The notes under the pieces are model-generated. The model saw only the letters and a list, made by a program, of their open reading frames with translations, did no database searches and had not been told where the DNA came from. The position numbers were made by a program, and so were the translations under genes. This document shows positions 1 to 61,433 of a stretch of 61,433 nucleotides of DNA, piece after piece. The stretch is from Bacteroidales bacterium (GTDB lineage: Bacteria > Bacteroidota > Bacteroidia > Bacteroidales > Tenuifilaceae). The stretch is from contig JACABB010000035.1 in assembly GCA_013376985.1 (NCBI GenBank), positions 1-61,433 of the forward strand, given 5' to 3'. The stretch's first letter is position 1, and the number at the start of each line of letters is the position of its first letter.

Positions 1-75
1 ATAGCAACAAACATTTCAGAAGATATTACCATTAAATTTGTCCATTAAGCCTAAAAGATTAATTCAAATTTATTA

Positions 76-1305
76 ATGAAACAATTTCAAGCAATTCCCC
101 TCCAGACAATAGAGAAATCAGTTATTACGAAAAATTTTCTTAAAGACTCTAGATCACTCGAAGGGTTTATTGGTGTGCTACGCCATATAATACCTATGAC
201 ATTATCTAGTCGTAAGCTCGCCTTCTACAATATGTTCTTAGATTTCTTAAGGGTTATATGTTTAAAAATAATCTCTAACAACCAGAAACAGCGACAAGAG
301 CTTATGGTATCTGATTCTGACTTTGCGCACCTGCTTTTACAATTGGATATGGCTACTGCTATTGATAATAGGGTTGTTCTACATTCAAAATATTGCGAAG
401 CAAAACAGTTTAGACCACTAAAGAAGCAACTGTGCCACTACCAATTTATAGTACAACTCATTGCTTACTATAAGCATAATGATTCTCAAGCGCCCATAGG
501 CAACGCATGGAAAAAAATGATTCGTGAAAAGAAGTTAGACTATGAGATTCGTTTATGCGAAACGCTTATTAACCTTGAGAAATTTGAGGTGGGTAAAAAA
601 ATAAAAAGCCCATTCAGCGAGAGTTACTATACAGGTTCTGGCGAAAATGCCTTCAACAATTATACAAAGCAGGAGTTTATAAACTACGTTACGCTCATTG
701 GCGAAACAACAGCTCTAAAAAATGTGCTGGATATTGGGTGTGGCTTTGGCAATTATATTGATGCTCTAACCGTTAATAACCCTGCTATTTCTGTTACTGG
801 AATTGAGTTGAACCCCGAAGTAGCCGCTTCAACAAAGCAGAAATTTAAAGATAATGGGCGGGTTACCATTGTCAATAATAGCATATTCAATTACCAATCA
901 AACGATAAGTTTGATCTGATTCTCCTCAATTACGTATTGTTTTATTTTACGCATGACGAAAAAGTGCGTCTCTTTAAGCACCTGAACAGCATGTTATCAG
1001 AAGGAGGGCGAATACTTGTATGCCAATACTACTCTGGGATTGAGAATATGAAAGTATCCTTATCCTCAATTCTAGGGGACACAAGCCTTTCAAAGAAAAT
1101 AGAGATTTACTACGCCAATAAAATATCATACGCCAATACCCTTTGGAATAATACTGTAGATGTTTTTAAGGAGGCAGAACGATTTGATAAATTCTGCGAT
1201 ATTCTAAGCAGCAAAGGTTTTTCCATATATCGCATTTGCCCTGCCGATAGGTTTTATTATTCGTTTTTTATTGAAATTACAAGACAAGGAGAGCAATCCC
1301 AGTAA
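76..1305 (+). CDS. class I SAM-dependent methyltransferase with long N-terminal region
   Basis: A 409-residue protein. The C-terminal half is a Rossmann methyltransferase: motif I LDIGCGFGN lies at about residues 218-226, an acidic ribose-binding strand follows (GIELNPE, about 243-249), then a motif IV-like stretch FDLILLNYVLFY. The first 200 residues match nothing I recognise and may select the substrate. The substrate is unknown; small molecule, lipid or peptide are all possible. The ATG at 76 follows an AT-rich leader. The gene lies outside the island, on the chromosome left of the attachment repeat, and has no operon partner in the window. Class assignment is firm, function is not. Confidence 0.8.
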   Translation: MKQFQAIPLQTIEKSVITKNFLKDSRSLEGFIGVLRHIIPMTLSSRKLAFYNMFLDFLRVICLKIISNNQKQRQELMVSDSDFAHLLLQLDMATAIDNRVVLHSKYCEAKQFRPLKKQLCHYQFIVQLIAYYKHNDSQAPIGNAWKKMIREKKLDYEIRLCETLINLEKFEVGKKIKSPFSESYYTGSGENAFNNYTKQEFINYVTLIGETTALKNVLDIGCGFGNYIDALTVNNPAISVTGIELNPEVAASTKQKFKDNGRVTIVNNSIFNYQSNDKFDLILLNYVLFYFTHDEKVRLFKHLNSMLSEGGRILVCQYYSGIENMKVSLSSILGDTSLSKKIEIYYANKISYANTLWNNTVDVFKEAERFDKFCDILSSKGFSIYRICPADRFYYSFFIEITRQGEQSQ

Positions 1306-1559
1306 ATGTCTTTTTTCATTAGTCTGTGCGACCCTCTTTGATATTTATAAGTACTGCAAAGATTAATATCGAAACGAATTACCCCAAATTAATCTTCAAA
1401 CAGTGCATCATACTGCTCTTTTAAATACATATTAAGTGCTAGAAACAACAAAAACACCCCCATGTGCTTTTTATAACACTTTTTGGTGCAATTAATTAAG
1501 TTGAAGGTATAAAGTAGAATCACCCAAACTATTGAAATTGCTTGTATTTAACTATCTAT

Positions 1560-1929
1560 TTTCAAATGGGGGTGATCACTTTAAAACCTTTTCGTTGTTA
1601 GAAACCCCAATGGGCGATTATCGGTTAAGCCTGGCTTAAGATCTGCTTAACAGTTACATTCATATAGATGATAAAGATTTTGCACTTGATGGTCGTCTGT
1701 TACTAAGAAACTTAACTCCAGGTAAAATTAGCGAGCAATTTGCCATATTTGCAGATAATGCAGGAATTAATGAAAAGTCGTTGAAGAGTATTATGTTATA
1801 GATTTATCAAAATCAGGTGGTAGAAAAAATGATTGCAGCCTCTTTCCTTGAGGAGAGTACGAAAAAAAGTTATTGGCAATCCTATTAGGGATGGTTAAAA
1901 CAATTGATGAAATGATGAGTTTGAAATAG
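1560..1929 (+). pseudogene. decayed coding remnant of unknown family
   Basis: A plus-strand frame reads protein-like sequence (for example RLLLRNLTPGKISEQFAIF and NAGINEKSLKSIM), broken by an in-frame TAA near 1638 and a TAG after KSIML at about 1799. Further protein-like text (MIAASFLEEST, then LLGMVKTIDEMMSLK in another frame) follows. I do not recognise the parent family. The call rests on amino-acid texture and the interrupted frames only. Confidence 0.3.
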
Positions 1930-1944
1930 AATGAGCCCAGAAAT

Positions 1945-1985
1945 AATAAGCCCTCTCCAAACAATTTGTTTAAAGAGGGTTTATT
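1945..1985 (-). terminator. hairpin terminator, likely the original tRNA-Gln terminator
   Basis: CCCTCT pairs with AGAGGG around a loop that itself contains an inverted repeat. On the minus strand it lies directly downstream of the tRNA 3'-end remnant at 1997-2012. Integration into the tRNA would leave the original downstream terminator here, which fits its position. Confidence 0.5.
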
Positions 1986-1996
1986 TCCTAACTTTT

Positions 1997-2012
1997 CTGT
2001 TGACCTACCAGG
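1997..2012. repeat. left attachment repeat (distal att site)
   Basis: Sixteen bases identical to 24790-24805, the 3' end of tRNA-Gln read on the minus strand. The match ends on both sides, as expected for an att core. It is a truncated tRNA end with no upstream tRNA body. Confidence 0.85.
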
Positions 2013-2225
2013 GAATGTACCGTGTTTGTATCGTGCTGTTAATCAATAATATATATTTAGAACTTTCATACAGGTAACCGAAATGGGTAAACTACCCCTT
2101 TCTTCGTTTCATCTTCCTTCAATATTATTCATCGCATTGAAATACAAAGGTATACAAAACCAGAATTTTTGCACCAAAAGATTTAATAGCTATTTTATAT
2201 AAAAAATGTTGTTTTATATTAATTT

Positions 2226-2240
2226 ATAAAGAAACTTTAT
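2226..2240. promoter_or_regulatory. inverted repeat abutting a -7 box, possible operator
   Basis: ATAAAG-AAA-CTTTAT is a perfect 6-bp-arm inverted repeat directly 5' of the -7 box at 2241-2248. A similar segment, GTTTCTTTAT, recurs inverted near 3049 upstream of the next gene. Position suggests a repressor site; this is inference. Confidence 0.4.
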
Positions 2241-2248
2241 TATATTTG
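2241..2248 (+). promoter_or_regulatory. -7 box TATATTTG
   Basis: It matches the Bacteroidota -7 consensus TAnnTTTG. It ends only five bases before the ATG at 2253, so transcripts would be nearly leaderless. I see no good -33 element at the usual distance. Confidence 0.45.
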
Positions 2249-2252
2249 CGGC

Positions 2253-3032
2253 ATGATGGGCAGAGCCAGATTAACCCTCTATGAGGCGAATGTGGCTAAC
2301 CATTTAAAAAAGAACGCTATGGAAAAGCTAGGGAAGATAACCGTAAAGCACTTTTTAAATACCGCACTGAGCGATAGGGGCTGCGCTGTCAGTATTCTCG
2401 ATGAGAAGGGTAACCCCTGCCCGCTAGCACCGCTTTACCCCCTCTACGTTAAAATTACATTCATGCGCAAGACGACCCAACAGAAAAGCATCATCAATCA
2501 GGATTTTGCGACCATGGAGGAGGCGTACAGTAAGTACCGAGCTATCCTTTCAGGGGAGGCTCGGATGATCGAGGACGTGATCCGTAGGGAGTACCAGAAC
2601 CTCAACAGGAAGGTTGAGCTGAGGGGTCTAGCGAGAAAATGCGAGGTGTACAGGAAAGAGCTTGTAGAGCTCGTCTTTGAGGGCTACCTGTGGGGGGATT
2701 TTGCGAGGGAGGTTCTAAAATCCCGCACAGGCTACATGCGCCTGCTCCTCCAGAAGTTTCCTAGAACCCCTGCGATGGAGCACTACAACGCAGCCCTACA
2801 GCTGATCGGTGACCGTCCGGGGCTGCTACGGATGCGGGAGCGGTTCGAGAGCTACGCCATGATAGAGCGGTGTCTGCCCCAAGCGATGAGCGCATCCATC
2901 TTTGACTGGCACTACAGCGACCTAAAGGAGCGGTTCAGCCTCCGTGCGCTCCAGAAGGGCTACTCGTTCAAGCAGACGAGTGAGGTGGTCGCCTTGGTGG
3001 ATAGCATCATAGCCGATTTTCTTAGGCAGTAA
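2253..3032 (+). CDS. island-borne protein with integrase-arm-like segment, no catalytic domain
   Basis: A 259-residue basic protein of unknown function. Residues 60-125 (PLYPLYVKITFMRKTTQQKS and following) resemble the N-terminal arm-DNA-binding segment of Bacteroidota tyrosine integrases, including the usual later loop on 'yxkyRaIl'. The C-terminal half lacks the recombinase R...HxxR...Y pattern. The gene is clearly richer in G+C than the rest of the island, as are the next two genes. It sits at the left end of the element, before the excisionase-like gene. A role in recombination, regulation or element maintenance is plausible but inferred. Start: ATG 2253, with a second in-frame ATG at 2256. 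Confidence 0.7.
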   Translation: MMGRARLTLYEANVANHLKKNAMEKLGKITVKHFLNTALSDRGCAVSILDEKGNPCPLAPLYPLYVKITFMRKTTQQKSIINQDFATMEEAYSKYRAILSGEARMIEDVIRREYQNLNRKVELRGLARKCEVYRKELVELVFEGYLWGDFAREVLKSRTGYMRLLLQKFPRTPAMEHYNAALQLIGDRPGLLRMRERFESYAMIERCLPQAMSASIFDWHYSDLKERFSLRALQKGYSFKQTSEVVALVDSIIADFLRQ

Positions 3033-3108
3033 ATTTTTTTATATAAAATGTTTCTTTATAATGTAAAATAAAGAATCAAAATTAAATAACAAAATAAATA
3101 CGAACGCC

Positions 3109-3405
3109 ATGACAACAGAAGATCTGAGTAGGCTGGTCATCGTCCCCTACGAGAGGATGGAGGAGCTGCTGAGGAAGGTGGAGCGGTTAAGCGAAGCGAT
3201 ACTCCGCCCATCCCCCGAAAAGAACCCGCTAGGCGACTACATGCCAGAAAAGCGGGCGAAGGAAGTCCTCTCGAAGCAGTCCACGTGGTTCTGGAACAAG
3301 CGGAAGTCCGGCGAGCTGGTCGGGCGTAAGGCGGGCAACCAGTGGTACTACAGGGTGAGCGACATCCAAAAATTTATCGAGAATGGGGAGAAAAGCGAAC
3401 TATAG
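3109..3405 (+). CDS. excisionase-like helix-turn-helix protein
   Basis: A 98-residue protein. The N-terminal 45 residues are helical and charged (SRLVIVPYERMEELLRKVER). The C-terminal half has a winged-helix DNA-binding pattern typical of MerR-like HTH_17/excisionase proteins: MPEKRAKEVLSKQSTWFWN, then a recognition region with RKAGNQWYYRVSDIQKFI. Such small proteins commonly steer excision or transcription in Bacteroidota integrative elements. It follows the 2253 gene by 76 bp and shares its high G+C, so both likely belong to one maintenance module. Confident as HTH; excisionase role inferred from family and location. Confidence 0.8.
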   Translation: MTTEDLSRLVIVPYERMEELLRKVERLSEAILRPSPEKNPLGDYMPEKRAKEVLSKQSTWFWNKRKSGELVGRKAGNQWYYRVSDIQKFIENGEKSEL

Positions 3406-3500
3406 CACCCGTAACACGGTGAGAAGTGCTATTTGCACCTACTCGGACAGCTCGCCCCCAAGCGGGGTACAGCCCACCTATAGGGCGAATGGCAGGGCTA
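3406..3500 (+). other. GC-rich intergenic segment with several hairpins
   Basis: Directly after the stop at 3403-3405 there is a CAC/CGT:ACG/GTG hairpin (3406-3421), a CCCC/GGGG hairpin (about 3455-3467), and GCCC (3472-3475) that can pair with GGGC (3483-3486), while AGCCC (3471-3475) can alternatively pair with GGGCT (3495-3499). AAGTGCTAT recurs near 3424 and 3513. It may be a structured leader of the 3547 gene or a small RNA; no known family was recognised. Confidence 0.4.
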
Positions 3501-3546
3501 TTCATAAGTTCTTTAAGTGCTATACTAATACCTTAAATTCAAATAT

Positions 3547-3741
3547 ATGTTAACACAGTTTAATGTAAACGCCGACAGCATCACGAATTTTGCGGAGGTG
3601 CTGGTGGACAACGAGATGGAAAATCGGATAGTCGGCACGACTGACGATGGTGGGCTGCTCATTGAGGTCGAATACACCAAGAACGACCGGGATGTTATCG
3701 AGGAGCTCGAGGACATCTCAGAGCCGGACGAGGACGAGTAG
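3547..3741 (+). CDS. small acidic protein of the island module
   Basis: A 64-residue protein ending in an acidic tail (EELEDISEPDEDE). Codon texture and base composition match the two genes before it, and a strong terminator follows nine bases after the stop, supporting a real gene. No domain recognised. Its acidity and place beside an HTH gene would suit a DNA-mimic or a partner of the DNA-binding protein, but that is speculation. Confidence 0.6.
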   Translation: MLTQFNVNADSITNFAEVLVDNEMENRIVGTTDDGGLLIEVEYTKNDRDVIEELEDISEPDEDE

Positions 3742-3749
3742 GTTTAACC

Positions 3750-3775
3750 AGCAGGGCAGCAATGGCTGCCCTGCT
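3750..3775 (+). terminator. strong hairpin terminator ending the left-end module
   Basis: AGCAGGGCAGC (3750-3760) pairs perfectly over 11 bp with GCTGCCCTGCT (3765-3775) around AATG. The sequence after it is AAATTT rather than a long T run. It also marks the end of the GC-rich block. Confidence 0.75.
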
Positions 3776-4510
3776 AAATTTCAGTTACATCTACAAACAA
3801 GGCAATTCGAAACAAGGAAAAAATGCTGCAACAGAATTCTAATTAAAAGGCAACCCGTGGTGTCAAGGCGATATTTCGGGGCAATGGATGAAACATCAAA
3901 GCGAACACCATCCTTCTAAGCAGAGGGTTGCGGTTTGAGTTCTATTTTCCGATCGCTAAAATCAAGGCTTTGCGAAACTGCAAAGCATTATTTTTTGACT
4001 TACAAAAACAAATCTCTTAGCAAAAGCATTGGCAAATACCAATAAAATATCCATTTCAATAAAATATTTTTTTTCATTTTTGAGTTTACCCATTGCTAAT
4101 CCAAGCGCAAAACAATAACCTTTATTGAAAAGAACAAAAAGTTACCTAACTTTACCATAGTGGTTAAAGAAATTAACCGTTAGCACATTCTCTTTTTGCA
4201 AAATTTAGCATCTCTTCCCATAATACTAACCCTATTAAAAATAAATTAGGTTAATCTAGTTTAAGCCCTTTGTTCACCTATTACTACTTAATATTTACTA
4301 GTTCAACCAAAGGTAGTTAAAGTTAAAACCCTCTTATCCAATGCAACTTCCCAAAATTTTAAAATTATGCGATTTGTTTATACCCTCTAATTCTTAAGTT
4401 TATGATAGATAATTTCGCTACGTAACTAAAAAAATCGAATTTTTAGGTAACAATATAGCATCGATCCTTATTATACAAATTAATCTTAATTATTATTGCA
4501 CCTGCATAAA
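3776..4510. other. AT-rich non-coding stretch between island module and cluster 1
   Basis: No convincing gene. It contains a second hairpin (GCTTTGC 3967-3973 with GCAAAGC 3980-3986, followed by ATTATTTTTT), a possible terminator or leader, and two AGGTAAC heptamers (minus at 4141-4147, plus at 4445-4451) that also occur near both element ends. Confidence 0.5.
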
Positions 4511-4744
4511 ATGAATCTTTTTGAAATCTACAATAGACTCAACCTCTTCAATCGCCTAATTGAAATGCAGTGTACTGGTACTCCTAAAGAGTTTGCTCGA
4601 AAATTAGGTATAAGCCGTAGCGAGTTATATAACACCATAAAACATGCTCAAGAATTGGGCGTTAATATCCGTTACAGCCGAATCAAACACACATTCTTCT
4701 ACGACTCTCCCACGCGAATATCGGTGGTTATAGAAACTGAATAG
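4511..4744 (+). CDS. small HTH DNA-binding protein, likely cluster 1 regulator
   Basis: A 77-residue protein from ATG 4511; an in-frame TTG at 4496 could extend it by five residues. The core FARKLGISRSELYNTIKHA is a helix-turn-helix, followed by a wing-like beta region (NIRYSRIKHTFFYD). Short HTH proteins of this form are often found next to small peptide precursors in Bacteroidota. It lies 378 bp upstream of the cluster 1 precursor in the same direction, so control of that operon is a reasonable inference. Target unknown. Confidence 0.7.
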   Translation: MNLFEIYNRLNLFNRLIEMQCTGTPKEFARKLGISRSELYNTIKHAQELGVNIRYSRIKHTFFYDSPTRISVVIETE

Positions 4745-5022
4745 GTGAATAAACAAAAAATAAGAAGAGATACCTTATTATGTATTGCAATAAACTACCT
4801 CGCAACAGAGTTAAAGAGGTACTTCTAAAAATATCCTTCATTCTCAGTGGATCTGTTGTATATTAATCATGGTGGATTAACGTACAACCCTATAAAACTT
4901 TTGCACCGACACCTCGATTTAAAGGTTTGATTTTTTTGTCTTCACAACTAGCCATGTTTAATCAATATGTTTTAAAACATACAAATAGTTGTTTCCGTCC
5001 ATTATATTGAACGGAAGGGCGT
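4745..5022. other. upstream region of peptide cluster 1
   Basis: No gene seen. An inverted repeat TTCCGT (4993-4998) and ACGGAA (5011-5016) lies just upstream of the predicted -7 box and could be a regulator site. Confidence 0.4.
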
Positions 5023-5030
5023 TACATTTG
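5023..5030 (+). promoter_or_regulatory. -7 box TACATTTG of peptide cluster 1
   Basis: Matches TAnnTTTG. Transcription from about 5036 would give an 87-nt leader before the precursor ATG at 5123. No clear -33 TTTG at the usual distance. Confidence 0.5.
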
Positions 5031-5045
5031 ATATAGGAAAACTAT

Positions 5046-5095
5046 TTAACCGGTTAATGTTTTCTGGGCGAAACCGAAAAGCCCGGGATAGTCCC
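5046..5095 (+). promoter_or_regulatory. structured 5' leader with possible pseudoknot before precursor
   Basis: TTAACCGGTTAA (5046-5057) is a perfect palindrome. CGGTT (5051-5055) can pair with AACCG (5072-5076), while GGGC (5066-5069) pairs with GCCC (5081-5084). The two helices cross, which is the topology of an H-type pseudoknot. TTCTGGGC (5062-5069) with GCCCGGGA (5081-5088) extends the second helix to 8 bp with two G-U pairs. A competing hairpin GGGA-TAG-TCCC lies at 5085-5095. This could be a riboswitch-like or protein-bound leader. It matches no family I know. Pairings are seen by eye; function is inference. Confidence 0.45.
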
Positions 5096-5122
5096 AATGA
5101 GTAGGAAAACATAATAAATAAT

Positions 5123-5278
5123 ATGAAAAAGTTAAGATTGACCAAATTGGTCAAATTGCCAGAAAAGAAACTAGCTGAAGTTAAAGGAGGAAATCAACAG
5201 CATATTTGTGTTGGTTGTCTTTGCGGAAGTTCATTTTCATCTGCCTATAATGACGATGGAAAGTATGCTACAAAGTAA
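5123..5278 (+). CDS. GG-Bacteroidales-type peptide precursor, cluster 1
   Basis: A 51-residue precursor of a ribosomally made, modified peptide. The leader MKKLRLTKLVKLPEKKLAEV ends in KGG (residues 21-23), the double-glycine cut site of this family. The core begins NQQHICVGCLCGSS, with three Cys in a short CxxCxC cluster, then a Ser/Tyr/Asp-rich tail. It lies 58 bp upstream of the radical SAM maturase, which presumably modifies the core. A terminator-like hairpin between the two probably sets more precursor than enzyme. The ATG at 5123 follows an AT-rich stretch. Confidence 0.85.
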   Translation: MKKLRLTKLVKLPEKKLAEVKGGNQQHICVGCLCGSSFSSAYNDDGKYATK

Positions 5279-5294
5279 AATTAGTTTCTAATAG

Positions 5295-5323
5295 AAATGG
5301 GTGGAGTAAATTTCCACCCATTT
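5295..5323 (+). terminator. intercistronic hairpin between precursor and maturase
   Basis: AAATGGGTGGA (5295-5305) pairs perfectly over 11 bp with TCCACCCATTT (5313-5323), loop of 7. It is likely a partial terminator or mRNA 3'-end protector that keeps precursor transcripts in excess. Cluster 2 has a counterpart at 13148-13186. Confidence 0.7.
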
Positions 5324-5336
5324 TAAATCTAAAAAA

Positions 5337-6704
5337 ATGATAAAAATACCATTTAAAGGTGGAGGAAGTTATTACCTATTAAGCAATAACACCTATTACT
5401 ATTTACCACCAGAATTTAACTGCTCTAAAACTATTTGTAATAATAATTACAGGTTAAAAGAGCATCAATTGGCAAATTTTTTAAAAAACTCCAAAGGAAA
5501 AATCAAAATTGGGGGAAGGTATAACTCAGATAATATTATAAAGTCAATAGCAAATACGCAAAGCATTGATTTTGAAGTAACACAGAAATGCAACTTAAAA
5601 TGTATTTATTGTGCATTTGGTAAATATTACAAACGAAGTAGACCAAATCTAAACAATGATATTAATATAGAGTATGCAAATATATTAATTGATTTCTTGT
5701 TTAACTTATTTAATCATAATGAGTTGAATTATTCGTTTGGCAAGCCAATCTATATAGGTTTTTATGGTGGAGAGCCCTTACTAAATATTTCAGGTATAAA
5801 AAAAATTATTGCTTACATTGAAAAAAAAACATTAAAATATAACACTATTAAATATACAATGACAACTAATGGAGTATTGTTAGATAAAAACATTAAATAT
5901 TTAGTGGAGAAAGATTTTTCTGTTTCAATTAGTTTAGATGGAGATCAGGTTCATAATGGATTAAGGGTGTTTCCAGATGGGTCGCCTAGTTTTGAGCTCG
6001 TTTTTAATAATATTAAAAGTATTCAATCAAAATTTCCTGCTTTTTTTGAGAATAATGTTAATTTTTTATCCGTGCTAAATATCAATAGTAACGAATTGGA
6101 TATTAACTCTTTTTTTTCATCTAACTTTAATAAAGAACCTAAGTCATTACATCTATCTAAAAACGATTTAGACCCATTACATAGAGCAGAATTTTATAAA
6201 AATTGCGTCCCTCTGATATCAAATGCTTTAAATCTGTCAGATTACTATAAGTTTACCAGAATGTATTCAAATCGTATAAAAAAGACCTATTTAGAGCTTT
6301 TCCCATCAAACAATAATAATATCAAGGCTATTCCGACTGGTACATGTGTTCCATTCTCAAAGAGAGTGTTTATTACTACAGAAGGGAAACTACTGCCCTG
6401 CGAAAAAATAAACCATAGTAACTTTTTAGCGAGGGTAGTAAACAATAGTATTAAAATGAACTATTCAAAAATTGCAAAATTGGTTAATGAAAAGATAGAG
6501 AAAATCGAGACATCATGCGCTAAATGTATTAAAAAAGAAAGATGTTTAGAGTGTTTGTTTAATTTAGAATATTCTAAAAATAGTGCAAATTGTAAATCGT
6601 ATTCGAGCAATGGTAATGATGAATTTTTCGAAGACATTGTAAATAGCCTTTCTAGTGATAGTAAAATTTTTAAGCAACTTATAAATGAATACTATGAAGT
6701 ATAA
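5337..6704 (+). CDS. radical SAM/SPASM peptide maturase, GG-Bacteroidales type
   Basis: A 455-residue cytoplasmic enzyme. The SAM-cluster motif CNLKCIYC gives C85, C89 and C92. GFYGGEPLLN carries the conserved GGEP. A SPASM-like C-terminal region holds further Cys: GTCVPF, LLPCEK, CAKC, CLEC and a last Cys near residue 421. Family members install crosslinks or epimerisations on Cys-, Ser- or aliphatic-rich cores; which one occurs here cannot be told. It follows the precursor by 58 bp and overlaps the pseudo-rSAM gene, so the two are translationally coupled. The N-terminal 70 residues likely bind the leader. The homologous enzyme in cluster 2 is fused to its partner. Confidence 0.9.
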   Translation: MIKIPFKGGGSYYLLSNNTYYYLPPEFNCSKTICNNNYRLKEHQLANFLKNSKGKIKIGGRYNSDNIIKSIANTQSIDFEVTQKCNLKCIYCAFGKYYKRSRPNLNNDINIEYANILIDFLFNLFNHNELNYSFGKPIYIGFYGGEPLLNISGIKKIIAYIEKKTLKYNTIKYTMTTNGVLLDKNIKYLVEKDFSVSISLDGDQVHNGLRVFPDGSPSFELVFNNIKSIQSKFPAFFENNVNFLSVLNINSNELDINSFFSSNFNKEPKSLHLSKNDLDPLHRAEFYKNCVPLISNALNLSDYYKFTRMYSNRIKKTYLELFPSNNNNIKAIPTGTCVPFSKRVFITTEGKLLPCEKINHSNFLARVVNNSIKMNYSKIAKLVNEKIEKIETSCAKCIKKERCLECLFNLEYSKNSANCKSYSSNGNDEFFEDIVNSLSSDSKIFKQLINEYYEV

Positions 6705-7896
6705 CCATCCTTTTTTCTATTTTGAGCCGAATATTCATGTTAATATTGGTCAACCCAACATTGTTTTAATATACAATTATACGACTGCAAAGGAAAGAGT
6801 TATTAATAATACCCCTTTCTATTTAAGAGTTAAACAGCTACTTTCTGAATATGAATTTGGGTTCTATATTGATCAAGATGAATTGTATGGAATCTGCCTG
6901 ACTTTGAAAGATGATTTGTTGGGAGATATTATTGACATCAAAGATGGTAAACTCCCTTTCTTAATACCACCCAATTTTTTTAAGGTTGAAAAAAGCAGAA
7001 GTTATCTATCCGAAAATGGAATCAGAAATTTTAAGGATAATATACTTGATTATATATTTAATTTGGATTTTTATATGGGTCTTGCGCTTTCTAAATCAAA
7101 TAGAAATACATTTCCTCACTTATACCCTGATAATATAATAAAAGAAATATGCTTTGATGAATGGAACAGCTGTATTAATGATTATAAGATTCGTACTAAC
7201 TTACAATCAATAAATATTTATATAGCAAGTAGCATTAATGAAAGTCCTATTTTTATAAAACGACTGGAAGAATCATTCGAATCAACTTATATAAATATAC
7301 ATATCCCATATAATTTATCAAATGATTATGTAGGCTCTTACAATAAACTACTATACTTCCCTTCCTCCAAAATAGAAGATACTAGAGTGCTTAGAAATTT
7401 CGTAAATGAAGTTTCAGAATCTGATCGTATTATTTTCATTGTCGAATCAGAAAAACATTTTTCTATTGTTGAGAAAATAGCAAGTAAAAATTCTTTAGAT
7501 AATTATAGCGTTTATCCTCATTTTAATGGGAAAAATAATACGTTCTTTCAATCGAATGTTTATATGAGACATGCTGATTTGCTAGAAGATAAACCATCAA
7601 TGATTGACTTATTCAGAAACTCAGAACTCAACTCAAATGATTTTGGAAGGATTGTTATCGATTCTTTTGGTAACTACCAAACAAATGTACTGGGTGAACC
7701 TCTTGGAAATTTGAAAAATGAGAATCTACAAAAAATAGTTTTTAACTGTCTTTCCAGCACAAATTCTACTTGGTTTCAAACTAGGAATAGAATAATACCT
7801 TGTTCTGAATGTATATACAATCAAATTTGCCCTCCAATTTCCAGCTATGAAAGATCTATGAATAAAATGGATTTATGTTGGAAAAACTTATCTTAG
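6685..7896 (+). CDS. pseudo-rSAM partner protein, GG-Bacteroidales system
   Basis: A 403-residue protein that looks like a radical SAM enzyme without the CxxxCxxC cluster motif, so it should not cleave SAM. Its C-terminus keeps a SPASM-like motif, PCSECIYNQICPPISSYE, almost the same as the end of the fused cluster 2 protein. Its N-terminus (FFYFEPNIHVNI) aligns with the part of that fusion starting near residue 437. It overlaps the maturase gene by 20 bp; an inner ATG at 6694 is an equally good start. It probably presents precursor to, or forms a complex with, the maturase. Confidence 0.85.
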   Translation: MNTMKYNHPFFYFEPNIHVNIGQPNIVLIYNYTTAKERVINNTPFYLRVKQLLSEYEFGFYIDQDELYGICLTLKDDLLGDIIDIKDGKLPFLIPPNFFKVEKSRSYLSENGIRNFKDNILDYIFNLDFYMGLALSKSNRNTFPHLYPDNIIKEICFDEWNSCINDYKIRTNLQSINIYIASSINESPIFIKRLEESFESTYINIHIPYNLSNDYVGSYNKLLYFPSSKIEDTRVLRNFVNEVSESDRIIFIVESEKHFSIVEKIASKNSLDNYSVYPHFNGKNNTFFQSNVYMRHADLLEDKPSMIDLFRNSELNSNDFGRIVIDSFGNYQTNVLGEPLGNLKNENLQKIVFNCLSSTNSTWFQTRNRIIPCSECIYNQICPPISSYERSMNKMDLCWKNLS

Positions 7897-7935
7897 TAGA
7901 TTAAAATAATGTCCTTCTCCTAAAATAATGAAAAG

Positions 7936-10239
7936 ATGTTTAAATTTAAAACTATATCACAAAGTTATCTACTACTTGCATTCCTTGCTATACTTAGCAT
8001 AACCATAGCTATTGCATTTGCTGGGTTAAAACTTCTTACCTCAGAAGCTGCTATCAATAAAATTCCTAACATTGATAAAGCATATAGGCTATGCCTACAC
8101 GATAGTACATTTAATATGGAATCCGTCCAAATACCATTGGATTTTCCGATTTCAGCATTAAGTAGTATTCCTGCCATAGAGTCTTTTACCACTTCACTCC
8201 CTTTTGATGGTTCTGTCGAACTCTCACCCAAGGATGAGAAGGAGGTCTCAGTATGTGGTACAGATAGCTCATACTTTGGCTATTGGAATCTGAAATGGAC
8301 TGGACAAACCAAACTTGATGCTGGCAGTGTGGCTATTAGCGTAGATTTGGCTAAAATTATTTTTGGGGATAAAAAGCAAGCTATAGGGAATAATTTAACT
8401 CTGACGGTTGGTGGGCAAAAGAAGTTGTTCACAGTAAGAACTCTTTTTAAAGAACAGACAAAGCTAACCTATCGCCCCGATATTATCGTCTCAATCCCGG
8501 ATGCTTTAGAACTTACCTATACCAAGGTTGTTGAAGAACCGTACATATCAAGGAACTCATACTATAGGATTGATTTAATGGTCAACGGAACTATAGATCA
8601 TCAACTAAAAAGCCTATACAGCGGTAAAAAATCTGGAAAAAGCCCAGGTTTCTTCCTTGAGCCTGTTTCATCAATTTATTTTGAAACTAGACCGTTATTA
8701 AACGATTACCATGATAAAGGAAACCCTAATCTCTCCCTTTTTATAAATATCTTTTGCATATTTATTCTGCTAGCTGCATCATTAAATATTGCCATATTTT
8801 TTAATGGAACTTCGCTTATAAAAGCCAAAGACTACGCAGTTAGAAAAGTTGTCGGCGCAACACCAAAATCCATTTTTTTCTCAATAATGCTACGGACAGC
8901 AGTAATACTTATCCCAAGTTTTATTATTGGTATTGCTTTACACACGATCTTCATTAAGGACATATACCAATTTATTGGAATAAAAGATCTCTATTTTATA
9001 CAGACCTCACCTATTTTTGTAATAGCTGCTTTACTTTTAATTCTTATAACGGTAAGCTTATCTGGGGCTTTCTCCGCTCTTTTTATTTCACGTATTTCCC
9101 CAGCAACGGTTATTACAGGGGGAAGTATAAATACAAAGCTAAGGAATCGCTTCTTTACTATAGTTCAATGTATTCAAATACTGGTTTTTGCTTCTGCATT
9201 TCTATGCGTTTCAGGAATAAAAAATCAATTCAGGTTCATTAACCGCTATGGTGTAGGAATGAAATCAGAGGAGCTTTACATCGTAGATGTATCTGAATGG
9301 AAAAGTGAGCGGGTAGAACAGTTTAAACATTACCTTGAGACTAATCCTAGCGTGAGCTCATTTTCAAGGGCAAGGATCATACCACCATTTCAGGGGGGGG
9401 CATTTTTCCCAGCACCTTCGCTAAAAAACCCTGAGGTAAAAACTCCGTCATTGTTAATAGCTGTTGATTACAATTTTGCAAGCACCTTTGGTTTATCTTT
9501 TATTCAGGGGGAAGATTTTAAGCCAGATAATTGTAAATCTGGGGGTTCGTATTTCATTATAAATGAAACCGCCTTGAAAGCACTAGGAGTAAATACTGTA
9601 GTAGGAGAACCGTGGATGGAGGGTGTTATACTGGGAGTAGTTAAGGATTTTTTCCCTAGGTCAGCAAAGGAAGAGATATTGCCTGTTGTAATATCTTTCA
9701 AACCAGAGAGAACAAAGCAATTACTATTTCGTTTGAGGGATAAGCATAAACTCAAAGATATAATACAATTTAAGAATAGCATTGAGAGTGATAACAGTAA
9801 ACCCATAAAGTACTACCCTGCAATAGTAGAAGATTTCTACCAAGATGATTATTTGGTTTTAAGGATTGTCAATGCAATTGCAATTTTTACTATAATTATC
9901 GGATTGTTTGGGGTTATAAGTATGGTGTACTTCACCAATATCATAAAGCAAAAGGATTATGCGATTCGAAAAATTCTGGGTGCGGATATTCTCGATATTG
10001 CTTCAATTCTTTACAAACGCTTTAGCATAATATTTATTATATCTTCTGTTCCTGCCTATTTGCTAGCTAGAATTTTTATTGCCGGATGGTCAAATGGTTT
10101 TGTCTATAAAGCACCAAATAGCCCTGCTGTTGATCTATCATTCCTTGTGGTTCTTTATTTGACCCTCTACCTCTTTAGTAGTATTCAACTTTGGTACTTT
10201 AATAAAATTAATATATCAAGTACTTTGAAAGTTAATTAG
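7936..10239 (+). CDS. FtsX/MacB-type ABC transporter permease
   Basis: A 767-residue inner-membrane protein with the two-repeat FtsX layout: N-terminal membrane segment (about 12-34), periplasmic MacB-like core, three membrane segments (about 273-385), a further segment near 410, a second periplasmic part, and three final segments (about 640-760). Both FtsX repeats carry the conserved KAKDYAVRKVVGA / KQKDYAIRKILGA signature. It follows the pseudo-rSAM gene by 39 bp, so export or sensing of the cluster 1 peptide is likely. No ATP-binding subunit lies in the window, so a chromosomal ATPase would have to serve it. Confidence 0.85.
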   Translation: MFKFKTISQSYLLLAFLAILSITIAIAFAGLKLLTSEAAINKIPNIDKAYRLCLHDSTFNMESVQIPLDFPISALSSIPAIESFTTSLPFDGSVELSPKDEKEVSVCGTDSSYFGYWNLKWTGQTKLDAGSVAISVDLAKIIFGDKKQAIGNNLTLTVGGQKKLFTVRTLFKEQTKLTYRPDIIVSIPDALELTYTKVVEEPYISRNSYYRIDLMVNGTIDHQLKSLYSGKKSGKSPGFFLEPVSSIYFETRPLLNDYHDKGNPNLSLFINIFCIFILLAASLNIAIFFNGTSLIKAKDYAVRKVVGATPKSIFFSIMLRTAVILIPSFIIGIALHTIFIKDIYQFIGIKDLYFIQTSPIFVIAALLLILITVSLSGAFSALFISRISPATVITGGSINTKLRNRFFTIVQCIQILVFASAFLCVSGIKNQFRFINRYGVGMKSEELYIVDVSEWKSERVEQFKHYLETNPSVSSFSRARIIPPFQGGAFFPAPSLKNPEVKTPSLLIAVDYNFASTFGLSFIQGEDFKPDNCKSGGSYFIINETALKALGVNTVVGEPWMEGVILGVVKDFFPRSAKEEILPVVISFKPERTKQLLFRLRDKHKLKDIIQFKNSIESDNSKPIKYYPAIVEDFYQDDYLVLRIVNAIAIFTIIIGLFGVISMVYFTNIIKQKDYAIRKILGADILDIASILYKRFSIIFIISSVPAYLLARIFIAGWSNGFVYKAPNSPAVDLSFLVVLYLTLYLFSSIQLWYFNKINISSTLKVN

Positions 10240-10260
10240 TAATCATTTAACATTTAGACA

Positions 10261-11559
10261 ATGAACACAAAATATTGCAACCTGATTTCTCTAATCATGC
10301 TAATGTCAATCAGCGGTTCTTTGTTTGCACAAATAAATACGACTGATAAACAGCTAGATGTTCTGTTAATCCAAGGAGGTTATAATGAAGTTATTTCAAA
10401 GTGCTCTGAAATAGTTAAGACGGATAGCCTAAACCCAGAAATCTACTTTAAACTTGGCTTGGCTTATCAAGCCTTGATGCTAACGGATAAATCGGTTGAA
10501 GCTTATCAGAGATCGGTTAAACTAGCTCCTGATACTATAAAGTACAGCCTATCACTTGCCAAGGTTTACTATAGTATCGGAAAAACAAAAATAGCTCAAC
10601 CAATCTTTACTAAACTTTGCGCTCAGGACTCATTAAATTGGATGTACTGCTTCTACCTCACCGATATATATATGCAGAAAGGCTTATACAAGAATGCTTT
10701 GCCAATCTATAGCAGATTTTATGCTCAAGATACCACAAACACGTTATATATAGATAAATTAGCCTTCTGCTATCTTAGAATGGAGAACTATGATAGAGCA
10801 ATCAGCCTGTATGAAAAATCAAAATTGCTGAATAGTAAAAATATCACAGCCCTAAAAAATTTGAGCTATTTATATTTTAGAAAAAACATGATTGACACCG
10901 CAATATACCAACTTAACAAGGGCATTGAGTATGATTCAACTGATATGGACTTATTTTTTCGAAGAGCAGAGATCTACTACTCCAAAGACTATCACTTCAA
11001 ATCACGACCAGATTATTTAAGGGTTCTCGAGTCAGGTGATTCATCCAAGGTTATCTTGAAAAAAATAGGAATCGGTTTGGCGTATAACGATCAACCTATA
11101 GACGCTTTAAATTACTTGTTACCTTCATACCAAAAAGATTCCAGCGATTATGAAACCACCAGCTACATTGGGCAGTCATACTATAAACTTAAACAATATA
11201 GAAAGAGTATTAAGTACTACGACAGGGTACTAAAAATACTCATGCCGATTTCAAAGCAGGTTGATTACACTAATATACTATTAGCGGACAGCTATAGAGA
11301 TACCAGTTTATACAACGAGGCAATTAAATATTACACGAAATCGCTTGATACGAAATACGCTCCTAGAATTTGCTTAACAATAGCAAATCTTTACGATGAA
11401 AAAATTAGGAACTACGATAAAGCCATATTCTACTACCAGCTGTTCTTCAATAACTATCAAAAAAATGAGTATTTCAAGGATGAGTATATTGGAAATATCA
11501 GAAAACGTCTTAATTGGCTAATTGAAAATAAGGATAAGAAGAAAGGAAAAAATACTTAA
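10261..11559 (+). CDS. exported TPR-repeat protein of cluster 1
   Basis: A 432-residue protein with a signal peptide (MNTKYCNLISLIMLMSISGS, then LFAQ) and tetratricopeptide repeats through the rest, such as AYQRSVKLAPDTIKYSLSLA and AISLYEKSKLLNSKNITALK. The C-terminus is lysine-rich. It starts 21 bp after the permease stop and closes the cluster 1 operon. A periplasmic scaffold for peptide export, cleavage or uptake would fit; there is no enzymatic domain. Confidence 0.8.
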   Translation: MNTKYCNLISLIMLMSISGSLFAQINTTDKQLDVLLIQGGYNEVISKCSEIVKTDSLNPEIYFKLGLAYQALMLTDKSVEAYQRSVKLAPDTIKYSLSLAKVYYSIGKTKIAQPIFTKLCAQDSLNWMYCFYLTDIYMQKGLYKNALPIYSRFYAQDTTNTLYIDKLAFCYLRMENYDRAISLYEKSKLLNSKNITALKNLSYLYFRKNMIDTAIYQLNKGIEYDSTDMDLFFRRAEIYYSKDYHFKSRPDYLRVLESGDSSKVILKKIGIGLAYNDQPIDALNYLLPSYQKDSSDYETTSYIGQSYYKLKQYRKSIKYYDRVLKILMPISKQVDYTNILLADSYRDTSLYNEAIKYYTKSLDTKYAPRICLTIANLYDEKIRNYDKAIFYYQLFFNNYQKNEYFKDEYIGNIRKRLNWLIENKDKKKGKNT

Positions 11560-11730
11560 GGTGCAAGGTGACCTGAAAAAAGGGAGTAAGCAAAAAACCT
11601 TCATAGAATAGGCTCTGCTGGTCAGCATGAGATTTATTTTGAGGATGAGTTGTTTTAGCAATGTCACTAAAGCACCTTTGAATCTGGGCGTTATTGGGGG
11701 AGATGTAATGGTATTAATACGGGTTTAATT

Positions 11731-11795
11731 AGTCTTATTCTAGGAAAATTCCATTTTTTTGAATTTTTAGAGCATTTTTTAAAGTTTTAGAGTAC
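11731..11795 (+). repeat. imperfect direct repeat, copy 1
   Basis: Aligns with 18603-18668 with one gap (AGTCTTATT..., then runs of TTTTTTAGAGCA-type units). Together with the 11681/18511 and 11813/18475 matches it shows that the spacers after clusters 1 and 2 are related. Confidence 0.7.
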
Positions 11796-11812
11796 GACAA
11801 GGCATTTTTTAA

Positions 11813-11838
11813 ACGTTTAAACGTTTCCGAGATGGAGA
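11813..11838 (+). repeat. 26-bp inverted repeat, left copy
   Basis: Exact reverse complement of 18475-18500; it starts ACGTTTAAACGTTTCCGAGA. The ACGTTTAAACGT part is itself palindromic. The pair brackets cluster 2. Confidence 0.8.
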
Positions 11839-12567
11839 CGTAGAAAAACGGTAAAAAACGATTCGGTAAACGTTTACCCCTATAAAAAAATGCCTCCTGA
11901 AGAGTGAGTAGAACAGCACTAATCGGTAAGGGCATTACGCCTCCACCCCGCTGCTCAGATTGGGCGGTATAATACATGCTAAGTATCAACACTGACTATT
12001 AAAGCTAAAAAATAGCGTAGCCGATATAGCGGTATTACTCAGTACTACTTACGGGTTACTCCATAGCTACTACCCAATTATTACCAATTTATTACTACTG
12101 TTTTACAAATACTTAACAAAATAACCTTATAGGAACACTCGAAAAACCTGAAAAAAACGAAAATAGGAATAATACTATTACATGAAAGTTACCTACCAAA
12201 ACAGAAGAGCCCTTACAGGAAATGGTAAGGAAGAGATTAATTCATTTCTGCTTCCTTTTTACTACTAAAGTACTTTCCTAATATTTGAGGGTTCAGGCTA
12301 TGATTTTCTGACAGTAACCACACTGCAAAAAATACTTGGTTTCTACGAAATATTAGTTCATGAACGTAGAAACCGGGCTTACAAGCCCATCGAAGGTAAT
12401 AAAATGAAAGGTTAGTTTTGAGCAAGTTTAGAATTAGCTACAAAGGGCTTCCTTCAATGTGTAAGTAAATAAAAAAGACCTTATATTTCATCACTACCAT
12501 AAAAAATTGCCACAAATTATTCAATATATAAATATTAATTATATTATAAAATAAACCATAATTTAAT

Positions 12568-12600
12568 TTTGCATTAATAAATATTTTTTTATTATGTTTG
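12568..12600 (+). promoter_or_regulatory. cluster 2 promoter, -33 TTTG and -7 TATGTTTG
   Basis: TTTG at 12568-12571, a 21-bp spacer, and TATGTTTG at 12593-12600 match the Bacteroidota sigma consensus well. Transcription would start near 12606, giving a leader of about 75 nt. Confidence 0.65.
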
Positions 12601-12609
12601 TTGTACGAA

Positions 12610-12625
12610 AATTGCTTAAGCAATT
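12610..12625. promoter_or_regulatory. 16-bp perfect palindrome at the predicted transcript start
   Basis: AATTGCTTAAGCAATT lies a few bases after the predicted start site of cluster 2. It could be a repressor operator, or a 5' hairpin protecting the mRNA. Cluster 1 has a different palindrome (TTAACCGGTTAA) in the comparable place. Confidence 0.55.
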
Positions 12626-12679
12626 AGCAGTTTCATGTATGAGTTTTTTAAATAATTGGGTAACTAAAAAATTTGAGAA

Positions 12680-12853
12680 ATGAAAACAAAATTGAAATTA
12701 ACTTCCTTACATGAAAAAGGAATTGAAAAGCTAGAGGTTAGAAAACTTCAAAGTATTAATGGTGGCTGTCCTCCCGGTATATGCTCTAATAAAGATGGGA
12801 GTAAATCTTGTACCAACGAACAGCAATACCATGCTTGCTATTCAATTGAATAA
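12680..12853 (+). CDS. GG-type peptide precursor 1, cluster 2
   Basis: A 57-residue precursor. The leader MKTKLKLTSLHEKGIEKLEV is followed by RKLQSINGG, the double-glycine cut site at residues 28-29. The core starts CPPGICSNKDG and holds four Cys (CPPGIC, then KSC and HAC). It is shared in form with the second precursor at 12939: the first 14 residues are identical and so is GGCPPGIC. The fused maturase 373 bp downstream should act on both. Too short for routine ORF calling. Confidence 0.85.
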   Translation: MKTKLKLTSLHEKGIEKLEVRKLQSINGGCPPGICSNKDGSKSCTNEQQYHACYSIE

Positions 12854-12938
12854 TAACACATTTTGATCGTTTTATGTTTCGAAATGATCGATTTGTTAAT
12901 TAGCCAATAGTTTTTATTCATCAAAATAACCAAAAGCA

Positions 12939-13109
12939 ATGAAAACAAAATTGAAATTAACCTCCTTACATGAAAAAGGAGTTGAAAAACTAGAAGTTGA
13001 AAAACTTCAAAATATTAAAGGAGGTTGTCCTCCTGGCATATGTAAAGCTCCCGGACAGGGATCATGTAACACAACAGAGTCTTTCCATGATAAGTTTTCT
13101 GACTGGTAA
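12939..13109 (+). CDS. GG-type peptide precursor 2, cluster 2
   Basis: A 56-residue paralogue of the 12680 precursor. The leader MKTKLKLTSLHEKGVEKLEV and KLQNIKGG are nearly the same; the core starts CPPGICKAPGQ and holds three Cys (CPPGIC and GSC) before a Phe/His/Trp tail. Leader and CPPGIC are conserved while the rest of the core has drifted, the usual pattern for one enzyme acting on several substrates. It is followed by a strong terminator-like hairpin and then the maturase. Confidence 0.85.
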   Translation: MKTKLKLTSLHEKGVEKLEVEKLQNIKGGCPPGICKAPGQGSCNTTESFHDKFSDW

Positions 13110-13147
13110 AAGAGGTAGAATAGTAAAAAACGATCTTAAACATTAGC

Positions 13148-13186
13148 AAAAATTCCAATAAATAAAATTCAATTATTGGAATTTTT
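13148..13186 (+). terminator. intercistronic terminator between precursors and fused maturase
   Basis: AAAAATTCCAATAA (13148-13161) pairs perfectly over 14 bp with TTATTGGAATTTTT (13173-13186), followed by more T. Read-through must supply the maturase mRNA, so precursors should be made in excess. Confidence 0.75.
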
Positions 13187-13226
13187 TCATTAAAGAGAAC
13201 CCTATATAACCTAGAATTTTTTTAAG

Positions 13227-15815
13227 ATGGGGAAGAACACTTTAGTAAGTACCACAAATTACTCATACCTATATAGCAATAGCAAAAAGGTATTGATTCT
13301 ACTTCCCACTGAATTAAAAGAAATATGCGAAGCCTACATTGCAGGGGGAAATGGCGACAGTAGTCCTAATACAAATACTTACCAAGTTAATAAATTCTCA
13401 TTCCTTCTAGATAATGGATTCTTTAAAGATGGGGACAATTTTATCGAGCTGTCGGTGGAGCAAGCTCGGCTAAAAATGCCTAAAGCGATTGCATTTGAAA
13501 CTACAGAAAAGTGTAACTTGGAGTGTACCTACTGCACCTTTGGAAAATTCTACCATAAAACCGATTACCAACGATCTGGTAAAGAAACAAGAGTTAGCAC
13601 TGCAATTACCTACATAGACTATATTCACAAGATATTCGGAAAAATCCCAAGCAGCTTTGGCTTTTATGGGGGTGAGCCCCTTCTAAACTTTAAGCTTATA
13701 TCAGGAGTTGTTGAATACCTAAAAAAGAAAGCTCCAGAGCAAAATTTTAGATTTGATATGACGACAAACGGTTTGCTTGTAGATAGGTATGCAGACTTTT
13801 TAGCATCCAACAATTTCTTTATACTAATAAGCCTAGACGGAAATGAGCATCAGAATCGCTTTAGGGTATTCCCTGATGGAACAAATTCGACACAAGCAGT
13901 GATAAATAGTATACTTTCTATTAAAAAAAAGTATCCGGATTTCTTTAGTAAAAGAATTTCATTCGCTGCTACCCTCCCTGCGAACGGCTCAAAGGATGAG
14001 ATTGATAAGTTCTTTCTTGAAACATTTCAGCAACTACCCGTATATAATAGAATCCGGGAGAATGACCTGAATGAAAGTAACAGGGAGGAGTTTAACTATA
14101 CCTTTGGGAACCAAGTAAAAAGCGAGAAAGGCGTTGATTACTTTTTAAACCAAAGCTATAGCAGCTATTTCAGATTACTAGAAAAGGAAAGGAAAGAGCA
14201 AGCATATATCTTCCCGAATGGAACATGCCTCCCTTTTGAGGTGAGGCATCTAATAACAGCCCAAGGAGCAATTCTACCATGCGAAAAGATAGACTATAAG
14301 TATAAGCTGGGGACTATAGAAAATGAGGAAATAAACATCAACCCAGAAGAAATTGCCCGCTCGTATAACAGCTATATTCAAAAAACGATGCAGCTGTGTA
14401 GCAGCTGCTATACAACCAATTGCTCCCTGTGCATGTTTTTAATCGAGTGGGAGAATGGTTATCCCGTTTGTTCAAACTACCTGAGTCAAAATAGCATTGA
14501 AAAGGTAATATCTGGCATTGAAAACGAATGTGCGAATGATACGCTAGGTACTGATGAGTTATGGTTTTATATTGAATCGTACGTATATACTTTTCATGGC
14601 AACGGGGTTTCAATGCTATACAATTCTATTAATGGCAAAAGCGTAAAGGTGCAGTCTTCAGCCATTATTTCGCTACTAAAAAAACTTGATAGCAACATCA
14701 ACTCCAACGTGGTAAGGGTCAAAAAGGAGTTCTATTACGCCCAAGATCATTTCGATTTTTTCGAAGTCTTGAAAAGCGAATTCATGGCTGATACCATTGA
14801 TGGTAGAATAAATCCAAATATGCCTTTCATACCCAAAAATAGTATTAGAGTGGCAGATTCAACCATTAAAGGATTACAATTTGCTAATATAAGGGAAAGT
14901 GAGAAGGGGTATATATTACAGCATATTACTCGGGTAGACTTATACCTTGATACCGCATTCGATCATCTAAGCAGCTGCGAAAGAAAACAAATTTTAGCAT
15001 CAGGGAGTAAAATCGATCTGAATATAAACAAAATAATGTCTCTATTCGAAAAGCTTTTAAAACTGGAAAAGGTTTTTCTCTACTCAAACGATGTGCTGCA
15101 ATACCAGAGGGTAGTAAATGAGATAAAATCTACCCGTAAAAGATTAGAGATCAATAGCAGCACTGTGTTTTTTATAAACCTAAACTATTCCGAAATTTTT
15201 GCTAATGGTTCACTGGATGGGATAAAATGCGAAAGCATAAGGGCTATTGACTCAGAAAACTGTATAATCAGCGTAGCGGTTAATACGCCTTTAGTAAAAG
15301 AAAGATTTGCAATAGCGTTGGATTTCTTCAAACAGCTTTCAGTACCAGTAATATACACCTTTTTAATTGAGCACGAATCTGATATTGAGCTATTTGATAA
15401 GCTGGCTTCTGAGTATAAGATAGATAATTACGAGATTGGGGTTGTTTTTAATGGGGCTAACTTTGGCATGTTTGAACAGAATGTATTTGTAAATGAGGGG
15501 GATATTTTGAGCTCCCGGGTAGTTGCAAAAGAGGTAAATATAAGGAGGGAGCTGAATTCGAATTTTTTTGGCAAAGCTGCGATTCTTCCCGATGGACGGG
15601 TTAGCTGCGATCTACAGAAACCGACCTACGCTGAAATTTCTGACAGCTCACTATATAGGCTTATTTATGCTGAAATTACTGATGGGGAGGGCTTATGGAA
15701 ATTAACCCGGGATAAAGTTGAACCATGCAAGGCTTGTATCTATAGGTTTCTCTGCCCACCCATATCAGACTACGAGCTGAAATTGCAACGTTACAACCTA
15801 TGCAATTGTAATTAA
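13227..15815 (+). CDS. fused radical SAM maturase and pseudo-rSAM protein
   Basis: An 862-residue fusion of the two enzymes that are separate in cluster 1. Residues 1-430 are the maturase: CNLECTYC gives C96, C100 and C103, with GFYGGEPLLN and a SPASM-like tail (NGTCLPF, LPCEKIDY, CSSCYTTNCSLC). From about residue 437 (DELWFYIESYVYTF) it matches the pseudo-rSAM partner and ends with PCKACIYRFLCPPISDYE. It should modify the precursors at 12680 and 12939. The fusion implies that the two parts work as a 1:1 complex. No frameshift or stop lies at the junction. Confidence 0.9.
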   Translation: MGKNTLVSTTNYSYLYSNSKKVLILLPTELKEICEAYIAGGNGDSSPNTNTYQVNKFSFLLDNGFFKDGDNFIELSVEQARLKMPKAIAFETTEKCNLECTYCTFGKFYHKTDYQRSGKETRVSTAITYIDYIHKIFGKIPSSFGFYGGEPLLNFKLISGVVEYLKKKAPEQNFRFDMTTNGLLVDRYADFLASNNFFILISLDGNEHQNRFRVFPDGTNSTQAVINSILSIKKKYPDFFSKRISFAATLPANGSKDEIDKFFLETFQQLPVYNRIRENDLNESNREEFNYTFGNQVKSEKGVDYFLNQSYSSYFRLLEKERKEQAYIFPNGTCLPFEVRHLITAQGAILPCEKIDYKYKLGTIENEEININPEEIARSYNSYIQKTMQLCSSCYTTNCSLCMFLIEWENGYPVCSNYLSQNSIEKVISGIENECANDTLGTDELWFYIESYVYTFHGNGVSMLYNSINGKSVKVQSSAIISLLKKLDSNINSNVVRVKKEFYYAQDHFDFFEVLKSEFMADTIDGRINPNMPFIPKNSIRVADSTIKGLQFANIRESEKGYILQHITRVDLYLDTAFDHLSSCERKQILASGSKIDLNINKIMSLFEKLLKLEKVFLYSNDVLQYQRVVNEIKSTRKRLEINSSTVFFINLNYSEIFANGSLDGIKCESIRAIDSENCIISVAVNTPLVKERFAIALDFFKQLSVPVIYTFLIEHESDIELFDKLASEYKIDNYEIGVVFNGANFGMFEQNVFVNEGDILSSRVVAKEVNIRRELNSNFFGKAAILPDGRVSCDLQKPTYAEISDSSLYRLIYAEITDGEGLWKLTRDKVEPCKACIYRFLCPPISDYELKLQRYNLCNCN

Positions 15816-15839
15816 GTAAAGCCTGAACCTACTAGTACG

Positions 15840-18269
15840 ATGAAAAAAAGCTACTACACCATACTATTATCCCTACTCCCATTTATTGCGCTATCGCAAC
15901 AGCAAAGAGCGTATAAGATTATTGGAACTATTGCCGATTCTGCGGATCAGAAAGTAGTTCCTTACGCAACGATAACAGCGGTGAAGCTTCCTGAGAAGTC
16001 GATAAAAAAGCAGCTGGCAGCCCAAGCGGATGGGACGTTTGATATGCCGATAGATTCGGCGGGGGAGTACTTACTAACAATTAGCGCATTAGGGTACAGA
16101 ACCGTATCAAAAAATGTCTTAGTAGAAGGAGGACACTATTTTAACGACTTGGGAATAGTACCAATAAATACGAATTCCATCGAATTGAAGCCGGTTACCA
16201 TTACAGCCTACAAGCCGCTGGTTAAAGTTGAATCGGATAAGCTTGTTTATAGCGTAGAATCAGATCTTGAAGCGAAAACATCGAATGGGCTAGAGGTTAT
16301 AAAAAAAGTTCCAACCCTTGTTGTTCGCCCTGACGAAAAGATACAGGTAAACGGGAGCACGAATGTTAAAATATATATAAATGGAAGGACATCCAGCATG
16401 GCGACAAAAAACCTCGGGGATTTTCTACAAAATACGCCTGCAAGCCTAATAAAAAGCATAGAGGTAATCTCAAAACCCGGGGCAAAGTTCGACGCTGAGG
16501 GTACAGGGGCTATCATAAATATTGTGATGAGAAAAAAACCGATAGGCTATAGCTGCTCTTTAAGCAGCAGCGTGAGCTTTTCAAGTAGCCCGTATGCTAG
16601 AAACGGCCTAAATTTTACAACCGCATTCGGCAGGTTCGGGGCTTCAATTAATATTTTAAACAAAAGCTATTACCCGGAAGAAATTTATGATAGAAACATC
16701 TATAGGGAGAATTACGGCGATGATGATCAAAAATATACGAATGGGGTTGGGAAAGTCCACAATAGATGGGTTATGCTAGTTCCAAATATTGATATCAGCT
16801 ATGATATTGATACGCTAAACCTTATAAACCTAAGCTTAAATTCGGCATACAACAGGTCAAAAGATCGGTATAGCGCTAATGTTGGTATAGAAAATACTAA
16901 CAATTTGCTACAACACTCCTATTCGTACAACAGCTCGTACTTAGATCTTGAAAAAGAGCTGAATGGGAGTATCAGCTACCAGAATATTTCTAAAAAGGAT
17001 AAAAGGAAAATCCTGACGCTTTCCTACCAAATCGATCATTTGCCTATGGAGCTAAGGAATGAAATGGACATTGATAGCATAAAGGATTACAAATCGGCGA
17101 AACAGATCTCTCGGAATAATGAGAGCTGGACGGAGCATACCTTTCAGGTTGATTACACGCTCCCCCTTTGCAGTAAAGGGGAGGTTGAAACAGGTTCAAA
17201 ATACATCTCAAGGGAGGACAGAAGCTCTTCGCATATACTTGACTACCAGTATTCAACAAATCAATTTGTTGAGAATACGGGGATGAATAATGACTTTAGC
17301 TATAAGCAGGGTATTCTGGCAGCATATCTTACATACAGCCTAAAAATTGATAGGTTAAGCTTTAAGCTGGGCTTACGTGCCGAAGATTCAAAGGTAAGCT
17401 GCGTATTTACCTCTGCTAATACTACAGGGTTTAATAATTCGGTGAAAGAGCTTGTTCCAAGCACCAGCATTAGCTACCAGCTAACCGAAGGTCAAAATCT
17501 GGGGCTCTCCTATACGAAAAAAATTAAGCGTCCTAGCGTATGGCATTTAAACCCCTACGTTGACAAAAGCGATCCGAATAATTTTCATTCGGGCAACCCT
17601 AGTATTAAAGCTGAGCATTTTCATAGCCTTGAGCTAAGCTATGGGAGCTTCGGGCAATTCGGTAACTTTAGTATTAGCCTTGACTACATGAGGTCAAACG
17701 ATGGGATAGAGCAAGAGATTAAGCAGGTAGATGCAGGGACAATTCTGACTACCTTTGATAATATCGCCAAAGTTCAGAATTGGATTAGCTCCGCATCTCT
17801 AATGCTAAAAATAGGAAAAGATATTCGATTACAGCTAAGTTCATCCGTAAACTATAACGATTTAGAGAATAAAAACACGACCGCTAGAGGTTTAGGCTAC
17901 GACATATCCTCTGATATTGAATATCGAATAGTAAACGGGTTGAAATTTTCGGTATCAGGTTTTTATTTACAAGAAGCAAAAAGTTTGCAGAGTAAAACTT
18001 CGGCACTATACTATACAAACTTTACCTTAAAGAAAGAATTTTTACAAAAAAGATTAATCGTGTCACTATTGTATAGTAATGCTTTTTGGAAACATAAGAA
18101 TACCAGCTATGAAGTATTTGATGATACATTCTATCAGGTAACTAAGGAGGTTAGGCAGGGGTATCTGTATGGTTTTAGGATCAGCTATAGCTTTGGAAAA
18201 CTGGAAAATGAGATAAAAAAGGTTGTACGTGTTATTAACAATGACGATATCAAAGGGAAAGGAAAATAG
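15840..18269 (+). CDS. outer-membrane beta-barrel receptor, TonB-dependent-like
   Basis: An 809-residue outer-membrane protein. Signal peptide MKKSYYTILLSLLPFIALSQ, then a carboxypeptidase-regulatory-like beta domain (about 25-110), a plug domain (about 130-230, with KVPTLVVRPDEKIQVNGSTN and AKFDAEGTGAIINIVMRKK), and a large barrel rich in alternating aromatic strands. It lies 24 bp after the fused maturase, so it likely moves, or is targeted by, the cluster 2 peptide. It takes the place that the permease and TPR protein hold in cluster 1. No SusD partner is present. Confidence 0.85.
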   Translation: MKKSYYTILLSLLPFIALSQQQRAYKIIGTIADSADQKVVPYATITAVKLPEKSIKKQLAAQADGTFDMPIDSAGEYLLTISALGYRTVSKNVLVEGGHYFNDLGIVPINTNSIELKPVTITAYKPLVKVESDKLVYSVESDLEAKTSNGLEVIKKVPTLVVRPDEKIQVNGSTNVKIYINGRTSSMATKNLGDFLQNTPASLIKSIEVISKPGAKFDAEGTGAIINIVMRKKPIGYSCSLSSSVSFSSSPYARNGLNFTTAFGRFGASINILNKSYYPEEIYDRNIYRENYGDDDQKYTNGVGKVHNRWVMLVPNIDISYDIDTLNLINLSLNSAYNRSKDRYSANVGIENTNNLLQHSYSYNSSYLDLEKELNGSISYQNISKKDKRKILTLSYQIDHLPMELRNEMDIDSIKDYKSAKQISRNNESWTEHTFQVDYTLPLCSKGEVETGSKYISREDRSSSHILDYQYSTNQFVENTGMNNDFSYKQGILAAYLTYSLKIDRLSFKLGLRAEDSKVSCVFTSANTTGFNNSVKELVPSTSISYQLTEGQNLGLSYTKKIKRPSVWHLNPYVDKSDPNNFHSGNPSIKAEHFHSLELSYGSFGQFGNFSISLDYMRSNDGIEQEIKQVDAGTILTTFDNIAKVQNWISSASLMLKIGKDIRLQLSSSVNYNDLENKNTTARGLGYDISSDIEYRIVNGLKFSVSGFYLQEAKSLQSKTSALYYTNFTLKKEFLQKRLIVSLLYSNAFWKHKNTSYEVFDDTFYQVTKEVRQGYLYGFRISYSFGKLENEIKKVVRVINNDDIKGKGK

Positions 18270-18474
18270 TACTGCTATTGACACTTTAGATCCTGAGACT
18301 GCTTTTATAGCGGTGCTTTGCTCCGCTTTCTGCTTTTTCGCCCCTTCTCAATATAGGAAACTCAAGTTATTATTTTCAGACAGAAATTGCACTGCAATGT
18401 TTTTGCAGGTTACGCTAAAAAACTCGATTGTCTCAACTTCGCAGCGATTCTGTAGGGGGTGCTTATACCTAAAT

Positions 18475-18500
18475 TCTCCATCTCGGAAACGTTTAAACGT
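18475..18500 (-). repeat. 26-bp inverted repeat, right copy
   Basis: Exact reverse complement of 11813-11838. Neighbouring repeats (18511-18530, 18603-18668) are in direct orientation relative to 11681-11700 and 11731-11795, so this segment is flipped alone. Confidence 0.8.
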
Positions 18501-18602
18501 CAGAATGTCGAATCTGGGCTTTATTGGGTGTCTTATCGTGTAAAATCGGATATGTTGTCTTATCCTGTGTAAGGCTAATTTACTGACAAAGTCCAAAAAA
18601 GT

Positions 18603-18668
18603 AGTCTTATTTTCCGAAAATCCCACTTTTTTCAAGTTTTAGAGCACTTTTTTGGACTTTTAGAGCAC
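18603..18668 (+). repeat. imperfect direct repeat, copy 2
   Basis: Partner of 11731-11795. It continues into further TTTTAGAGCAC-like and TTTTTAGGGCAC-like units to about 18725. Confidence 0.7.
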
Positions 18669-18752
18669 TTTAAGGGCAGTGTAAAACAAGCTTCAGGGCA
18701 CTTTTTTGGCTTTTTAGGGCACTTAAAGAGCATTAATACGGGGAGTGGATTG

Positions 18753-18875
18753 CTAATAAATTTCATTATCTTTTAGAGTTGTACCATCACCCTCCCCCTT
18801 TATTTGCAATAACTCTTTTGTTTTAAGGATTTTAAACCCTTTTGCCGCCTTTTTTCTTAGCGTTTTAGTAATCAT
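18753..18875 (-). CDS. small GG-leader-like peptide, copy A, beside CHAT protease
   Basis: A 40-residue minus-strand peptide: a basic start (MITKTLRKKAAKGF), then KILKTKELLQIKGEGDG and an acidic end (LKDNEIY). The ELLQIKGxG block matches the end of GG-type leaders. It aligns with copy B at 19012-19146 through KGFxxLxxxELxQIxGxG. It has no Cys, unlike the cluster 1 and 2 precursors. Real expression is supported by the conservation between the two copies, not by any database match. The longer frame upstream (to 19031) crosses the duplicated promoter and is unlikely to be used. A toxin, signal or protease substrate are all possible. Confidence 0.6.
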   Translation of the reverse strand: MITKTLRKKAAKGFKILKTKELLQIKGEGDGTTLKDNEIY

Positions 18876-18927
18876 GAGTTTTATAAACATTCCGTTTGTT
18901 TTTGTACAGCAAAAGAACACTAACACA

Positions 18928-19038
18928 ATGGTGGTGAATTCTTTTAAATTACAGTTTAATATCCTAATACCCAGAATTCTTTTTTTACTTCCTGTAGGCA
19001 TTTCTCCTAGCCTAATGGGGAAAATCGCCATCCCTTAG
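18928..19038 (+). pseudogene. truncated duplicate of the CHAT gene 5' end
   Basis: The plus-strand frame reads NSFKLQFNILIP... and ends near SPSLMG, aligning with MNSFKLQGNSLVF... LSLSG of the intact CHAT protein at 19216. The sequence before it also matches the 19150-19215 promoter region. It is the left half of a tandem duplication with an offset of 282 bp; the rest of this gene copy is lost. The frame stops at 19036-19038, overlapping peptide copy B on the other strand. Confidence 0.7.
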
Positions 19039-19146
19039 AGTTATAGGAGCACTATCCCCCCCCCTTATTTGCTTTAATTCATTCAGGTTAAGGTTTCTAA
19101 AACCTTTTTTCACCTTCTTTTGTCTCATTTTTTTTAATGTTTTCAT
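19012..19146 (-). CDS. small GG-leader-like peptide, copy B, divergent from CHAT gene
   Basis: A 44-residue minus-strand peptide: MKTLKKMRQKKVKKGF, then RNLNLNELKQIRGGD and a tail SAPITLRDGDFPH. ELKQIRGG has the form of a double-glycine leader end, predicting a core of DSAPITLRDGDFPH without Cys. It starts 69 bp from the divergent CHAT gene, so both share one control region. Copy A has the same plan. Poly-G at the GG site (a run of nine C on the plus strand, about 19056-19064) could slip and change the frame. No modifying enzyme is adjacent; the CHAT protease may be the partner. Confidence 0.65.
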   Translation of the reverse strand: MKTLKKMRQKKVKKGFRNLNLNELKQIRGGDSAPITLRDGDFPH

Positions 19147-19177
19147 AATTTCAGGTTTTAAATTAAACATTTCGGAT

Positions 19178-19185
19178 TATTTTTG
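19178..19185 (+). promoter_or_regulatory. -7 box TATTTTTG of the CHAT gene
   Basis: Matches TAnnTTTG; the transcript would start near 19191, 25 nt before the ATG. In the duplicated copy (near 18893) the box has lost its TA, consistent with a dead promoter there. Confidence 0.55.
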
Positions 19186-19215
19186 CTCTAATTAAAGAAC
19201 ATTAGGACAATAATA

Positions 19216-22023
19216 ATGAATTCTTTCAAGTTACAAGGTAATTCTTTGGTATTCAATTTTTCTGTTTTACTTTTAGCGTGTACTTCTCTTAGCCTATCAG
19301 GGGTAGCAGCTCAGCAAGCTGTAGATACTTGTTACATAAATATTCTTTACGATAGCAGTAGGATTTTCTATGTATCGGGTGATTATAGCAGTGCCATAAG
19401 AGATTTGAGCAAGATTCTCACGCTCAAGGGCAAAATGTCTAGCGATTATAAACCCGAATACTTTAAGGTATATAACAGGTTAGGGTTGGTTTATAGGAGG
19501 CGAGGCGATCTGAGCGAGGCTATTGATTTCTACAAAAAGGCATTGGAAAGCACCTCCGATACCTTTAACTTATCGGTAATCAATTATAACATCGCCAATA
19601 TCTACTCCTTAAGAGGCGATTACTCAAAGGCTATCTACTACAACGAGAATTCCATATCAGTGCTTGAGAAAAGTAATGATGAGAAGAAGTACCGCTATAT
19701 TACTGATATCTACCATAACCTAGGCTACTCATACTATAAGCTAGGAGATTATAATCGTGCTAGAAGTAATTATTTAAAAAGCATTCAGGTATCCAAAGAG
19801 AATCAGCTTGGGGAGAATGGCGATACGTATTATAGTTGTGGACAGGCTTATCAGAAGCTGGATAGCCTAGGCAAAGCCGATTACTGCTTTAGAAAGGCGA
19901 TAAGCTGCTACACCAAGGAGTTTGGCAAAGACCACTACATGACCGGGATGGCGTATATGAACTATGCCTTCTTTTACTCTGAAACAGGAGAGTATGCAAA
20001 GAGCGTACAGCTTTATAAAAGAGCGTACGAAATCTTAGCTAGTACGCTTGGGAGCAAACATCCTTACATGTCATTATGCCTTAAACTCAATGGAAATTTA
20101 TACTACCAAATAGGGGATTACAAACAGGCGTTAAGGTACTACCAGCAATCCCTAGCATCCAAAATATACAGTTTTAATGATAACTCGGTGTACGTAAACC
20201 CAAACTCGGATGTACTCCCTGATATGGACATACTGGATATTCTAAAGTATAAGGCACAGGCTTTTATAAAATTATCGGAGCATGAGAGCAAGGAAGAAAA
20301 CCTTATAGCAGCACTTTCCACGCTTGAGCTTTCCACCGCTTTTACTGAAAGGCTGCGTACGGGTTATCTATACGAGGGGTCTAAGCTACAGCTGGCAGCG
20401 AATGAGCATGAAATCTACCTGCTAGGGGTAAGCGTTGCCCATTCGCTGTACGAAATCTCAGGTGATTCTAAGTACTTGGGTATGGCATTTCGGTACGCCG
20501 AGTACAGCAAGTACGCCGTACTCAGGGAGTTAAAAAATGATGAGATGGCTAAAGGGGTCGCAGGGGTTCCCGATAGCATTAGCAACAGCGAGAGGAGGAT
20601 AGAGCTACAGATAAGCGAGATTAGGATGCAAATTGAAGAGGAGAGTAAGTTGGAACACCCCAACAGGTCGAAGATAGACGGGTGGAATGGGCAGCTGTTC
20701 AGCCTGTCCCAGAACCTTGAGGGGCTGATGCAGAGGCTTGAAAGCAACTACCCCCTATACTACAGGCAAAAGCATAGCAATCAGGTTGTCAATATAGCGC
20801 AGCTGCAGGGAGCAATGGGCGAAAAGGAGGCAATACTTGAGTACGTGCTGGGCGACAGCACGCTATATACATTTACCATTACTAGGGATACATTCCTGCT
20901 GGTAAAGCAGGAAGCCGACAGCACCTTCCGCTCAAGGCTTAACTTTTTAATATACGCTTTGCACAGCGAGTACTCAACGGGTTACTACAAGTACAGGGAT
21001 GCAGCGTATACCCTCTACAGGAAGCTAATCTCCCCGGTTGAACCCCTGCTAAAGAACAAAAACCTACTTATAATTCCGGATGGTAAGCTAAACCGTATTG
21101 CGTTTGATGTGCTCATCGACAGACCGTACCGAGATGGCGATAAACGTGATTACAGAAAAGAATCGTACCTACTACGAAAATACCCGATAGGCTACGCCTA
21201 CTCTGCAACCTTATACAATAACACCCTAGGTAGTACCCGTAAAGGCTCACCCGACTTCCTTGGGATTGCTCCCGATTATAAGAACTCAAAGGACTCACTA
21301 AGAAATATCCCCATAGGGTTACAAAATGTGAGAAAGATTGCGCTGCTAACCTTCGGGAAATCGCTAACTGGGGGTAGCGCAACGGAAGGGGCGTTTAAGA
21401 AGTACTGTAGTAGGTACGGTATCATCCACTTCTACGCACACGGGTTGGAGGATACCCTTAACCCTACTAACTCGAAGCTATTTCTATCCCCTCAAGCCGA
21501 TTCCGCTGACGATGGCTACCTGCACGCATGGGAAGTATACAATATGCAGCTAAACGCAGAACTGGTGGTACTGGGATCATGCTACTCTGGGTCTGGGAGA
21601 CTATCGGAGGGGGAAGGGGTGCTGAGCATAAGCAGGAGCTTTATGTGTGCTGGCAGCCAATCGGTAATCATGTCACTATGGGTAGCATCCGATAGGTCAA
21701 CAAACGGTATGCTAAACGATTTTTACCTGAACCTGCTAAAGGGCATGAGAAAGGATGAGGCGCTGAGGCTTGCCAAGTTGAAGTACCTTGAAGAGACGGA
21801 ATCAATTTTTTCGCATCCCCGTTTTTGGGCTGGTATAGTGGTAAACGGCAACCAAAATCAGCTATACCATCACTGGTACTTAAAGAGAGCGATTCTTGCT
21901 ACTGCCATAATTTTAGGTCTACTCTTTGCTTTTAGGAAGCGAAAAACGATAACCCGCAAACTGCGTAAAGTAGGAAGAACAGAGATAAATAAAACCACAC
22001 AGACCCAGAGAACCTTTCAGTGA
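19216..22023 (+). CDS. secreted, membrane-anchored TPR-CHAT protease
   Basis: A 935-residue caspase-like protein. Residues 1-33 form a signal peptide (NFSVLLLACTSLSLSGVAAQ). Tetratricopeptide repeats fill about 38-330. A helical linker (about 440-530) leads to the CHAT domain (about 600-890) with the catalytic pair H742 in IHFYAHG and C789 in VVLGSCYSGSGRLSEGEG. A membrane segment (about 893-911) and a basic tail (FRKRKTITRK) follow, placing the protease in the periplasm. CHAT enzymes cut specific partners, often when TPRs bind a ligand. The divergent GG-like peptides at 18753-19146 are the obvious candidates for substrate or trigger, by inference. Confidence 0.88.
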   Translation: MNSFKLQGNSLVFNFSVLLLACTSLSLSGVAAQQAVDTCYINILYDSSRIFYVSGDYSSAIRDLSKILTLKGKMSSDYKPEYFKVYNRLGLVYRRRGDLSEAIDFYKKALESTSDTFNLSVINYNIANIYSLRGDYSKAIYYNENSISVLEKSNDEKKYRYITDIYHNLGYSYYKLGDYNRARSNYLKSIQVSKENQLGENGDTYYSCGQAYQKLDSLGKADYCFRKAISCYTKEFGKDHYMTGMAYMNYAFFYSETGEYAKSVQLYKRAYEILASTLGSKHPYMSLCLKLNGNLYYQIGDYKQALRYYQQSLASKIYSFNDNSVYVNPNSDVLPDMDILDILKYKAQAFIKLSEHESKEENLIAALSTLELSTAFTERLRTGYLYEGSKLQLAANEHEIYLLGVSVAHSLYEISGDSKYLGMAFRYAEYSKYAVLRELKNDEMAKGVAGVPDSISNSERRIELQISEIRMQIEEESKLEHPNRSKIDGWNGQLFSLSQNLEGLMQRLESNYPLYYRQKHSNQVVNIAQLQGAMGEKEAILEYVLGDSTLYTFTITRDTFLLVKQEADSTFRSRLNFLIYALHSEYSTGYYKYRDAAYTLYRKLISPVEPLLKNKNLLIIPDGKLNRIAFDVLIDRPYRDGDKRDYRKESYLLRKYPIGYAYSATLYNNTLGSTRKGSPDFLGIAPDYKNSKDSLRNIPIGLQNVRKIALLTFGKSLTGGSATEGAFKKYCSRYGIIHFYAHGLEDTLNPTNSKLFLSPQADSADDGYLHAWEVYNMQLNAELVVLGSCYSGSGRLSEGEGVLSISRSFMCAGSQSVIMSLWVASDRSTNGMLNDFYLNLLKGMRKDEALRLAKLKYLEETESIFSHPRFWAGIVVNGNQNQLYHHWYLKRAILATAIILGLLFAFRKRKTITRKLRKVGRTEINKTTQTQRTFQ

Positions 22024-22058
22024 AACTCTAATCCGTGCCTCCGTGGTGAGCAGCTATC
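21986..22058. repeat. imperfect palindromic intergenic repeat over the CHAT gene end
   Basis: ACCACACAGACCCAGAG and CTAATCCGTGCCTCCGTGGT are imperfect inverted arms around the CHAT stop codon. Sequences of the ACCACGGAGGCACGGAG type are common dispersed palindromes in Bacteroidota. The arms are seen; the family link is from memory. Confidence 0.45.
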
Positions 22059-22980
22059 AATCGCTAAGTCTACTTAGAATCCCTTTAGCTTTTTTATGGT
22101 AATCGTCATTACTATCCACGATAGCCCGAAAGGTCTTAATAGCTTTTTCCTTACTCCCCTCTTTAAGGTAGCAAAGCCCTAAATACCACCTCGCCTGTGG
22201 TGTATAATCAAAATTGCTCTGGCTAGCAATTACCTGTTCGAGGTAACCTGCTGCCTCTCTATACTTGCCAACCTCCATCAAGGATAGACCGATGAACAGG
22301 TTTCTTTCAGCCTCAATGGTTTCCGATGATGGCAAGTCTTTCAGGAGCAGCAGAGCATCGGCATATTCCCCTTCCATATATTTCTTAGCAATACCAAAAG
22401 AGATGTTATTCGGTATGTAGCCATCCATATAATTAAGCGGAGCGTAGTACTCAGCATATAGCCTGTTCTCCAACGAATCGGTGGGTTGAATATTGTACCC
22501 TATTGCTCCACCTATAAAAAGCAGGGCTGCAATGGTAGCGGCAGCAAGCCAGTATTTAGGTTTCATAGTTATGAAATGGATTTTGGGTTTTTTATCAAGA
22601 GGTTCTTTATTAATAAGGGGATTTTCATCAATAGTTTCTTTATCATGATACTCCTGTGAGGCCTCATAGTTCTTGTAAGCCTCCTCCAACTTTCCTTTTA
22701 GGAGAAGTTCGTCCGAAGAGCTATTTGTTTCATTGGGCTGGTTGATCTTATTGAAATCATCCATTCTCTTCTTTAGCCCACGCACAAAATCAGCCCGCTG
22801 GGCTGGGGTCATCTTATTATCATAGAATAATTTAGTGTCGATTTTTAATTTTTCCTCATCGTGAATTCTTGCTAAACGCTTATCCGTGAGAATTGCATCC
22901 GCAATCAAGGACATTGTTTTCCGAGGAAGCTGGCTTAGTATAAACGCTCTAATCATATCCCTGTTAATCTGTAAGCTCAT
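22057..22980 (-). CDS. membrane-anchored TPR protein, possible anti-sigma-like partner of CHAT
   Basis: A 307-residue protein from ATG 22980 (MSLQINRDMIRAFILSQLPR); a longer frame to 23034 begins with an unlikely hydrophobic stretch. The N-terminal 120 residues are cytoplasmic and helical, a membrane segment lies at about 141-161 (LAAATIAALLFIGGAIGY), and the rest is periplasmic with TPRs (LFIGLSLMEVGKYREAAGYL, RWYLGLCYLKEGSKEKAIKT). In other Bacteroidota such proteins stand next to TPR-CHAT genes, often with a sigma factor. Here it converges on the CHAT gene and no sigma factor is present. Partnership is inferred. Confidence 0.75.
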   Translation of the reverse strand: MSLQINRDMIRAFILSQLPRKTMSLIADAILTDKRLARIHDEEKLKIDTKLFYDNKMTPAQRADFVRGLKKRMDDFNKINQPNETNSSSDELLLKGKLEEAYKNYEASQEYHDKETIDENPLINKEPLDKKPKIHFITMKPKYWLAAATIAALLFIGGAIGYNIQPTDSLENRLYAEYYAPLNYMDGYIPNNISFGIAKKYMEGEYADALLLLKDLPSSETIEAERNLFIGLSLMEVGKYREAAGYLEQVIASQSNFDYTPQARWYLGLCYLKEGSKEKAIKTFRAIVDSNDDYHKKAKGILSRLSD

Positions 22981-23278
22981 AGTAGGATGGTTTAATACAG
23001 GCAAGATAAGTATAATTTCTAGGAAAAAAAACATTTTCCGTAGAATTGAACCAATTATTGATCTAAATCAAGTTGCGTTTGCATAAAACGTAGTGCAAGT
23101 TAATGATCGAAACATAAATTACAAAAATATGTAATACAACAGAGCGGTTATCTGGAATTATAAATAAAGGCTTTATGTTTACTTTAGGGCTATTTAGGAT
23201 ACTATGAAACGCATAGCTAGCAACAATTTGCCGTGATTTTCAGCGTAAAATCCATTTGTGCTGTGGAGCTGAGCTGGA

Positions 23279-24532
23279 TTAGGGTTGATGTTTTTGGTTG
23301 GTCGTTACAGTAGCAGCCTCTCCCATTAACTTTTGCCTTAGGGCAGCCATGTCAGTGCCGACTTTTTGCTCGACTACTTTAGCATAGATTTGCGTTGTCT
23401 TGATGCTTCTATGCCCAAGCATTGCGCTTACCGATTCAATGGGGACTCCATTGGTAAGGGTTACAGTGGTCGCAAATGTATGACGTGCTAGGTGGTAGGT
23501 CAGCACCTTGGTAACCCCGCAGATATCCCCTAGCTCTTTTAGGTAAGAATTCATCCTTTGGTTTGTCATCACTGGTAGAAGCTTACCTTTGTCTTGAACT
23601 ATCGGATGTTCCTTGTATTTCTCAATTATGCCCAAAGCCTTTGGTAATAGAGGGACGGTTGATTTTACATCTGTCTTTGTACGGCGTATATGTATCCACT
23701 TCTCTCCGTCAATGCCTAGCACAATATTACTTGGGGATAATTTGGCTACCTCTGCGTAGGAAAGCCCTGTATAGCATGAGAATACAAAGATATCCCGGAT
23801 TACTGCAAGGCGTGGAATGGTAATACTCTTTTGCTCTATTGCCAAAAGCTCCTCATTTGTAAGAAAACCACGTTCAACCTCCTTAAATCGCTTTTGGAAA
23901 TGTTTGAAGGGATCATTATCCGTCCATTCATTTTTTAAAGCGAGGTTAATAATTTTTTGAAAATTAGAAATATACTTCAAAGCGGAGTTGTGTTCACAAT
24001 TCTTTGTCTTTTTTAAGAAGTACTCTAAGTTAGTAATGAACTCATAATTAAGCTCGCATAGATACATATCTTTAACCTTATACTGATGAACTATGAATTC
24101 TCTAATATGGTTTAAAGAGGTCTTATATCTTTTAAATGTACCAAGACTAAAATCCTTGCCAATTAATTGGTACATCTGTTGATTGTGATACTCAAAAACC
24201 TGAATAACTGTTTTATCATCTTTCCCTTTGCCCTGATATAGCTTCTTTATTTTATCTGGAGTGACTAACTCTTTTCTATCTATTAGGTTTCGCTGAATTT
24301 CATAAACTTTGTTTTTTAAACTGTCAAGATACAAATTGAGTTCTTTCGCTTCTTGCCCCGTTCCTTTCGCCTTTCCACCTTCCCAGCGATCAGTATGGAT
24401 TCTCCTACTGATAGAAATGTCAGCCCTTTTCCCGTTAACAGTTACCCGCATAAAAATTGGGGCTGTTTTTTTATCGTCCAATTTATCAACCCTTTGATAA
24501 AAGGCTACAGCAAAAGTGTTTTTATGTTCCAT
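23279..24532 (-). CDS. int: tyrosine recombinase (integrase) of the island
   Basis: A 417-residue site-specific recombinase. An N-terminal arm-binding domain (about 8-95, with PIFMRVTVNGKRADISISRR), a SAM-like core-binding domain (about 105-205) and a catalytic domain (about 220-400). Visible catalytic residues: Lys in IHIRRTKTD, HLAR (HxxR), His in MLGHRS and Tyr in TTQIYAKV. The first Arg is replaced within CYTGLSYAEV, as in CTnDOT-family integrases, where loss of Arg I is known. It lies 257 bp from the tRNA-Gln repeat it would recombine. A -7 box TACCTTTG (24566-24573, minus) precedes it. Confidence 0.93.
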   Translation of the reverse strand: MEHKNTFAVAFYQRVDKLDDKKTAPIFMRVTVNGKRADISISRRIHTDRWEGGKAKGTGQEAKELNLYLDSLKNKVYEIQRNLIDRKELVTPDKIKKLYQGKGKDDKTVIQVFEYHNQQMYQLIGKDFSLGTFKRYKTSLNHIREFIVHQYKVKDMYLCELNYEFITNLEYFLKKTKNCEHNSALKYISNFQKIINLALKNEWTDNDPFKHFQKRFKEVERGFLTNEELLAIEQKSITIPRLAVIRDIFVFSCYTGLSYAEVAKLSPSNIVLGIDGEKWIHIRRTKTDVKSTVPLLPKALGIIEKYKEHPIVQDKGKLLPVMTNQRMNSYLKELGDICGVTKVLTYHLARHTFATTVTLTNGVPIESVSAMLGHRSIKTTQIYAKVVEQKVGTDMAALRQKLMGEAATVTTNQKHQP

Positions 24533-24545
24533 GTTTCAAATTGTT

Positions 24546-24660
24546 TTAGGTAACCTATTTAAAAGCAAAGGTAGTGAAACAAAATGAAAAAATATAAAAA
24601 ATTTAGATATATTTCATTGAAAAACAGTTAATTAATGTTGATTAGGTTACCTTTTTAAAA
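24546..24660. repeat. two direct repeats at the int promoter, candidate arm sites
   Basis: TTAGGTAACCTATTTAAAA (24546-24564) and TTAGGTTACCTTTTTAAAA (24642-24660) match at 17 of 19 positions, 96 bp apart. They flank the int promoter. GGTAACC also occurs at 2073-2079 inside the left end. They may be recombinase or excisionase arm sites, and could couple int expression to binding. Confidence 0.5.
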
Positions 24661-24736
24661 CAACAAAACGAGGTATCCTATATGGGTAAATAAATAGTGA
24701 AAAGTAATGAAAAATAGTGAAGGGTTTTCAAAATAA

Positions 24737-24768
24737 AAAAGCCTCAAAACTTTCATTTTGAGGCTTTT
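24737..24768. terminator. bidirectional terminator next to tRNA-Gln
   Basis: AAAAGCCTCAAAA (24737-24749) pairs perfectly over 13 bp with TTTTGAGGCTTTT (24756-24768). It ends the tRNA-Gln transcript on the minus strand and seems to have been brought by the island, since a second terminator stands at the far end. Confidence 0.8.
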
Positions 24769-24789
24769 AGAATTAAATTAACTTATATC

Positions 24790-24805
24790 CTGTTGACCTA
24801 CCAGG
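24790..24805. repeat. right attachment repeat, inside tRNA-Gln 3' end
   Basis: Identical to 1997-2012. It covers the acceptor 3' strand and part of the T arm, so the tRNA remains complete after integration. Confidence 0.85.
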
Positions 24806-24863
24806 ACTCGAACCTAGGCTAACAGAACCAAAATCTGCTGTGCTACCACTACACCATAGGTCA
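24793..24863 (-). tRNA. tRNA-Gln (anticodon TTG)
   Basis: 71 nt, cloverleaf visible: acceptor TGACCTA/TAGGTCA, anticodon stem GCAGA/TCTGT with loop TTTTGGT giving anticodon TTG, and T loop GGTTCGAGTCC. CCA is not encoded. The gene is the island's integration site. Confidence 0.95.
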
Positions 24864-25041
24864 ATCATAATATCGCCCAAAAAAGGCAGGGCAAAAGTAA
24901 TATAATTTTGTCTTGTTCCAAATAATTGGCAATAAAAAAACATACAGTACTAATAGTTTTATTCCTCGATGCCCTTGTTCTAGTGATATCCCAAATTAAC
25001 AGAAAAATTTTGTGGTGAATATAATTGCCGTTTTGTTAGAT

Positions 25042-25072
25042 AAAAAATCCCCCTTGAATTAAGAGGGATTTT
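25042..25072 (-). terminator. terminator of the PspC-PadR operon
   Basis: AAAATCCCCCTT and AAGAGGGATTTT form a stem around GAATT, directly downstream of the 25110 gene on the minus strand. Confidence 0.7.
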
Positions 25073-25109
25073 CGCCTGTATAAAAATTAAACTCTAACCA
25101 ATCAATATT

Positions 25110-26681
25110 CTATTTTTCAAGCTCTTTTAAAATATTTTCCTTCATCGTCCATTTTTTATCCATAATCTCATCGGGCCAATACTTATATGCTGGTTGCCTA
25201 AGATTCATAATACTTTCAACCGAGTTATCAATATAGATTTTATAATCTTCAGGTATTTGTAGGGTAATTGCTAATTCTTGCAGTTTCCATTTTTCTCCAG
25301 CAGGAACTGTGAAATATGAATCAAAGGTTAGCACGGAGTCCTTTAGGGAGTAATTGTAGGTTATTTTTTTTGCATTCATCTCAGCAACAAGGTTATTAGC
25401 ACCTCTCGCTTTCCTAACAAGCGTAATCACAGGAAACTTTTTATCGCACTTTGCGATTGTTAAGTTTGGTCTTCCTTTAATCATTGTTTGACCGTTTATC
25501 TTTTCAATCGAATAGTCGTCAAAATCGAATGCCCGATTGTGATAGGTGTATAAACTATCCTCATTTTGGTTAGCCTTAATTATTAAGGTTTCCCCTTTTT
25601 GAAGATTTGGCGAAAGGTTAACCGTTTCGGTTACATTTTTCCGAATAGTAAAACTTTTTGCTTGATAAAAAATAGTGAGAGCAAGAATTACAATTGAGAT
25701 AATCCAAATTGCGGCTGCAACTAAACCTACAATACCATCGCGAGCTTTGAATCGGAAAAGAATTCTAATTCCGAGGTAAAGGAATGCGAGTAAAGGAATG
25801 GCAATAACTAGGAATATGGGAATTGTTATCCAAATACTTGTGCTAAATTCAAACATTGATGTAATAACTTCGCCAAGCGGAATACCATGTATTTCAGGAA
25901 ATGCACTACTAAATAATACCCCGCCAAAGAAAACTATGTTGAGTACAACAAAGAGTAAAATTAGCATGGTAACAATTAGTACAACAGCAATAATTATGGC
26001 AATTGCTTTTACAATAACAAGAAGAACTTGAATGAACCAGTATACCAGTCGTCCAATGAAGTACACCAGTTTTTCGATAAAACTCGCCACCCCTTTCTTT
26101 TTTAGGCTTTCATTTACCTGAGAGTATTCTTCACGAATTGTTTTTTCAATAGATGCAACGTTAATCGGTTCACCCTTCATCTCAAGTTTTTGTTTTGGAG
26201 AATTTGCTCTTGGTACGGCAATCCATAGGATTATGTAAAGAAGTAGGCCGAACCCCTGAAAAATCGTTAAGGCAATAAATATTATTCTCATTACTATTGG
26301 ATCCGTTCCAAAATACTCACCTAACCCGGAGCAAACACCAGCAACGTAGGAATGATCGGAATCGCGATATAATCTTTTTTGAGTGCGAGTGCTATAATTT
26401 GCTTGACTTGAATCGTTTGGGTCATTGGCAATCTCCTCTGGTTTTCCAAGAATACCAATAATCTCCTGAACAACTTCAATAGAAATAGCCTCGGCATTAC
26501 CTTTCTTTTCGGTTAACAGCTCACCGATTCTTTCTTCAATATCCTTAATTATTTCTTGGCTATCCCTATCGTTGCTCAGTTTTTGTTTAAGCGAGTTGAT
26601 ATAATTATCGAGTAGGACATAGGCATCCTCTTCAATATCATACGCAAAACCTCCAAGGCTAACTTTGGTTGTTTTCTTCAT
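25110..26681 (-). CDS. PspC-domain membrane protein with N-terminal region, large form
   Basis: A 523-residue membrane protein. The N-terminal 90 residues (VSLGGFAYDIEEDAYVLLDN) match the start of the smaller paralogue at 27044. A PspC domain follows (RLYRDSDHSYVAGVCSGLGE, then two hydrophobic segments to about 165), with more membrane segments at about 210-345 and a C-terminal periplasmic domain. PspC proteins respond to membrane stress. It is the third gene of an operon with PadR (8-bp gap) and the small PspC gene. PadR probably controls it. Confidence 0.85.
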   Translation of the reverse strand: MKKTTKVSLGGFAYDIEEDAYVLLDNYINSLKQKLSNDRDSQEIIKDIEERIGELLTEKKGNAEAISIEVVQEIIGILGKPEEIANDPNDSSQANYSTRTQKRLYRDSDHSYVAGVCSGLGEYFGTDPIVMRIIFIALTIFQGFGLLLYIILWIAVPRANSPKQKLEMKGEPINVASIEKTIREEYSQVNESLKKKGVASFIEKLVYFIGRLVYWFIQVLLVIVKAIAIIIAVVLIVTMLILLFVVLNIVFFGGVLFSSAFPEIHGIPLGEVITSMFEFSTSIWITIPIFLVIAIPLLAFLYLGIRILFRFKARDGIVGLVAAAIWIISIVILALTIFYQAKSFTIRKNVTETVNLSPNLQKGETLIIKANQNEDSLYTYHNRAFDFDDYSIEKINGQTMIKGRPNLTIAKCDKKFPVITLVRKARGANNLVAEMNAKKITYNYSLKDSVLTFDSYFTVPAGEKWKLQELAITLQIPEDYKIYIDNSVESIMNLRQPAYKYWPDEIMDKKWTMKENILKELEK

Positions 26682-26689
26682 GGCAGTAA

Positions 26690-27019
26690 TTAATGAATTG
26701 TTCTAATTGCGTTTACAGTTTCTACCAGTTCATTCCACCCAGAATCAAGATCGGTAAGATAGGTGTGACCTTTTTCGGTAAGAGTATAGTATTTCCTTGG
26801 TGGTCCCTGTGGCGATTCTTCCCAGCGATAGCTTAGGAGACCCGCATTTTTTTGCCTAGTGAGCATCGGGTAAAGAGTCCCTTCTACAACTATCATTCTT
26901 GCCTCTTTCAGCTTGTTAATCAAATCGGTTGTATATGCATCACCACGGGAGAGGATAGAAAGTATGCATAGTTCAAGCACACCTTTCCTCATTTGGGCTT
27001 TTGAATTATCTAAATCCAT
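26690..27019 (-). CDS. PadR family transcriptional regulator
   Basis: A 109-residue winged-helix regulator: KGVLELCILSILSRGDAYTT, LVEGTLYPMLTRQKNAGLLS-type wing (VVEGTLYPML), then RKYYTLTEKGHTYL. The short form has a single C-terminal helix for dimerisation. It lies between two PspC genes (8 bp and 24 bp away), the usual arrangement in Bacteroidota; it likely represses this operon in response to membrane-active compounds. Confidence 0.92.
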   Translation of the reverse strand: MDLDNSKAQMRKGVLELCILSILSRGDAYTTDLINKLKEARMIVVEGTLYPMLTRQKNAGLLSYRWEESPQGPPRKYYTLTEKGHTYLTDLDSGWNELVETVNAIRTIH

Positions 27020-27043
27020 AGCGTTATTGTATTAATCTTGTTA

Positions 27044-27604
27044 CTATTTATTAAATGATTTGCCAATGTTATCGGCAGTAACGGGTTCGCCTTTCATCTC
27101 AAGTTTCTGGGCGTTAGTAAGTGCTGGCGGGATTACAATCCAGAGGATAATGTAGATGATAAGACCCGGGAATACACCAAATACGGTTAAAAGAATAATA
27201 ATAATTCTTAGAAGTAAGGGTTCAACCCTCCAGTAATGGCCCATACCAGCACAAACCCCACCAATAATCTTGTCATCAGTATCGCGGTACAACCGGCGAT
27301 ACGATCTGTAATCATTTTGATAATCATTTTTCATATTTTCTTCTCCTTCAATTTCACCAGGCTCTCCCATAATTTTGATAATTCTGTTGATCTCATTAAT
27401 GTCTACAGCCTGATTTTGTGTTTTAATAGTTTCTCTTAAATGTTCTGCAATTCTCGATTCAATATCTGATATAATTTCTTGTTTCCCCTCTTCTTTCGAA
27501 AAGTGAAATTCAAGTCTTTTTAGGTAACCGTTTAGCACATTATACGCATCCTCTTCGAGAGTAAAGATGCTTCCGCTAAGACTTACCGTTGTCGTTTTTT
27601 TCAT
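27044..27604 (-). CDS. PspC-domain protein, short form
   Basis: A 186-residue protein. The N-terminal 95 residues resemble the large paralogue (MKKTTTVSLSGSIFTLEEDA), then a PspC domain, RLYRDTDDKIIGGVCAGMGH, with two membrane segments ending IIYIILWIVIPPA. The C-terminal segment QKLEMKGEPVTADNI is also shared with the paralogue. First gene of the operon; a good promoter lies at 27651-27681. Confidence 0.88.
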   Translation of the reverse strand: MKKTTTVSLSGSIFTLEEDAYNVLNGYLKRLEFHFSKEEGKQEIISDIESRIAEHLRETIKTQNQAVDINEINRIIKIMGEPGEIEGEENMKNDYQNDYRSYRRLYRDTDDKIIGGVCAGMGHYWRVEPLLLRIIIILLTVFGVFPGLIIYIILWIVIPPALTNAQKLEMKGEPVTADNIGKSFNK

Positions 27605-27650
27605 ATTCTATAAAATTAATTACTCGGTTTGTATAGGTATTATGATAATG

Positions 27651-27681
27651 CAAATATAACACATAGAAATATACTATGCAA
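27651..27681 (-). promoter_or_regulatory. promoter of the PspC-PadR-PspC operon
   Basis: On the minus strand TTG (27679-27681), a 20-bp spacer and TATATTTG (27651-27658) fit the Bacteroidota consensus. Confidence 0.65.
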
Positions 27682-27843
27682 TACATGGTAGTAAAATATT
27701 TTAATAAAATGGTGGAAAAAACACTAATTAGCTGATATGTATCTAAATATAAACATAAAAATTTTTATAAAAAATTATCTAAAAGATCATATTTGAGTAA
27801 TTTGAATAAAAATCCATTACTTTAGATATCAAAAAAGAGAGAT

Positions 27844-28650
27844 ATGGTAACAGGTATTCTTAGGAAAATGGCAATTCAGAACAAAGGGACAGAAAACTCA
27901 ATAATTGCTGATTATAGCCTTAAACTTGATGGTGGCGAATTGTCATTGAACAGTTGTATTGGAAATCATCTTAACATTCGATACCTAGGAAATATCTATT
28001 GTGTAAAGTGCGGACGAAAAACATCAAAATCTTTTGGACAAGGGTTTTGCTACCCTTGTTTTATCAGCGTACCTGAAACCGAGGTGTGTGTTTTACGACC
28101 TGAATTATGCCGAGCTCATGAGGGGATTGCTCGTGATATTGATTATGCTAATCAGCATTGTCTTATTGATCATTTTGTTTATTTGGCATGGTCGGGAGGA
28201 TTAAAGGTTGGTATAACAAGGCATCATCAAATTCCCACCCGATGGCTCGACCAAGGAGCAACTAAGACGATAATTGTTTGTAGAACACCTAATCGATTTA
28301 GAGCAGGCGAGGTTGAGGTGGAGTTAAAGAAAATTTTTGCGGATAAAACAAATTGGCAAGCAATGCTAAAAGGGATTAGAAATGATGATTTAGAACTTGT
28401 AAGCGAAAAGGCAAAAGCGCTTGAATTTATTGAAGGGAAAGAGTTTAAATTTAGGATTGAGGAAAATATAGAATATAGCATTGATTATCCGGTGACTGAC
28501 TATCCATTAAAGGTAAAATCATTGAGTTTTGATAAGGACGCTATAATACATGGGAAACTTGTTGGGATTAAGGGTCAATACCTGATATTCGATGAAGGGA
28601 GTGTGATTAATATCAGGAACTATAGCGGCTATCAAGTAGAGATAAACTAA
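27844..28650 (+). CDS. DUF2797 family protein
   Basis: A 268-residue protein with a four-Cys zinc site, C53-x2-C56 (CVKCGRK) and C69-x2-C72 (CYPC), and the family's WSGGLKVGITR...PTRWLDQGA block, which resembles a GIY-YIG-like fold. Function is not established. It stands alone, convergent with the sensor gene and separated from it by a shared terminator. Confidence 0.85.
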   Translation: MVTGILRKMAIQNKGTENSIIADYSLKLDGGELSLNSCIGNHLNIRYLGNIYCVKCGRKTSKSFGQGFCYPCFISVPETEVCVLRPELCRAHEGIARDIDYANQHCLIDHFVYLAWSGGLKVGITRHHQIPTRWLDQGATKTIIVCRTPNRFRAGEVEVELKKIFADKTNWQAMLKGIRNDDLELVSEKAKALEFIEGKEFKFRIEENIEYSIDYPVTDYPLKVKSLSFDKDAIIHGKLVGIKGQYLIFDEGSVINIRNYSGYQVEIN

Positions 28651-28687
28651 AAGAGGTTGTCTCAGATTTTTGAGACACCTTCTTTTA
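28648..28687. terminator. bidirectional terminator between convergent genes
   Basis: GTCTCA and TGAGAC form the core; outer A/T pairs (AAAAGA.../...TCTTTT) extend it. It serves both the DUF2797 gene and the sensor gene at 28699. Confidence 0.8.
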
Positions 28688-28698
28688 GTCAAAGTTGA

Positions 28699-30987
28699 TT
28701 ATCCCGCTATACTTGTAACATCAACAGCAATCTTTAATATTTTAATAATCTCTCCCATTTGATTACAAATCGGTGTGTAGGTTTCAAGAAGTAGGTATTC
28801 GTTTCCCCTTATCGAAATTCTAGTGGTTTGCTTTTTAATTGATCCTTTTCGTAATTCATTCCAGAATTGATCGTAACTGATTTTTTGAATATCTGTGAGC
28901 AATAGCCCTCCTGAATGATGACTTCCAATAATTTTATCGCGAGGAATTTCAAGAAAATCTATATAGGAATCATTTACGGTAAGGATATTTCCCTCAGTAT
29001 CGTATTCCATCAAAAATGCAGCACCATTTAAGGCGTTTACAAAACCTTCGAGTTCGAAAGTTTTTCTTGATGCCTCTTCTTGAGTTGATTGGAGTTCCTC
29101 CATGTTCTGACGCATCTCCTCTTCCTGAGCAGCCATCATTTCCGCTTGTTCTTGCGATTTTTCGAGCAGTTCAGCCGTTTTGGCATTAATTTTTACGGAG
29201 TGAAGTGTGGATGCAATGTTCTGAGCAAGTTTTTTAACAAGATCTATTTCATGGGGCTTAAATTGGTTAAATGAAGTAATCTCAATAACTCCCATAACCT
29301 CATCATCAATAATTAATGGTGTTAACAAAAGTGTATTTGGATTTGAGCCTCCAAGACCAGAAGTAATTTCAATGTATTCTTGAGGAATTTCAATTAAATG
29401 AATAATATCCTTTTCTGCAGCACAAGCGCCAACCAATCCCTCTCCCTTGGCAAAAGTTTTTTTCAAAAATCTTTTTCGATCAAAAGCAAATGCTGCGATA
29501 AGTTCAAATACCTGCTCGGATTTGTCGTTTATAACAAAAAGCCCTCCTTGTGCAGCACTTAGATACCAAACAAGGTTTTTAATGATCTCGTCTCCGAACT
29601 TTGATTGATTGTTATTGTTTTGACGTAAAATTTCGCCAAAAATTGCAAGCCCTTCATTAGCCCATTTAACCTTTTCCTCTTCGTTTTTCCGTTTTTCTTC
29701 TTCTTCTTTAGCCTTAATCAAGCTATTGCGCATATCAATTAAAGATTTACCCAGAATATCGTCATCACTAAGCAAGGTTAAATTTGCATCGAGACTCCCA
29801 CTTCCAATTAAACGGGCAAACTCTGTTTTGTTGTTTATACCACCAATTGATGCGGAGAGGGCATTTGACATTATTTCGATTTCATCGCCAGTACTAATGC
29901 TTAGATTTAATGTTTTATCGATTTTTCCAGTTGCAACTTCTTGAAGAAGTTTGGTCATTTTATTTATTGGGCGAGTAATATAGTTGGTAAAAACTATAAG
30001 CACAACAACTAATAGCAGTAAGCCGATTGTTCCAGCAATTAAATTAACATTATAGTTTGTATTTGCTTGAGCCATTACCTCGTTTTTGGGAATAACAAGA
30101 CATAATGACCATGGCGAATTTGTTTTACCGACTATAATTGGAGCAAAAGTGTAATAAAAGAGTTCTCCAGATTTATTTCTAGAGGTAAAGTTAAATTCTT
30201 CTCCTCTCTGAACCTTCTCCAATAGTTTATACTCTTTTACGAGTTCCGGTAGTTTATTAACAATATTTTTTTTATAAAAGGCAGTATCTGGATGGGCAAC
30301 AAACACTCCTTTATTCGAAAGCAAAAAAGCAAAACTATTTGGATATGGTTTAATATTATTAACCAAATCCTGAAATCTGCTTAAAACCAAATCGAGACCA
30401 ACAAGGCCGATGAATTTTCCGTTTTCAACTAAAGGAGAAGAAAGGGAGGACATCATTTTGCCATGCTGAAGAACGGAAATGTATGGTTCTTCAATCCTTT
30501 CTGCTACAGCCTTTTTCATACTTCCATAGGTTGGCGGATCTCCTGTTAAACTCCTTATTTCTCTTTTTGTTTTAATTACATTATTATCATTATAAATAAT
30601 ATAAAACTGTCGTCCATAAGGTTTATCCCATTTAGGATCGAGGTTACTTAACTCCCAGCTATCCCACAAAGCATCAACTTGTGGGTTTACTGCATAAACT
30701 CTATTATACATATTCCTGTAGTGTTCAAGCCATTTTTCTTGCGGGAGTGATTTGTATTCAAGAAAAGCGTTTGAGAGTGTTCGAGCTATGACAAGATCAC
30801 TATTTAGCCAGCCCGCAATCTGGTTGGCGTGCTGTTTGGCCAATGAATTTGAGTACTCAAGCGCATTGGTATATATTATATTTCTTGAGGATTGACTGAC
30901 AAAAACAAAAATAGTAGTAAACACTAGGGTAATTGTACCTAAAATGAAGATGATTATCTTCTGCCAGATTTTAAGTCTTATTTTCAT
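28699..30987 (-). CDS. Cache-HAMP-GAF-PAS sensor protein without kinase domain
   Basis: A 762-residue membrane sensor. N-terminal membrane segment (about 10-30), a periplasmic dCache domain (about 35-305), second membrane segment (about 315-337), HAMP (about 338-395), a coiled coil, GAF (about 450-600), a Glu-rich coiled coil (EEEMRQNMEELQSTQEEASR), and a PAS domain to the C-terminus. There is no histidine kinase, methyl-accepting or cyclase domain. Coiled coils of this kind often sit before kinases, so the output may come from a partner. The cNMP-binding kinase at 31214, on the other strand, is the nearest candidate. Confidence 0.82.
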   Translation of the reverse strand: MKIRLKIWQKIIIFILGTITLVFTTIFVFVSQSSRNIIYTNALEYSNSLAKQHANQIAGWLNSDLVIARTLSNAFLEYKSLPQEKWLEHYRNMYNRVYAVNPQVDALWDSWELSNLDPKWDKPYGRQFYIIYNDNNVIKTKREIRSLTGDPPTYGSMKKAVAERIEEPYISVLQHGKMMSSLSSPLVENGKFIGLVGLDLVLSRFQDLVNNIKPYPNSFAFLLSNKGVFVAHPDTAFYKKNIVNKLPELVKEYKLLEKVQRGEEFNFTSRNKSGELFYYTFAPIIVGKTNSPWSLCLVIPKNEVMAQANTNYNVNLIAGTIGLLLLVVVLIVFTNYITRPINKMTKLLQEVATGKIDKTLNLSISTGDEIEIMSNALSASIGGINNKTEFARLIGSGSLDANLTLLSDDDILGKSLIDMRNSLIKAKEEEEKRKNEEEKVKWANEGLAIFGEILRQNNNNQSKFGDEIIKNLVWYLSAAQGGLFVINDKSEQVFELIAAFAFDRKRFLKKTFAKGEGLVGACAAEKDIIHLIEIPQEYIEITSGLGGSNPNTLLLTPLIIDDEVMGVIEITSFNQFKPHEIDLVKKLAQNIASTLHSVKINAKTAELLEKSQEQAEMMAAQEEEMRQNMEELQSTQEEASRKTFELEGFVNALNGAAFLMEYDTEGNILTVNDSYIDFLEIPRDKIIGSHHSGGLLLTDIQKISYDQFWNELRKGSIKKQTTRISIRGNEYLLLETYTPICNQMGEIIKILKIAVDVTSIAG

Positions 30988-31162
30988 AGATTCCTATTTT
31001 ACTTTGAAAAAAATCAACCCTAAACATAAGCAAAAATAGTTAATAGATTACTTTTTCTGCTCTGATATTTTATTAAAAGATAAAAAGATAGTTTATACGT
31101 TTCGTAAAACTAAAAAAATGAATTAACAAATATTCCAAATAATAAAATAACGAATAAATTAT

Positions 31163-31170
31163 TAAGTTTG
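31163..31170 (+). promoter_or_regulatory. -7 box TAAGTTTG
   Basis: Matches TAnnTTTG, 44 bases before the ATG at 31214 of the sensor kinase. Confidence 0.5.
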
Positions 31171-31213
31171 TATGTTATGGTTCTTGATTGAGATTGTAAA
31201 TTCTTAATTGATA

Positions 31214-32428
31214 ATGTACTCTCCGGATTTAAATTCCCGTATTGCGATTCTCAAAAAAATTGAACTTTTTGAATCGGTTAACGATGATGTGCTTTTAAAA
31301 ATATCGAAGATATTAACCACTAAAGAATTAATTTATAATGAGACTCTTTTCAATAAAGGAGATTTTGATCATACCCTTTATTTTATAGTTAAAGGTTGTG
31401 TAAAGGCTCATGTGGGGGAACATATTTATGCAATTTTTCATCAAAATCAATATTTTGGGGAGTATTCATTATTAGACTCCGCATCTCGGTCAACGTCTGT
31501 AACAGCAATGGAATCTACAGTTCTTCTTGGATTAGATCAGACTAACTTTTTTACTTTTCTGGAAACAAATCCCTCTTTGACAAGAACAATGTTAACCGAT
31601 CTTGTTTCTCGTCTTAGGGATTATAATAAACTAGAGGCAGAGTTAACCATTAAAAACCGGGAGATAAGCAAGCAAAAAGAGGAACTTGAAGCACAAAGAA
31701 AAACATTAGAATCAATTAATGTAACGAAGGACAAGTTTTTTGCAATTATTGCTCATGATCTAAAAAATCCATTTAGCACAGTATTAGGTTTGTCGGAATT
31801 ACTCGCCAAGGATTTTGATTCCTTTGATTCAGAAAAACAAAAGGTTTTTATTGGACAGATTTACAAATATTCAAAAAACACATTTAATTTATTAGAAAAC
31901 CTCCTCCAATGGTCAATGCTGCAAACTGGAAGAATGTCACTACGCCCAAAACTAATTAGTTTAAGTGAGATTATTCTGAGTAATATTGAGCTTTTAAGAG
32001 GAAATGCATTGCAAAAAGGAATTTGTATTGAATCAAAAATTACATCGGAAGGCTTTGTATACGTTGATGTGGGTATGATTACTACTGTTATTCGAAATTT
32101 ACTTTCCAATGCAATTAAATTTACCCCGCAAAAGGGACAAATTCAGATAGAATCCTTTAAAGAGAGTACATACATTAAGGTTTCTATTAAAGATAATGGG
32201 ATTGGAATATCCGTAGAAGATCAAGCTAGGCTTTTTAAAATAGATTCAAACCCCACAACGATTGGCACATCAATGGAGAAGGGAACCGGTTTGGGCTTAA
32301 TCCTTTGCAAGGATTTTGTAGAACGACATGGTGGAACCATTAGGGTTGAAAGCGCTGTTGGAAAAGGATCAACCTTTAGTTTTACAATTCCAACGGTGGG
32401 TACGGATCAAGTAGATTCAAATTTTTAA
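31214..32428 (+). CDS. cyclic-nucleotide-binding-domain histidine kinase
   Basis: A 404-residue soluble kinase from ATG 31214 (an in-frame TTG lies at 31208). An N-terminal cNMP-binding/CRP-like sensor (about 8-130; YFGEYSLLDSASRSTSVTAM), a coiled coil, then HisKA with H181 in IIAHDLKNPFSTVLG and a HATPase (NLLSNAIKFTP, DNGIGI, GTGLGL). The combination is frequent in Bacteroidota; phosphoryl acceptor unknown. No response regulator gene is adjacent. Confidence 0.88.
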   Translation: MYSPDLNSRIAILKKIELFESVNDDVLLKISKILTTKELIYNETLFNKGDFDHTLYFIVKGCVKAHVGEHIYAIFHQNQYFGEYSLLDSASRSTSVTAMESTVLLGLDQTNFFTFLETNPSLTRTMLTDLVSRLRDYNKLEAELTIKNREISKQKEELEAQRKTLESINVTKDKFFAIIAHDLKNPFSTVLGLSELLAKDFDSFDSEKQKVFIGQIYKYSKNTFNLLENLLQWSMLQTGRMSLRPKLISLSEIILSNIELLRGNALQKGICIESKITSEGFVYVDVGMITTVIRNLLSNAIKFTPQKGQIQIESFKESTYIKVSIKDNGIGISVEDQARLFKIDSNPTTIGTSMEKGTGLGLILCKDFVERHGGTIRVESAVGKGSTFSFTIPTVGTDQVDSNF

Positions 32429-32475
32429 TGGCTGTTTAGACTATTGTAAATTAAAGTACCGCTATTGGAGGAGGT

Positions 32476-33606
32476 TTAGTCAACAATAAGTAAATCTTTT
32501 ATAATACCATCGCTAATAAAAAAGTACTCAGAAGGGATTAGAAGATGGTTATTCTTTATTTCTATAGTTGAAATTTTAAGGTGATTTTGGGCATTAATAA
32601 ACAATTTTTCAACCATCGCTCTGCTAAAATTCTTTGTTAGATCATCAAGATTCACGCCCACTGCCGTTCTTAGGTGGGTAAGTAGTAATTCATTGAATCG
32701 GGTTTTGGCGTCAATATTCTCAAATTGCGTTGCTGGTTTATTGGATTTTATACCGAGTTTCCATTCTCGGTAAGAATTTGGATTCCATTCCCTTTGTAAA
32801 CCATTATATGAATGTGCTGCAGGGCCCAAGCCAAGGTAATGTATTCCCTGCCAGTAGGAAGTATTATGCCGAGAATTGTAACCCTCTTTAGCAAAATTTG
32901 AAACCTCATAGTGGGCAAAACCTTTCTGATTAGCCAATTCTCTGAGAAGATTGAATTGCTGAACGCTTATTGACTCTTCAAGTTCTTTGATTTTATCTTC
33001 TTTCAATCTGCGATATAAAACAGTACCATCTTCGTATGTTAAATGGTAACAAGAGAGATGTTTAATATCCAAAGAAAAGGCTTTTCTAAGATTATATTCC
33101 CAACTATTTATGTTAGAGTTGGGTAGTCCATAAATGAGATCAATGCTAATATTCTTAAATCCAGCGTTAACTGAAAGTTCGACCGATTTTTCTGCGGCGA
33201 CGGCACTATGTCTTCTGCCTAAAAAAAGAAGTTCGTTTTCTAAGAATGATTGAATGCCAATGCTTATTCGATTAACCCCAGTTGTGTAATAGCCTATTAA
33301 TAAATCATTGGTTAAGTCGTCGGGGTTGACCTCAATTGTAATTTCAGAATTCTTTGATACACTAAAGTTTTTTGCTATACAATTAAGCGTATTAGAAATT
33401 ATTTCGGGTAATAGCAGGGACGGGGTACCGCCACCAAAATAAATGGTATCTATAGGAACATCGCCAATAAAACCTTTCCTTAAAAGAAGTTCGTTCTCGA
33501 TAAATAAGGGGAATTCATAAACCTTGCTTGAAATTCCAATGGAGAAAAAATCACAGTACAGGCATTTTTTTTTACAAAAAGGAACATGGATGTAAATTCC
33601 TGCCAT
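32476..33606 (-). CDS. hemW: radical SAM heme chaperone HemW
   Basis: A 376-residue protein that delivers heme to target proteins and is related to coproporphyrinogen dehydrogenase. MAGIYIHVPFCKKKCLYCDF gives the family CxxxCxxC motif. The GGGTPS motif (YFGGGTPSLL) and the GLPNSNINSWEYNLRKA block support the family. I chose ATG 33606; a longer frame to 33714 would run across the divergent rpiB gene start. A -7 box TATTTTTG (33647-33654, minus) precedes it. Confidence 0.9.
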   Translation of the reverse strand: MAGIYIHVPFCKKKCLYCDFFSIGISSKVYEFPLFIENELLLRKGFIGDVPIDTIYFGGGTPSLLLPEIISNTLNCIAKNFSVSKNSEITIEVNPDDLTNDLLIGYYTTGVNRISIGIQSFLENELLFLGRRHSAVAAEKSVELSVNAGFKNISIDLIYGLPNSNINSWEYNLRKAFSLDIKHLSCYHLTYEDGTVLYRRLKEDKIKELEESISVQQFNLLRELANQKGFAHYEVSNFAKEGYNSRHNTSYWQGIHYLGLGPAAHSYNGLQREWNPNSYREWKLGIKSNKPATQFENIDAKTRFNELLLTHLRTAVGVNLDDLTKNFSRAMVEKLFINAQNHLKISTIEIKNNHLLIPSEYFFISDGIIKDLLIVD

Positions 33607-33638
33607 TTGATTTGGTTGAAAGAGAGTTGTAAATTCAG

Positions 33639-33654
33639 TATCTTTGCAAAAATA
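33639..33654. promoter_or_regulatory. abutting divergent -7 boxes of rpiB and hemW
   Basis: Plus strand TATCTTTG (33639-33646) directly touches the minus-strand TATTTTTG (33647-33654). The start sites would be close to or within each other's box, so polymerase could serve only one gene at a time. It also places the starts of rpiB at 33662 and hemW at 33606. Confidence 0.5.
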
Positions 33655-33661
33655 CTCAAAA

Positions 33662-34108
33662 ATGAAGATATACAAAATTGCTCTTGGTTGTGACCATGCG
33701 GGATATGCAACCAAAGAAAATATAAAAAGTTACCTTGAAGAATTAGGTTATGCTATTAGGGATTTTGGAACATACAGTGAGGAAAGTGTGGATTATCCTG
33801 ACTATGTACATCCTTTGGCAAAATCTGTTGAGAATGGCGATTATAATTTTGGAATAATATTTTGTGGCAGCGGTAATGGTGTAAATATTGTGGCAAATAA
33901 GTACCAAGGAATTCGTTCTGCACTTTGCTGGACGGATGAAATTGCTTGTTTGGCTCGTCAGCATAACAATGCAAATGTCTGTGCAATTCCTGCAAGATTT
34001 TTAGATATTCATGATGTAAAAAAAATTGTAAAAACATTTATTGAAAGCGTGTTTGAGGGCGGTCGTCATTCGAATAGGGTAGATAAAATACCCATCAAGC
34101 ATGCCTAA
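33662..34108 (+). CDS. rpiB: ribose-5-phosphate isomerase B
   Basis: A 148-residue enzyme of the pentose phosphate pathway (ribose 5-phosphate to ribulose 5-phosphate). Start chosen at MKIYKIALGCDHAGYATKEN; an upstream in-frame ATG at 33644 lies inside the predicted promoter. Conserved FCGSGNGVNIVANKYQGIRS carries the catalytic Cys, and RQHNNANVCAIPARF is typical. It ends two bases before the stop of the convergent NusG-like gene. Confidence 0.93.
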   Translation: MKIYKIALGCDHAGYATKENIKSYLEELGYAIRDFGTYSEESVDYPDYVHPLAKSVENGDYNFGIIFCGSGNGVNIVANKYQGIRSALCWTDEIACLARQHNNANVCAIPARFLDIHDVKKIVKTFIESVFEGGRHSNRVDKIPIKHA

Positions 34109-34110
34109 AA

Positions 34111-34632
34111 CTATTTTGCAACAGCTTTTGTTATATGCTGGGCAGGTAATGATACGAGTAAAGAATGGGATATATGATCGATACGAACAATCACCTTTTT
34201 CTTCCCCTTATGCTCAATTAGTTCACCAATCAACCCAACAAATGAACCAAACTTAACTTCTACCAATGCTCCTGGTTCAAGTTTTTCTTCAACGGATTCA
34301 ACCTCTACATCCTGCTCAAGTAATTGTTTTATGATATTAATTTGATTGTCAGGAATTGGAACAGCCTTTCCTTCAAAAGTAATATATCTTACAATTCCAA
34401 ACGTGTTTAAAACGTTGTAGTAATCCTTTGGGATAATTCTAACAAAAATGTAGGATCTGAATAATGGTTCTTCAATTAATTTTTTTCTGTCGCTCCATTG
34501 CTTTAAACGACGTTGAAGTGGTAGATATGCTTCAATCCCCGCAGCCATTAATCTCTCAAATACTTTTTTTTCGTTTCGGGGTTTTGTATATGCTGCATAC
34601 CAACGAGGTTCGTTTTTTATTACTAAGGCCAT
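34111..34632 (-). CDS. UpxY-type NusG-like transcription antiterminator
   Basis: A 173-residue NusG paralogue: NGN domain at the start (RWYAAYTKPRNEKKVFERLM, LFRSYIFVRI) and KOW domain at the end (LEPGALVEVKFGSFVGLIGE). UpxY-type proteins let polymerase read through long polysaccharide operons. Here it is solitary; no such operon lies in the window. Start at ATG 34632; an upstream ATG at 34662 would begin inside the -7 box TATATTTG (34652-34659, minus). Confidence 0.85.
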   Translation of the reverse strand: MALVIKNEPRWYAAYTKPRNEKKVFERLMAAGIEAYLPLQRRLKQWSDRKKLIEEPLFRSYIFVRIIPKDYYNVLNTFGIVRYITFEGKAVPIPDNQINIIKQLLEQDVEVESVEEKLEPGALVEVKFGSFVGLIGELIEHKGKKKVIVRIDHISHSLLVSLPAQHITKAVAK

Positions 34633-34651
34633 TCTTTCAATATTTCTGCGA

Positions 34652-34659
34652 CAAATATA
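34652..34659 (-). promoter_or_regulatory. -7 box of the NusG-like gene
   Basis: TATATTTG on the minus strand, 20 bases upstream of the chosen ATG. Confidence 0.55.
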
Positions 34660-34815
34660 CAATTAGGAATTAGCGGGTGCAACATTTAAAAAAAGTTATA
34701 ACTCAGCTCCAAATCTATTTTTCTTTGTAGGTCAAAAAAACTATTAATATATTGTGTTCATTCATAATACTTTTTTAATTTACACATTAATCCTAAACCC
34801 TAAAAAGCCTAAATT

Positions 34816-35391
34816 ATGAAACTTGTTGATAAAGTCAAAAATATTCTCCTTAAGCCAACCGCTGAATGGATTGTGATAGAGCAAGAAAATACATCTGCAT
34901 TAACACTTATAATAACCTACCTAATACCATTAGCATTAATACCGGGCTTGTCAGTAATTATATACTTTGGCCTTATAGGTGTAAGTTTTTTTGGATTATT
35001 TGCAATCAAACAAGCGATAATCACCTTTGTTTCAATTGTTCTTGGCGTTTGTGTATCTGCTATAGTTATTGATAATCTTGCACCTAATTTTGGTTCAACT
35101 AAAGATTTTAGAAAAACAGTACAAATTATTGTTTACTCTTATACCCCAATATTACTTGCAAGTGTTTTTCAAGCAATTCCGACAATTAGTTTTCTAAGTA
35201 TTATCGGATTATATAGCCTTTACCTACTTTATATTGGTATGAAGCAGATGCTGAAAACACCGGAAGATAAGTTGGCAATTTACTTCGTTGTGAATTTTCT
35301 TGTAATCATTGGCGTTTTCGTTATTATCTTAGCAATACTTAAAATGGCATTTATTGGAACCTTATTTTATTCAAAACCAATAATGCAATAA
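34816..35391 (+). CDS. YIP1 family integral membrane protein
   Basis: A 191-residue protein with five hydrophobic segments (for example LIPLALIPGLSVIIYFGLIG, FGLFAIKQAIITFVSIVLGV). The N-terminus VKNILLKPTAEWIVIEQENT matches the start common to bacterial YIP1-family proteins. Function unknown. Confidence 0.75.
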   Translation: MKLVDKVKNILLKPTAEWIVIEQENTSALTLIITYLIPLALIPGLSVIIYFGLIGVSFFGLFAIKQAIITFVSIVLGVCVSAIVIDNLAPNFGSTKDFRKTVQIIVYSYTPILLASVFQAIPTISFLSIIGLYSLYLLYIGMKQMLKTPEDKLAIYFVVNFLVIIGVFVIILAILKMAFIGTLFYSKPIMQ

Positions 35392-35423
35392 ATAGATAAT
35401 TGCCCCCAATAAAAAGATTTATA

Positions 35424-35635
35424 ATAACGTCAGTTCGATGTAAAAAATGTGATAATGTGTTTATTTACAGAGATATATGATTACTTGGTATAATGTGGAT
35501 GGTTGGAATGATGGATAACAAAGGGTTAGATTTTTGCTTCTTTCTTCCATTATTCCAGCACTCCATTGTTTCAAATAAAATAATTTGACTGATACGCAGA
35601 TTAATACATTGTTTATTACATCGAACTAACGTTAT
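35424..35635. repeat. 212-bp MITE-like element with 20-bp terminal inverted repeats
   Basis: Termini 35424-35443 (ATAACGTCAGTTCGATGTAA) and 35616-35635 are inverted repeats matching at 19 of 20 positions. Inner arms (GGAATGATGG near 35504 and CCATTATTCC near 35547) are also inverted, so the whole element could fold. It has no coding capacity. A clear target duplication was not seen; flanks are AT-rich. Confidence 0.6.
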
Positions 35636-35731
35636 AATATATTAATAGCAAGAATCATCAATGAAATTTTTTGATATCAATACTTATAAACGTTCCTTTT
35701 ATCGATTTTTTTTAACTATGAAAATATTGAA

Positions 35732-36451
35732 ATGGAAAGACTATCATATAAGTTTATCGTAATGGCTCTTGGGATTATCCTATCGGGTTCATGCAATGAA
35801 AAAAAGAATACGTTTCATCCAGAAAGGGTAATTGGTTATTGGAAAGCACTTGCTGGAGAGAATGAAAATATTCAATTCGAAAAAGTAGACAGTGAGTTTG
35901 TTTATTCAACATTTACCTACGATCGATTGGCCTCCTCTGGTACATGGACTATTGAAGAGGATCAATTAACGATCAACTGTGATGACGGAACTTCAACTAA
36001 ATTAAAGGTTGGTTTTATTGGAGATACTTTAGTTTTTAATGATGGAGCAGAAAAGTATATTAGAGTGGTTCTTTCTGGGAATGAGAAAACGGCCGCAGTA
36101 GATTTAAATGATGTGGAAATTCTTGATCAAATAAAAAATAATGTTAATGTAGTATTTTCTGAAAAGGAACCCTTTAACGAAGGTTGGATCTCCTCATCTG
36201 TTAGATGGAGTAAAATAACCACAGAGGTTACTCTAAAAAGTGAAGGATTAGCAGAAATGGTAGCGGTCGCAAACCAAGTATCAAAATATCTAGTAGTTCA
36301 TGGTTTTCAGGCCGATACATCTAAAATATCAGAAAAGGTTAGCAGTTACAGGAAAGGCAAAATCTGCGTAATGATTAGATCAAGAGCATCTAGCGAGCCA
36401 ACAATTGGTGAAGCAACTTATATTGATGTGATTAGCGGGATGGCGAATTGA
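35732..36451 (+). CDS. putative lipoprotein of unknown function
   Basis: A 239-residue protein with a lipoprotein-like signal (FIVMALGIILSGSC, Cys 21; the lipobox SGSC is imperfect). Residues 30-110 read as beta strands of a lipocalin-like small barrel (GYWKALAGENE, FTYDRLASSGTWTIEEDQLT). The C-terminal half is alpha/beta and not recognised. It stands alone. Confidence 0.65.
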   Translation: MERLSYKFIVMALGIILSGSCNEKKNTFHPERVIGYWKALAGENENIQFEKVDSEFVYSTFTYDRLASSGTWTIEEDQLTINCDDGTSTKLKVGFIGDTLVFNDGAEKYIRVVLSGNEKTAAVDLNDVEILDQIKNNVNVVFSEKEPFNEGWISSSVRWSKITTEVTLKSEGLAEMVAVANQVSKYLVVHGFQADTSKISEKVSSYRKGKICVMIRSRASSEPTIGEATYIDVISGMAN

Positions 36452-36704
36452 GCAAAGAATCACCTCATTTTATAGGATTCTAAATTATTCTTATCTTTTG
36501 CAATCTTTTCGTAAAAGGTATAAACTGTTATTTTGCTGAAAATAAATGAAATATAAACAAATTGAATATTAAAATAAAGCACCCATGATGTGTATTAACA
36601 CAAATACCGATGAACATAATATGGGTGTTCCATTCGCTCGATAGCGTTTGTTAAAATCGAGATTGTAACTTACTAACATTTAACTTACTAAATATTTTGT
36701 ACGA

Positions 36705-37607
36705 ATGAAACCAACTCTTATTATTCTTGCTGCTGGCATGGGAAGTAGATATGGCAGTCTAAAACAAGTAGATGCCCTTGGCCCTAATGGTGAAACAATT
36801 ATCGATTATTCGGTTTTTGACGCAATGAGAGCCGGGTTTGGGAAGGTAGTTTTTGTAATTAGGAAAGACATAGAGAAGGATTTTATGGATGTTTTTGGGA
36901 AGCGATTTACAGGCAAAATCCCTTTTGAAATTGCATTTCAAGAGTTGGATATGCTCCCAAAGGGATTTAAATGTCCTGCCGAACGCACTAAACCGTGGGG
37001 TACCGCACACGCTGTTTGGGTTGCTCGGAATGTTGTAAAAGAACCATTTGCAGCAATCAATGCCGATGATTTTTATGGAGCAGATTCATTCCGAGTATTA
37101 GCCGATGCGCTTTCCAAGCCAAATCTTGCAAAGGGTAGCTACTTTATGGTTGGTTACAAGTTAGGTAATACACTTTCGGAGCAGGGCTCTGTTTCAAGAG
37201 GAGTCTGTACAACCGATAAAAACGCGATGCTTCAAACCGTAATTGAGCATACACAAATTGAGCGAATTAACGGAAGAGTTTGCTTTCGTAATGAACAAGG
37301 TACTGATGTTGAGATTAATGAGAATCTTCCTGTATCGATGAATTTCTGGGGTTTTACTCCCGATTTCTTTAATCACATTGAAAATATGATGAGCGGATTT
37401 TTTTCTGGCGCAATAACAAACGCTAAAGCAGAATTTTATATACCAACCGCAGTTAATAATCTAATTGTTGATAAAAAAGCAGCCTGTGAAGTTCTACCAA
37501 CAAAGGCTGAATGGTTTGGGGTAACATATCCTGGCGACAAACAAATGGTTATGAATCGCCTAAAAGAACTTGTGAGTGAAAGTAAATATCCCTCACCTCT
37601 TTGGTGA
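36705..37607 (+). CDS. NDP-sugar nucleotidyltransferase
   Basis: A 300-residue enzyme with the nucleotidyltransferase signature at its start, LIILAAGMGSRYGSLKQVDA, the sugar/nucleotide-binding NADDFYG (INADDFYGADSF) and the helical end. It transfers a nucleotidyl group to a sugar phosphate; the sugar is not clear. The FNGEELV-like catalytic Lys region is not obvious by eye. Stands alone. Confidence 0.8.
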   Translation: MKPTLIILAAGMGSRYGSLKQVDALGPNGETIIDYSVFDAMRAGFGKVVFVIRKDIEKDFMDVFGKRFTGKIPFEIAFQELDMLPKGFKCPAERTKPWGTAHAVWVARNVVKEPFAAINADDFYGADSFRVLADALSKPNLAKGSYFMVGYKLGNTLSEQGSVSRGVCTTDKNAMLQTVIEHTQIERINGRVCFRNEQGTDVEINENLPVSMNFWGFTPDFFNHIENMMSGFFSGAITNAKAEFYIPTAVNNLIVDKKAACEVLPTKAEWFGVTYPGDKQMVMNRLKELVSESKYPSPLW

Positions 37608-37680
37608 AAAATCGGAAAAGGAAAACTATAGGAATCTCTCAGGGATTCCAAAAAGAAAAAGATAAAACGGTAGAATTATT

Positions 37681-37962
37681 ATGTTAATAGTTATTGCGGT
37701 AATGGCTATAGGTATTGTTATTGGATATTTTTTAAGGCATAAAGCATTGCTTATCAAAATAAATAATAAGTTTACTATGTGGGCGATCTACCTTTTACTT
37801 TTTGTGCTTGGAGTTAGTATTGGAGCTAATGAGACGATTATGAAAAATTTACCCATTCTGGGATTAAAAGCTCTTACAATAACTTTTGGAGGTGTTGTCG
37901 GCAGTATTTTTTTGGCTTGGTTTACTTACACAAAATTCTTTAAAAACAAGGAGCAGGAATGA
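37681..37962 (+). CDS. lysO: LysO family transporter, N-terminal half
   Basis: A 93-residue protein with three hydrophobic segments, matching the first part of the lysine exporter LysO (YbjE, about 299 residues as one chain in E. coli). YLLLFVLGVSIGANETIM is the family's G-rich repeat. It overlaps the next gene by four bases (ATGA), which carries the rest of the transporter. Confidence 0.78.
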   Translation: MLIVIAVMAIGIVIGYFLRHKALLIKINNKFTMWAIYLLLFVLGVSIGANETIMKNLPILGLKALTITFGGVVGSIFLAWFTYTKFFKNKEQE

Positions 37963-38561
37963 AAGGAAGTATTACTATTTTATGTTTTTTTTCCGTAGGC
38001 CTATTCTTCGGATACTCCAAAGTATTACCTGATTTTTTAATTAAAAACGATTACAGTAGTTATGCGCTATATTTTCTGATGTTTTTAGTTGGTATTGGTG
38101 TAGGTACAGACACAAAAGCATTTGAAGTTCTTAAAGGTTTTAATTTTAAAATAATATTGATTCCTCTTACAACCATTGTTGGAACGGCATTGGGTATTTC
38201 ATTGATCTTTTTATTTATACCTAATTTATCATTTAGAGAGGCTCAGGCTGTTGGCGCTGGTTATGGCTATTATAGTTTGTCGAGTATAATAATAACCGAA
38301 ACGTATAGCAAAACTCTTGGCGTAATTGCATTACTGTCAAATGTGATGCGAGAGATTATAACTCTACTATTAGCACCATTAATGGTAACTTTTTTTGGAA
38401 AAATAGCACCAGTCTGTTCTGGTGGTGCAACAAGTATGGATACTACACTACCCATTATTACCTCTGTATCAGGTAAAGAGTTTGCAATTATTTCACTTTT
38501 TCATGGAATTGTACTTACTATTTTAGTCCCATTTATAGTATCGTTGGTGATTGCACTTTAA
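37959..38561 (+). CDS. lysO: LysO family transporter, C-terminal part
   Basis: A 200-residue membrane protein completing LysO. YALYFLMFLVGIGVGTDTKA repeats the motif of the first half, and AVGAGYGYYSLSSIIITETY is the family signature. Together with the 93-residue piece it makes about the usual full length. Two chains instead of one is known in Bacteroidota, so this is probably functional and not a frameshift. Confidence 0.8.
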   Translation: MKGSITILCFFSVGLFFGYSKVLPDFLIKNDYSSYALYFLMFLVGIGVGTDTKAFEVLKGFNFKIILIPLTTIVGTALGISLIFLFIPNLSFREAQAVGAGYGYYSLSSIIITETYSKTLGVIALLSNVMREIITLLLAPLMVTFFGKIAPVCSGGATSMDTTLPIITSVSGKEFAIISLFHGIVLTILVPFIVSLVIAL

Positions 38562-38813
38562 TCTCTTTTTTCAAAATTAGTTCTAAATCTGCTAAAACAT
38601 TATTAAAGAATCACTTGCTAGATTAGAGTCTCATTAAAATAGAATTTTGCCAGCAAGAATATGTTTATGATTGAGAATAAACCTTATATAATGAAACAAA
38701 TTTTAACTAATATTTGTATATGACAGAGTGACTTCTAAGTAGGTTGTAGTGTAAATGATTTGTTTTTTTTGTGTAAATTGGGCTTTGAGGGTTACGAAAA
38801 GGCTGATAATGCT

Positions 38814-41800
38814 ATGAAATATTTCTTTTATTCAACATTGATTTTTTTACACCTATCTAATGTTCTTGCCCAAGAAAAAGGACTCCCTATTATTCGTAAT
38901 TACCTCCCTCAAGAATATAATTATTCACCACAAATTTTTAGTGCCTTACAGGATAATAGAGGCTTTATGTATTTTGGTGTTACTGATTATGGTGTGCTCG
39001 AATTCGATGGGGTAACATGGAGAGGCATTCCGAACCTAAAAAAAACAGAAGTATATAGTCTCGTGAAGGATAACGACGGAAGGATTTATGTTACAACTAT
39101 TGATGATTTTGGTTACTTACGTTCTAATAATATAGGTAAAACAATATATACAAGTCTTTTAAATTTATTAAGTGATTCAACTTTGAAAATTGGGAGCGTT
39201 TGGAATGCCAATTTAGTTGGAAATGATATTTATTTTTTCACCGAGAAATGCTTATTTCGGTATTCAAAAGCAACGAATACAATTAAAACAATTAAACCAG
39301 AGGCGGGATGCAGTTTTTATGTTCCGTTTGTTTTCAATAATGAGTACTATGTTTTACATTCTTTAAAAGGAATTGTTAGGGTAAAAGACGAGTCATTAAT
39401 TCCTATCCCTGAATCTAAGTTTTTTATTGAAAACAGGTTTCTTTCAGCACTACCATTTGATAGTTCAAGAGTTTTGATTTCAACACGAACCAAGGGGTTG
39501 TATTTGCTCGACTTGTATGGCAAAAGCAAAAACTCATTGATACCATTTGAAGTACCCAGCCATTTTATTCAAGGGAATAATATTTATACTGCTGAAAAAG
39601 TTGGCGGAAATTACCTTTTATGTTCAATGGGAAAGGGAGCATTAATGATAAATTCCAAAGGAGAGCCGCTGGAATGGTACAGCGAGAAAAAATTATTGCA
39701 GAACGATTTAATTCTCGGTATTTCAATAGATTATAGTAAAAACATATGGTTAACATTAAGTCAAGGGGTATCAAAAATTGAACAAAGCCTTGATATTTCA
39801 TATTGGGATAAAAAAAATGGACTTAAAGGGAATATTTATGATATAACTCGATTTAATAAAACGCTATACATAGCCACGAATCAACACATTTACTATTTAT
39901 TGCCTCAAACAATATCTTCGGAGCAAGATGAGTCGAAAAGTTCAGAATTATTTATCGTCAAAGACTTACCTACAGGGCAAAATTGGGAGTTAGCTCATTT
40001 CAAAATTCCCAATGGTGAAAACCATTCTAAAAAAGGAAATGAACAAGTTAATGAAATACTGCTTGCCGGGACACAAACTGGAATTTATCAAATACAAGGC
40101 GATGTTGCTAGGCAGGTATATAAAGGAAACCTTCATGCTTTTCATATCTTTCAATCTAAAAAAAATCCGAATAGGATTTTTAGCACCGATGGTTTTACAG
40201 ATTTTATTAGTTTACTATATGAGAATGGTAGATGGATTAATGAAGGCAAATGGGAGGGTATAAATGAAGATATTCGAAGTATTATTGAAGATTCCAATGG
40301 TGATTTATGGTTGGGTACATTTACTAACGGGATTTTAAGAATATCTATAAACAGTAATTCAATTGTAAAGCCAAAGCAAATTAAATATTACAAACAAGCG
40401 GATGGGTTGCCTGGATTAAAGGACTGTAGACCATTTTACTATAATGGAAAAGTTGTATTTGGCACAGAAAAAGGCGTTTATACTTATAACCCTTTAGGCG
40501 ATAGATTTGAACCTTTCTGCGAATTTGGAGTACTATTTTGTAATGGACAAATGAAAATTAATAATTTTATTCAATCTCCCAACGGGAATATTTATATTGG
40601 TTCGACAAGTACGAAAGACGGAGGTATTGGATATTTAGTCCCCTCAGCAAAAGGCAAATTTTCTTGGAACTATAAACCTTTCCGTCGACTGCCCGATATG
40701 GCCTCAATATCAGCAATACATGTAGATGATAATGGAACTGTTTGGATTGGTTCAAATGAAGGGTTATTCAAATACGATCCCTCGAAGGATATTAAAAATT
40801 ATGATGTAGGTTATAGTTGCTTCATAAGAAAAGTTATCGTAGGGAAGGACAGTATTATCTCTTTGGGCGGAGTGAATAATGGCGTAAGAATTGAAAATGT
40901 TGATTACCGTTTTAATAGTATCAGATTTGATTTTGCCGCACCTTTTTTCGATAAAGAAGAGAATACCAGATACAGCTATAAGTTAGATGGGTTTGACGAT
41001 TCTTGGTCTGATTGGTCTACTACAACTTATAAAGAGTACACAAGGGTTAAAGAAGGAAGTTACATTTTTAGGGTTAAGGCATTAAATATTTTCGATAAAG
41101 TAAGTTCAACGGCAACATTTGAAATTACAATTCTTCCTCCGTGGTACAGAACGGTATGGGCTTACATAATTTACAGCCTCATCATTATTGGATTATTCTT
41201 TTACTCAATGCGTTTTTATTCTCGAATATTAATCTATCAAAAATTTAAACTTGAAAGGGCTGTTTTTGCTCGTACAAAAGAAATACGAAGACAAAAAGAA
41301 GAAATACAATCGCAAGCAGAGGAAATGGCTGCTCAAAGTGAAGAACTTCGGGAAAAATCCGAAATACTTAAAAGAACTAATGAAGAGTTAGGAAAGCTAT
41401 CTATTGTCGCCCGAGAGACAGACAATGCTGTTATGATAATGGATAACACGGGTCATCTATTATGGGTTAATGATGGGTTAACCCGATTATATGGGTATAC
41501 GAAAGAAGAATTTTACTCATCACAACTAACAGATATTTATGAGCCGAGTTCAGCAACAGAAGTTTGGGGGGCTATTCAAGAGTGTATTGACACCAAACGC
41601 TCCGTTGAATATGAGTCCACGGCTAAAACAAAATTTGGCAATATCATTTACATCCAAACAACTATTACCCCCATTCTTAATTCGGAGGGTGAGATTGAAA
41701 AACTTGTTGCGATTGACTCTAACATCACGAAATTAAAAGAGGCCGAATATGAAATAATTCAGAAAAACGAAGAGATAACATCACAAAAAGAAGAAATTGA

Positions 41801-43007
41801 GAACCACAGAAATCATCTCGAAAAAATTGTGTATGAGAGAACAACCCAATTGGAAATAGCAAAAAACAAGGCGCAAGAATCGGATCGACTAAAATCGGCA
41901 TTTTTAGCAAATATGTCGCATGAGATTCGTACCCCAATGAATGCAATAATCGGATTTTCTACTTTGCTTAAAGACCAGGATATAAATGAAACAGAAAAAG
42001 AAGAGATAATAAATTCAATTATAAATAATGGAAATACGCTGCTTCAGTTAATTGACGATATAATTGATCTTGCGAAAATTGAAGCTGGGCAAATGACCGT
42101 AAATAAAAGATTATGCAATATCAATAAACTTTTAACGGATCTTCGAACGAACTATTTACAAAAGAAAATAACTATTACCGATGCTGATGTTGATTTGAGG
42201 CTGAGTCTTGGCGTTGATTCCCCTTCCTTCGATATATATACAGATCCTTTCCGCACACAACAAGTAATTACGAATCTTGTTGAAAACGCTTTAAAATTTA
42301 CTGAAAAAGGCTATGTTGAATTCGGCTATATTGTTGATGATAACTTGCCAAAACCAATAATTAAATTTTATGTTAAAGATACTGGCATTGGTTTAACAGA
42401 AGAGGAACAAAAATTAATCTTTGTACGGTTTACTAAAATTGAGAATAATAAAACAAAACTATATCGTGGTGCTGGACTTGGATTGACAATATGTAATAAT
42501 ATTGCTAAATTGCTAGAAGGGGAAATTTCTATCGAATCCAAAAAAGACCATGGTTCAACTTTCTTTTTTACGATTCCAATTGAAGAAAATATAGGCCAAG
42601 AGGAAAGAATTAAATCTGCTCAAATGAATTACAAGGAATATAACTGGACTGGAAAAACACTGCTAGTGGCAGAGGATGAAAACAGTAACTTTAGATTAAT
42701 TGAGGTTTTACTAAAAAAGACAAATGTGAAAATATTACGTGCCATAAACGGAGAAGAGGCCATTGAGCTGGTTATTAATAATCATATAAACTTAATCCTA
42801 ATGGATATTAAAATGCCCGTAATGGATGGTTTAAATGCAACACGCGAGATAAAAAAACTAAATAAAGATATTCCAATAATTGCTCAAACTGCCTATGCAA
42901 TGGAAAGCGACGAGAACATCTGTCTTGAAGCGGGCTGTAATGGTTATATTTCTAAGCCGATAATACAGGATAAATTATTTACGATGTTAAATAAGTATTT
43001 ATCATAA
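38814..43007 (+). CDS. hybrid two-component system: propeller sensor, PAS, kinase, REC
   Basis: A 1397-residue hybrid sensor. The start is ATG 38814, with signal peptide MKYFFYSTLIFLHLSNVLAQ; the longer frame to 38760 lacks support. Periplasmic beta-propeller repeats (WLGTFTNGILRI, VWIGSNEGLFKY) fill about 25-700, then a Y_Y_Y domain (YSYKLDGFDDSWSDWS), a membrane segment (about 790-810), a coiled coil, PAS, HisKA with H1036 (MSHEIRTPMNAIIG), HATPase and a C-terminal receiver with D1331 (LMDIKMPVMDG). Unlike SusC/D-linked hybrids it has no DNA-binding domain. The signal is unknown. Confidence 0.9.
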   Translation: MKYFFYSTLIFLHLSNVLAQEKGLPIIRNYLPQEYNYSPQIFSALQDNRGFMYFGVTDYGVLEFDGVTWRGIPNLKKTEVYSLVKDNDGRIYVTTIDDFGYLRSNNIGKTIYTSLLNLLSDSTLKIGSVWNANLVGNDIYFFTEKCLFRYSKATNTIKTIKPEAGCSFYVPFVFNNEYYVLHSLKGIVRVKDESLIPIPESKFFIENRFLSALPFDSSRVLISTRTKGLYLLDLYGKSKNSLIPFEVPSHFIQGNNIYTAEKVGGNYLLCSMGKGALMINSKGEPLEWYSEKKLLQNDLILGISIDYSKNIWLTLSQGVSKIEQSLDISYWDKKNGLKGNIYDITRFNKTLYIATNQHIYYLLPQTISSEQDESKSSELFIVKDLPTGQNWELAHFKIPNGENHSKKGNEQVNEILLAGTQTGIYQIQGDVARQVYKGNLHAFHIFQSKKNPNRIFSTDGFTDFISLLYENGRWINEGKWEGINEDIRSIIEDSNGDLWLGTFTNGILRISINSNSIVKPKQIKYYKQADGLPGLKDCRPFYYNGKVVFGTEKGVYTYNPLGDRFEPFCEFGVLFCNGQMKINNFIQSPNGNIYIGSTSTKDGGIGYLVPSAKGKFSWNYKPFRRLPDMASISAIHVDDNGTVWIGSNEGLFKYDPSKDIKNYDVGYSCFIRKVIVGKDSIISLGGVNNGVRIENVDYRFNSIRFDFAAPFFDKEENTRYSYKLDGFDDSWSDWSTTTYKEYTRVKEGSYIFRVKALNIFDKVSSTATFEITILPPWYRTVWAYIIYSLIIIGLFFYSMRFYSRILIYQKFKLERAVFARTKEIRRQKEEIQSQAEEMAAQSEELREKSEILKRTNEELGKLSIVARETDNAVMIMDNTGHLLWVNDGLTRLYGYTKEEFYSSQLTDIYEPSSATEVWGAIQECIDTKRSVEYESTAKTKFGNIIYIQTTITPILNSEGEIEKLVAIDSNITKLKEAEYEIIQKNEEITSQKEEIENHRNHLEKIVYERTTQLEIAKNKAQESDRLKSAFLANMSHEIRTPMNAIIGFSTLLKDQDINETEKEEIINSIINNGNTLLQLIDDIIDLAKIEAGQMTVNKRLCNINKLLTDLRTNYLQKKITITDADVDLRLSLGVDSPSFDIYTDPFRTQQVITNLVENALKFTEKGYVEFGYIVDDNLPKPIIKFYVKDTGIGLTEEEQKLIFVRFTKIENNKTKLYRGAGLGLTICNNIAKLLEGEISIESKKDHGSTFFFTIPIEENIGQEERIKSAQMNYKEYNWTGKTLLVAEDENSNFRLIEVLLKKTNVKILRAINGEEAIELVINNHINLILMDIKMPVMDGLNATREIKKLNKDIPIIAQTAYAMESDENICLEAGCNGYISKPIIQDKLFTMLNKYLS

Positions 43008-43131
43008 GATTTTCATTATCAAGAAAATTAAATTCAATTTAAAATTTGAACTATAGAGGCTTCGACTATACATTATTTAGTTACTTGATTAATATCATTG
43101 CAAACAGAATTAAGTAAGTATTATATTTGCG

Positions 43132-43139
43132 TAAATTAA
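43132..43139 (+). promoter_or_regulatory. -7 box TATATTTG of the hydroxyproline locus
   Basis: Matches TAnnTTTG; it leaves a leader of about 160 nt before the activase ATG at 43305. Nothing structured was recognised in that leader. Confidence 0.45.
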
Positions 43140-43304
43140 TCACCAGATGATCGATTTTATCACATCAACACTCTATCACAGTAACGGTAAAGGTTTATTC
43201 TCCTGTTGGATCTGCTGATTTTATTCCACGCCTTGGCTCATTTTTTGTCTCTAGCATTTTTCGTCTGATTTGTTTATTTTCCATGTTCTGAAATCTAGTA
43301 TCTA

Positions 43305-44108
43305 ATGTCAACAAGTTCTGGTTTGGTATTCGATATACGCCACTTCTCCGTTCACGATGGACCCGGTTTACGAGTAACCGTTTTCCTAAAAGGTTGCCCG
43401 CTAAGTTGTGCCTGGTGCCATAATCCTGAAAGCCAGTCGTTCGAAACCGAAACCTACATGCGTATTCATCGTTTGGATGACAAGGAATTTGAGTTTGTTG
43501 AACATATTGGTAATAGGATGAGCGTTAATGAGGTTATTCAAGAAGTTGAAAAGGATATTTCAATTTTTGATGAATCAAAAGGCGGGGTTACTTTTTCGGG
43601 TGGAGAACCATTATCGCAACCTGAATTTTTAAGAGACTTGCTCAAAGCGTGCAAAGCAAAAGAGATTCATACGGCTGTTGATACAAGCGGTTTTGCATCA
43701 CAATTGGTTATGGAAAGTATTATCCCATTAACGGATCTTTTCCTTTTCGATATCAAACATATTTCCGAAGATGAGCACAAGAAATACACCGGGGTCTCAA
43801 ACTCAAGTATTTTCAAAAACCTCGATTTAATTGCTAAATCGAATAAAAAAGTAATCATCCGAATACCATTAATTCAGAATATAACCGATACCGGTGAAAA
43901 CCTCAAACTTTTAAGAGAAGTTATTCGTAAATATCCATCTATCGAAAGGGTTGACATACTTCCCTTCCATAATATTGCAAAGATCAAATACGAACGGTTT
44001 GGGAAGAATTATACATTAGGTAACGCTGAAAAATATGATGATCAAAAGGCCGAACAGATTAAGAATTACTTCAACGAAGTAGTTTCAATAGTTTCTATTG
44101 GAGGTTAA
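43305..44108 (+). CDS. glycyl-radical enzyme activating protein, short form
   Basis: A 267-residue radical SAM activase: CPLSCAWCHNPE is the CxxxCxxC cluster motif and TFSGGEPLSQPEFL the GGEP motif. It makes the glycyl radical on the enzyme encoded next. It lacks the ferredoxin-like insertion with eight extra Cys found in most non-PFL activases, including those usually paired with HypD. It ends 49 bases before the chosen start of that enzyme. Confidence 0.88.
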   Translation: MSTSSGLVFDIRHFSVHDGPGLRVTVFLKGCPLSCAWCHNPESQSFETETYMRIHRLDDKEFEFVEHIGNRMSVNEVIQEVEKDISIFDESKGGVTFSGGEPLSQPEFLRDLLKACKAKEIHTAVDTSGFASQLVMESIIPLTDLFLFDIKHISEDEHKKYTGVSNSSIFKNLDLIAKSNKKVIIRIPLIQNITDTGENLKLLREVIRKYPSIERVDILPFHNIAKIKYERFGKNYTLGNAEKYDDQKAEQIKNYFNEVVSIVSIGG

Positions 44109-44157
44109 ATGGCATTATTTTAAGGTGTTGGGGTTTAAAAATTTAAAGAACAACGTT

Positions 44158-46521
44158 ATGAACAATAGAATCAATAAACTCAGAGAACAAAGCCTACAGG
44201 CAATTAATACTTTTTCTCCCGAAAGGGCTTTGCTAGTTACCGAGTTTTATAAATCGGGCGAAGCGGAAAAACACTCCATTCCTGTGCAGCGGGCACTTGC
44301 GTTTAGGCATATCATGGTTAATAAGAAGATATGCATTAACGATGGGGAGTTGATTGTTGGGGAGCGTGGCCCTGCACCAAAGGCAACATCAACCTACCCA
44401 GAGGTGAGTTTACATACCCTACCCGATTTGGCAATTATTAATTCTCGCCCTAAAGTATCATTTAAGGTTGATGCCGCTACTCGTAAGATTTATGAGGATA
44501 CCGTTATTCCATTTTGGAAAGGGAGAACTCAACGCGATAGAATTTTCGAAAACCTTAGCCCTGAATGGAAACAAGCCTATGAGGCTGGAATATTCACAGA
44601 ATTTCAAGAACAGCGTGCTCCTGGGCATACCGTTGCTAGCAAAAAGATTTTTCAAAAAGGGATGCTCGATTATAAGGAGGATATTAAACAAGCAATTGGC
44701 AAACTCGATTTTAAGAACGATCCAAGAGCAATTGAACGGCGAGAAGAACTTAAAGCAATGGATATTGCTGCAGATACTATTATCCTTTTTGCAAAGCGAT
44801 ATGCCGATGAGTTAGAAAGACTTGCTTTATATGAAAAAAATTTAGTTCGAAGGGAAGAACTGATTGAAATGGAAAAAATTTGCCGAAAAGTACCCGCTCA
44901 AGCGCCATCAACTTTTCACGAGATTCTTCAACATTACTGGTTTATACATCTTGGCGTAATTACGGAATTAAACCCCTGGGATTCGTTTAACCCAGGAAGA
45001 CTAGATCAGCATCTATTCCCTTTTTATAAACGGGAAATCGACCTAGGAATCCTTACCCAAGAGAGGGCAACTGAGATACTTCAATCGTTTTGGGTAAAAT
45101 TTAACAACCACCCATCGCCCCCCAAAATGGGTGTTACTGCGGAGGAGAGCAACACCTATACCGATTTTTCTCTTATTAACCTTGGTGGCGTTAAGGAGGA
45201 CGGAAGCGATGCCGTTAATGAACTTACCTATCTACTACTTGATGTTATTGAGGAGATGCGGTTACTCCAGCCTAGCTCCATGGTTCAAATAAGCAAAAAA
45301 AATCCTGACAGGTTTGTTAAGCGAGCCGTTAGGATTGCCAAAACAGGATTTGGACAGCCATCGTTTTTTAATACTGATGCAATAATACAACAATTGCTTA
45401 GCCAAGGTAAAGCCTTAGTTGATGCACGAAACGGTGGTGCAAGCGGGTGTGTTGAAACAGGAGCTTTTGGTACTGAGGCATATATACTTACAGGCTACTT
45501 CAACCTGAATAAGATACTTGAACTTACGCTAAACAACGGAATAGATCCGATAACAGGAAAACAGATTGGTCTGACAACTGGTAACCCCGATAGTTTTAAA
45601 TCATTTGATGAGCTTTACGGCGCATTCGAAAAGCAGCTTAACTATTTCATCGACATAAAGATTGAAGGGAATAATATTATCGAAAAGCTTTGGGCTACAT
45701 ATATGCCTGTTCCATTGCTATCGCTCATTACCGAAGATTGTATAGCTAATGGCAAAGACTACAATGCTGGTGGAGCACGATATAATACCAGTTACATTCA
45801 GGGAGTTGGACTTGGTAGCATTACCGATAACCTTACTGCAATAAGAAGGCAGGTATATGAGGATAAAAAAATCAACATGAAGGAGTTACTTAAGGCGTTG
45901 CATTCCAATTTCGAAGGGTACGATCAGCTTCGTCATGATATGGTTTACGAAACACCCAAGTGGGGCAATAATGATGATTATGCTGATCGTCATGCCGTAA
46001 TGGTTTTCAATAGTTTCTATAATGCTGTGAATGGTCGCCCAACATCACGCGGAGGAGTGTTCAGAATCAACATGCTGCCAACAACAAGTCATGTTTACTT
46101 TGGAAGCAAGATAGGAGCTATGCCTGATGGTCGTCTGGCAAAAGAACCTTTAAGCGAGGGAATAAGCCCTGTTCAGGGTGCTGATAGGAGAGGGCCAACA
46201 GGCGTTATACAATCGGCAGCAAAAATTGACCATATCAAGACAGGAGGAACCCTTCTTAATCAGAAGTTTTCGCCCTCATTTTTTAAAGATGAAGAAAGCC
46301 TCGATAGGTTGGTTTGGTACATTCGTAGCTACTTTAAACTCGATGGACATCATATTCAGTTTAATGTCGTAGATGCAGAAACACTGAGGGATGCGCAAAA
46401 GCACCCTGAAAAGTATCAAGACCTGATTGTTAGAGTTGCTGGTTATTCGGACTATTTTAACGATCTCGGCGAGGCATTGCAGAATGAGATTATTAAAAGA
46501 ACCGAGCATGAATCTGTATAG
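44158..46521 (+). CDS. hypD: trans-4-hydroxy-L-proline dehydratase, glycyl radical enzyme
   Basis: A 787-residue glycyl radical enzyme that dehydrates trans-4-hydroxyproline to pyrroline-5-carboxylate. Start at MNNRINKLREQSLQAI (44158); a longer frame to 44098 overlaps the activase. The thiyl residue is C431 in GGASGCVETGAFG, with E433 two residues on. The glycyl radical is G762 in IVRVAGYSDYF. The sequence follows C. difficile HypD from memory along its length (INDGELIVGE, APGHTV, STYTDFSLINLGG, HHIQFNV), and C/G positions agree closely. Needs anaerobic conditions. No proline reductase gene is adjacent. Confidence 0.9.
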   Translation: MNNRINKLREQSLQAINTFSPERALLVTEFYKSGEAEKHSIPVQRALAFRHIMVNKKICINDGELIVGERGPAPKATSTYPEVSLHTLPDLAIINSRPKVSFKVDAATRKIYEDTVIPFWKGRTQRDRIFENLSPEWKQAYEAGIFTEFQEQRAPGHTVASKKIFQKGMLDYKEDIKQAIGKLDFKNDPRAIERREELKAMDIAADTIILFAKRYADELERLALYEKNLVRREELIEMEKICRKVPAQAPSTFHEILQHYWFIHLGVITELNPWDSFNPGRLDQHLFPFYKREIDLGILTQERATEILQSFWVKFNNHPSPPKMGVTAEESNTYTDFSLINLGGVKEDGSDAVNELTYLLLDVIEEMRLLQPSSMVQISKKNPDRFVKRAVRIAKTGFGQPSFFNTDAIIQQLLSQGKALVDARNGGASGCVETGAFGTEAYILTGYFNLNKILELTLNNGIDPITGKQIGLTTGNPDSFKSFDELYGAFEKQLNYFIDIKIEGNNIIEKLWATYMPVPLLSLITEDCIANGKDYNAGGARYNTSYIQGVGLGSITDNLTAIRRQVYEDKKINMKELLKALHSNFEGYDQLRHDMVYETPKWGNNDDYADRHAVMVFNSFYNAVNGRPTSRGGVFRINMLPTTSHVYFGSKIGAMPDGRLAKEPLSEGISPVQGADRRGPTGVIQSAAKIDHIKTGGTLLNQKFSPSFFKDEESLDRLVWYIRSYFKLDGHHIQFNVVDAETLRDAQKHPEKYQDLIVRVAGYSDYFNDLGEALQNEIIKRTEHESV

Positions 46522-46789
46522 TTCTGCTTAATAGAAATATTATTTCCTAAAAATCTATAAACAAATAAAATTAACCGAATTAACCAAAGTTACTAGTTAT
46601 GTCAACCTAGAAGATTTAAGAACAAGGATTAACGAAATTTGATTTAAGAAGATATTGAAATTTAATACAATACTTCTAAACAAAAGTGTTTTGTTCATAT
46701 TTATTTTAAAAACCCTAAATTGATATTCGTTAATTAATTCTTTAAAAAAATATAAATAGCAACTTGAATTAATTATTATACCCCACTCT

Positions 46790-48181
46790 ATGTTCAGCAA
46801 GCAAACCTACATCAACCGTCGTAACCAGCTGAGGTCACAGTTTAAAACAGGCGTTCTACTATTCATTGGGAATGATGAGTGTGGAATGAATTACGAGGAC
46901 AACACCTACCGTTTTAGGCAGGATAGTACATTCCTTTACTACTTTGGAATAAGTAAACCCGGACTTTACGCCATAATAGATATCGAAAGTGGTAATGATT
47001 ACATCTTTGGCGATGATTTTACAATCGATAGTATAGTTTGGATGGGATCGCAACCAACTATTCAGGATATGGCCTCAACTGTTGGGGTTAAAAACACTGG
47101 GAGTATATCACAATTTTCCGAAAGGATAAACGATTATCCCAAGAAAAAAATCAACTATTTACCTCCATATAGGCCTGAACATCAACTTAAAATTTTGAAT
47201 TTTTTAGGTATTAACCCCGCAGAGGCTCATGCCAAAGCAAGTATTCCACTTATTACTGCAGTCGGAGAGCAACGAAATATTAAATCGGCTGAGGAGATTA
47301 ACGAACTGGATTATGCCGTAACCGTTACTGCGGAGATGCATCAGGCAGCCATGCGATTTGCACAACCAGGAATGAATGAGGCGCAGATTGCCGCTAAAGT
47401 GCATGAGATAGCCCTTGCCGAAGGTGGCGATATTAGCTTCCCAATTATTGCTACAATAAACGGACAAACGCTGCATAACCATTATCATGGAAACGTAATA
47501 CAGGAGGGTCAGCTTTTCCTTCTTGATGCAGGTTTCGAAACCCTAAAAGGCTATGCAGGAGATATGAGTAGCACATTTCCAGTTGGGAAAACTTTTACCG
47601 AAAAGCAGAAAGAAATTTACCGTATCACCCTAGCAGCACATGATGGGGCAATAGATATGCTAAAACCGGGAGTTCACTTCCGTGATGTTCACCTACAGGT
47701 TGCAAAAACTATTTTTAATGGTTTAAAGTCGCTGGGCTTCACAAAAGGCAATACTGATGATGCTGTTGAAAATGGTGCGCACGCACTCTTTTTTCCCTGC
47801 GGAACAGGTCACTTAATGGGATTGGATGTTCACGATATGGAAAATCTTGGCGAACAATATATTGGTTATTGTGGCACTCCTAAAAGCAAGCAGTTTGGGC
47901 TAAAATCATTACGGTTGGGTCGGGAGCTTAAAGAGGGATTTGTATTAACCATTGAACCGGGCATTTACTTTATACCTGAACTAATTGATTTATGGCAACA
48001 TAATGGTACGAATAAAGATTTTATTAACTTCAAAAAAGTAAATGAATATCGCAATTTTGGAGGTATTCGAAACGAAGAGGATATACTAATTACCGATACA
48101 GGACATAGAATTCTTGGTAAGCCTTTAGCTAAGACAATTGGAGATGTTGAGGCGGAAAGGGTTAAGGCTTTTCAAGCATAA
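46790..48181 (+). CDS. pepP: Xaa-Pro aminopeptidase (M24B)
   Basis: A 463-residue metallopeptidase that removes N-terminal residues before proline. An N-terminal creatinase-like domain (1-165) precedes a pita-bread domain with metal ligands visible: LLDAGFETLKGYAGDMSSTF (two Asp), the His of PCGTGHLMGLDVHD, Glu in LTIEPGIYF and Glu in GGIRNEEDILIT. It fits use of proline- and hydroxyproline-containing peptides alongside HypD. Confidence 0.9.
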   Translation: MFSKQTYINRRNQLRSQFKTGVLLFIGNDECGMNYEDNTYRFRQDSTFLYYFGISKPGLYAIIDIESGNDYIFGDDFTIDSIVWMGSQPTIQDMASTVGVKNTGSISQFSERINDYPKKKINYLPPYRPEHQLKILNFLGINPAEAHAKASIPLITAVGEQRNIKSAEEINELDYAVTVTAEMHQAAMRFAQPGMNEAQIAAKVHEIALAEGGDISFPIIATINGQTLHNHYHGNVIQEGQLFLLDAGFETLKGYAGDMSSTFPVGKTFTEKQKEIYRITLAAHDGAIDMLKPGVHFRDVHLQVAKTIFNGLKSLGFTKGNTDDAVENGAHALFFPCGTGHLMGLDVHDMENLGEQYIGYCGTPKSKQFGLKSLRLGRELKEGFVLTIEPGIYFIPELIDLWQHNGTNKDFINFKKVNEYRNFGGIRNEEDILITDTGHRILGKPLAKTIGDVEAERVKAFQA

Positions 48182-48195
48182 AATATTATTAACCA

Positions 48196-48262
48196 CCAAG
48201 GAAACGAAGAACCTCGCTAAGCGCACAAAGGTTTTTACCTTGGGTTCTTCGTGTTTCTTTTG
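48196..48262. repeat. imperfect palindromic intergenic element
   Basis: AAGGAAACGAAGAACC (about 48198-48213) and GGGTTCTTCGTGTTTCTT (about 48242-48259) are inverted arms. It resembles the dispersed ACCACxAAGGxxACGAAG repeats of Bacteroidota and may act as a terminator after pepP. Confidence 0.5.
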
Positions 48263-48398
48263 ATTCTTTATAATAATTTTCTTTAGTCGGCATTTCGTAT
48301 AGAACAAAAAATTACCAACATTGATATACATATGACTTATAATAGCATTTACCTTTAATGAGTTTAAACCAATAAAGTGTTTCAATATCTAAATATTA

Positions 48399-48406
48399 TA
48401 TCTTTG
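48399..48406 (+). promoter_or_regulatory. -7 box TATCTTTG
   Basis: Matches TAnnTTTG, 31 bases before the ATG at 48437; supports that start over the upstream 48377. Confidence 0.55.
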
Positions 48407-48436
48407 AAGTATTGTGTATTGATAAAAAAGAGAAGT

Positions 48437-49786
48437 ATGCGAATGAAATTTTACCTTCCTCTGATTGCATGTTTATTCTTACTATTTGAATCGTGCAAAC
48501 CAAAAATTTCAACCCCAGAAGAGGTGCTATCCCAAATTGCTACTATCGATAGCATCAAACCTATTACTAATGATACGCTCTTTAAATCAACCTACGTTGT
48601 TTGGTTCAGGATGCCACTCGATCATAATAACCCTAATAGCTCTAAATTTCCCTTAAGGGCTTACTATTCGCATAAAGATTTTAATAAACCCGTTGTTGTT
48701 GTGATTGATGGTTACACCATGTATACTTCAAAAGCAAATGAGTTAACTAGGATTCTTGATGCAAACCAAATAACCATTGAGCATCGGTTTTTCGATAAAA
48801 GCCGCCCAAAGGATTCAATTCCATGGAACTACCTAAATGTGAAACAGGCAGCGGCAGATCAGCATCAAATTATTGAGGCATTTAAACCATTCTATAAAGG
48901 CAAATGGGTATCAACAGGCATAAGCAAAAGTGGACAAGCAACAATTTTTCATCGTCGGTTTTACCCCAACGATGTTGATGCTAGTGTACCCTACGTGGCT
49001 CCATTAAATTTTTCATACGAAGATCCAAGGGTTTATGATTTCCTTAGTAAGGTAGGTACAGAGGAGTGTAGACGTAAGATTCATGATTTCCAGATACAAC
49101 TTTTCGAAAAGAAGAAGGAGATTTTCCCAATGTTTGAGGCGTTAGCTAAAAAGAAAAACTGGGAGTTTAAAATGGGATTGGATAGAGCCTACGATTTGAG
49201 CGTTTTAGAATATTCTTTTGCCTTTTGGCAATGGGGATCATCCTGTGAGAGTATACCATTAAAGGGTTCGCCCGCTGAAATTCTTTTCCTTCACTGGAAA
49301 ATGATTAACCCATTTACATTCTTTGATGAGGAGGATATTGAAAAAAACCGACCATTCTTTTATCAAGCAATGACTGAGATTGGGATGTATGGTTATCAGA
49401 TTAACCCATTTAGCAAATATTTGAAGGATACAGCAAATATCATATTTACCTTTGCAATGCCCAACGGGCATAAGGCGGTATTCAACCCTGAAGCCATGAA
49501 GGATATTGATTCTTGGGTAAAAGAATCGGGAAACAATATGCTATACATCTATGGTCAGAATGATGCATGGTCATCAACAGCAGTTGATCCTGGTAATAAA
49601 ACGAATGCTGTAAAGATGGTTAATCCCGGAGGAAGTCATGGAACAAGAATTAATAGCTTCCCTGTTCAGATGCAGGATAGCATTTTTACGGTACTTGAAA
49701 AGTGGTTAAAAGTAGATCTCTCTTCAAAAAAACATATTGGTGGTGGAAATTTTACTGGTAAAAAGCAGGTTTTTCAGATATTATAA
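48437..49786 (+). CDS. exported S37-like prolyl tripeptidyl/aminopeptidase
   Basis: A 449-residue exported alpha/beta-hydrolase peptidase, start MRMKFYLPLIACLFLLFESC; the Cys suggests a lipoprotein. WFRMPLDHNNPNSSKFPLRA, the nucleophile elbow STGISKSGQATIFHRRFYP and IYGQNDAWSSTAV (acid region) with NPGGSHGTR (likely catalytic His) match the PS-10 (S37) family, related to S28 proline-specific enzymes. It probably cuts proline-rich peptides outside the inner membrane. Placed between the aminopeptidase and the dipeptidase genes, it extends the peptide-degradation theme. Confidence 0.78.
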   Translation: MRMKFYLPLIACLFLLFESCKPKISTPEEVLSQIATIDSIKPITNDTLFKSTYVVWFRMPLDHNNPNSSKFPLRAYYSHKDFNKPVVVVIDGYTMYTSKANELTRILDANQITIEHRFFDKSRPKDSIPWNYLNVKQAAADQHQIIEAFKPFYKGKWVSTGISKSGQATIFHRRFYPNDVDASVPYVAPLNFSYEDPRVYDFLSKVGTEECRRKIHDFQIQLFEKKKEIFPMFEALAKKKNWEFKMGLDRAYDLSVLEYSFAFWQWGSSCESIPLKGSPAEILFLHWKMINPFTFFDEEDIEKNRPFFYQAMTEIGMYGYQINPFSKYLKDTANIIFTFAMPNGHKAVFNPEAMKDIDSWVKESGNNMLYIYGQNDAWSSTAVDPGNKTNAVKMVNPGGSHGTRINSFPVQMQDSIFTVLEKWLKVDLSSKKHIGGGNFTGKKQVFQIL

Positions 49787-49819
49787 ACCCTATTTTCTCA
49801 TAAACATTAAACATAAAGC

Positions 49820-51466
49820 ATGATGAAAACCCCCAAAATTATTTGCTCTACAATACTTTTGGTATTACTGCTAGCATCAAACGCCTTTTCGTGTACAATT
49901 ATTGCCGTTGGTAAAAAAGCTACTGCTGATGGTTCTGTTATAATATCACATACTGATACAGGTCCCGATTCAAGAATTTTTTATGTGCCGGGAAAGACTT
50001 ACAAAAACGGAGAAATGGCTCCCGTTTTTTGGGGAATTCAGGATGCAGATCGTCCACTAAACGATGATGGTAAAATACTTGGATATATACCCCAAGTTGA
50101 AAAAACTTACGGATATTTCCAATCAGCATACTCCCATATAAACGAGTATCAGCTTGGTATCGCCGAAAGCACTACGGCGCAAAGGGAAGAGTTAATTTGC
50201 ACCCTCGAAAATGGTAAACAGATAATGACCATTGAGCAAGCAATGATTTTTGCTCTTCAACGCTTTAAAAAAGCAAAGGATGCAACCCAATTCATTGGTA
50301 ATCTGCTAACAACCTATGGTTTTTTGCCCTCAAGTGGTGATGGTTCTGAAACCCTTGTAATTGCTGATACTGATGAGGCTTGGGTTTTTGAGGTGTTTGG
50401 CGTTGGTTCAGGTTGGACACCCGATAGCAAGAAACCCGGTGCAATTTGGGCAGCACAAAGATTACCAGAAGATCAGGGAACAATGATTCCAAATTGGAGC
50501 ATTATTAAAGAGATAAATGTAAAGGACAAGGAGAACTTCATGGTTTCTGCAAACTATATGCAGGAGGCTATTGATCGTGGCTGGTATAACCCAAAATCAG
50601 GAAAGCCTTTTATTTGGCAGGATATTTATGCTCCGCTTCCCGAGGAGTATGCTACTAGCCGTTTCTGGCTATTCTACCATACTTTTACCCCAAATTTAAA
50701 GAAGTGGCCCGATAGAATGCTCGATCCAAAAAATCCATTTAAGGGAATGCAACCATACTATCAGGTAGTTGAACCCCTTTCGTTATATCCATTTGCCGCA
50801 GTTCCCGAGAAAAAAATTTCGGTTCAGGATGTAATGGCATTCCAACGCTCAACTTTTGAGGGTACAATCTACGATATGACATCATACCCTGAATGGCTTG
50901 TTCCCGATGGAAAGGGTGGGTATGTAAAAAGCCCACTTGCAACTCCTTTTCCTGGAAGCGAGATGAGAAAACTTATTAAACAAACATATCGCCGCCCAGT
51001 TGCTCGCCACAGGGGACACTACGGGATGGTAATGCAACTTCGTGGTTGGTTACCCAATGAGATTGGTGGTGTTTACTGGGTTTATCTCGATAATCCTTAT
51101 TTCAGCCCCTATGTACCAATTTATTCAGGCAATCTTTCGGTTGCTGAGACCTATAACACCTACGATCCAAACAAATACGATGAAAAATCGGCTCGTTGGG
51201 CAATAGATTTTGTCGATAATCTTGCAAACCTCCGTTTTCAGGATATAGCAAAGGATGTTCGTGCTGTCCGTGATCCCTTTGAGGCTGACATGTTTAACAA
51301 CCAAAAGACAATTGAAGATGAGGCTCTTGCTCTTTATAAAAAAGCACCTAATTTGGCGCGCGAGTATCTAACCAATTACTCAAATGGTAAGATGAATCGG
51401 GTTACTGAGATGTTTATTGATCTTCGAAACCAAATAATTACTAAGTACACTAATAACCACGAGTAA
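49820..51466 (+). CDS. C69 family dipeptidase, secreted
   Basis: A 548-residue Ntn-hydrolase dipeptidase. Signal sequence (IICSTILLVLLLASNAFS) is followed by CTIIAVGKKATADGSVI; the Cys (C25) becomes the N-terminal nucleophile after processing. HTDTGPDSRIFYVPG and YGFLPSSGDGSETLVIADTDEAW are family blocks. It starts 33 bp after the peptidase gene and likely completes peptide breakdown in the periplasm. Confidence 0.88.
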   Translation: MMKTPKIICSTILLVLLLASNAFSCTIIAVGKKATADGSVIISHTDTGPDSRIFYVPGKTYKNGEMAPVFWGIQDADRPLNDDGKILGYIPQVEKTYGYFQSAYSHINEYQLGIAESTTAQREELICTLENGKQIMTIEQAMIFALQRFKKAKDATQFIGNLLTTYGFLPSSGDGSETLVIADTDEAWVFEVFGVGSGWTPDSKKPGAIWAAQRLPEDQGTMIPNWSIIKEINVKDKENFMVSANYMQEAIDRGWYNPKSGKPFIWQDIYAPLPEEYATSRFWLFYHTFTPNLKKWPDRMLDPKNPFKGMQPYYQVVEPLSLYPFAAVPEKKISVQDVMAFQRSTFEGTIYDMTSYPEWLVPDGKGGYVKSPLATPFPGSEMRKLIKQTYRRPVARHRGHYGMVMQLRGWLPNEIGGVYWVYLDNPYFSPYVPIYSGNLSVAETYNTYDPNKYDEKSARWAIDFVDNLANLRFQDIAKDVRAVRDPFEADMFNNQKTIEDEALALYKKAPNLAREYLTNYSNGKMNRVTEMFIDLRNQIITKYTNNHE

Positions 51467-51540
51467 AGAATATAACTATAGGACACAAAAAGGCAAAGAA
51501 TATTTTTTCTCTGTACATACTACCGTCCTTCTGTTAAGTG

Positions 51541-51548
51541 TATATTTG
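51541..51548 (+). promoter_or_regulatory. -7 box TATATTTG of nadB
   Basis: Matches TAnnTTTG; 18 bases before the nadB ATG at 51567, so the mRNA leader is about 12 nt. Confidence 0.55.
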
Positions 51549-51566
51549 CAGAAAATATAGGCATGT

Positions 51567-53147
51567 ATGCCAAACTACAATTGTGATTTTTTGATTATCG
51601 GCTCTGGTATTGCAGGATTGAGTTATGCCCTTAAAGTGGCCGATCATGGGAAAGTTATTCTTATCTCAAAAGCAAGTCTCGACGACACTAATACTGCCTA
51701 CGCACAAGGAGGTATTGCTGCGGTTACCTACGATCCCGATTCATTCGAAAAGCATGTTCAGGATACTTTGATTTGTGGCGATGGTCTTTGCAACGAAGAG
51801 ATTGTAAGAATGGTTGTTGCAGAAGCTCCTGCACAAATCAGTCAGCTAATTCAGTGGGATGTTAGGTTTGATCGCAAACCAAACGGACAGTATGATTTGG
51901 CTCGTGAAGGGGGGCATTCAGAGCATCGAATTTTACATCACAAAGACAATACTGGTTACGAAATTCAACGCGCACTTACACAAAAAGTAAAGCAACACCA
52001 AAATATTCAGGTTTTCGAAAACCACTTTGCTGTTGAAATAATTACCCAGCACCACATGGGGGTGCAGATAAAAAAAGGATACCCAGATGTAACCTGCTAT
52101 GGAGCGTACATCCTTGATTTAAAAACACAAAAAGTAGGTAAATACTTAGCTTGTGTTACTGTAATGGCAACTGGTGGAACAGGTAATATATACCATACAA
52201 CAACAAACCCGCTTATTGCAACTGGCGATGGTATTGCGATGGTATACCGTGCAAAAGGTGTTGTTGAGAATATGGAATTTATACAATTTCATCCAACCTC
52301 ACTCTATCATCCAGGCGAACGACCATCGTTTCTTATTACCGAAGCAATGCGAGGATTTGGAGCCATACTCAAAACAAGGGATGGTAAAGAATTGATGAGT
52401 AGATACGATAAGCGAGGATCGCTTGCACCTCGTGATATTGTTGCCCGAGCTATTGACCACGAGATGAAAATGCGTGGAGACGATTTTGTTTACCTTGATG
52501 CAACGTTTAAAGATCCCACCGAAATAAAGAATCATTTCCCAAACATCTATGAGAAATGCCTTTCGATAGGAATTGATATCACTAAAGATATGATTCCTGT
52601 TGTTCCCGCAGCCCACTTCCTTTGTGGGGGAGTAAAGGTTAACATGAATGGAGAGAGCTCTATTCATCGCCTTTATGCAATAGGAGAGTGTTCATCAACA
52701 GGCTTACATGGAGCTAATCGACTTGCATCTAATTCGCTAATCGAGGCAATTGTCTATGCCGAAAGGGCTGCAAAACATTCACTAGAAATATCAAAGAAAA
52801 TTCAATTTAACGAGGAAATCCCTGATTGGAATTACGAGGGTACAACCCACACCGAAGAGATGGTGCTGATTACACAAAGTTACAAGGAGATGCAGCAAAT
52901 CATGAGTAATTATGTAGGAATTGTTCGCTCTAACCTTCGCCTCGAACGAGCCCTAAATCGCCTTGAGATTATTTATAGAGAAACAGAAGAACTCTATAAA
53001 AAATCGATATTAACACAAAATCTATGTGAACTTAGAAACCTGATTAACGTTGGATATTTGATTATTAAAAATGCCCAAAAGATGCATGAGAGTAGAGGTC
53101 TACACTATTCAATTGATTACCCTCGGCATAAGGGATCGGAGTTTTAA
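51567..53147 (+). CDS. nadB: L-aspartate oxidase
   Basis: A 526-residue flavoenzyme, first step of de novo NAD synthesis (aspartate to iminoaspartate). FAD site CDFLIIGSGIAGLSYALKVA, active-site EGGHSEHRILHHKDNTG, and FIQFHPTSLYHP with GAILKTRDGKELM. The C-terminal helical domain (LERALNRLEIIYRETEELYK) is complete. In anaerobes fumarate serves as acceptor. nadA and nadC are not in the window. Confidence 0.93.
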   Translation: MPNYNCDFLIIGSGIAGLSYALKVADHGKVILISKASLDDTNTAYAQGGIAAVTYDPDSFEKHVQDTLICGDGLCNEEIVRMVVAEAPAQISQLIQWDVRFDRKPNGQYDLAREGGHSEHRILHHKDNTGYEIQRALTQKVKQHQNIQVFENHFAVEIITQHHMGVQIKKGYPDVTCYGAYILDLKTQKVGKYLACVTVMATGGTGNIYHTTTNPLIATGDGIAMVYRAKGVVENMEFIQFHPTSLYHPGERPSFLITEAMRGFGAILKTRDGKELMSRYDKRGSLAPRDIVARAIDHEMKMRGDDFVYLDATFKDPTEIKNHFPNIYEKCLSIGIDITKDMIPVVPAAHFLCGGVKVNMNGESSIHRLYAIGECSSTGLHGANRLASNSLIEAIVYAERAAKHSLEISKKIQFNEEIPDWNYEGTTHTEEMVLITQSYKEMQQIMSNYVGIVRSNLRLERALNRLEIIYRETEELYKKSILTQNLCELRNLINVGYLIIKNAQKMHESRGLHYSIDYPRHKGSEF

Positions 53148-53204
53148 TGTATTGTTAGTGAGTAATTTGTTTTTGGTGAAGTTTTATTTTACCTGATTTT
53201 CAAA

Positions 53205-53212
53205 TATATTTG
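53205..53212 (+). promoter_or_regulatory. -7 box TATATTTG
   Basis: Matches TAnnTTTG; 40 bases before ATG 53253. Confidence 0.5.
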
Positions 53213-53252
53213 TCGACCTCTTTTTATTAAATGAAAAGTGATTCAAAGTATC

Positions 53253-53675
53253 ATGAAGATTTTAATTTTATGTACAGGTAATAGTTGTAGAAGCCAAATG
53301 ACTCAAGGCCTTTTACAATCATTTGACCCTTCTCTCGAAGTTCATTCTGCAGGAACAAAACCTACAACAAGTGTTAATGAGTATGCCATAAAAGTGATGG
53401 CGGAAATAGGGATAGATATCAGTTTGAATAAGCCAAAAAGCGTAAGTATTTATCTTGGTGAGAATTGGGACTACGTAATTACCGTTTGTGGTAGTGCTAA
53501 TGAATTTTGCCCTATTTTTTATGGCCGAGTTAAGCATCGTATTCACATTGGCTTTGACGATCCCTCCTTGGTTACGGGATCAGAGGAGCATATACTAAGT
53601 GAATTCAGACATACAAGAGATAAAATAAAACAGAGGTTATTCAAGTTCTATCAGGAGAATTTAAAAGAGAGTTAA
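53253..53675 (+). CDS. arsC: thioredoxin-type arsenate reductase / LMW phosphatase family
   Basis: A 140-residue protein. Start at MKILILCTGNSCRSQMTQGL, which bears the P-loop CTGNSCRS; an in-frame ATG at 53238 is less likely. VITVCGSANEFCPIF holds the further redox Cys pair of the ArsC group, and GFDDPSLVTGSEE the general acid Asp. Either an arsenate reductase or a phosphotyrosine phosphatase; the extra Cys favour arsenate. No other ars gene is adjacent. Confidence 0.82.
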   Translation: MKILILCTGNSCRSQMTQGLLQSFDPSLEVHSAGTKPTTSVNEYAIKVMAEIGIDISLNKPKSVSIYLGENWDYVITVCGSANEFCPIFYGRVKHRIHIGFDDPSLVTGSEEHILSEFRHTRDKIKQRLFKFYQENLKES

Positions 53676-54220
53676 ATATCAAGACCCTTCTAAAATATTT
53701 GTAAACCAATAATATTCATTTTTAACCAATTTCTATTATTAATCAAAGCGCTAATTAGGCCAATGAAATGCTTTGAGATGGATTAATAAAATTTTTCAGA
53801 AAGATTCCTCATCGTACTTCATGATTTTTTTGGAACTTTTAACTCATACTATCCTTTTAAATTTACAACGCAATAAACTTTGTTGAGTAATATCATCTTA
53901 TTCTTTGTTGGAAATCATACTTGAATTAAGCCATATTTGTAGTCCATCTTTGTTTTTAAAGTATAATTGCTGTAATGTAATTTCAAAACAAAAACCCTAG
54001 AAAAGCAAGATTTTTATTGAAAATTTGCGATGTATTAACTTTCCTTTTTATGAATGGAGATTCTTTTGTTTTATATATTCATAGCCAACATTACATATTT
54101 CACTTAAAACTAAAAATGTAGGCAAAGCACAAAAATTATAGTTATACCCAATTAGGAGCAACGTGAAAATCTGTGGTTCGGATTGGCGGGGCGGTTTATC
54201 AAAAAACGATGTGCGATTCT
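53676..54220. other. long non-coding spacer before the REC-kinase genes
   Basis: No gene seen. AT-rich throughout except about 54180-54195. A remnant of a kinase gene 3' end follows at 54221. Confidence 0.5.
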
Positions 54221-54254
54221 TTGAATCAGTTTATTTAAACTGCTGAATATATGA
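54221..54254 (+). pseudogene. remnant 3' end of a propeller-kinase gene
   Basis: TTGAATCAG...CTGCTGAATATATGA matches the last codons of the intact gene at 59097-59131 (LNQ...LLNI stop), with a deletion between. It sits before the 54271 gene exactly as the intact end sits before the 59148 paralogue. It marks the left border of an old duplication. Confidence 0.6.
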
Positions 54255-54270
54255 TAGAAATAATATTATC

Positions 54271-55431
54271 ATGAAAACCTATACAATACTTATCGCTGAC
54301 GATTATCCTGAAAATATTCAGATAATTGTTGATGCGCTAAAGAGTTCGGATATTCAGCACAAAATAATTAGGGCCGTGAATGGGAAAGTTCTATGCGAAC
54401 TAGCCGAGAAACGCTGCCCTGATTTAATAATTACGGATTGGGAAATGCCTGAAATGAATGGACTTGAAGCCACTCGAATTCTAAAAAACATTGAGACCAC
54501 AAGGGATATTCCAATAATAATATGTACGGGAATCATGACCACTTCTGAGAACCTGAAGATGGCTTTAGATAGCGGAGCAGTAGATTACATCAGAAAACCT
54601 ATTGACAATATCGAACTGCAGGCTCGTGTGTACTCAATGCTGAAATTGAGTGATTCATATCGTACCATTAAAGAGCAAAACACTATTTTGGAACAACAAA
54701 AAGATGAGATTCAAATACAACGCGATAAACTTCAAATAGCGAATGCAACAAAGGATAAATTTTTTAGCATAATTGCACATGATCTACTAAATCCATTTAA
54801 TACGATACTCGGGTTTTCCGAATTACTTTTATCTGCAATTGAAAAAAAGGAGATTGAAAAGTGTCATAAATATTCCTATTCAATTCACGATACAGCACAC
54901 GTTGTGTTCAATCTACTTGAGAATTTGCTAACATGGAGTAGATCCCAAACAGGTAAAATATCCTTTTCCCCTGAATTAATAGATGTAAACGACATAATAG
55001 AAAGTAATTTGAGTTTATTGAAGGATGCCGCTCAGAGTAAAGAAATTTTTCTTGCTTCAACTTTAACCGAGAAGTTGATTGCCTATGCAGATAAAAACAT
55101 GGTTCTTACGATTATTAGGAATCTTATTACCAATGCAATCAAGTTTTCAAGAAAAGGGGATCGGATTATTGTTGATGTTGAAAATACTGAAAATTGGATT
55201 ACCATTCATGTTTTGGACACAGGCATTGGAATTGACGATGATTCAATTAGTAAACTATTTAAAATCAGCGAGAATATAAAAACAGAGGGAACAGCAAACG
55301 AGCGAGGGACTGGGCTTGGGTTGATGCTTTGCAAAGAATTTGTAGATTGGCATAAAGGGAGAATTTGGGTGGAAAGTCAGGTTGGAGCTGGGAGTAGGTT
55401 CTCATTTACACTACCCAAAGCGAAAGAATAA
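54271..55431 (+). CDS. response regulator-histidine kinase, REC-HisKA-HATPase, copy 1
   Basis: A 386-residue soluble protein: receiver domain with D56 (LIITDWEMPEMNG), coiled coil (about 130-160), HisKA with H170 (IIAHDLLNPFNTILG), HATPase (NLITNAIKFSRKG, DTGIGIDD, GTGLGLMLCKEF). The receiver is nearly the same as in the 59148 paralogue, but the kinase part belongs to another subfamily. It may accept phosphate from the propeller kinase at 55478, 46 bp downstream, and relay it on. Confidence 0.88.
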   Translation: MKTYTILIADDYPENIQIIVDALKSSDIQHKIIRAVNGKVLCELAEKRCPDLIITDWEMPEMNGLEATRILKNIETTRDIPIIICTGIMTTSENLKMALDSGAVDYIRKPIDNIELQARVYSMLKLSDSYRTIKEQNTILEQQKDEIQIQRDKLQIANATKDKFFSIIAHDLLNPFNTILGFSELLLSAIEKKEIEKCHKYSYSIHDTAHVVFNLLENLLTWSRSQTGKISFSPELIDVNDIIESNLSLLKDAAQSKEIFLASTLTEKLIAYADKNMVLTIIRNLITNAIKFSRKGDRIIVDVENTENWITIHVLDTGIGIDDDSISKLFKISENIKTEGTANERGTGLGLMLCKEFVDWHKGRIWVESQVGAGSRFSFTLPKAKE

Positions 55432-55477
55432 TATTAGTGACGAATTTTATTTTGACGTTTTGATGTTATTATCTACA

Positions 55478-58400
55478 ATGAAAAAAATTATTCTATCAAT
55501 ATTAATTCTTTCTTCAGCCTTAGGGTATAGCCAAGAATCTGTGCAATTCGAAAAGTTTACATTCGGCCTAGGATCAAATGTAATTAGTGACATAACTCAG
55601 GATAAAACGGGATTTTTATGGTTATGTAGTCAGGATGGATTATTAAAATATGATGGTACAAAATTTATTAAATACACACCTGTAAGAAATAAAGCGAATA
55701 GCCTAAACCATCTAATCGTTAACTGTATTTATGAAGATATGCTCGGTAAAATCTGGGTTGGTGCTCTATCCGGGCTTTGCTATTACAACCCGATTAAGCA
55801 AGATTTTACCAGAATCTCTATCGACCCGAACCTACAATACATCCAAATATATTCAATAGTAGCTGATAAACAAGGAGTAATGTGGATAGGTACAGAGTAC
55901 GGTCTATACAAGTTCAACACGCTTACCAAAGAAGTAAAATCTTGTGAGATAAAAAAGGAAAAGATTGAGATGCAATTGGAGAATGCTGTTCGTTCACTCG
56001 CAATCGATGGCAATAAACTTTGGATCGGAACAGCAACGGGGTTAAAATGCCTTGATATTAAAAGTGGAAAAATCATAAAATATATTCATAACTCAATAGA
56101 TAAAAACAGTTTATGTAACAATAATGTCAAGGTATTGTACAAAGACATCGATAGTAGTCTATGGGTAGGTACAAACGACGGATTGGATAAGGTTACAATT
56201 GCGGGTGATGGGAATTTACTCTTCCAGCACTTTCGGAATGAGCCTTATAATAAACATTCTTTGAGTTCAAATATTATATCATGTTTATATCAAGATAAGA
56301 AAAAATCATTGTGGGTAGGAACTTACAACGGGCTGAATAGGTATGAAAGAACCAACAACCAGTTTACGGTATATAATTCTGGGATGGATTCAAAAATATC
56401 TTTTACAAGCGATATCTTTTATAAAATATATGAAGATCGAACAGAAATTCTATGGATAGCTTCGCAAGACGGTGTTTACAAGTATAACCCCAACAAGAAA
56501 CGATTCCCGTATTATAGTGATGTACCCTACATAAAAGATTTGAAAAAATTTATAAATGTTCATTCTTTTTTTGAAGATCATAAAAAAAACTTTTGGATAA
56601 GCGGTATAGAAATGGGTTTGATATGCATTGACCACAAGAATAAGAAAACGAAAATTTTTAACCATGACCCCAAGAATACAAACTCCATCTCCTCTAATTT
56701 TATTCGGGCAGCACACGAAGATAAGTATGGGAATATCTGGATTTGTACGCACGATAAGGGTTTAGAAAAACTAAGCATAATTAAAAATGGGGATAACACA
56801 ACATACAATTTTACCCATTTCCCAAACGAGTTGAACAACCCCAATTCACCGTTAAGTGAAAGAATAAATAATATCAAAATTGATGATGATGGAACAATCT
56901 GGATTGGCGGAGAAAAAGGTTTTGACAAATTCGATACGAAAAGAAATAATTTTTTTCACTTTAGGTATGATAAGAATGATACCACAACCATTAGTTCAAA
57001 TAATATTTATTGTATAGCAGAAGAAAGTAGCGATAAATTGTGGATTGGTACTTGGGGCGGTGGATTAAACTTGTTCAATAAGAAGACAGGCAAGTTTAAG
57101 CGTTTTATAAATAATCCAAAGATATTAGCAAAAGATATTTTATCAATCGCAAAAACAAGTGATAACATGCTTTGGATTGGAACTTTTGGCGATGGTCTTT
57201 ACCAATATGATGCAAAAAATGAAACCTTTACCAATTTTTCTCAAAGCGAGGGGTTGTCTTCCAACGTTGTCTACGGAATACTCGAAGATGAGCGAAAGAA
57301 TATTTGGCTTAGCACAATGATTGGTATTTCACATTTTAACCCTAGAACCAAAATATTTACTAACTATGATGTAGAAGATGGTCTGCAGAGTCAAGATTTT
57401 AATGGGACAGCATATTATAAAAGTTTAAATAATGAAATGTTTTTCGGTGGAAAGTATGGCTATAACGCATTTTTCGCTGATAGCATAAAAACAAGACAGA
57501 TAGCTCCAACCGTTGTTTTTACCGATTTTAAAATTCATAATAAATCGGTGCTTATTGGAGTTGCTTTAGATGGTAGAATTTTACTAAAAAAGGCAATAAA
57601 CTTTACCGATACAATTTTTCTTAATTACACAGATAAAACATTTTCGTTTGAATTTGCAACGCTAGACTATTCCAATCCACAGGTTAATACGTATTCCTAC
57701 AAATTAGAAGGTGTAAAAAGCGAATGGTTGGATCTGGGATCAACTAATAGCATAACATTTAATAATCTACAGCCCGACCACTACGTTTTGAAAATTAAAA
57801 CATCAAATAAAAATTATATCGAGAATGAGAAATATGTTTCAATAACAATCATAATAACCCCTCCCTTTTGGGAAACATGGTGGTTTCGTTCCCTAATTAC
57901 CTTACTTATATTATATTCAATTGCCATAATCTTTAAAATTAGGATAAATGCAATAAAAAAGCAGAAAGAAAAACTTAAAAAACTAGTTCAGGAGCGGACT
58001 TCGGAATTATTAGAGGCAAATAATCAGTTAAATAGAAATCAAATTGAACTTTTACAACAAAAAGAAAAAATTCAAGTCCATGAACAAGAGCTTGAAACCA
58101 TTAACGAGGAACTCTCCGCTACCAATGAGGAACTCTACTTTCAAAGAGAAGAGATACTTGCTCAGTCGGAATTGCTAAAGCAGCAAAATGAAAAACTTAA
58201 AGAGATGGACGAATTCAAGCAGGGTATGACATCCATGATTGTTCACGATCTGAAAAACCCTCTGAACCTAATACTGAATGTTCCAAAAACTTTCGATCCA
58301 ATAAAGAAAGATAACTTAATTCAACAATCGGGCAAACAGATGCTAAATATGGTGATGAATATCCTTGATGTGCACAAGTACGAGGAGGTGAAGATGAATC

Positions 58401-59131
58401 TGGAACTAAAGGACAAACAACTCTGCCTAATCGCTGTAAAAGCCGTACATCAGATTCAATTCCTGTGTGAACAAAAAGGTATTATCGTAATCAATGAAAT
58501 TGGATTAGAGTTGATTACAAAAGTGGAAGAGGAGGTATTGGAACGGGTGCTGATCAATCTGCTTACCAATGCCATAAAATATACCCCCGCAGGTGGAATC
58601 ATAATGATATTGGCCAATCAATTATCGAATGGAATGGTAAAGATTTTCGTTACCGATACTGGCGAGGGAATTGCTGAAGATAAGGCGCATCTTGTTTTTC
58701 AAAAATTTGGACAAATAATTGCAAAAAAATCTGGGACGGTTAAGTCAACGGGTCTAGGATTGACCTTTTGTAAAATGGCAGTGGAGGCTCATGGAGGTGA
58801 AATTGGGTTTAACTCGGAGGTAGGAAAAGGAACCTCATTTTGGTTTACACTCCAATCAGGTAATGCAGAGCATGTAAAACTACAAAGGGTTGTAAACAAT
58901 AAAACGGAAGAGATTAAAACCATAAATTTTACCGAAGAGGAAAGGGAAATATTGGAACCAATAATTATTAGATTAAAGACATTTACTGTATACGAAACTG
59001 ATGACATAGAAGAAATTCTTACCAAGTTACAGGGATATAAATCAAAAAATATTCAAGAATGGATTTTACGAATAAAAAAAAATCTATCTACCTTGAATCA
59101 GAATCATTTCCTAGAACTGCTGAATATATGA
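55478..59131 (+). CDS. propeller-sensor histidine kinase without receiver
   Basis: A 1217-residue membrane kinase. Start at ATG 55478 with signal peptide MKKIILSILILSSALGYSQ; a longer frame to 55382 overlaps the gene before. Two-component propeller repeats (WVGALSGLCYYN, WIGTATGLKCLD, and others) fill about 25-690, then Y_Y_Y (YSYKLEGVKSEWLDLG), a membrane segment (about 800-820), a long coiled coil, HisKA with H923 (MIVHDLKNPLNLIL) and HATPase (NLLTNAIKYTPAG, GLGLTF), ending in a helical tail of about 85 residues. It has no receiver or DNA-binding part, so the neighbouring REC-kinases probably take its phosphate. Confidence 0.9.
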   Translation: MKKIILSILILSSALGYSQESVQFEKFTFGLGSNVISDITQDKTGFLWLCSQDGLLKYDGTKFIKYTPVRNKANSLNHLIVNCIYEDMLGKIWVGALSGLCYYNPIKQDFTRISIDPNLQYIQIYSIVADKQGVMWIGTEYGLYKFNTLTKEVKSCEIKKEKIEMQLENAVRSLAIDGNKLWIGTATGLKCLDIKSGKIIKYIHNSIDKNSLCNNNVKVLYKDIDSSLWVGTNDGLDKVTIAGDGNLLFQHFRNEPYNKHSLSSNIISCLYQDKKKSLWVGTYNGLNRYERTNNQFTVYNSGMDSKISFTSDIFYKIYEDRTEILWIASQDGVYKYNPNKKRFPYYSDVPYIKDLKKFINVHSFFEDHKKNFWISGIEMGLICIDHKNKKTKIFNHDPKNTNSISSNFIRAAHEDKYGNIWICTHDKGLEKLSIIKNGDNTTYNFTHFPNELNNPNSPLSERINNIKIDDDGTIWIGGEKGFDKFDTKRNNFFHFRYDKNDTTTISSNNIYCIAEESSDKLWIGTWGGGLNLFNKKTGKFKRFINNPKILAKDILSIAKTSDNMLWIGTFGDGLYQYDAKNETFTNFSQSEGLSSNVVYGILEDERKNIWLSTMIGISHFNPRTKIFTNYDVEDGLQSQDFNGTAYYKSLNNEMFFGGKYGYNAFFADSIKTRQIAPTVVFTDFKIHNKSVLIGVALDGRILLKKAINFTDTIFLNYTDKTFSFEFATLDYSNPQVNTYSYKLEGVKSEWLDLGSTNSITFNNLQPDHYVLKIKTSNKNYIENEKYVSITIIITPPFWETWWFRSLITLLILYSIAIIFKIRINAIKKQKEKLKKLVQERTSELLEANNQLNRNQIELLQQKEKIQVHEQELETINEELSATNEELYFQREEILAQSELLKQQNEKLKEMDEFKQGMTSMIVHDLKNPLNLILNVPKTFDPIKKDNLIQQSGKQMLNMVMNILDVHKYEEVKMNLELKDKQLCLIAVKAVHQIQFLCEQKGIIVINEIGLELITKVEEEVLERVLINLLTNAIKYTPAGGIIMILANQLSNGMVKIFVTDTGEGIAEDKAHLVFQKFGQIIAKKSGTVKSTGLGLTFCKMAVEAHGGEIGFNSEVGKGTSFWFTLQSGNAEHVKLQRVVNNKTEEIKTINFTEEEREILEPIIIRLKTFTVYETDDIEEILTKLQGYKSKNIQEWILRIKKNLSTLNQNHFLELLNI

Positions 59132-59147
59132 TAAGAATAAGATTATC

Positions 59148-60398
59148 ATGAAAACCTATACAATCCTTATTGCCGACGATTATCCTGAGAACATTCAGAT
59201 AATCGTTGATGCGCTAAAGAGTTCAAATATTCAGCACAGGATAATTAGGGCGGTGAATGGAAGGATTCTATGCGAACTAGCCAAAAAACGGTGCCCTGAT
59301 TTAATAATCACTGACTGGGAAATGCCCGAAATGGATGGAATTGAGGCCATCGAGATATTAAAGGGTAATGAGATTACTAAAGATATACCCGTAATTATGT
59401 GTACTGGGATAATGACTAGTTCCGATAATCTTAAAACGGCATTGGATTGTGGTGCAATTGATTTCATCCGAAAACCCATTGATTGTTTCGAGTTACAAGC
59501 TCGTGTTAACTCAATACTCAAGCTGGCAGATTCATATCATATTATTAAAGATCAAAATGTCATCTTAGAACAGCAAAAAGAAGAAATTCAAGCACAGCGA
59601 GATGAACTTCAGGTGCACCAAACAGGATTAGAAATACTAGTTGAAGAAAGAACAATTGATTTAAAATTAGCAAAAGAGAACGCCGAGGAATCGGACAGGT
59701 TAAAATCTGCATTTTTAGCAAATATCTCACATGAGATTCGAACACCTTTGAATGCAATAGTTGGATTTTCGCATCTTTTAATGGATAAAGACATTGATGA
59801 AAATGTAAGAAAAGAATTTTTCGATACAATCATTCAAGGTAGTAATACTTTAATTCAACTTATTGAGGAAATTATTGATATTTCGAAAATCGAAACAGGA
59901 CAGCTTAATGTTGAGAAAAAAGCATGTGATTTAGAGAAACTCATCGAAAAACTTAGTAATAAATATTCAGGTAGAAAGTTGCAACTGAACAAAAAAAATA
60001 TTCAGCTTATACAATTAATTAAACCCAATGATAGTGAACTAATCATTTTAACAGATCCCTATCGTTTAGAACAGATATTATCGCATCTACTTGATAATGC
60101 TTTAAAATTTACTGAATCAGGTTCAATTCAGTTTGGTTATATGAGAGAGGATTCAAATTTGAAATTCTTTGTGAAAGATAGTGGGATAGGTCTAACAGAG
60201 AAACAGCAGGATTATTTATTTATCAGATTTACCAAAACGGCGATTTCCGATGAGAAACTTTATCAAGGAGTTGGATTAGGGTTGAGCATTTGTAAAGGCT
60301 TAGTTGAAAAACTTGGCGGGAAGATATGGATTGAATCCGAGTGCAATGTTGGATCAACTTTCTATTTCACAATTCCCTGCATTTTAGTGGATAAATAA
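59148..60398 (+). CDS. response regulator-histidine kinase, REC-HisKA-HATPase, copy 2
   Basis: A 416-residue paralogue of the 54271 protein. Receiver with D56 (LIITDWEMPEMDG), longer coiled coil (about 130-185), HisKA with H195 (ISHEIRTPLNAIVG), HATPase (HLLDNALKFTESG, DSGIGL, GVGLGLSICKGL). The kinase part is closer to that of the hybrid at 38814 (SDRLKSAFLAN) than to copy 1, so receiver and kinase have been recombined. It lies 16 bp after the propeller kinase, probably in one operon. Confidence 0.88.
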   Translation: MKTYTILIADDYPENIQIIVDALKSSNIQHRIIRAVNGRILCELAKKRCPDLIITDWEMPEMDGIEAIEILKGNEITKDIPVIMCTGIMTSSDNLKTALDCGAIDFIRKPIDCFELQARVNSILKLADSYHIIKDQNVILEQQKEEIQAQRDELQVHQTGLEILVEERTIDLKLAKENAEESDRLKSAFLANISHEIRTPLNAIVGFSHLLMDKDIDENVRKEFFDTIIQGSNTLIQLIEEIIDISKIETGQLNVEKKACDLEKLIEKLSNKYSGRKLQLNKKNIQLIQLIKPNDSELIILTDPYRLEQILSHLLDNALKFTESGSIQFGYMREDSNLKFFVKDSGIGLTEKQQDYLFIRFTKTAISDEKLYQGVGLGLSICKGLVEKLGGKIWIESECNVGSTFYFTIPCILVDK

Positions 60399-60570
60399 GA
60401 ATTCCTAAAAAAGCCGAACACCGAATTAAATTATTTGAATAATCCATTCAACGCAGATATTAATAGTCGGAATTCCATCGAAAAACGATTAAAAACTAGA
60501 ATTGCTTTCAATTGATTGAGATATACATTAAGTCCTTTTATCTATCTTTATTGTAAAATTATCAGCATAT

Positions 60571-60948
60571 ATGTTTCGACTAATTCTTATAATAGGTACA
60601 GGCGGCTTCATAGGTACTGTTTCTAGATTTTTAGCATCTCGCTATATTCAAAATCATATCCTTTCGGCTTTTCCCTACGGGACATTTCTTGTTAATATTG
60701 TCGGATGTTTCCTAATTGGATTATTCTTTGGTCTTTCGGAAAAAGGAGATATAATGAATTCAGATTGGCGAATGTTCCTTACCGTTGGTTTCTGTGGAGG
60801 ATTTACCACCTTTTCAACATTCGCTAATGAAAACATCGCTCTATTAAGGGATGGAGATTTTTTTTATTTTGCTCTCTACACTAGCCTAAGTGTATTTCTC
60901 GGGCTTATGGCAACATACATTGGTAATCTTATCACTAAAATTCTATAG
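60571..60948 (+). CDS. crcB: fluoride exporter CrcB/Fluc
   Basis: A 125-residue membrane protein with four hydrophobic segments: GTGGFIGTVSRFLASRY, PYGTFLVNIVGCFLIGLFFG, the signature VGFCGGFTTFSTFANENIAL, and a last segment. It forms a dual-topology fluoride channel. A single gene copy, as expected for a homodimer. No fluoride riboswitch was recognised upstream. Confidence 0.93.
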   Translation: MFRLILIIGTGGFIGTVSRFLASRYIQNHILSAFPYGTFLVNIVGCFLIGLFFGLSEKGDIMNSDWRMFLTVGFCGGFTTFSTFANENIALLRDGDFFYFALYTSLSVFLGLMATYIGNLITKIL

Positions 60949-60950
60949 CC

Positions 60951-61310
60951 ATGGAAATAAAAGGTGAGGCCAAGTTATTACGAATATTTATCAGTTCAAC
61001 AGATAAATTCAAGCATCAACCACTTTACGAGGTGATAGTATTTAACGCAAAGCAACAAGGACTTATTGGTGCAACCGTTCTGAAAGGGATAATGGGCTAC
61101 GGCTCAAGTAGTGCTATATATTCACCAACCAATTGGGAAATAACCGAAAAAGTTCCACTTGTAGTAGAAATAGTAGATGAGTCGGAAAAAATTGAAAAAT
61201 TTATTCAGGTTATTCTACCAATTTTCGATGACCTAAATAAGGGATGTATGATTACTGTGGAAAAGGCAAATATTATTCTTCACAAAAAGGGAATTAAAAA
61301 GCAATCTTAG
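60951..61310 (+). CDS. DUF190 family protein
   Basis: A 119-residue PII-like protein (DUF190): KLLRIFISSTDKFKHQPLYE, GATVLKGIMGYGSSS. It follows crcB by two bases; DUF190 and crcB are often neighbours, which suggests a role in fluoride or anion export, perhaps nucleotide-sensing. Confidence 0.88.
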   Translation: MEIKGEAKLLRIFISSTDKFKHQPLYEVIVFNAKQQGLIGATVLKGIMGYGSSSAIYSPTNWEITEKVPLVVEIVDESEKIEKFIQVILPIFDDLNKGCMITVEKANIILHKKGIKKQS

Positions 61311-61433
61311 AAAACAGTTTTGTCACTCTTTGGTGTCACTAAAATTGTATCACTGGAAAGAAACTATTTGTTATATTAACACTAGCGTTGCGTCTTAGTT
61401 AGAACATTTTCAACTGTTTACAATATTGTTCTT

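What the first reader, a model, noticed from the sequence alone, without database searches (positions are those of the whole stretch)
18753..19215. Two unannotated GG-leader-like peptides divergent from a secreted TPR-CHAT protease, born from tandem duplication
On the minus strand, 40- and 44-residue frames share KGFxxLxxxELxQIxGxG, the form of a double-glycine leader, then short Cys-free cores (one is GGDSAPITLRDGDFPH-like). The duplicated unit includes the divergent control region and the first 30 codons of the CHAT gene, so peptide and protease were copied as one unit; only the peptide was kept intact in both. That selective survival suggests the peptide matters. A peptide-protease pair, where the periplasmic CHAT enzyme cleaves, matures or is triggered by the peptide, would be a system I do not recognise as described.
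Basis: partly seen in the sequence, partly recalled or inferred. Interest (0 to 1): 0.85.

Follow-up and report, generated by a model that had tools for sequence, protein, structure and literature searches.

The report
Secreted peptides paired with caspase-like protease
Next to a caspase-like protease gene that is copied many times in one Bacteroidales genome sit tiny genes for peptides that look exportable, and the same pairing, often with a peptide exporter and a membrane-bound gene switch, recurs in related families, which points to a peptide signalling system that has not been tested.

Summary
Two short minus-strand frames with double-glycine-type leaders lie divergent from a TPR-CHAT gene, in a real duplication. 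The distal copy looks decayed: it lost the family's start position and its GG reads GEG, so "kept intact in both" is wrong. The family is real. The genome has 13 CHAT genes; all 23 strong peptide hits (E < 1e-5) are divergent from one, at 10 CHAT loci, with leader omega 0.19 and core 0.85. In 60 CHAT loci of other genomes of the order, 19 of 59 CHAT genes have a divergent GG peptide, against 1 of 83 other genes. Best reading: an exported peptide acts on a periplasmic TPR-CHAT protease that acts on a membrane anti-sigma, as Csx29-Csx30-CASP-sigma does inside cells. The anatomy is shown; the mechanism is inferred, and no sigma gene sits at the window locus.

The parts
18753..18875 (-). Distal GG-leader-like peptide, 40 aa (MITKTLRKKAAKGFKILKTKELLQIKGEGDGTTLKDNEIY); start position changed and GG split to GEG: probably decaying
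   Evidence: (E 1.3e-14 with the family model)
19012..19146 (-). Proximal, intact double-glycine-leader peptide, 44 aa (MKTLKKMRQKKVKKGFRNLNLNELKQIRGG / DSAPITLRDGDFPH)
   Evidence: E 5.7e-22; 70 bp from the CHAT start
18928..19038 (+). Duplicated remnant of the CHAT gene's 5' end (signal-peptide-like, 36 codons, open to the duplication border)
19216..22023 (+). TPR-CHAT protease: signal-peptide-like N-terminus (by eye), helical/TPR region about 38-445, CHAT 595-878 with His742/Cys789, C-terminal helix 883-934 that reads as a membrane segment
22057..22980 (-). Convergent partner P: about 140 N-terminal residues, one hydrophobic helix (about 142-163), C-terminal TPR; anti-sigma-like by the gene context of its relatives only

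Best explanation
The two frames belong to a family of exported, signal-type peptides that form one system with the neighbouring TPR-CHAT protease and the convergent membrane TPR protein P. Shown by sequence: (1) the peptides are coding genes with a conserved cationic leader ending in GG and a short, never net-positive, fast-changing core; (2) they sit divergent from CHAT genes at 10 loci of this genome, and GG peptides of other sequence lie beside CHAT genes in other families of the order; (3) relatives of the locus often carry P directly behind an ECF-like sigma gene, and some a C39/PCAT exporter with HlyD. Inferred: the C39 domain cuts after GG and the exporter releases the core outside the inner membrane; the core binds the periplasmic TPR domain of CHAT and switches its cysteine protease; the protease acts on P, which holds (or held) a sigma factor, so that peptide level becomes a transcriptional response. 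In this genome the module has been amplified, P has no sigma gene beside it in the amplified copies, and peptide copies are born by tandem duplication and die by decay; core and TPR region differ more between copies than the CHAT domain does.
For: Own genome: 13 CHAT genes; 23 of 23 peptide hits with E < 1e-5 are divergent from a CHAT gene, at 10 loci, nearest copy 67-71 bp from the CHAT start in 8 of these 10. Coding: divergence by codon position in the leader 0.259, 0.232, 0.438; omega leader 0.19, core 0.85, over 27 distinct full-length copies from this genome and G002. Other genomes: 19 of 59 CHAT genes against 1 of 83 other genes have a divergent GG peptide (Fisher 1e-7); 23 of 56 loci counting both strands, from 13 other families. 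Convergent P at 18 of 22 peptide loci against 9 of 31 without (p 0.00023), sigma-P at 14 of 22 against 8 of 31 (p 0.01), PCAT within the fetched stretch at 6 of 23 against 1 of 33 (p 0.015). A sigma-like gene adjoins P in 47 of 80, or 44 of 75 after merging P proteins about 90% alike. C39: 22 of 23 peptide genomes against 5 of 18 (p 6e-6). In the own genome the L033 CHAT has a GG peptide, HlyD and C39-PCAT beside it. Cores never net positive (K, R, D, E counted): 27 of 27 genus cores, 35 of 35 distant cores that I listed. Core distance follows TPR distance weakly (Mantel r 0.27, p 0.019) and CHAT-domain distance not clearly (r 0.16, p 0.14). Precedent: TPR-CHAT Csx29 cleaves Csx30, which inhibits an ECF-type sigma (PMC10028731, passages).
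Against: No expression, cleavage, binding or secretion data. 33 of 56 sampled CHAT loci show no GG peptide by my pattern, so CHAT does not need one. Divergent order is not fixed: four sampled loci and G003, G004 and G007, two of them congeners, have the peptide on the CHAT strand. In the window's genus P has no sigma gene beside it (1 of 18 P genes, L035, does). Sigma genes of L091 and L146 fall below Pfam's cut-off for region 2 and that of L282 has no sigma match. The full set with exporter is seen in few loci; in same-family G022 and G005 the exporter, CHAT, P and sigma are together but my pattern finds no peptide. The P model is poor (pLDDT 61) and matches only TPRs. The Mantel test has 10 loci, is one of eleven uncorrected tests, and leader distance follows TPR as well (r 0.25), so linkage alone may explain it. 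Peptide genome G143 shows no C39; C39 exporters also serve other peptides, and the genomes are not independent.
Confidence: 0.45

Rival explanations
1. CHAT is a maturation or degrading protease for the peptide: the core is its substrate (second trimming step or removal), and P and sigma regulate the cluster without sensing the peptide through CHAT.
For: Tight pairing of peptide and protease; many genus cores contain K/R-D or K/R-G near the end.
Against: Convergent P (9 of 31) and sigma-P (8 of 31) also accompany CHAT where no peptide was found, which suggests a role of CHAT apart from peptide maturation; a C39 exporter could already remove the leader.
Confidence: 0.2
2. The peptides are bacteriocins or radical-SAM-modified RiPPs, and CHAT/P serve immunity or regulation.
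For: C39/HlyD export also serves bacteriocins; a radical-SAM RiPP cluster lies in the same window (5123-18269); the leader resembles TIGR04149; the L035 CHAT locus has GG peptides next to a radical-SAM-like gene.
Against: TIGR04149 score 12.2 against a cut-off of 25, and the distal copy has no match; genus cores are 9-14 aa, not net positive and Cys-free, unlike the Cys-bearing 42-48 aa bacteroidetocins (PMC6671954, passages); apart from L035 I recognised no modifying enzyme beside the other own loci (read by eye, no family search).
Confidence: 0.14
3. The peptide is an inhibitor or pro-domain-like brake of CHAT rather than its trigger.
For: Acidic short core beside a cysteine protease; several copies per protease.
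Against: A double-glycine leader and the C39 association imply export as a free peptide; nothing here separates brake from trigger.
Confidence: 0.1
4. In this genus the amplified modules are mostly leftovers of spread by integrative elements, with peptide copies on the way to decay and no present role.
For: Decayed peptides and a broken CHAT copy; integrase genes next to P at 3 loci; tRNA-Gln and a 16-bp repeat frame the window module.
Against: Leader omega 0.19 and invariant His/Cys across paralogues; 10 loci keep at least one full-length GG peptide.
Confidence: 0.09
5. The frames are chance ORFs or an antisense regulatory region.
For: The distal window copy is damaged.
Against: Codon-position pattern, omega, and recurrence in other families.
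Confidence: 0.02

Closest known systems
CRISPR type III-E Craspase / CASP (Csx29 TPR-CHAT, Csx30, CASP-sigma)
   Same: TPR-CHAT cysteine protease gene linked, in relatives of the locus, to an ECF-type sigma gene and its likely inhibitor; the window CHAT gives a weak match to the Csx29 model (E 0.0007)
   Different: CHAT here has a signal-peptide-like N-terminus and a C-terminal membrane-like helix, P is a membrane TPR protein (not compared with Csx30 by any search), and a peptide family takes the place of the RNA-guided trigger
C39/PCAT-exported double-glycine peptides (ComC-type pheromones, class II bacteriocins)
   Same: Leader form, GG, C39 exporter in nearly all peptide genomes tested (22 of 23) and in some of the loci
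   Different: The receptor candidate is a TPR-CHAT protease, not a histidine kinase (recalled for ComC); cores are very short and not net positive
TIGR04149 radical-SAM-modified RiPP precursors of Bacteroidales
   Same: Leader ending ELxxIxGG; TIGR04149-like precursors, themselves below the cut-off, lie in the same window (5123, 12680, 12939)
   Different: Still lower scores, core Cys-free, and no radical-SAM gene recognised beside most own loci
Bacteroidetocins
   Same: Bacteroidales, GG leader, PCAT-type exporter (PMC6671954 and PMC10352776, passages)
   Different: No Cys in the genus cores, 9-14 aa against 42-48 aa
ECF54-type sigma factors with CHAT proteins in their gene context (PMC8999054, passage)
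   Same: ECF sigma and CHAT gene linked
   Different: There proposed without an anti-sigma factor, and no peptide is mentioned in the passages seen
RRNPP peptide receptors
   Same: TPR protein with a small peptide gene next to it
   Different: RRNPP receptors are intracellular (abstract of PMC10075063, listing); this TPR protein is predicted periplasmic and carries a protease domain

Membership tests
C39/PCAT double-glycine peptides | Leader with ELxxIxGG-type pattern ending in GG | tested here: met
   met by the proximal window copy, not by the distal one (GEG)
C39/PCAT double-glycine peptides | C39 exporter in the genome and in the gene neighbourhood | tested here: met
   Own genome 3 C39 genes, one beside another CHAT with a GG peptide; none within the window locus; 22 of 23 peptide genomes; PCAT in the fetched stretch at 6 of 23 peptide loci
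C39/PCAT double-glycine peptides | Cleavage after GG and export | not testable with these tools
   needs mass spectrometry
TIGR04149 rSAM-modified RiPP | Model score over the curated cut-off of 25 | tested here: not met
   12.2 bits for the proximal copy, no match for the distal one
TIGR04149 rSAM-modified RiPP | Radical-SAM maturase adjacent to the precursor | tested here: inconclusive
   Maturases some kb away in the window; other own loci only read by eye, L035 has a radical-SAM-like gene
Bacteroidetocin | At least two Cys in the mature peptide | tested here: not met
   0 of 27 genus cores; 1 of the 35 distant cores listed has any Cys
CASP (Csx29-type) regulation | TPR fused to CHAT with His-Cys dyad | tested here: met
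   PF12770 168 bits; H742 and C789 invariant in 13
CASP (Csx29-type) regulation | ECF sigma gene with inhibitor gene linked to the protease | tested here: inconclusive
   Seen in relatives (44 of 75 distinct P genes; several sigmas below Pfam's cut-off); no sigma gene at the window locus
CASP (Csx29-type) regulation | Cas7-11/gRAMP partner | not tested
   no search made
RRNPP receptor | Cytosolic TPR protein, usually with a DNA-binding domain | tested here: inconclusive
   No DNA-binding domain among the Pfam matches (it lists RNPP_C only as a weak TPR match below cut-off); the signal-peptide reading is by eye, no predictor was run

The most novel reading that the evidence does not exclude
A new class of Gram-negative peptide signalling: C39-exported acidic pheromones are read by a periplasmic caspase-like TPR-CHAT receptor-protease that cuts or unloads a membrane anti-sigma factor to free an ECF sigma. 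In this genus the receptor-peptide-P module was amplified to about ten paralogues with diversifying cores and TPR domains, perhaps a self/non-self recognition repertoire.
Probability: 0.3. Interest if true: 0.92.

Novelty: new variant of a known kind. Interest (0 to 1): 0.8.

Why it matters
Peptide signalling in Bacteroidota is little described, and most bacterial CHAT proteases outside CRISPR and gasdermin loci lack known triggers (both from general knowledge, not from a call). A small conserved peptide gene next to the protease gives a concrete candidate ligand or substrate, and the sigma/anti-sigma pair of the relatives gives a measurable output, so the question what switches a CHAT protease becomes directly testable.

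Tried and rejected
Tried without gain: NCBIfam and Pfam on the peptides (only matches below cut-off); structure of P (pLDDT 61, only TPR-type matches) and of CHAT (TPR well modelled, 662-826 below 50; the 50 rows shown are TPR-type or other helical-repeat proteins, none named as Csx29); sequence search of solved structures (the 60 rows shown are TPR-type proteins); own-genome search for a sigma of the L091 kind (one good hit on C56, which has its own P in L281), so no shared sigma for the amplified modules was found; tRNA-end repeat on contig C35 (none). PADLOC gave only a TPR model for CHAT and nothing for P.

Considered and rejected: chance ORFs (codon pattern); a RiPP of the neighbouring radical-SAM cluster (score; other loci); a bacteroidetocin (no Cys). 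The claim that selection kept both window copies was rejected (GEG, lost start position, pN/pS near 1).

Limits of the counts. 4 of 60 had too little upstream sequence; one plus-strand hit that looked spurious (L209, which also has minus-strand peptides) was set aside. One search was given 23 peptide genomes (22 of the sample plus G002) and 18 peptide-less ones, not all; 'peptide-less' means none at the sampled locus. One search used 34 hits (own hit C6:78725, with stops, was not taken in), dropped 6 as truncated, masked or broken and 1 as an identical duplicate, and kept the damaged distal window copy. The 35 distant cores are a selection; some near-duplicates and the peptides were not put in. 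The genome contigs sample is weaker: 10 of 80 CHAT genes against 7 of 297 other genes on the divergent strand, and no excess on the CHAT strand (2 of 80 against 10 of 297); one search looked more loosely at 25 of those loci only. Four loci are in both samples. The peptide pattern demands GG and ATG and so misses variants. PCAT-like hits are 13 of 157 sources, one of them the query's own locus and two (L115, L158) short and weak.

Full report
What is in the window. On the minus strand at 18753-18875 and 19012-19146 lie frames of 40 and 44 codons, divergent from a 935-codon TPR-CHAT gene at 19216-22023. The peptide gene (but for its last 15-18 bases), the gap and the first 27 codons of CHAT are truly duplicated: 18768-19014 aligns with 19030-19296 at a score of 154, while 500 dinucleotide shuffles reach at most 58. 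The proximal frame is an intact double-glycine-leader peptide. The distal frame is not in good order: the other 26 full-length copies begin MK, this one has to start at an upstream ATG (MITKTL), and its GG has become GEG. The CHAT remnant between the copies is an open frame of 36 codons, so the peptide is not the only open part. The selection argument for this pair therefore fails.

The family is nevertheless real. The genome (5.26 Mb, 85 contigs) has 13 CHAT genes. A model of 12 peptides finds 26 hits with E up to 1, of which 23 have E < 1e-5; all 23 are divergent from a CHAT gene, over 10 CHAT loci, with the nearest copy 67-71 bp from the CHAT start in 8 of 10. Of the other three CHAT loci, L033 has a different divergent GG peptide, C3:115489 only a degenerate remnant with stops, and L035 two other GG peptides more than 1 kb away, near a radical-SAM-like gene. 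Copies number one to four per locus, several of them broken. Over 27 distinct full-length copies from this genome and its congener G002, the leader has omega 0.19, the core 0.85, and leader divergence by codon position is 0.259, 0.232 and 0.438. This is coding sequence with a constrained leader and a nearly free core. The 27 cores are 9-14 residues, Cys-free and not net positive; the leader carries about +8.

Beyond this genome. Among the 60 genomes, own included, only G002 besides the own genome has strong A1 hits. But CHAT genes at 50-56% identity in other Bacteroidales assemblies (L085, L086, L087; kinship not checked) have divergent GG peptides, and so do CHATs at about 26-32% identity (L091, L092, L104, L110, L114, L146). 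In a sample of 60 high-scoring CHAT loci from 295 genomes of the order, 56 had enough upstream sequence; 19 have a GG peptide on the divergent strand (shuffle expectation 1.45) and 5 on the CHAT strand (expectation 1.75); setting one spurious-looking plus hit aside, 23 loci from 13 other families have one, and 33 have none. With real genes as control the divergent figures are 19 of 59 CHAT genes against 1 of 83 others (Fisher 1e-7). In the genome contigs sample the excess is smaller (10 of 80 against 7 of 297) and absent on the CHAT strand (2 of 80 against 10 of 297). Orientation is not fixed: in G003, G004 (same genus) and G007 (same family) the GG peptides lie on the CHAT strand, just upstream of it.

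The rest of the system. Downstream and convergent lies P (window 22057-22980, minus): about 140 residues, a hydrophobic helix, then TPRs. P is convergent with CHAT at 10 of 13 own loci and lies 2.4 kb from an eleventh. In the order sample P is convergent at 18 of 22 peptide loci and 9 of 31 without (p 0.00023). In 47 of 80 P genes with enough sequence a sigma-like gene sits directly in front on the same strand, often overlapping; after merging P proteins about 90% alike this is 44 of 75, and 43 of 59 outside the window's genus, against 1 of 18 P genes inside it. The L035 sigma passes Pfam's cut-offs for regions 2 and 4 and the L286 one for region 2; those of L091 and L146 do not reach the cut-off and L282's has no sigma match, so for these the label rests on likeness to the others. 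Some loci have a second P behind the peptide on the peptide's strand (L091, L211, L213, L214). The exporter is the third part: C39-PCAT and HlyD lie beside CHAT and a GG peptide in L033 of the own genome and in L091 and L146. In same-family G011, G022 and G005, PCAT, HlyD, CHAT, P and sigma stand together; GG peptides were found only in G011, on the far side of the sigma gene. PCAT lies within the fetched stretch at 6 of 23 peptide loci and 1 of 33 others (p 0.015). C39 genes occur in 22 of 23 peptide genomes and 5 of 18 others (p 6e-6).

How it may work. The leader and the C39 association argue for cleavage after GG and export. The N-terminus of CHAT looks like a signal peptide and its C-terminus like a membrane helix (no dedicated predictor was run), so the protease would face the periplasm, where the released core arrives and where the TPRs of P would lie. 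In type III-E CRISPR a TPR-CHAT protease cleaves Csx30 and relieves inhibition of an ECF-type sigma (PMC10028731, passages). The same three roles are linked here in relatives of the locus, with a peptide in place of RNA. I therefore propose peptide to CHAT to P to sigma. Steps not shown: export, binding, protease activation, action on P, sigma release. At the window locus and the other amplified copies the sigma gene is missing beside P, so their output is open. The TPR region differs more between paralogues (mean 0.38) than the CHAT domain (0.24), and core distance follows TPR distance weakly (r 0.27, p 0.019, one of eleven uncorrected tests on 10 loci; leader distance does so too, r 0.25); this fits, but does not prove, co-evolution of ligand and sensor.

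Known or new. Nine literature searches (open-access library, listings) showed no paper on GG peptides with CHAT genes. Passages seen: Craspase, non-canonical ECF sigma factors, which note CHAT proteins near ECF54, Bacteroidales RiPP mining (TPR-like genes and PCATs in RiPP clusters; [quoted passage not shown] The parts are of known kinds; the combination appears undescribed in what I could search.

Against the first version I mended: the extent of the duplication, the wording on P and sigma, the status of the TIGR04149-like precursors, the same-family loci without peptide, the CHAT-strand cases, the number of Mantel tests, and the duplicates in the P count. None of these required a change of odds.

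Noticed in passing
window 1997-2012 and 24790-24805; integrase 23279-24532; tRNA-Gln 24792-24863: A 16-bp direct repeat that includes the tRNA-Gln 3' end, with a tyrosine recombinase beside the tRNA, frames about 22.8 kb holding the RiPP cluster and the CHAT module: possibly an integrative element.
   Followed up: partly
window 5123-18269: Two radical-SAM maturase genes near the TIGR04148 model (one over, one just below its cut-off), the second fused to a TIGR04150-like pseudo-radical-SAM part (13227-15815), with three TIGR04149-like Cys-bearing precursors, all below cut-off, at 5123, 12680 and 12939.
   Followed up: partly
L036 3745-4995 and L037 12222-13163: Related integrase genes lie next to P at two other CHAT loci, L036 also beside two tRNA-Ser genes.
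   Followed up: partly
L146 5004-5888: An oligonucleotide-cyclase-like gene (PADLOC E 2e-92) lies between PCAT and the GG peptide in one distant locus.
   Followed up: no
L091 4397-5550: A LytTR-like and a histidine-kinase-like gene (labels from reading the sequence, no family search) lie between PCAT and the peptide-side P.
   Followed up: no
L029 4745-7015: A broken second CHAT copy with its own peptides upstream of the intact one.
   Followed up: no
L030 286-1863: C39 peptidase domain together with a VKOR domain in one protein, beside a TIGR04149-like precursor.
   Followed up: no
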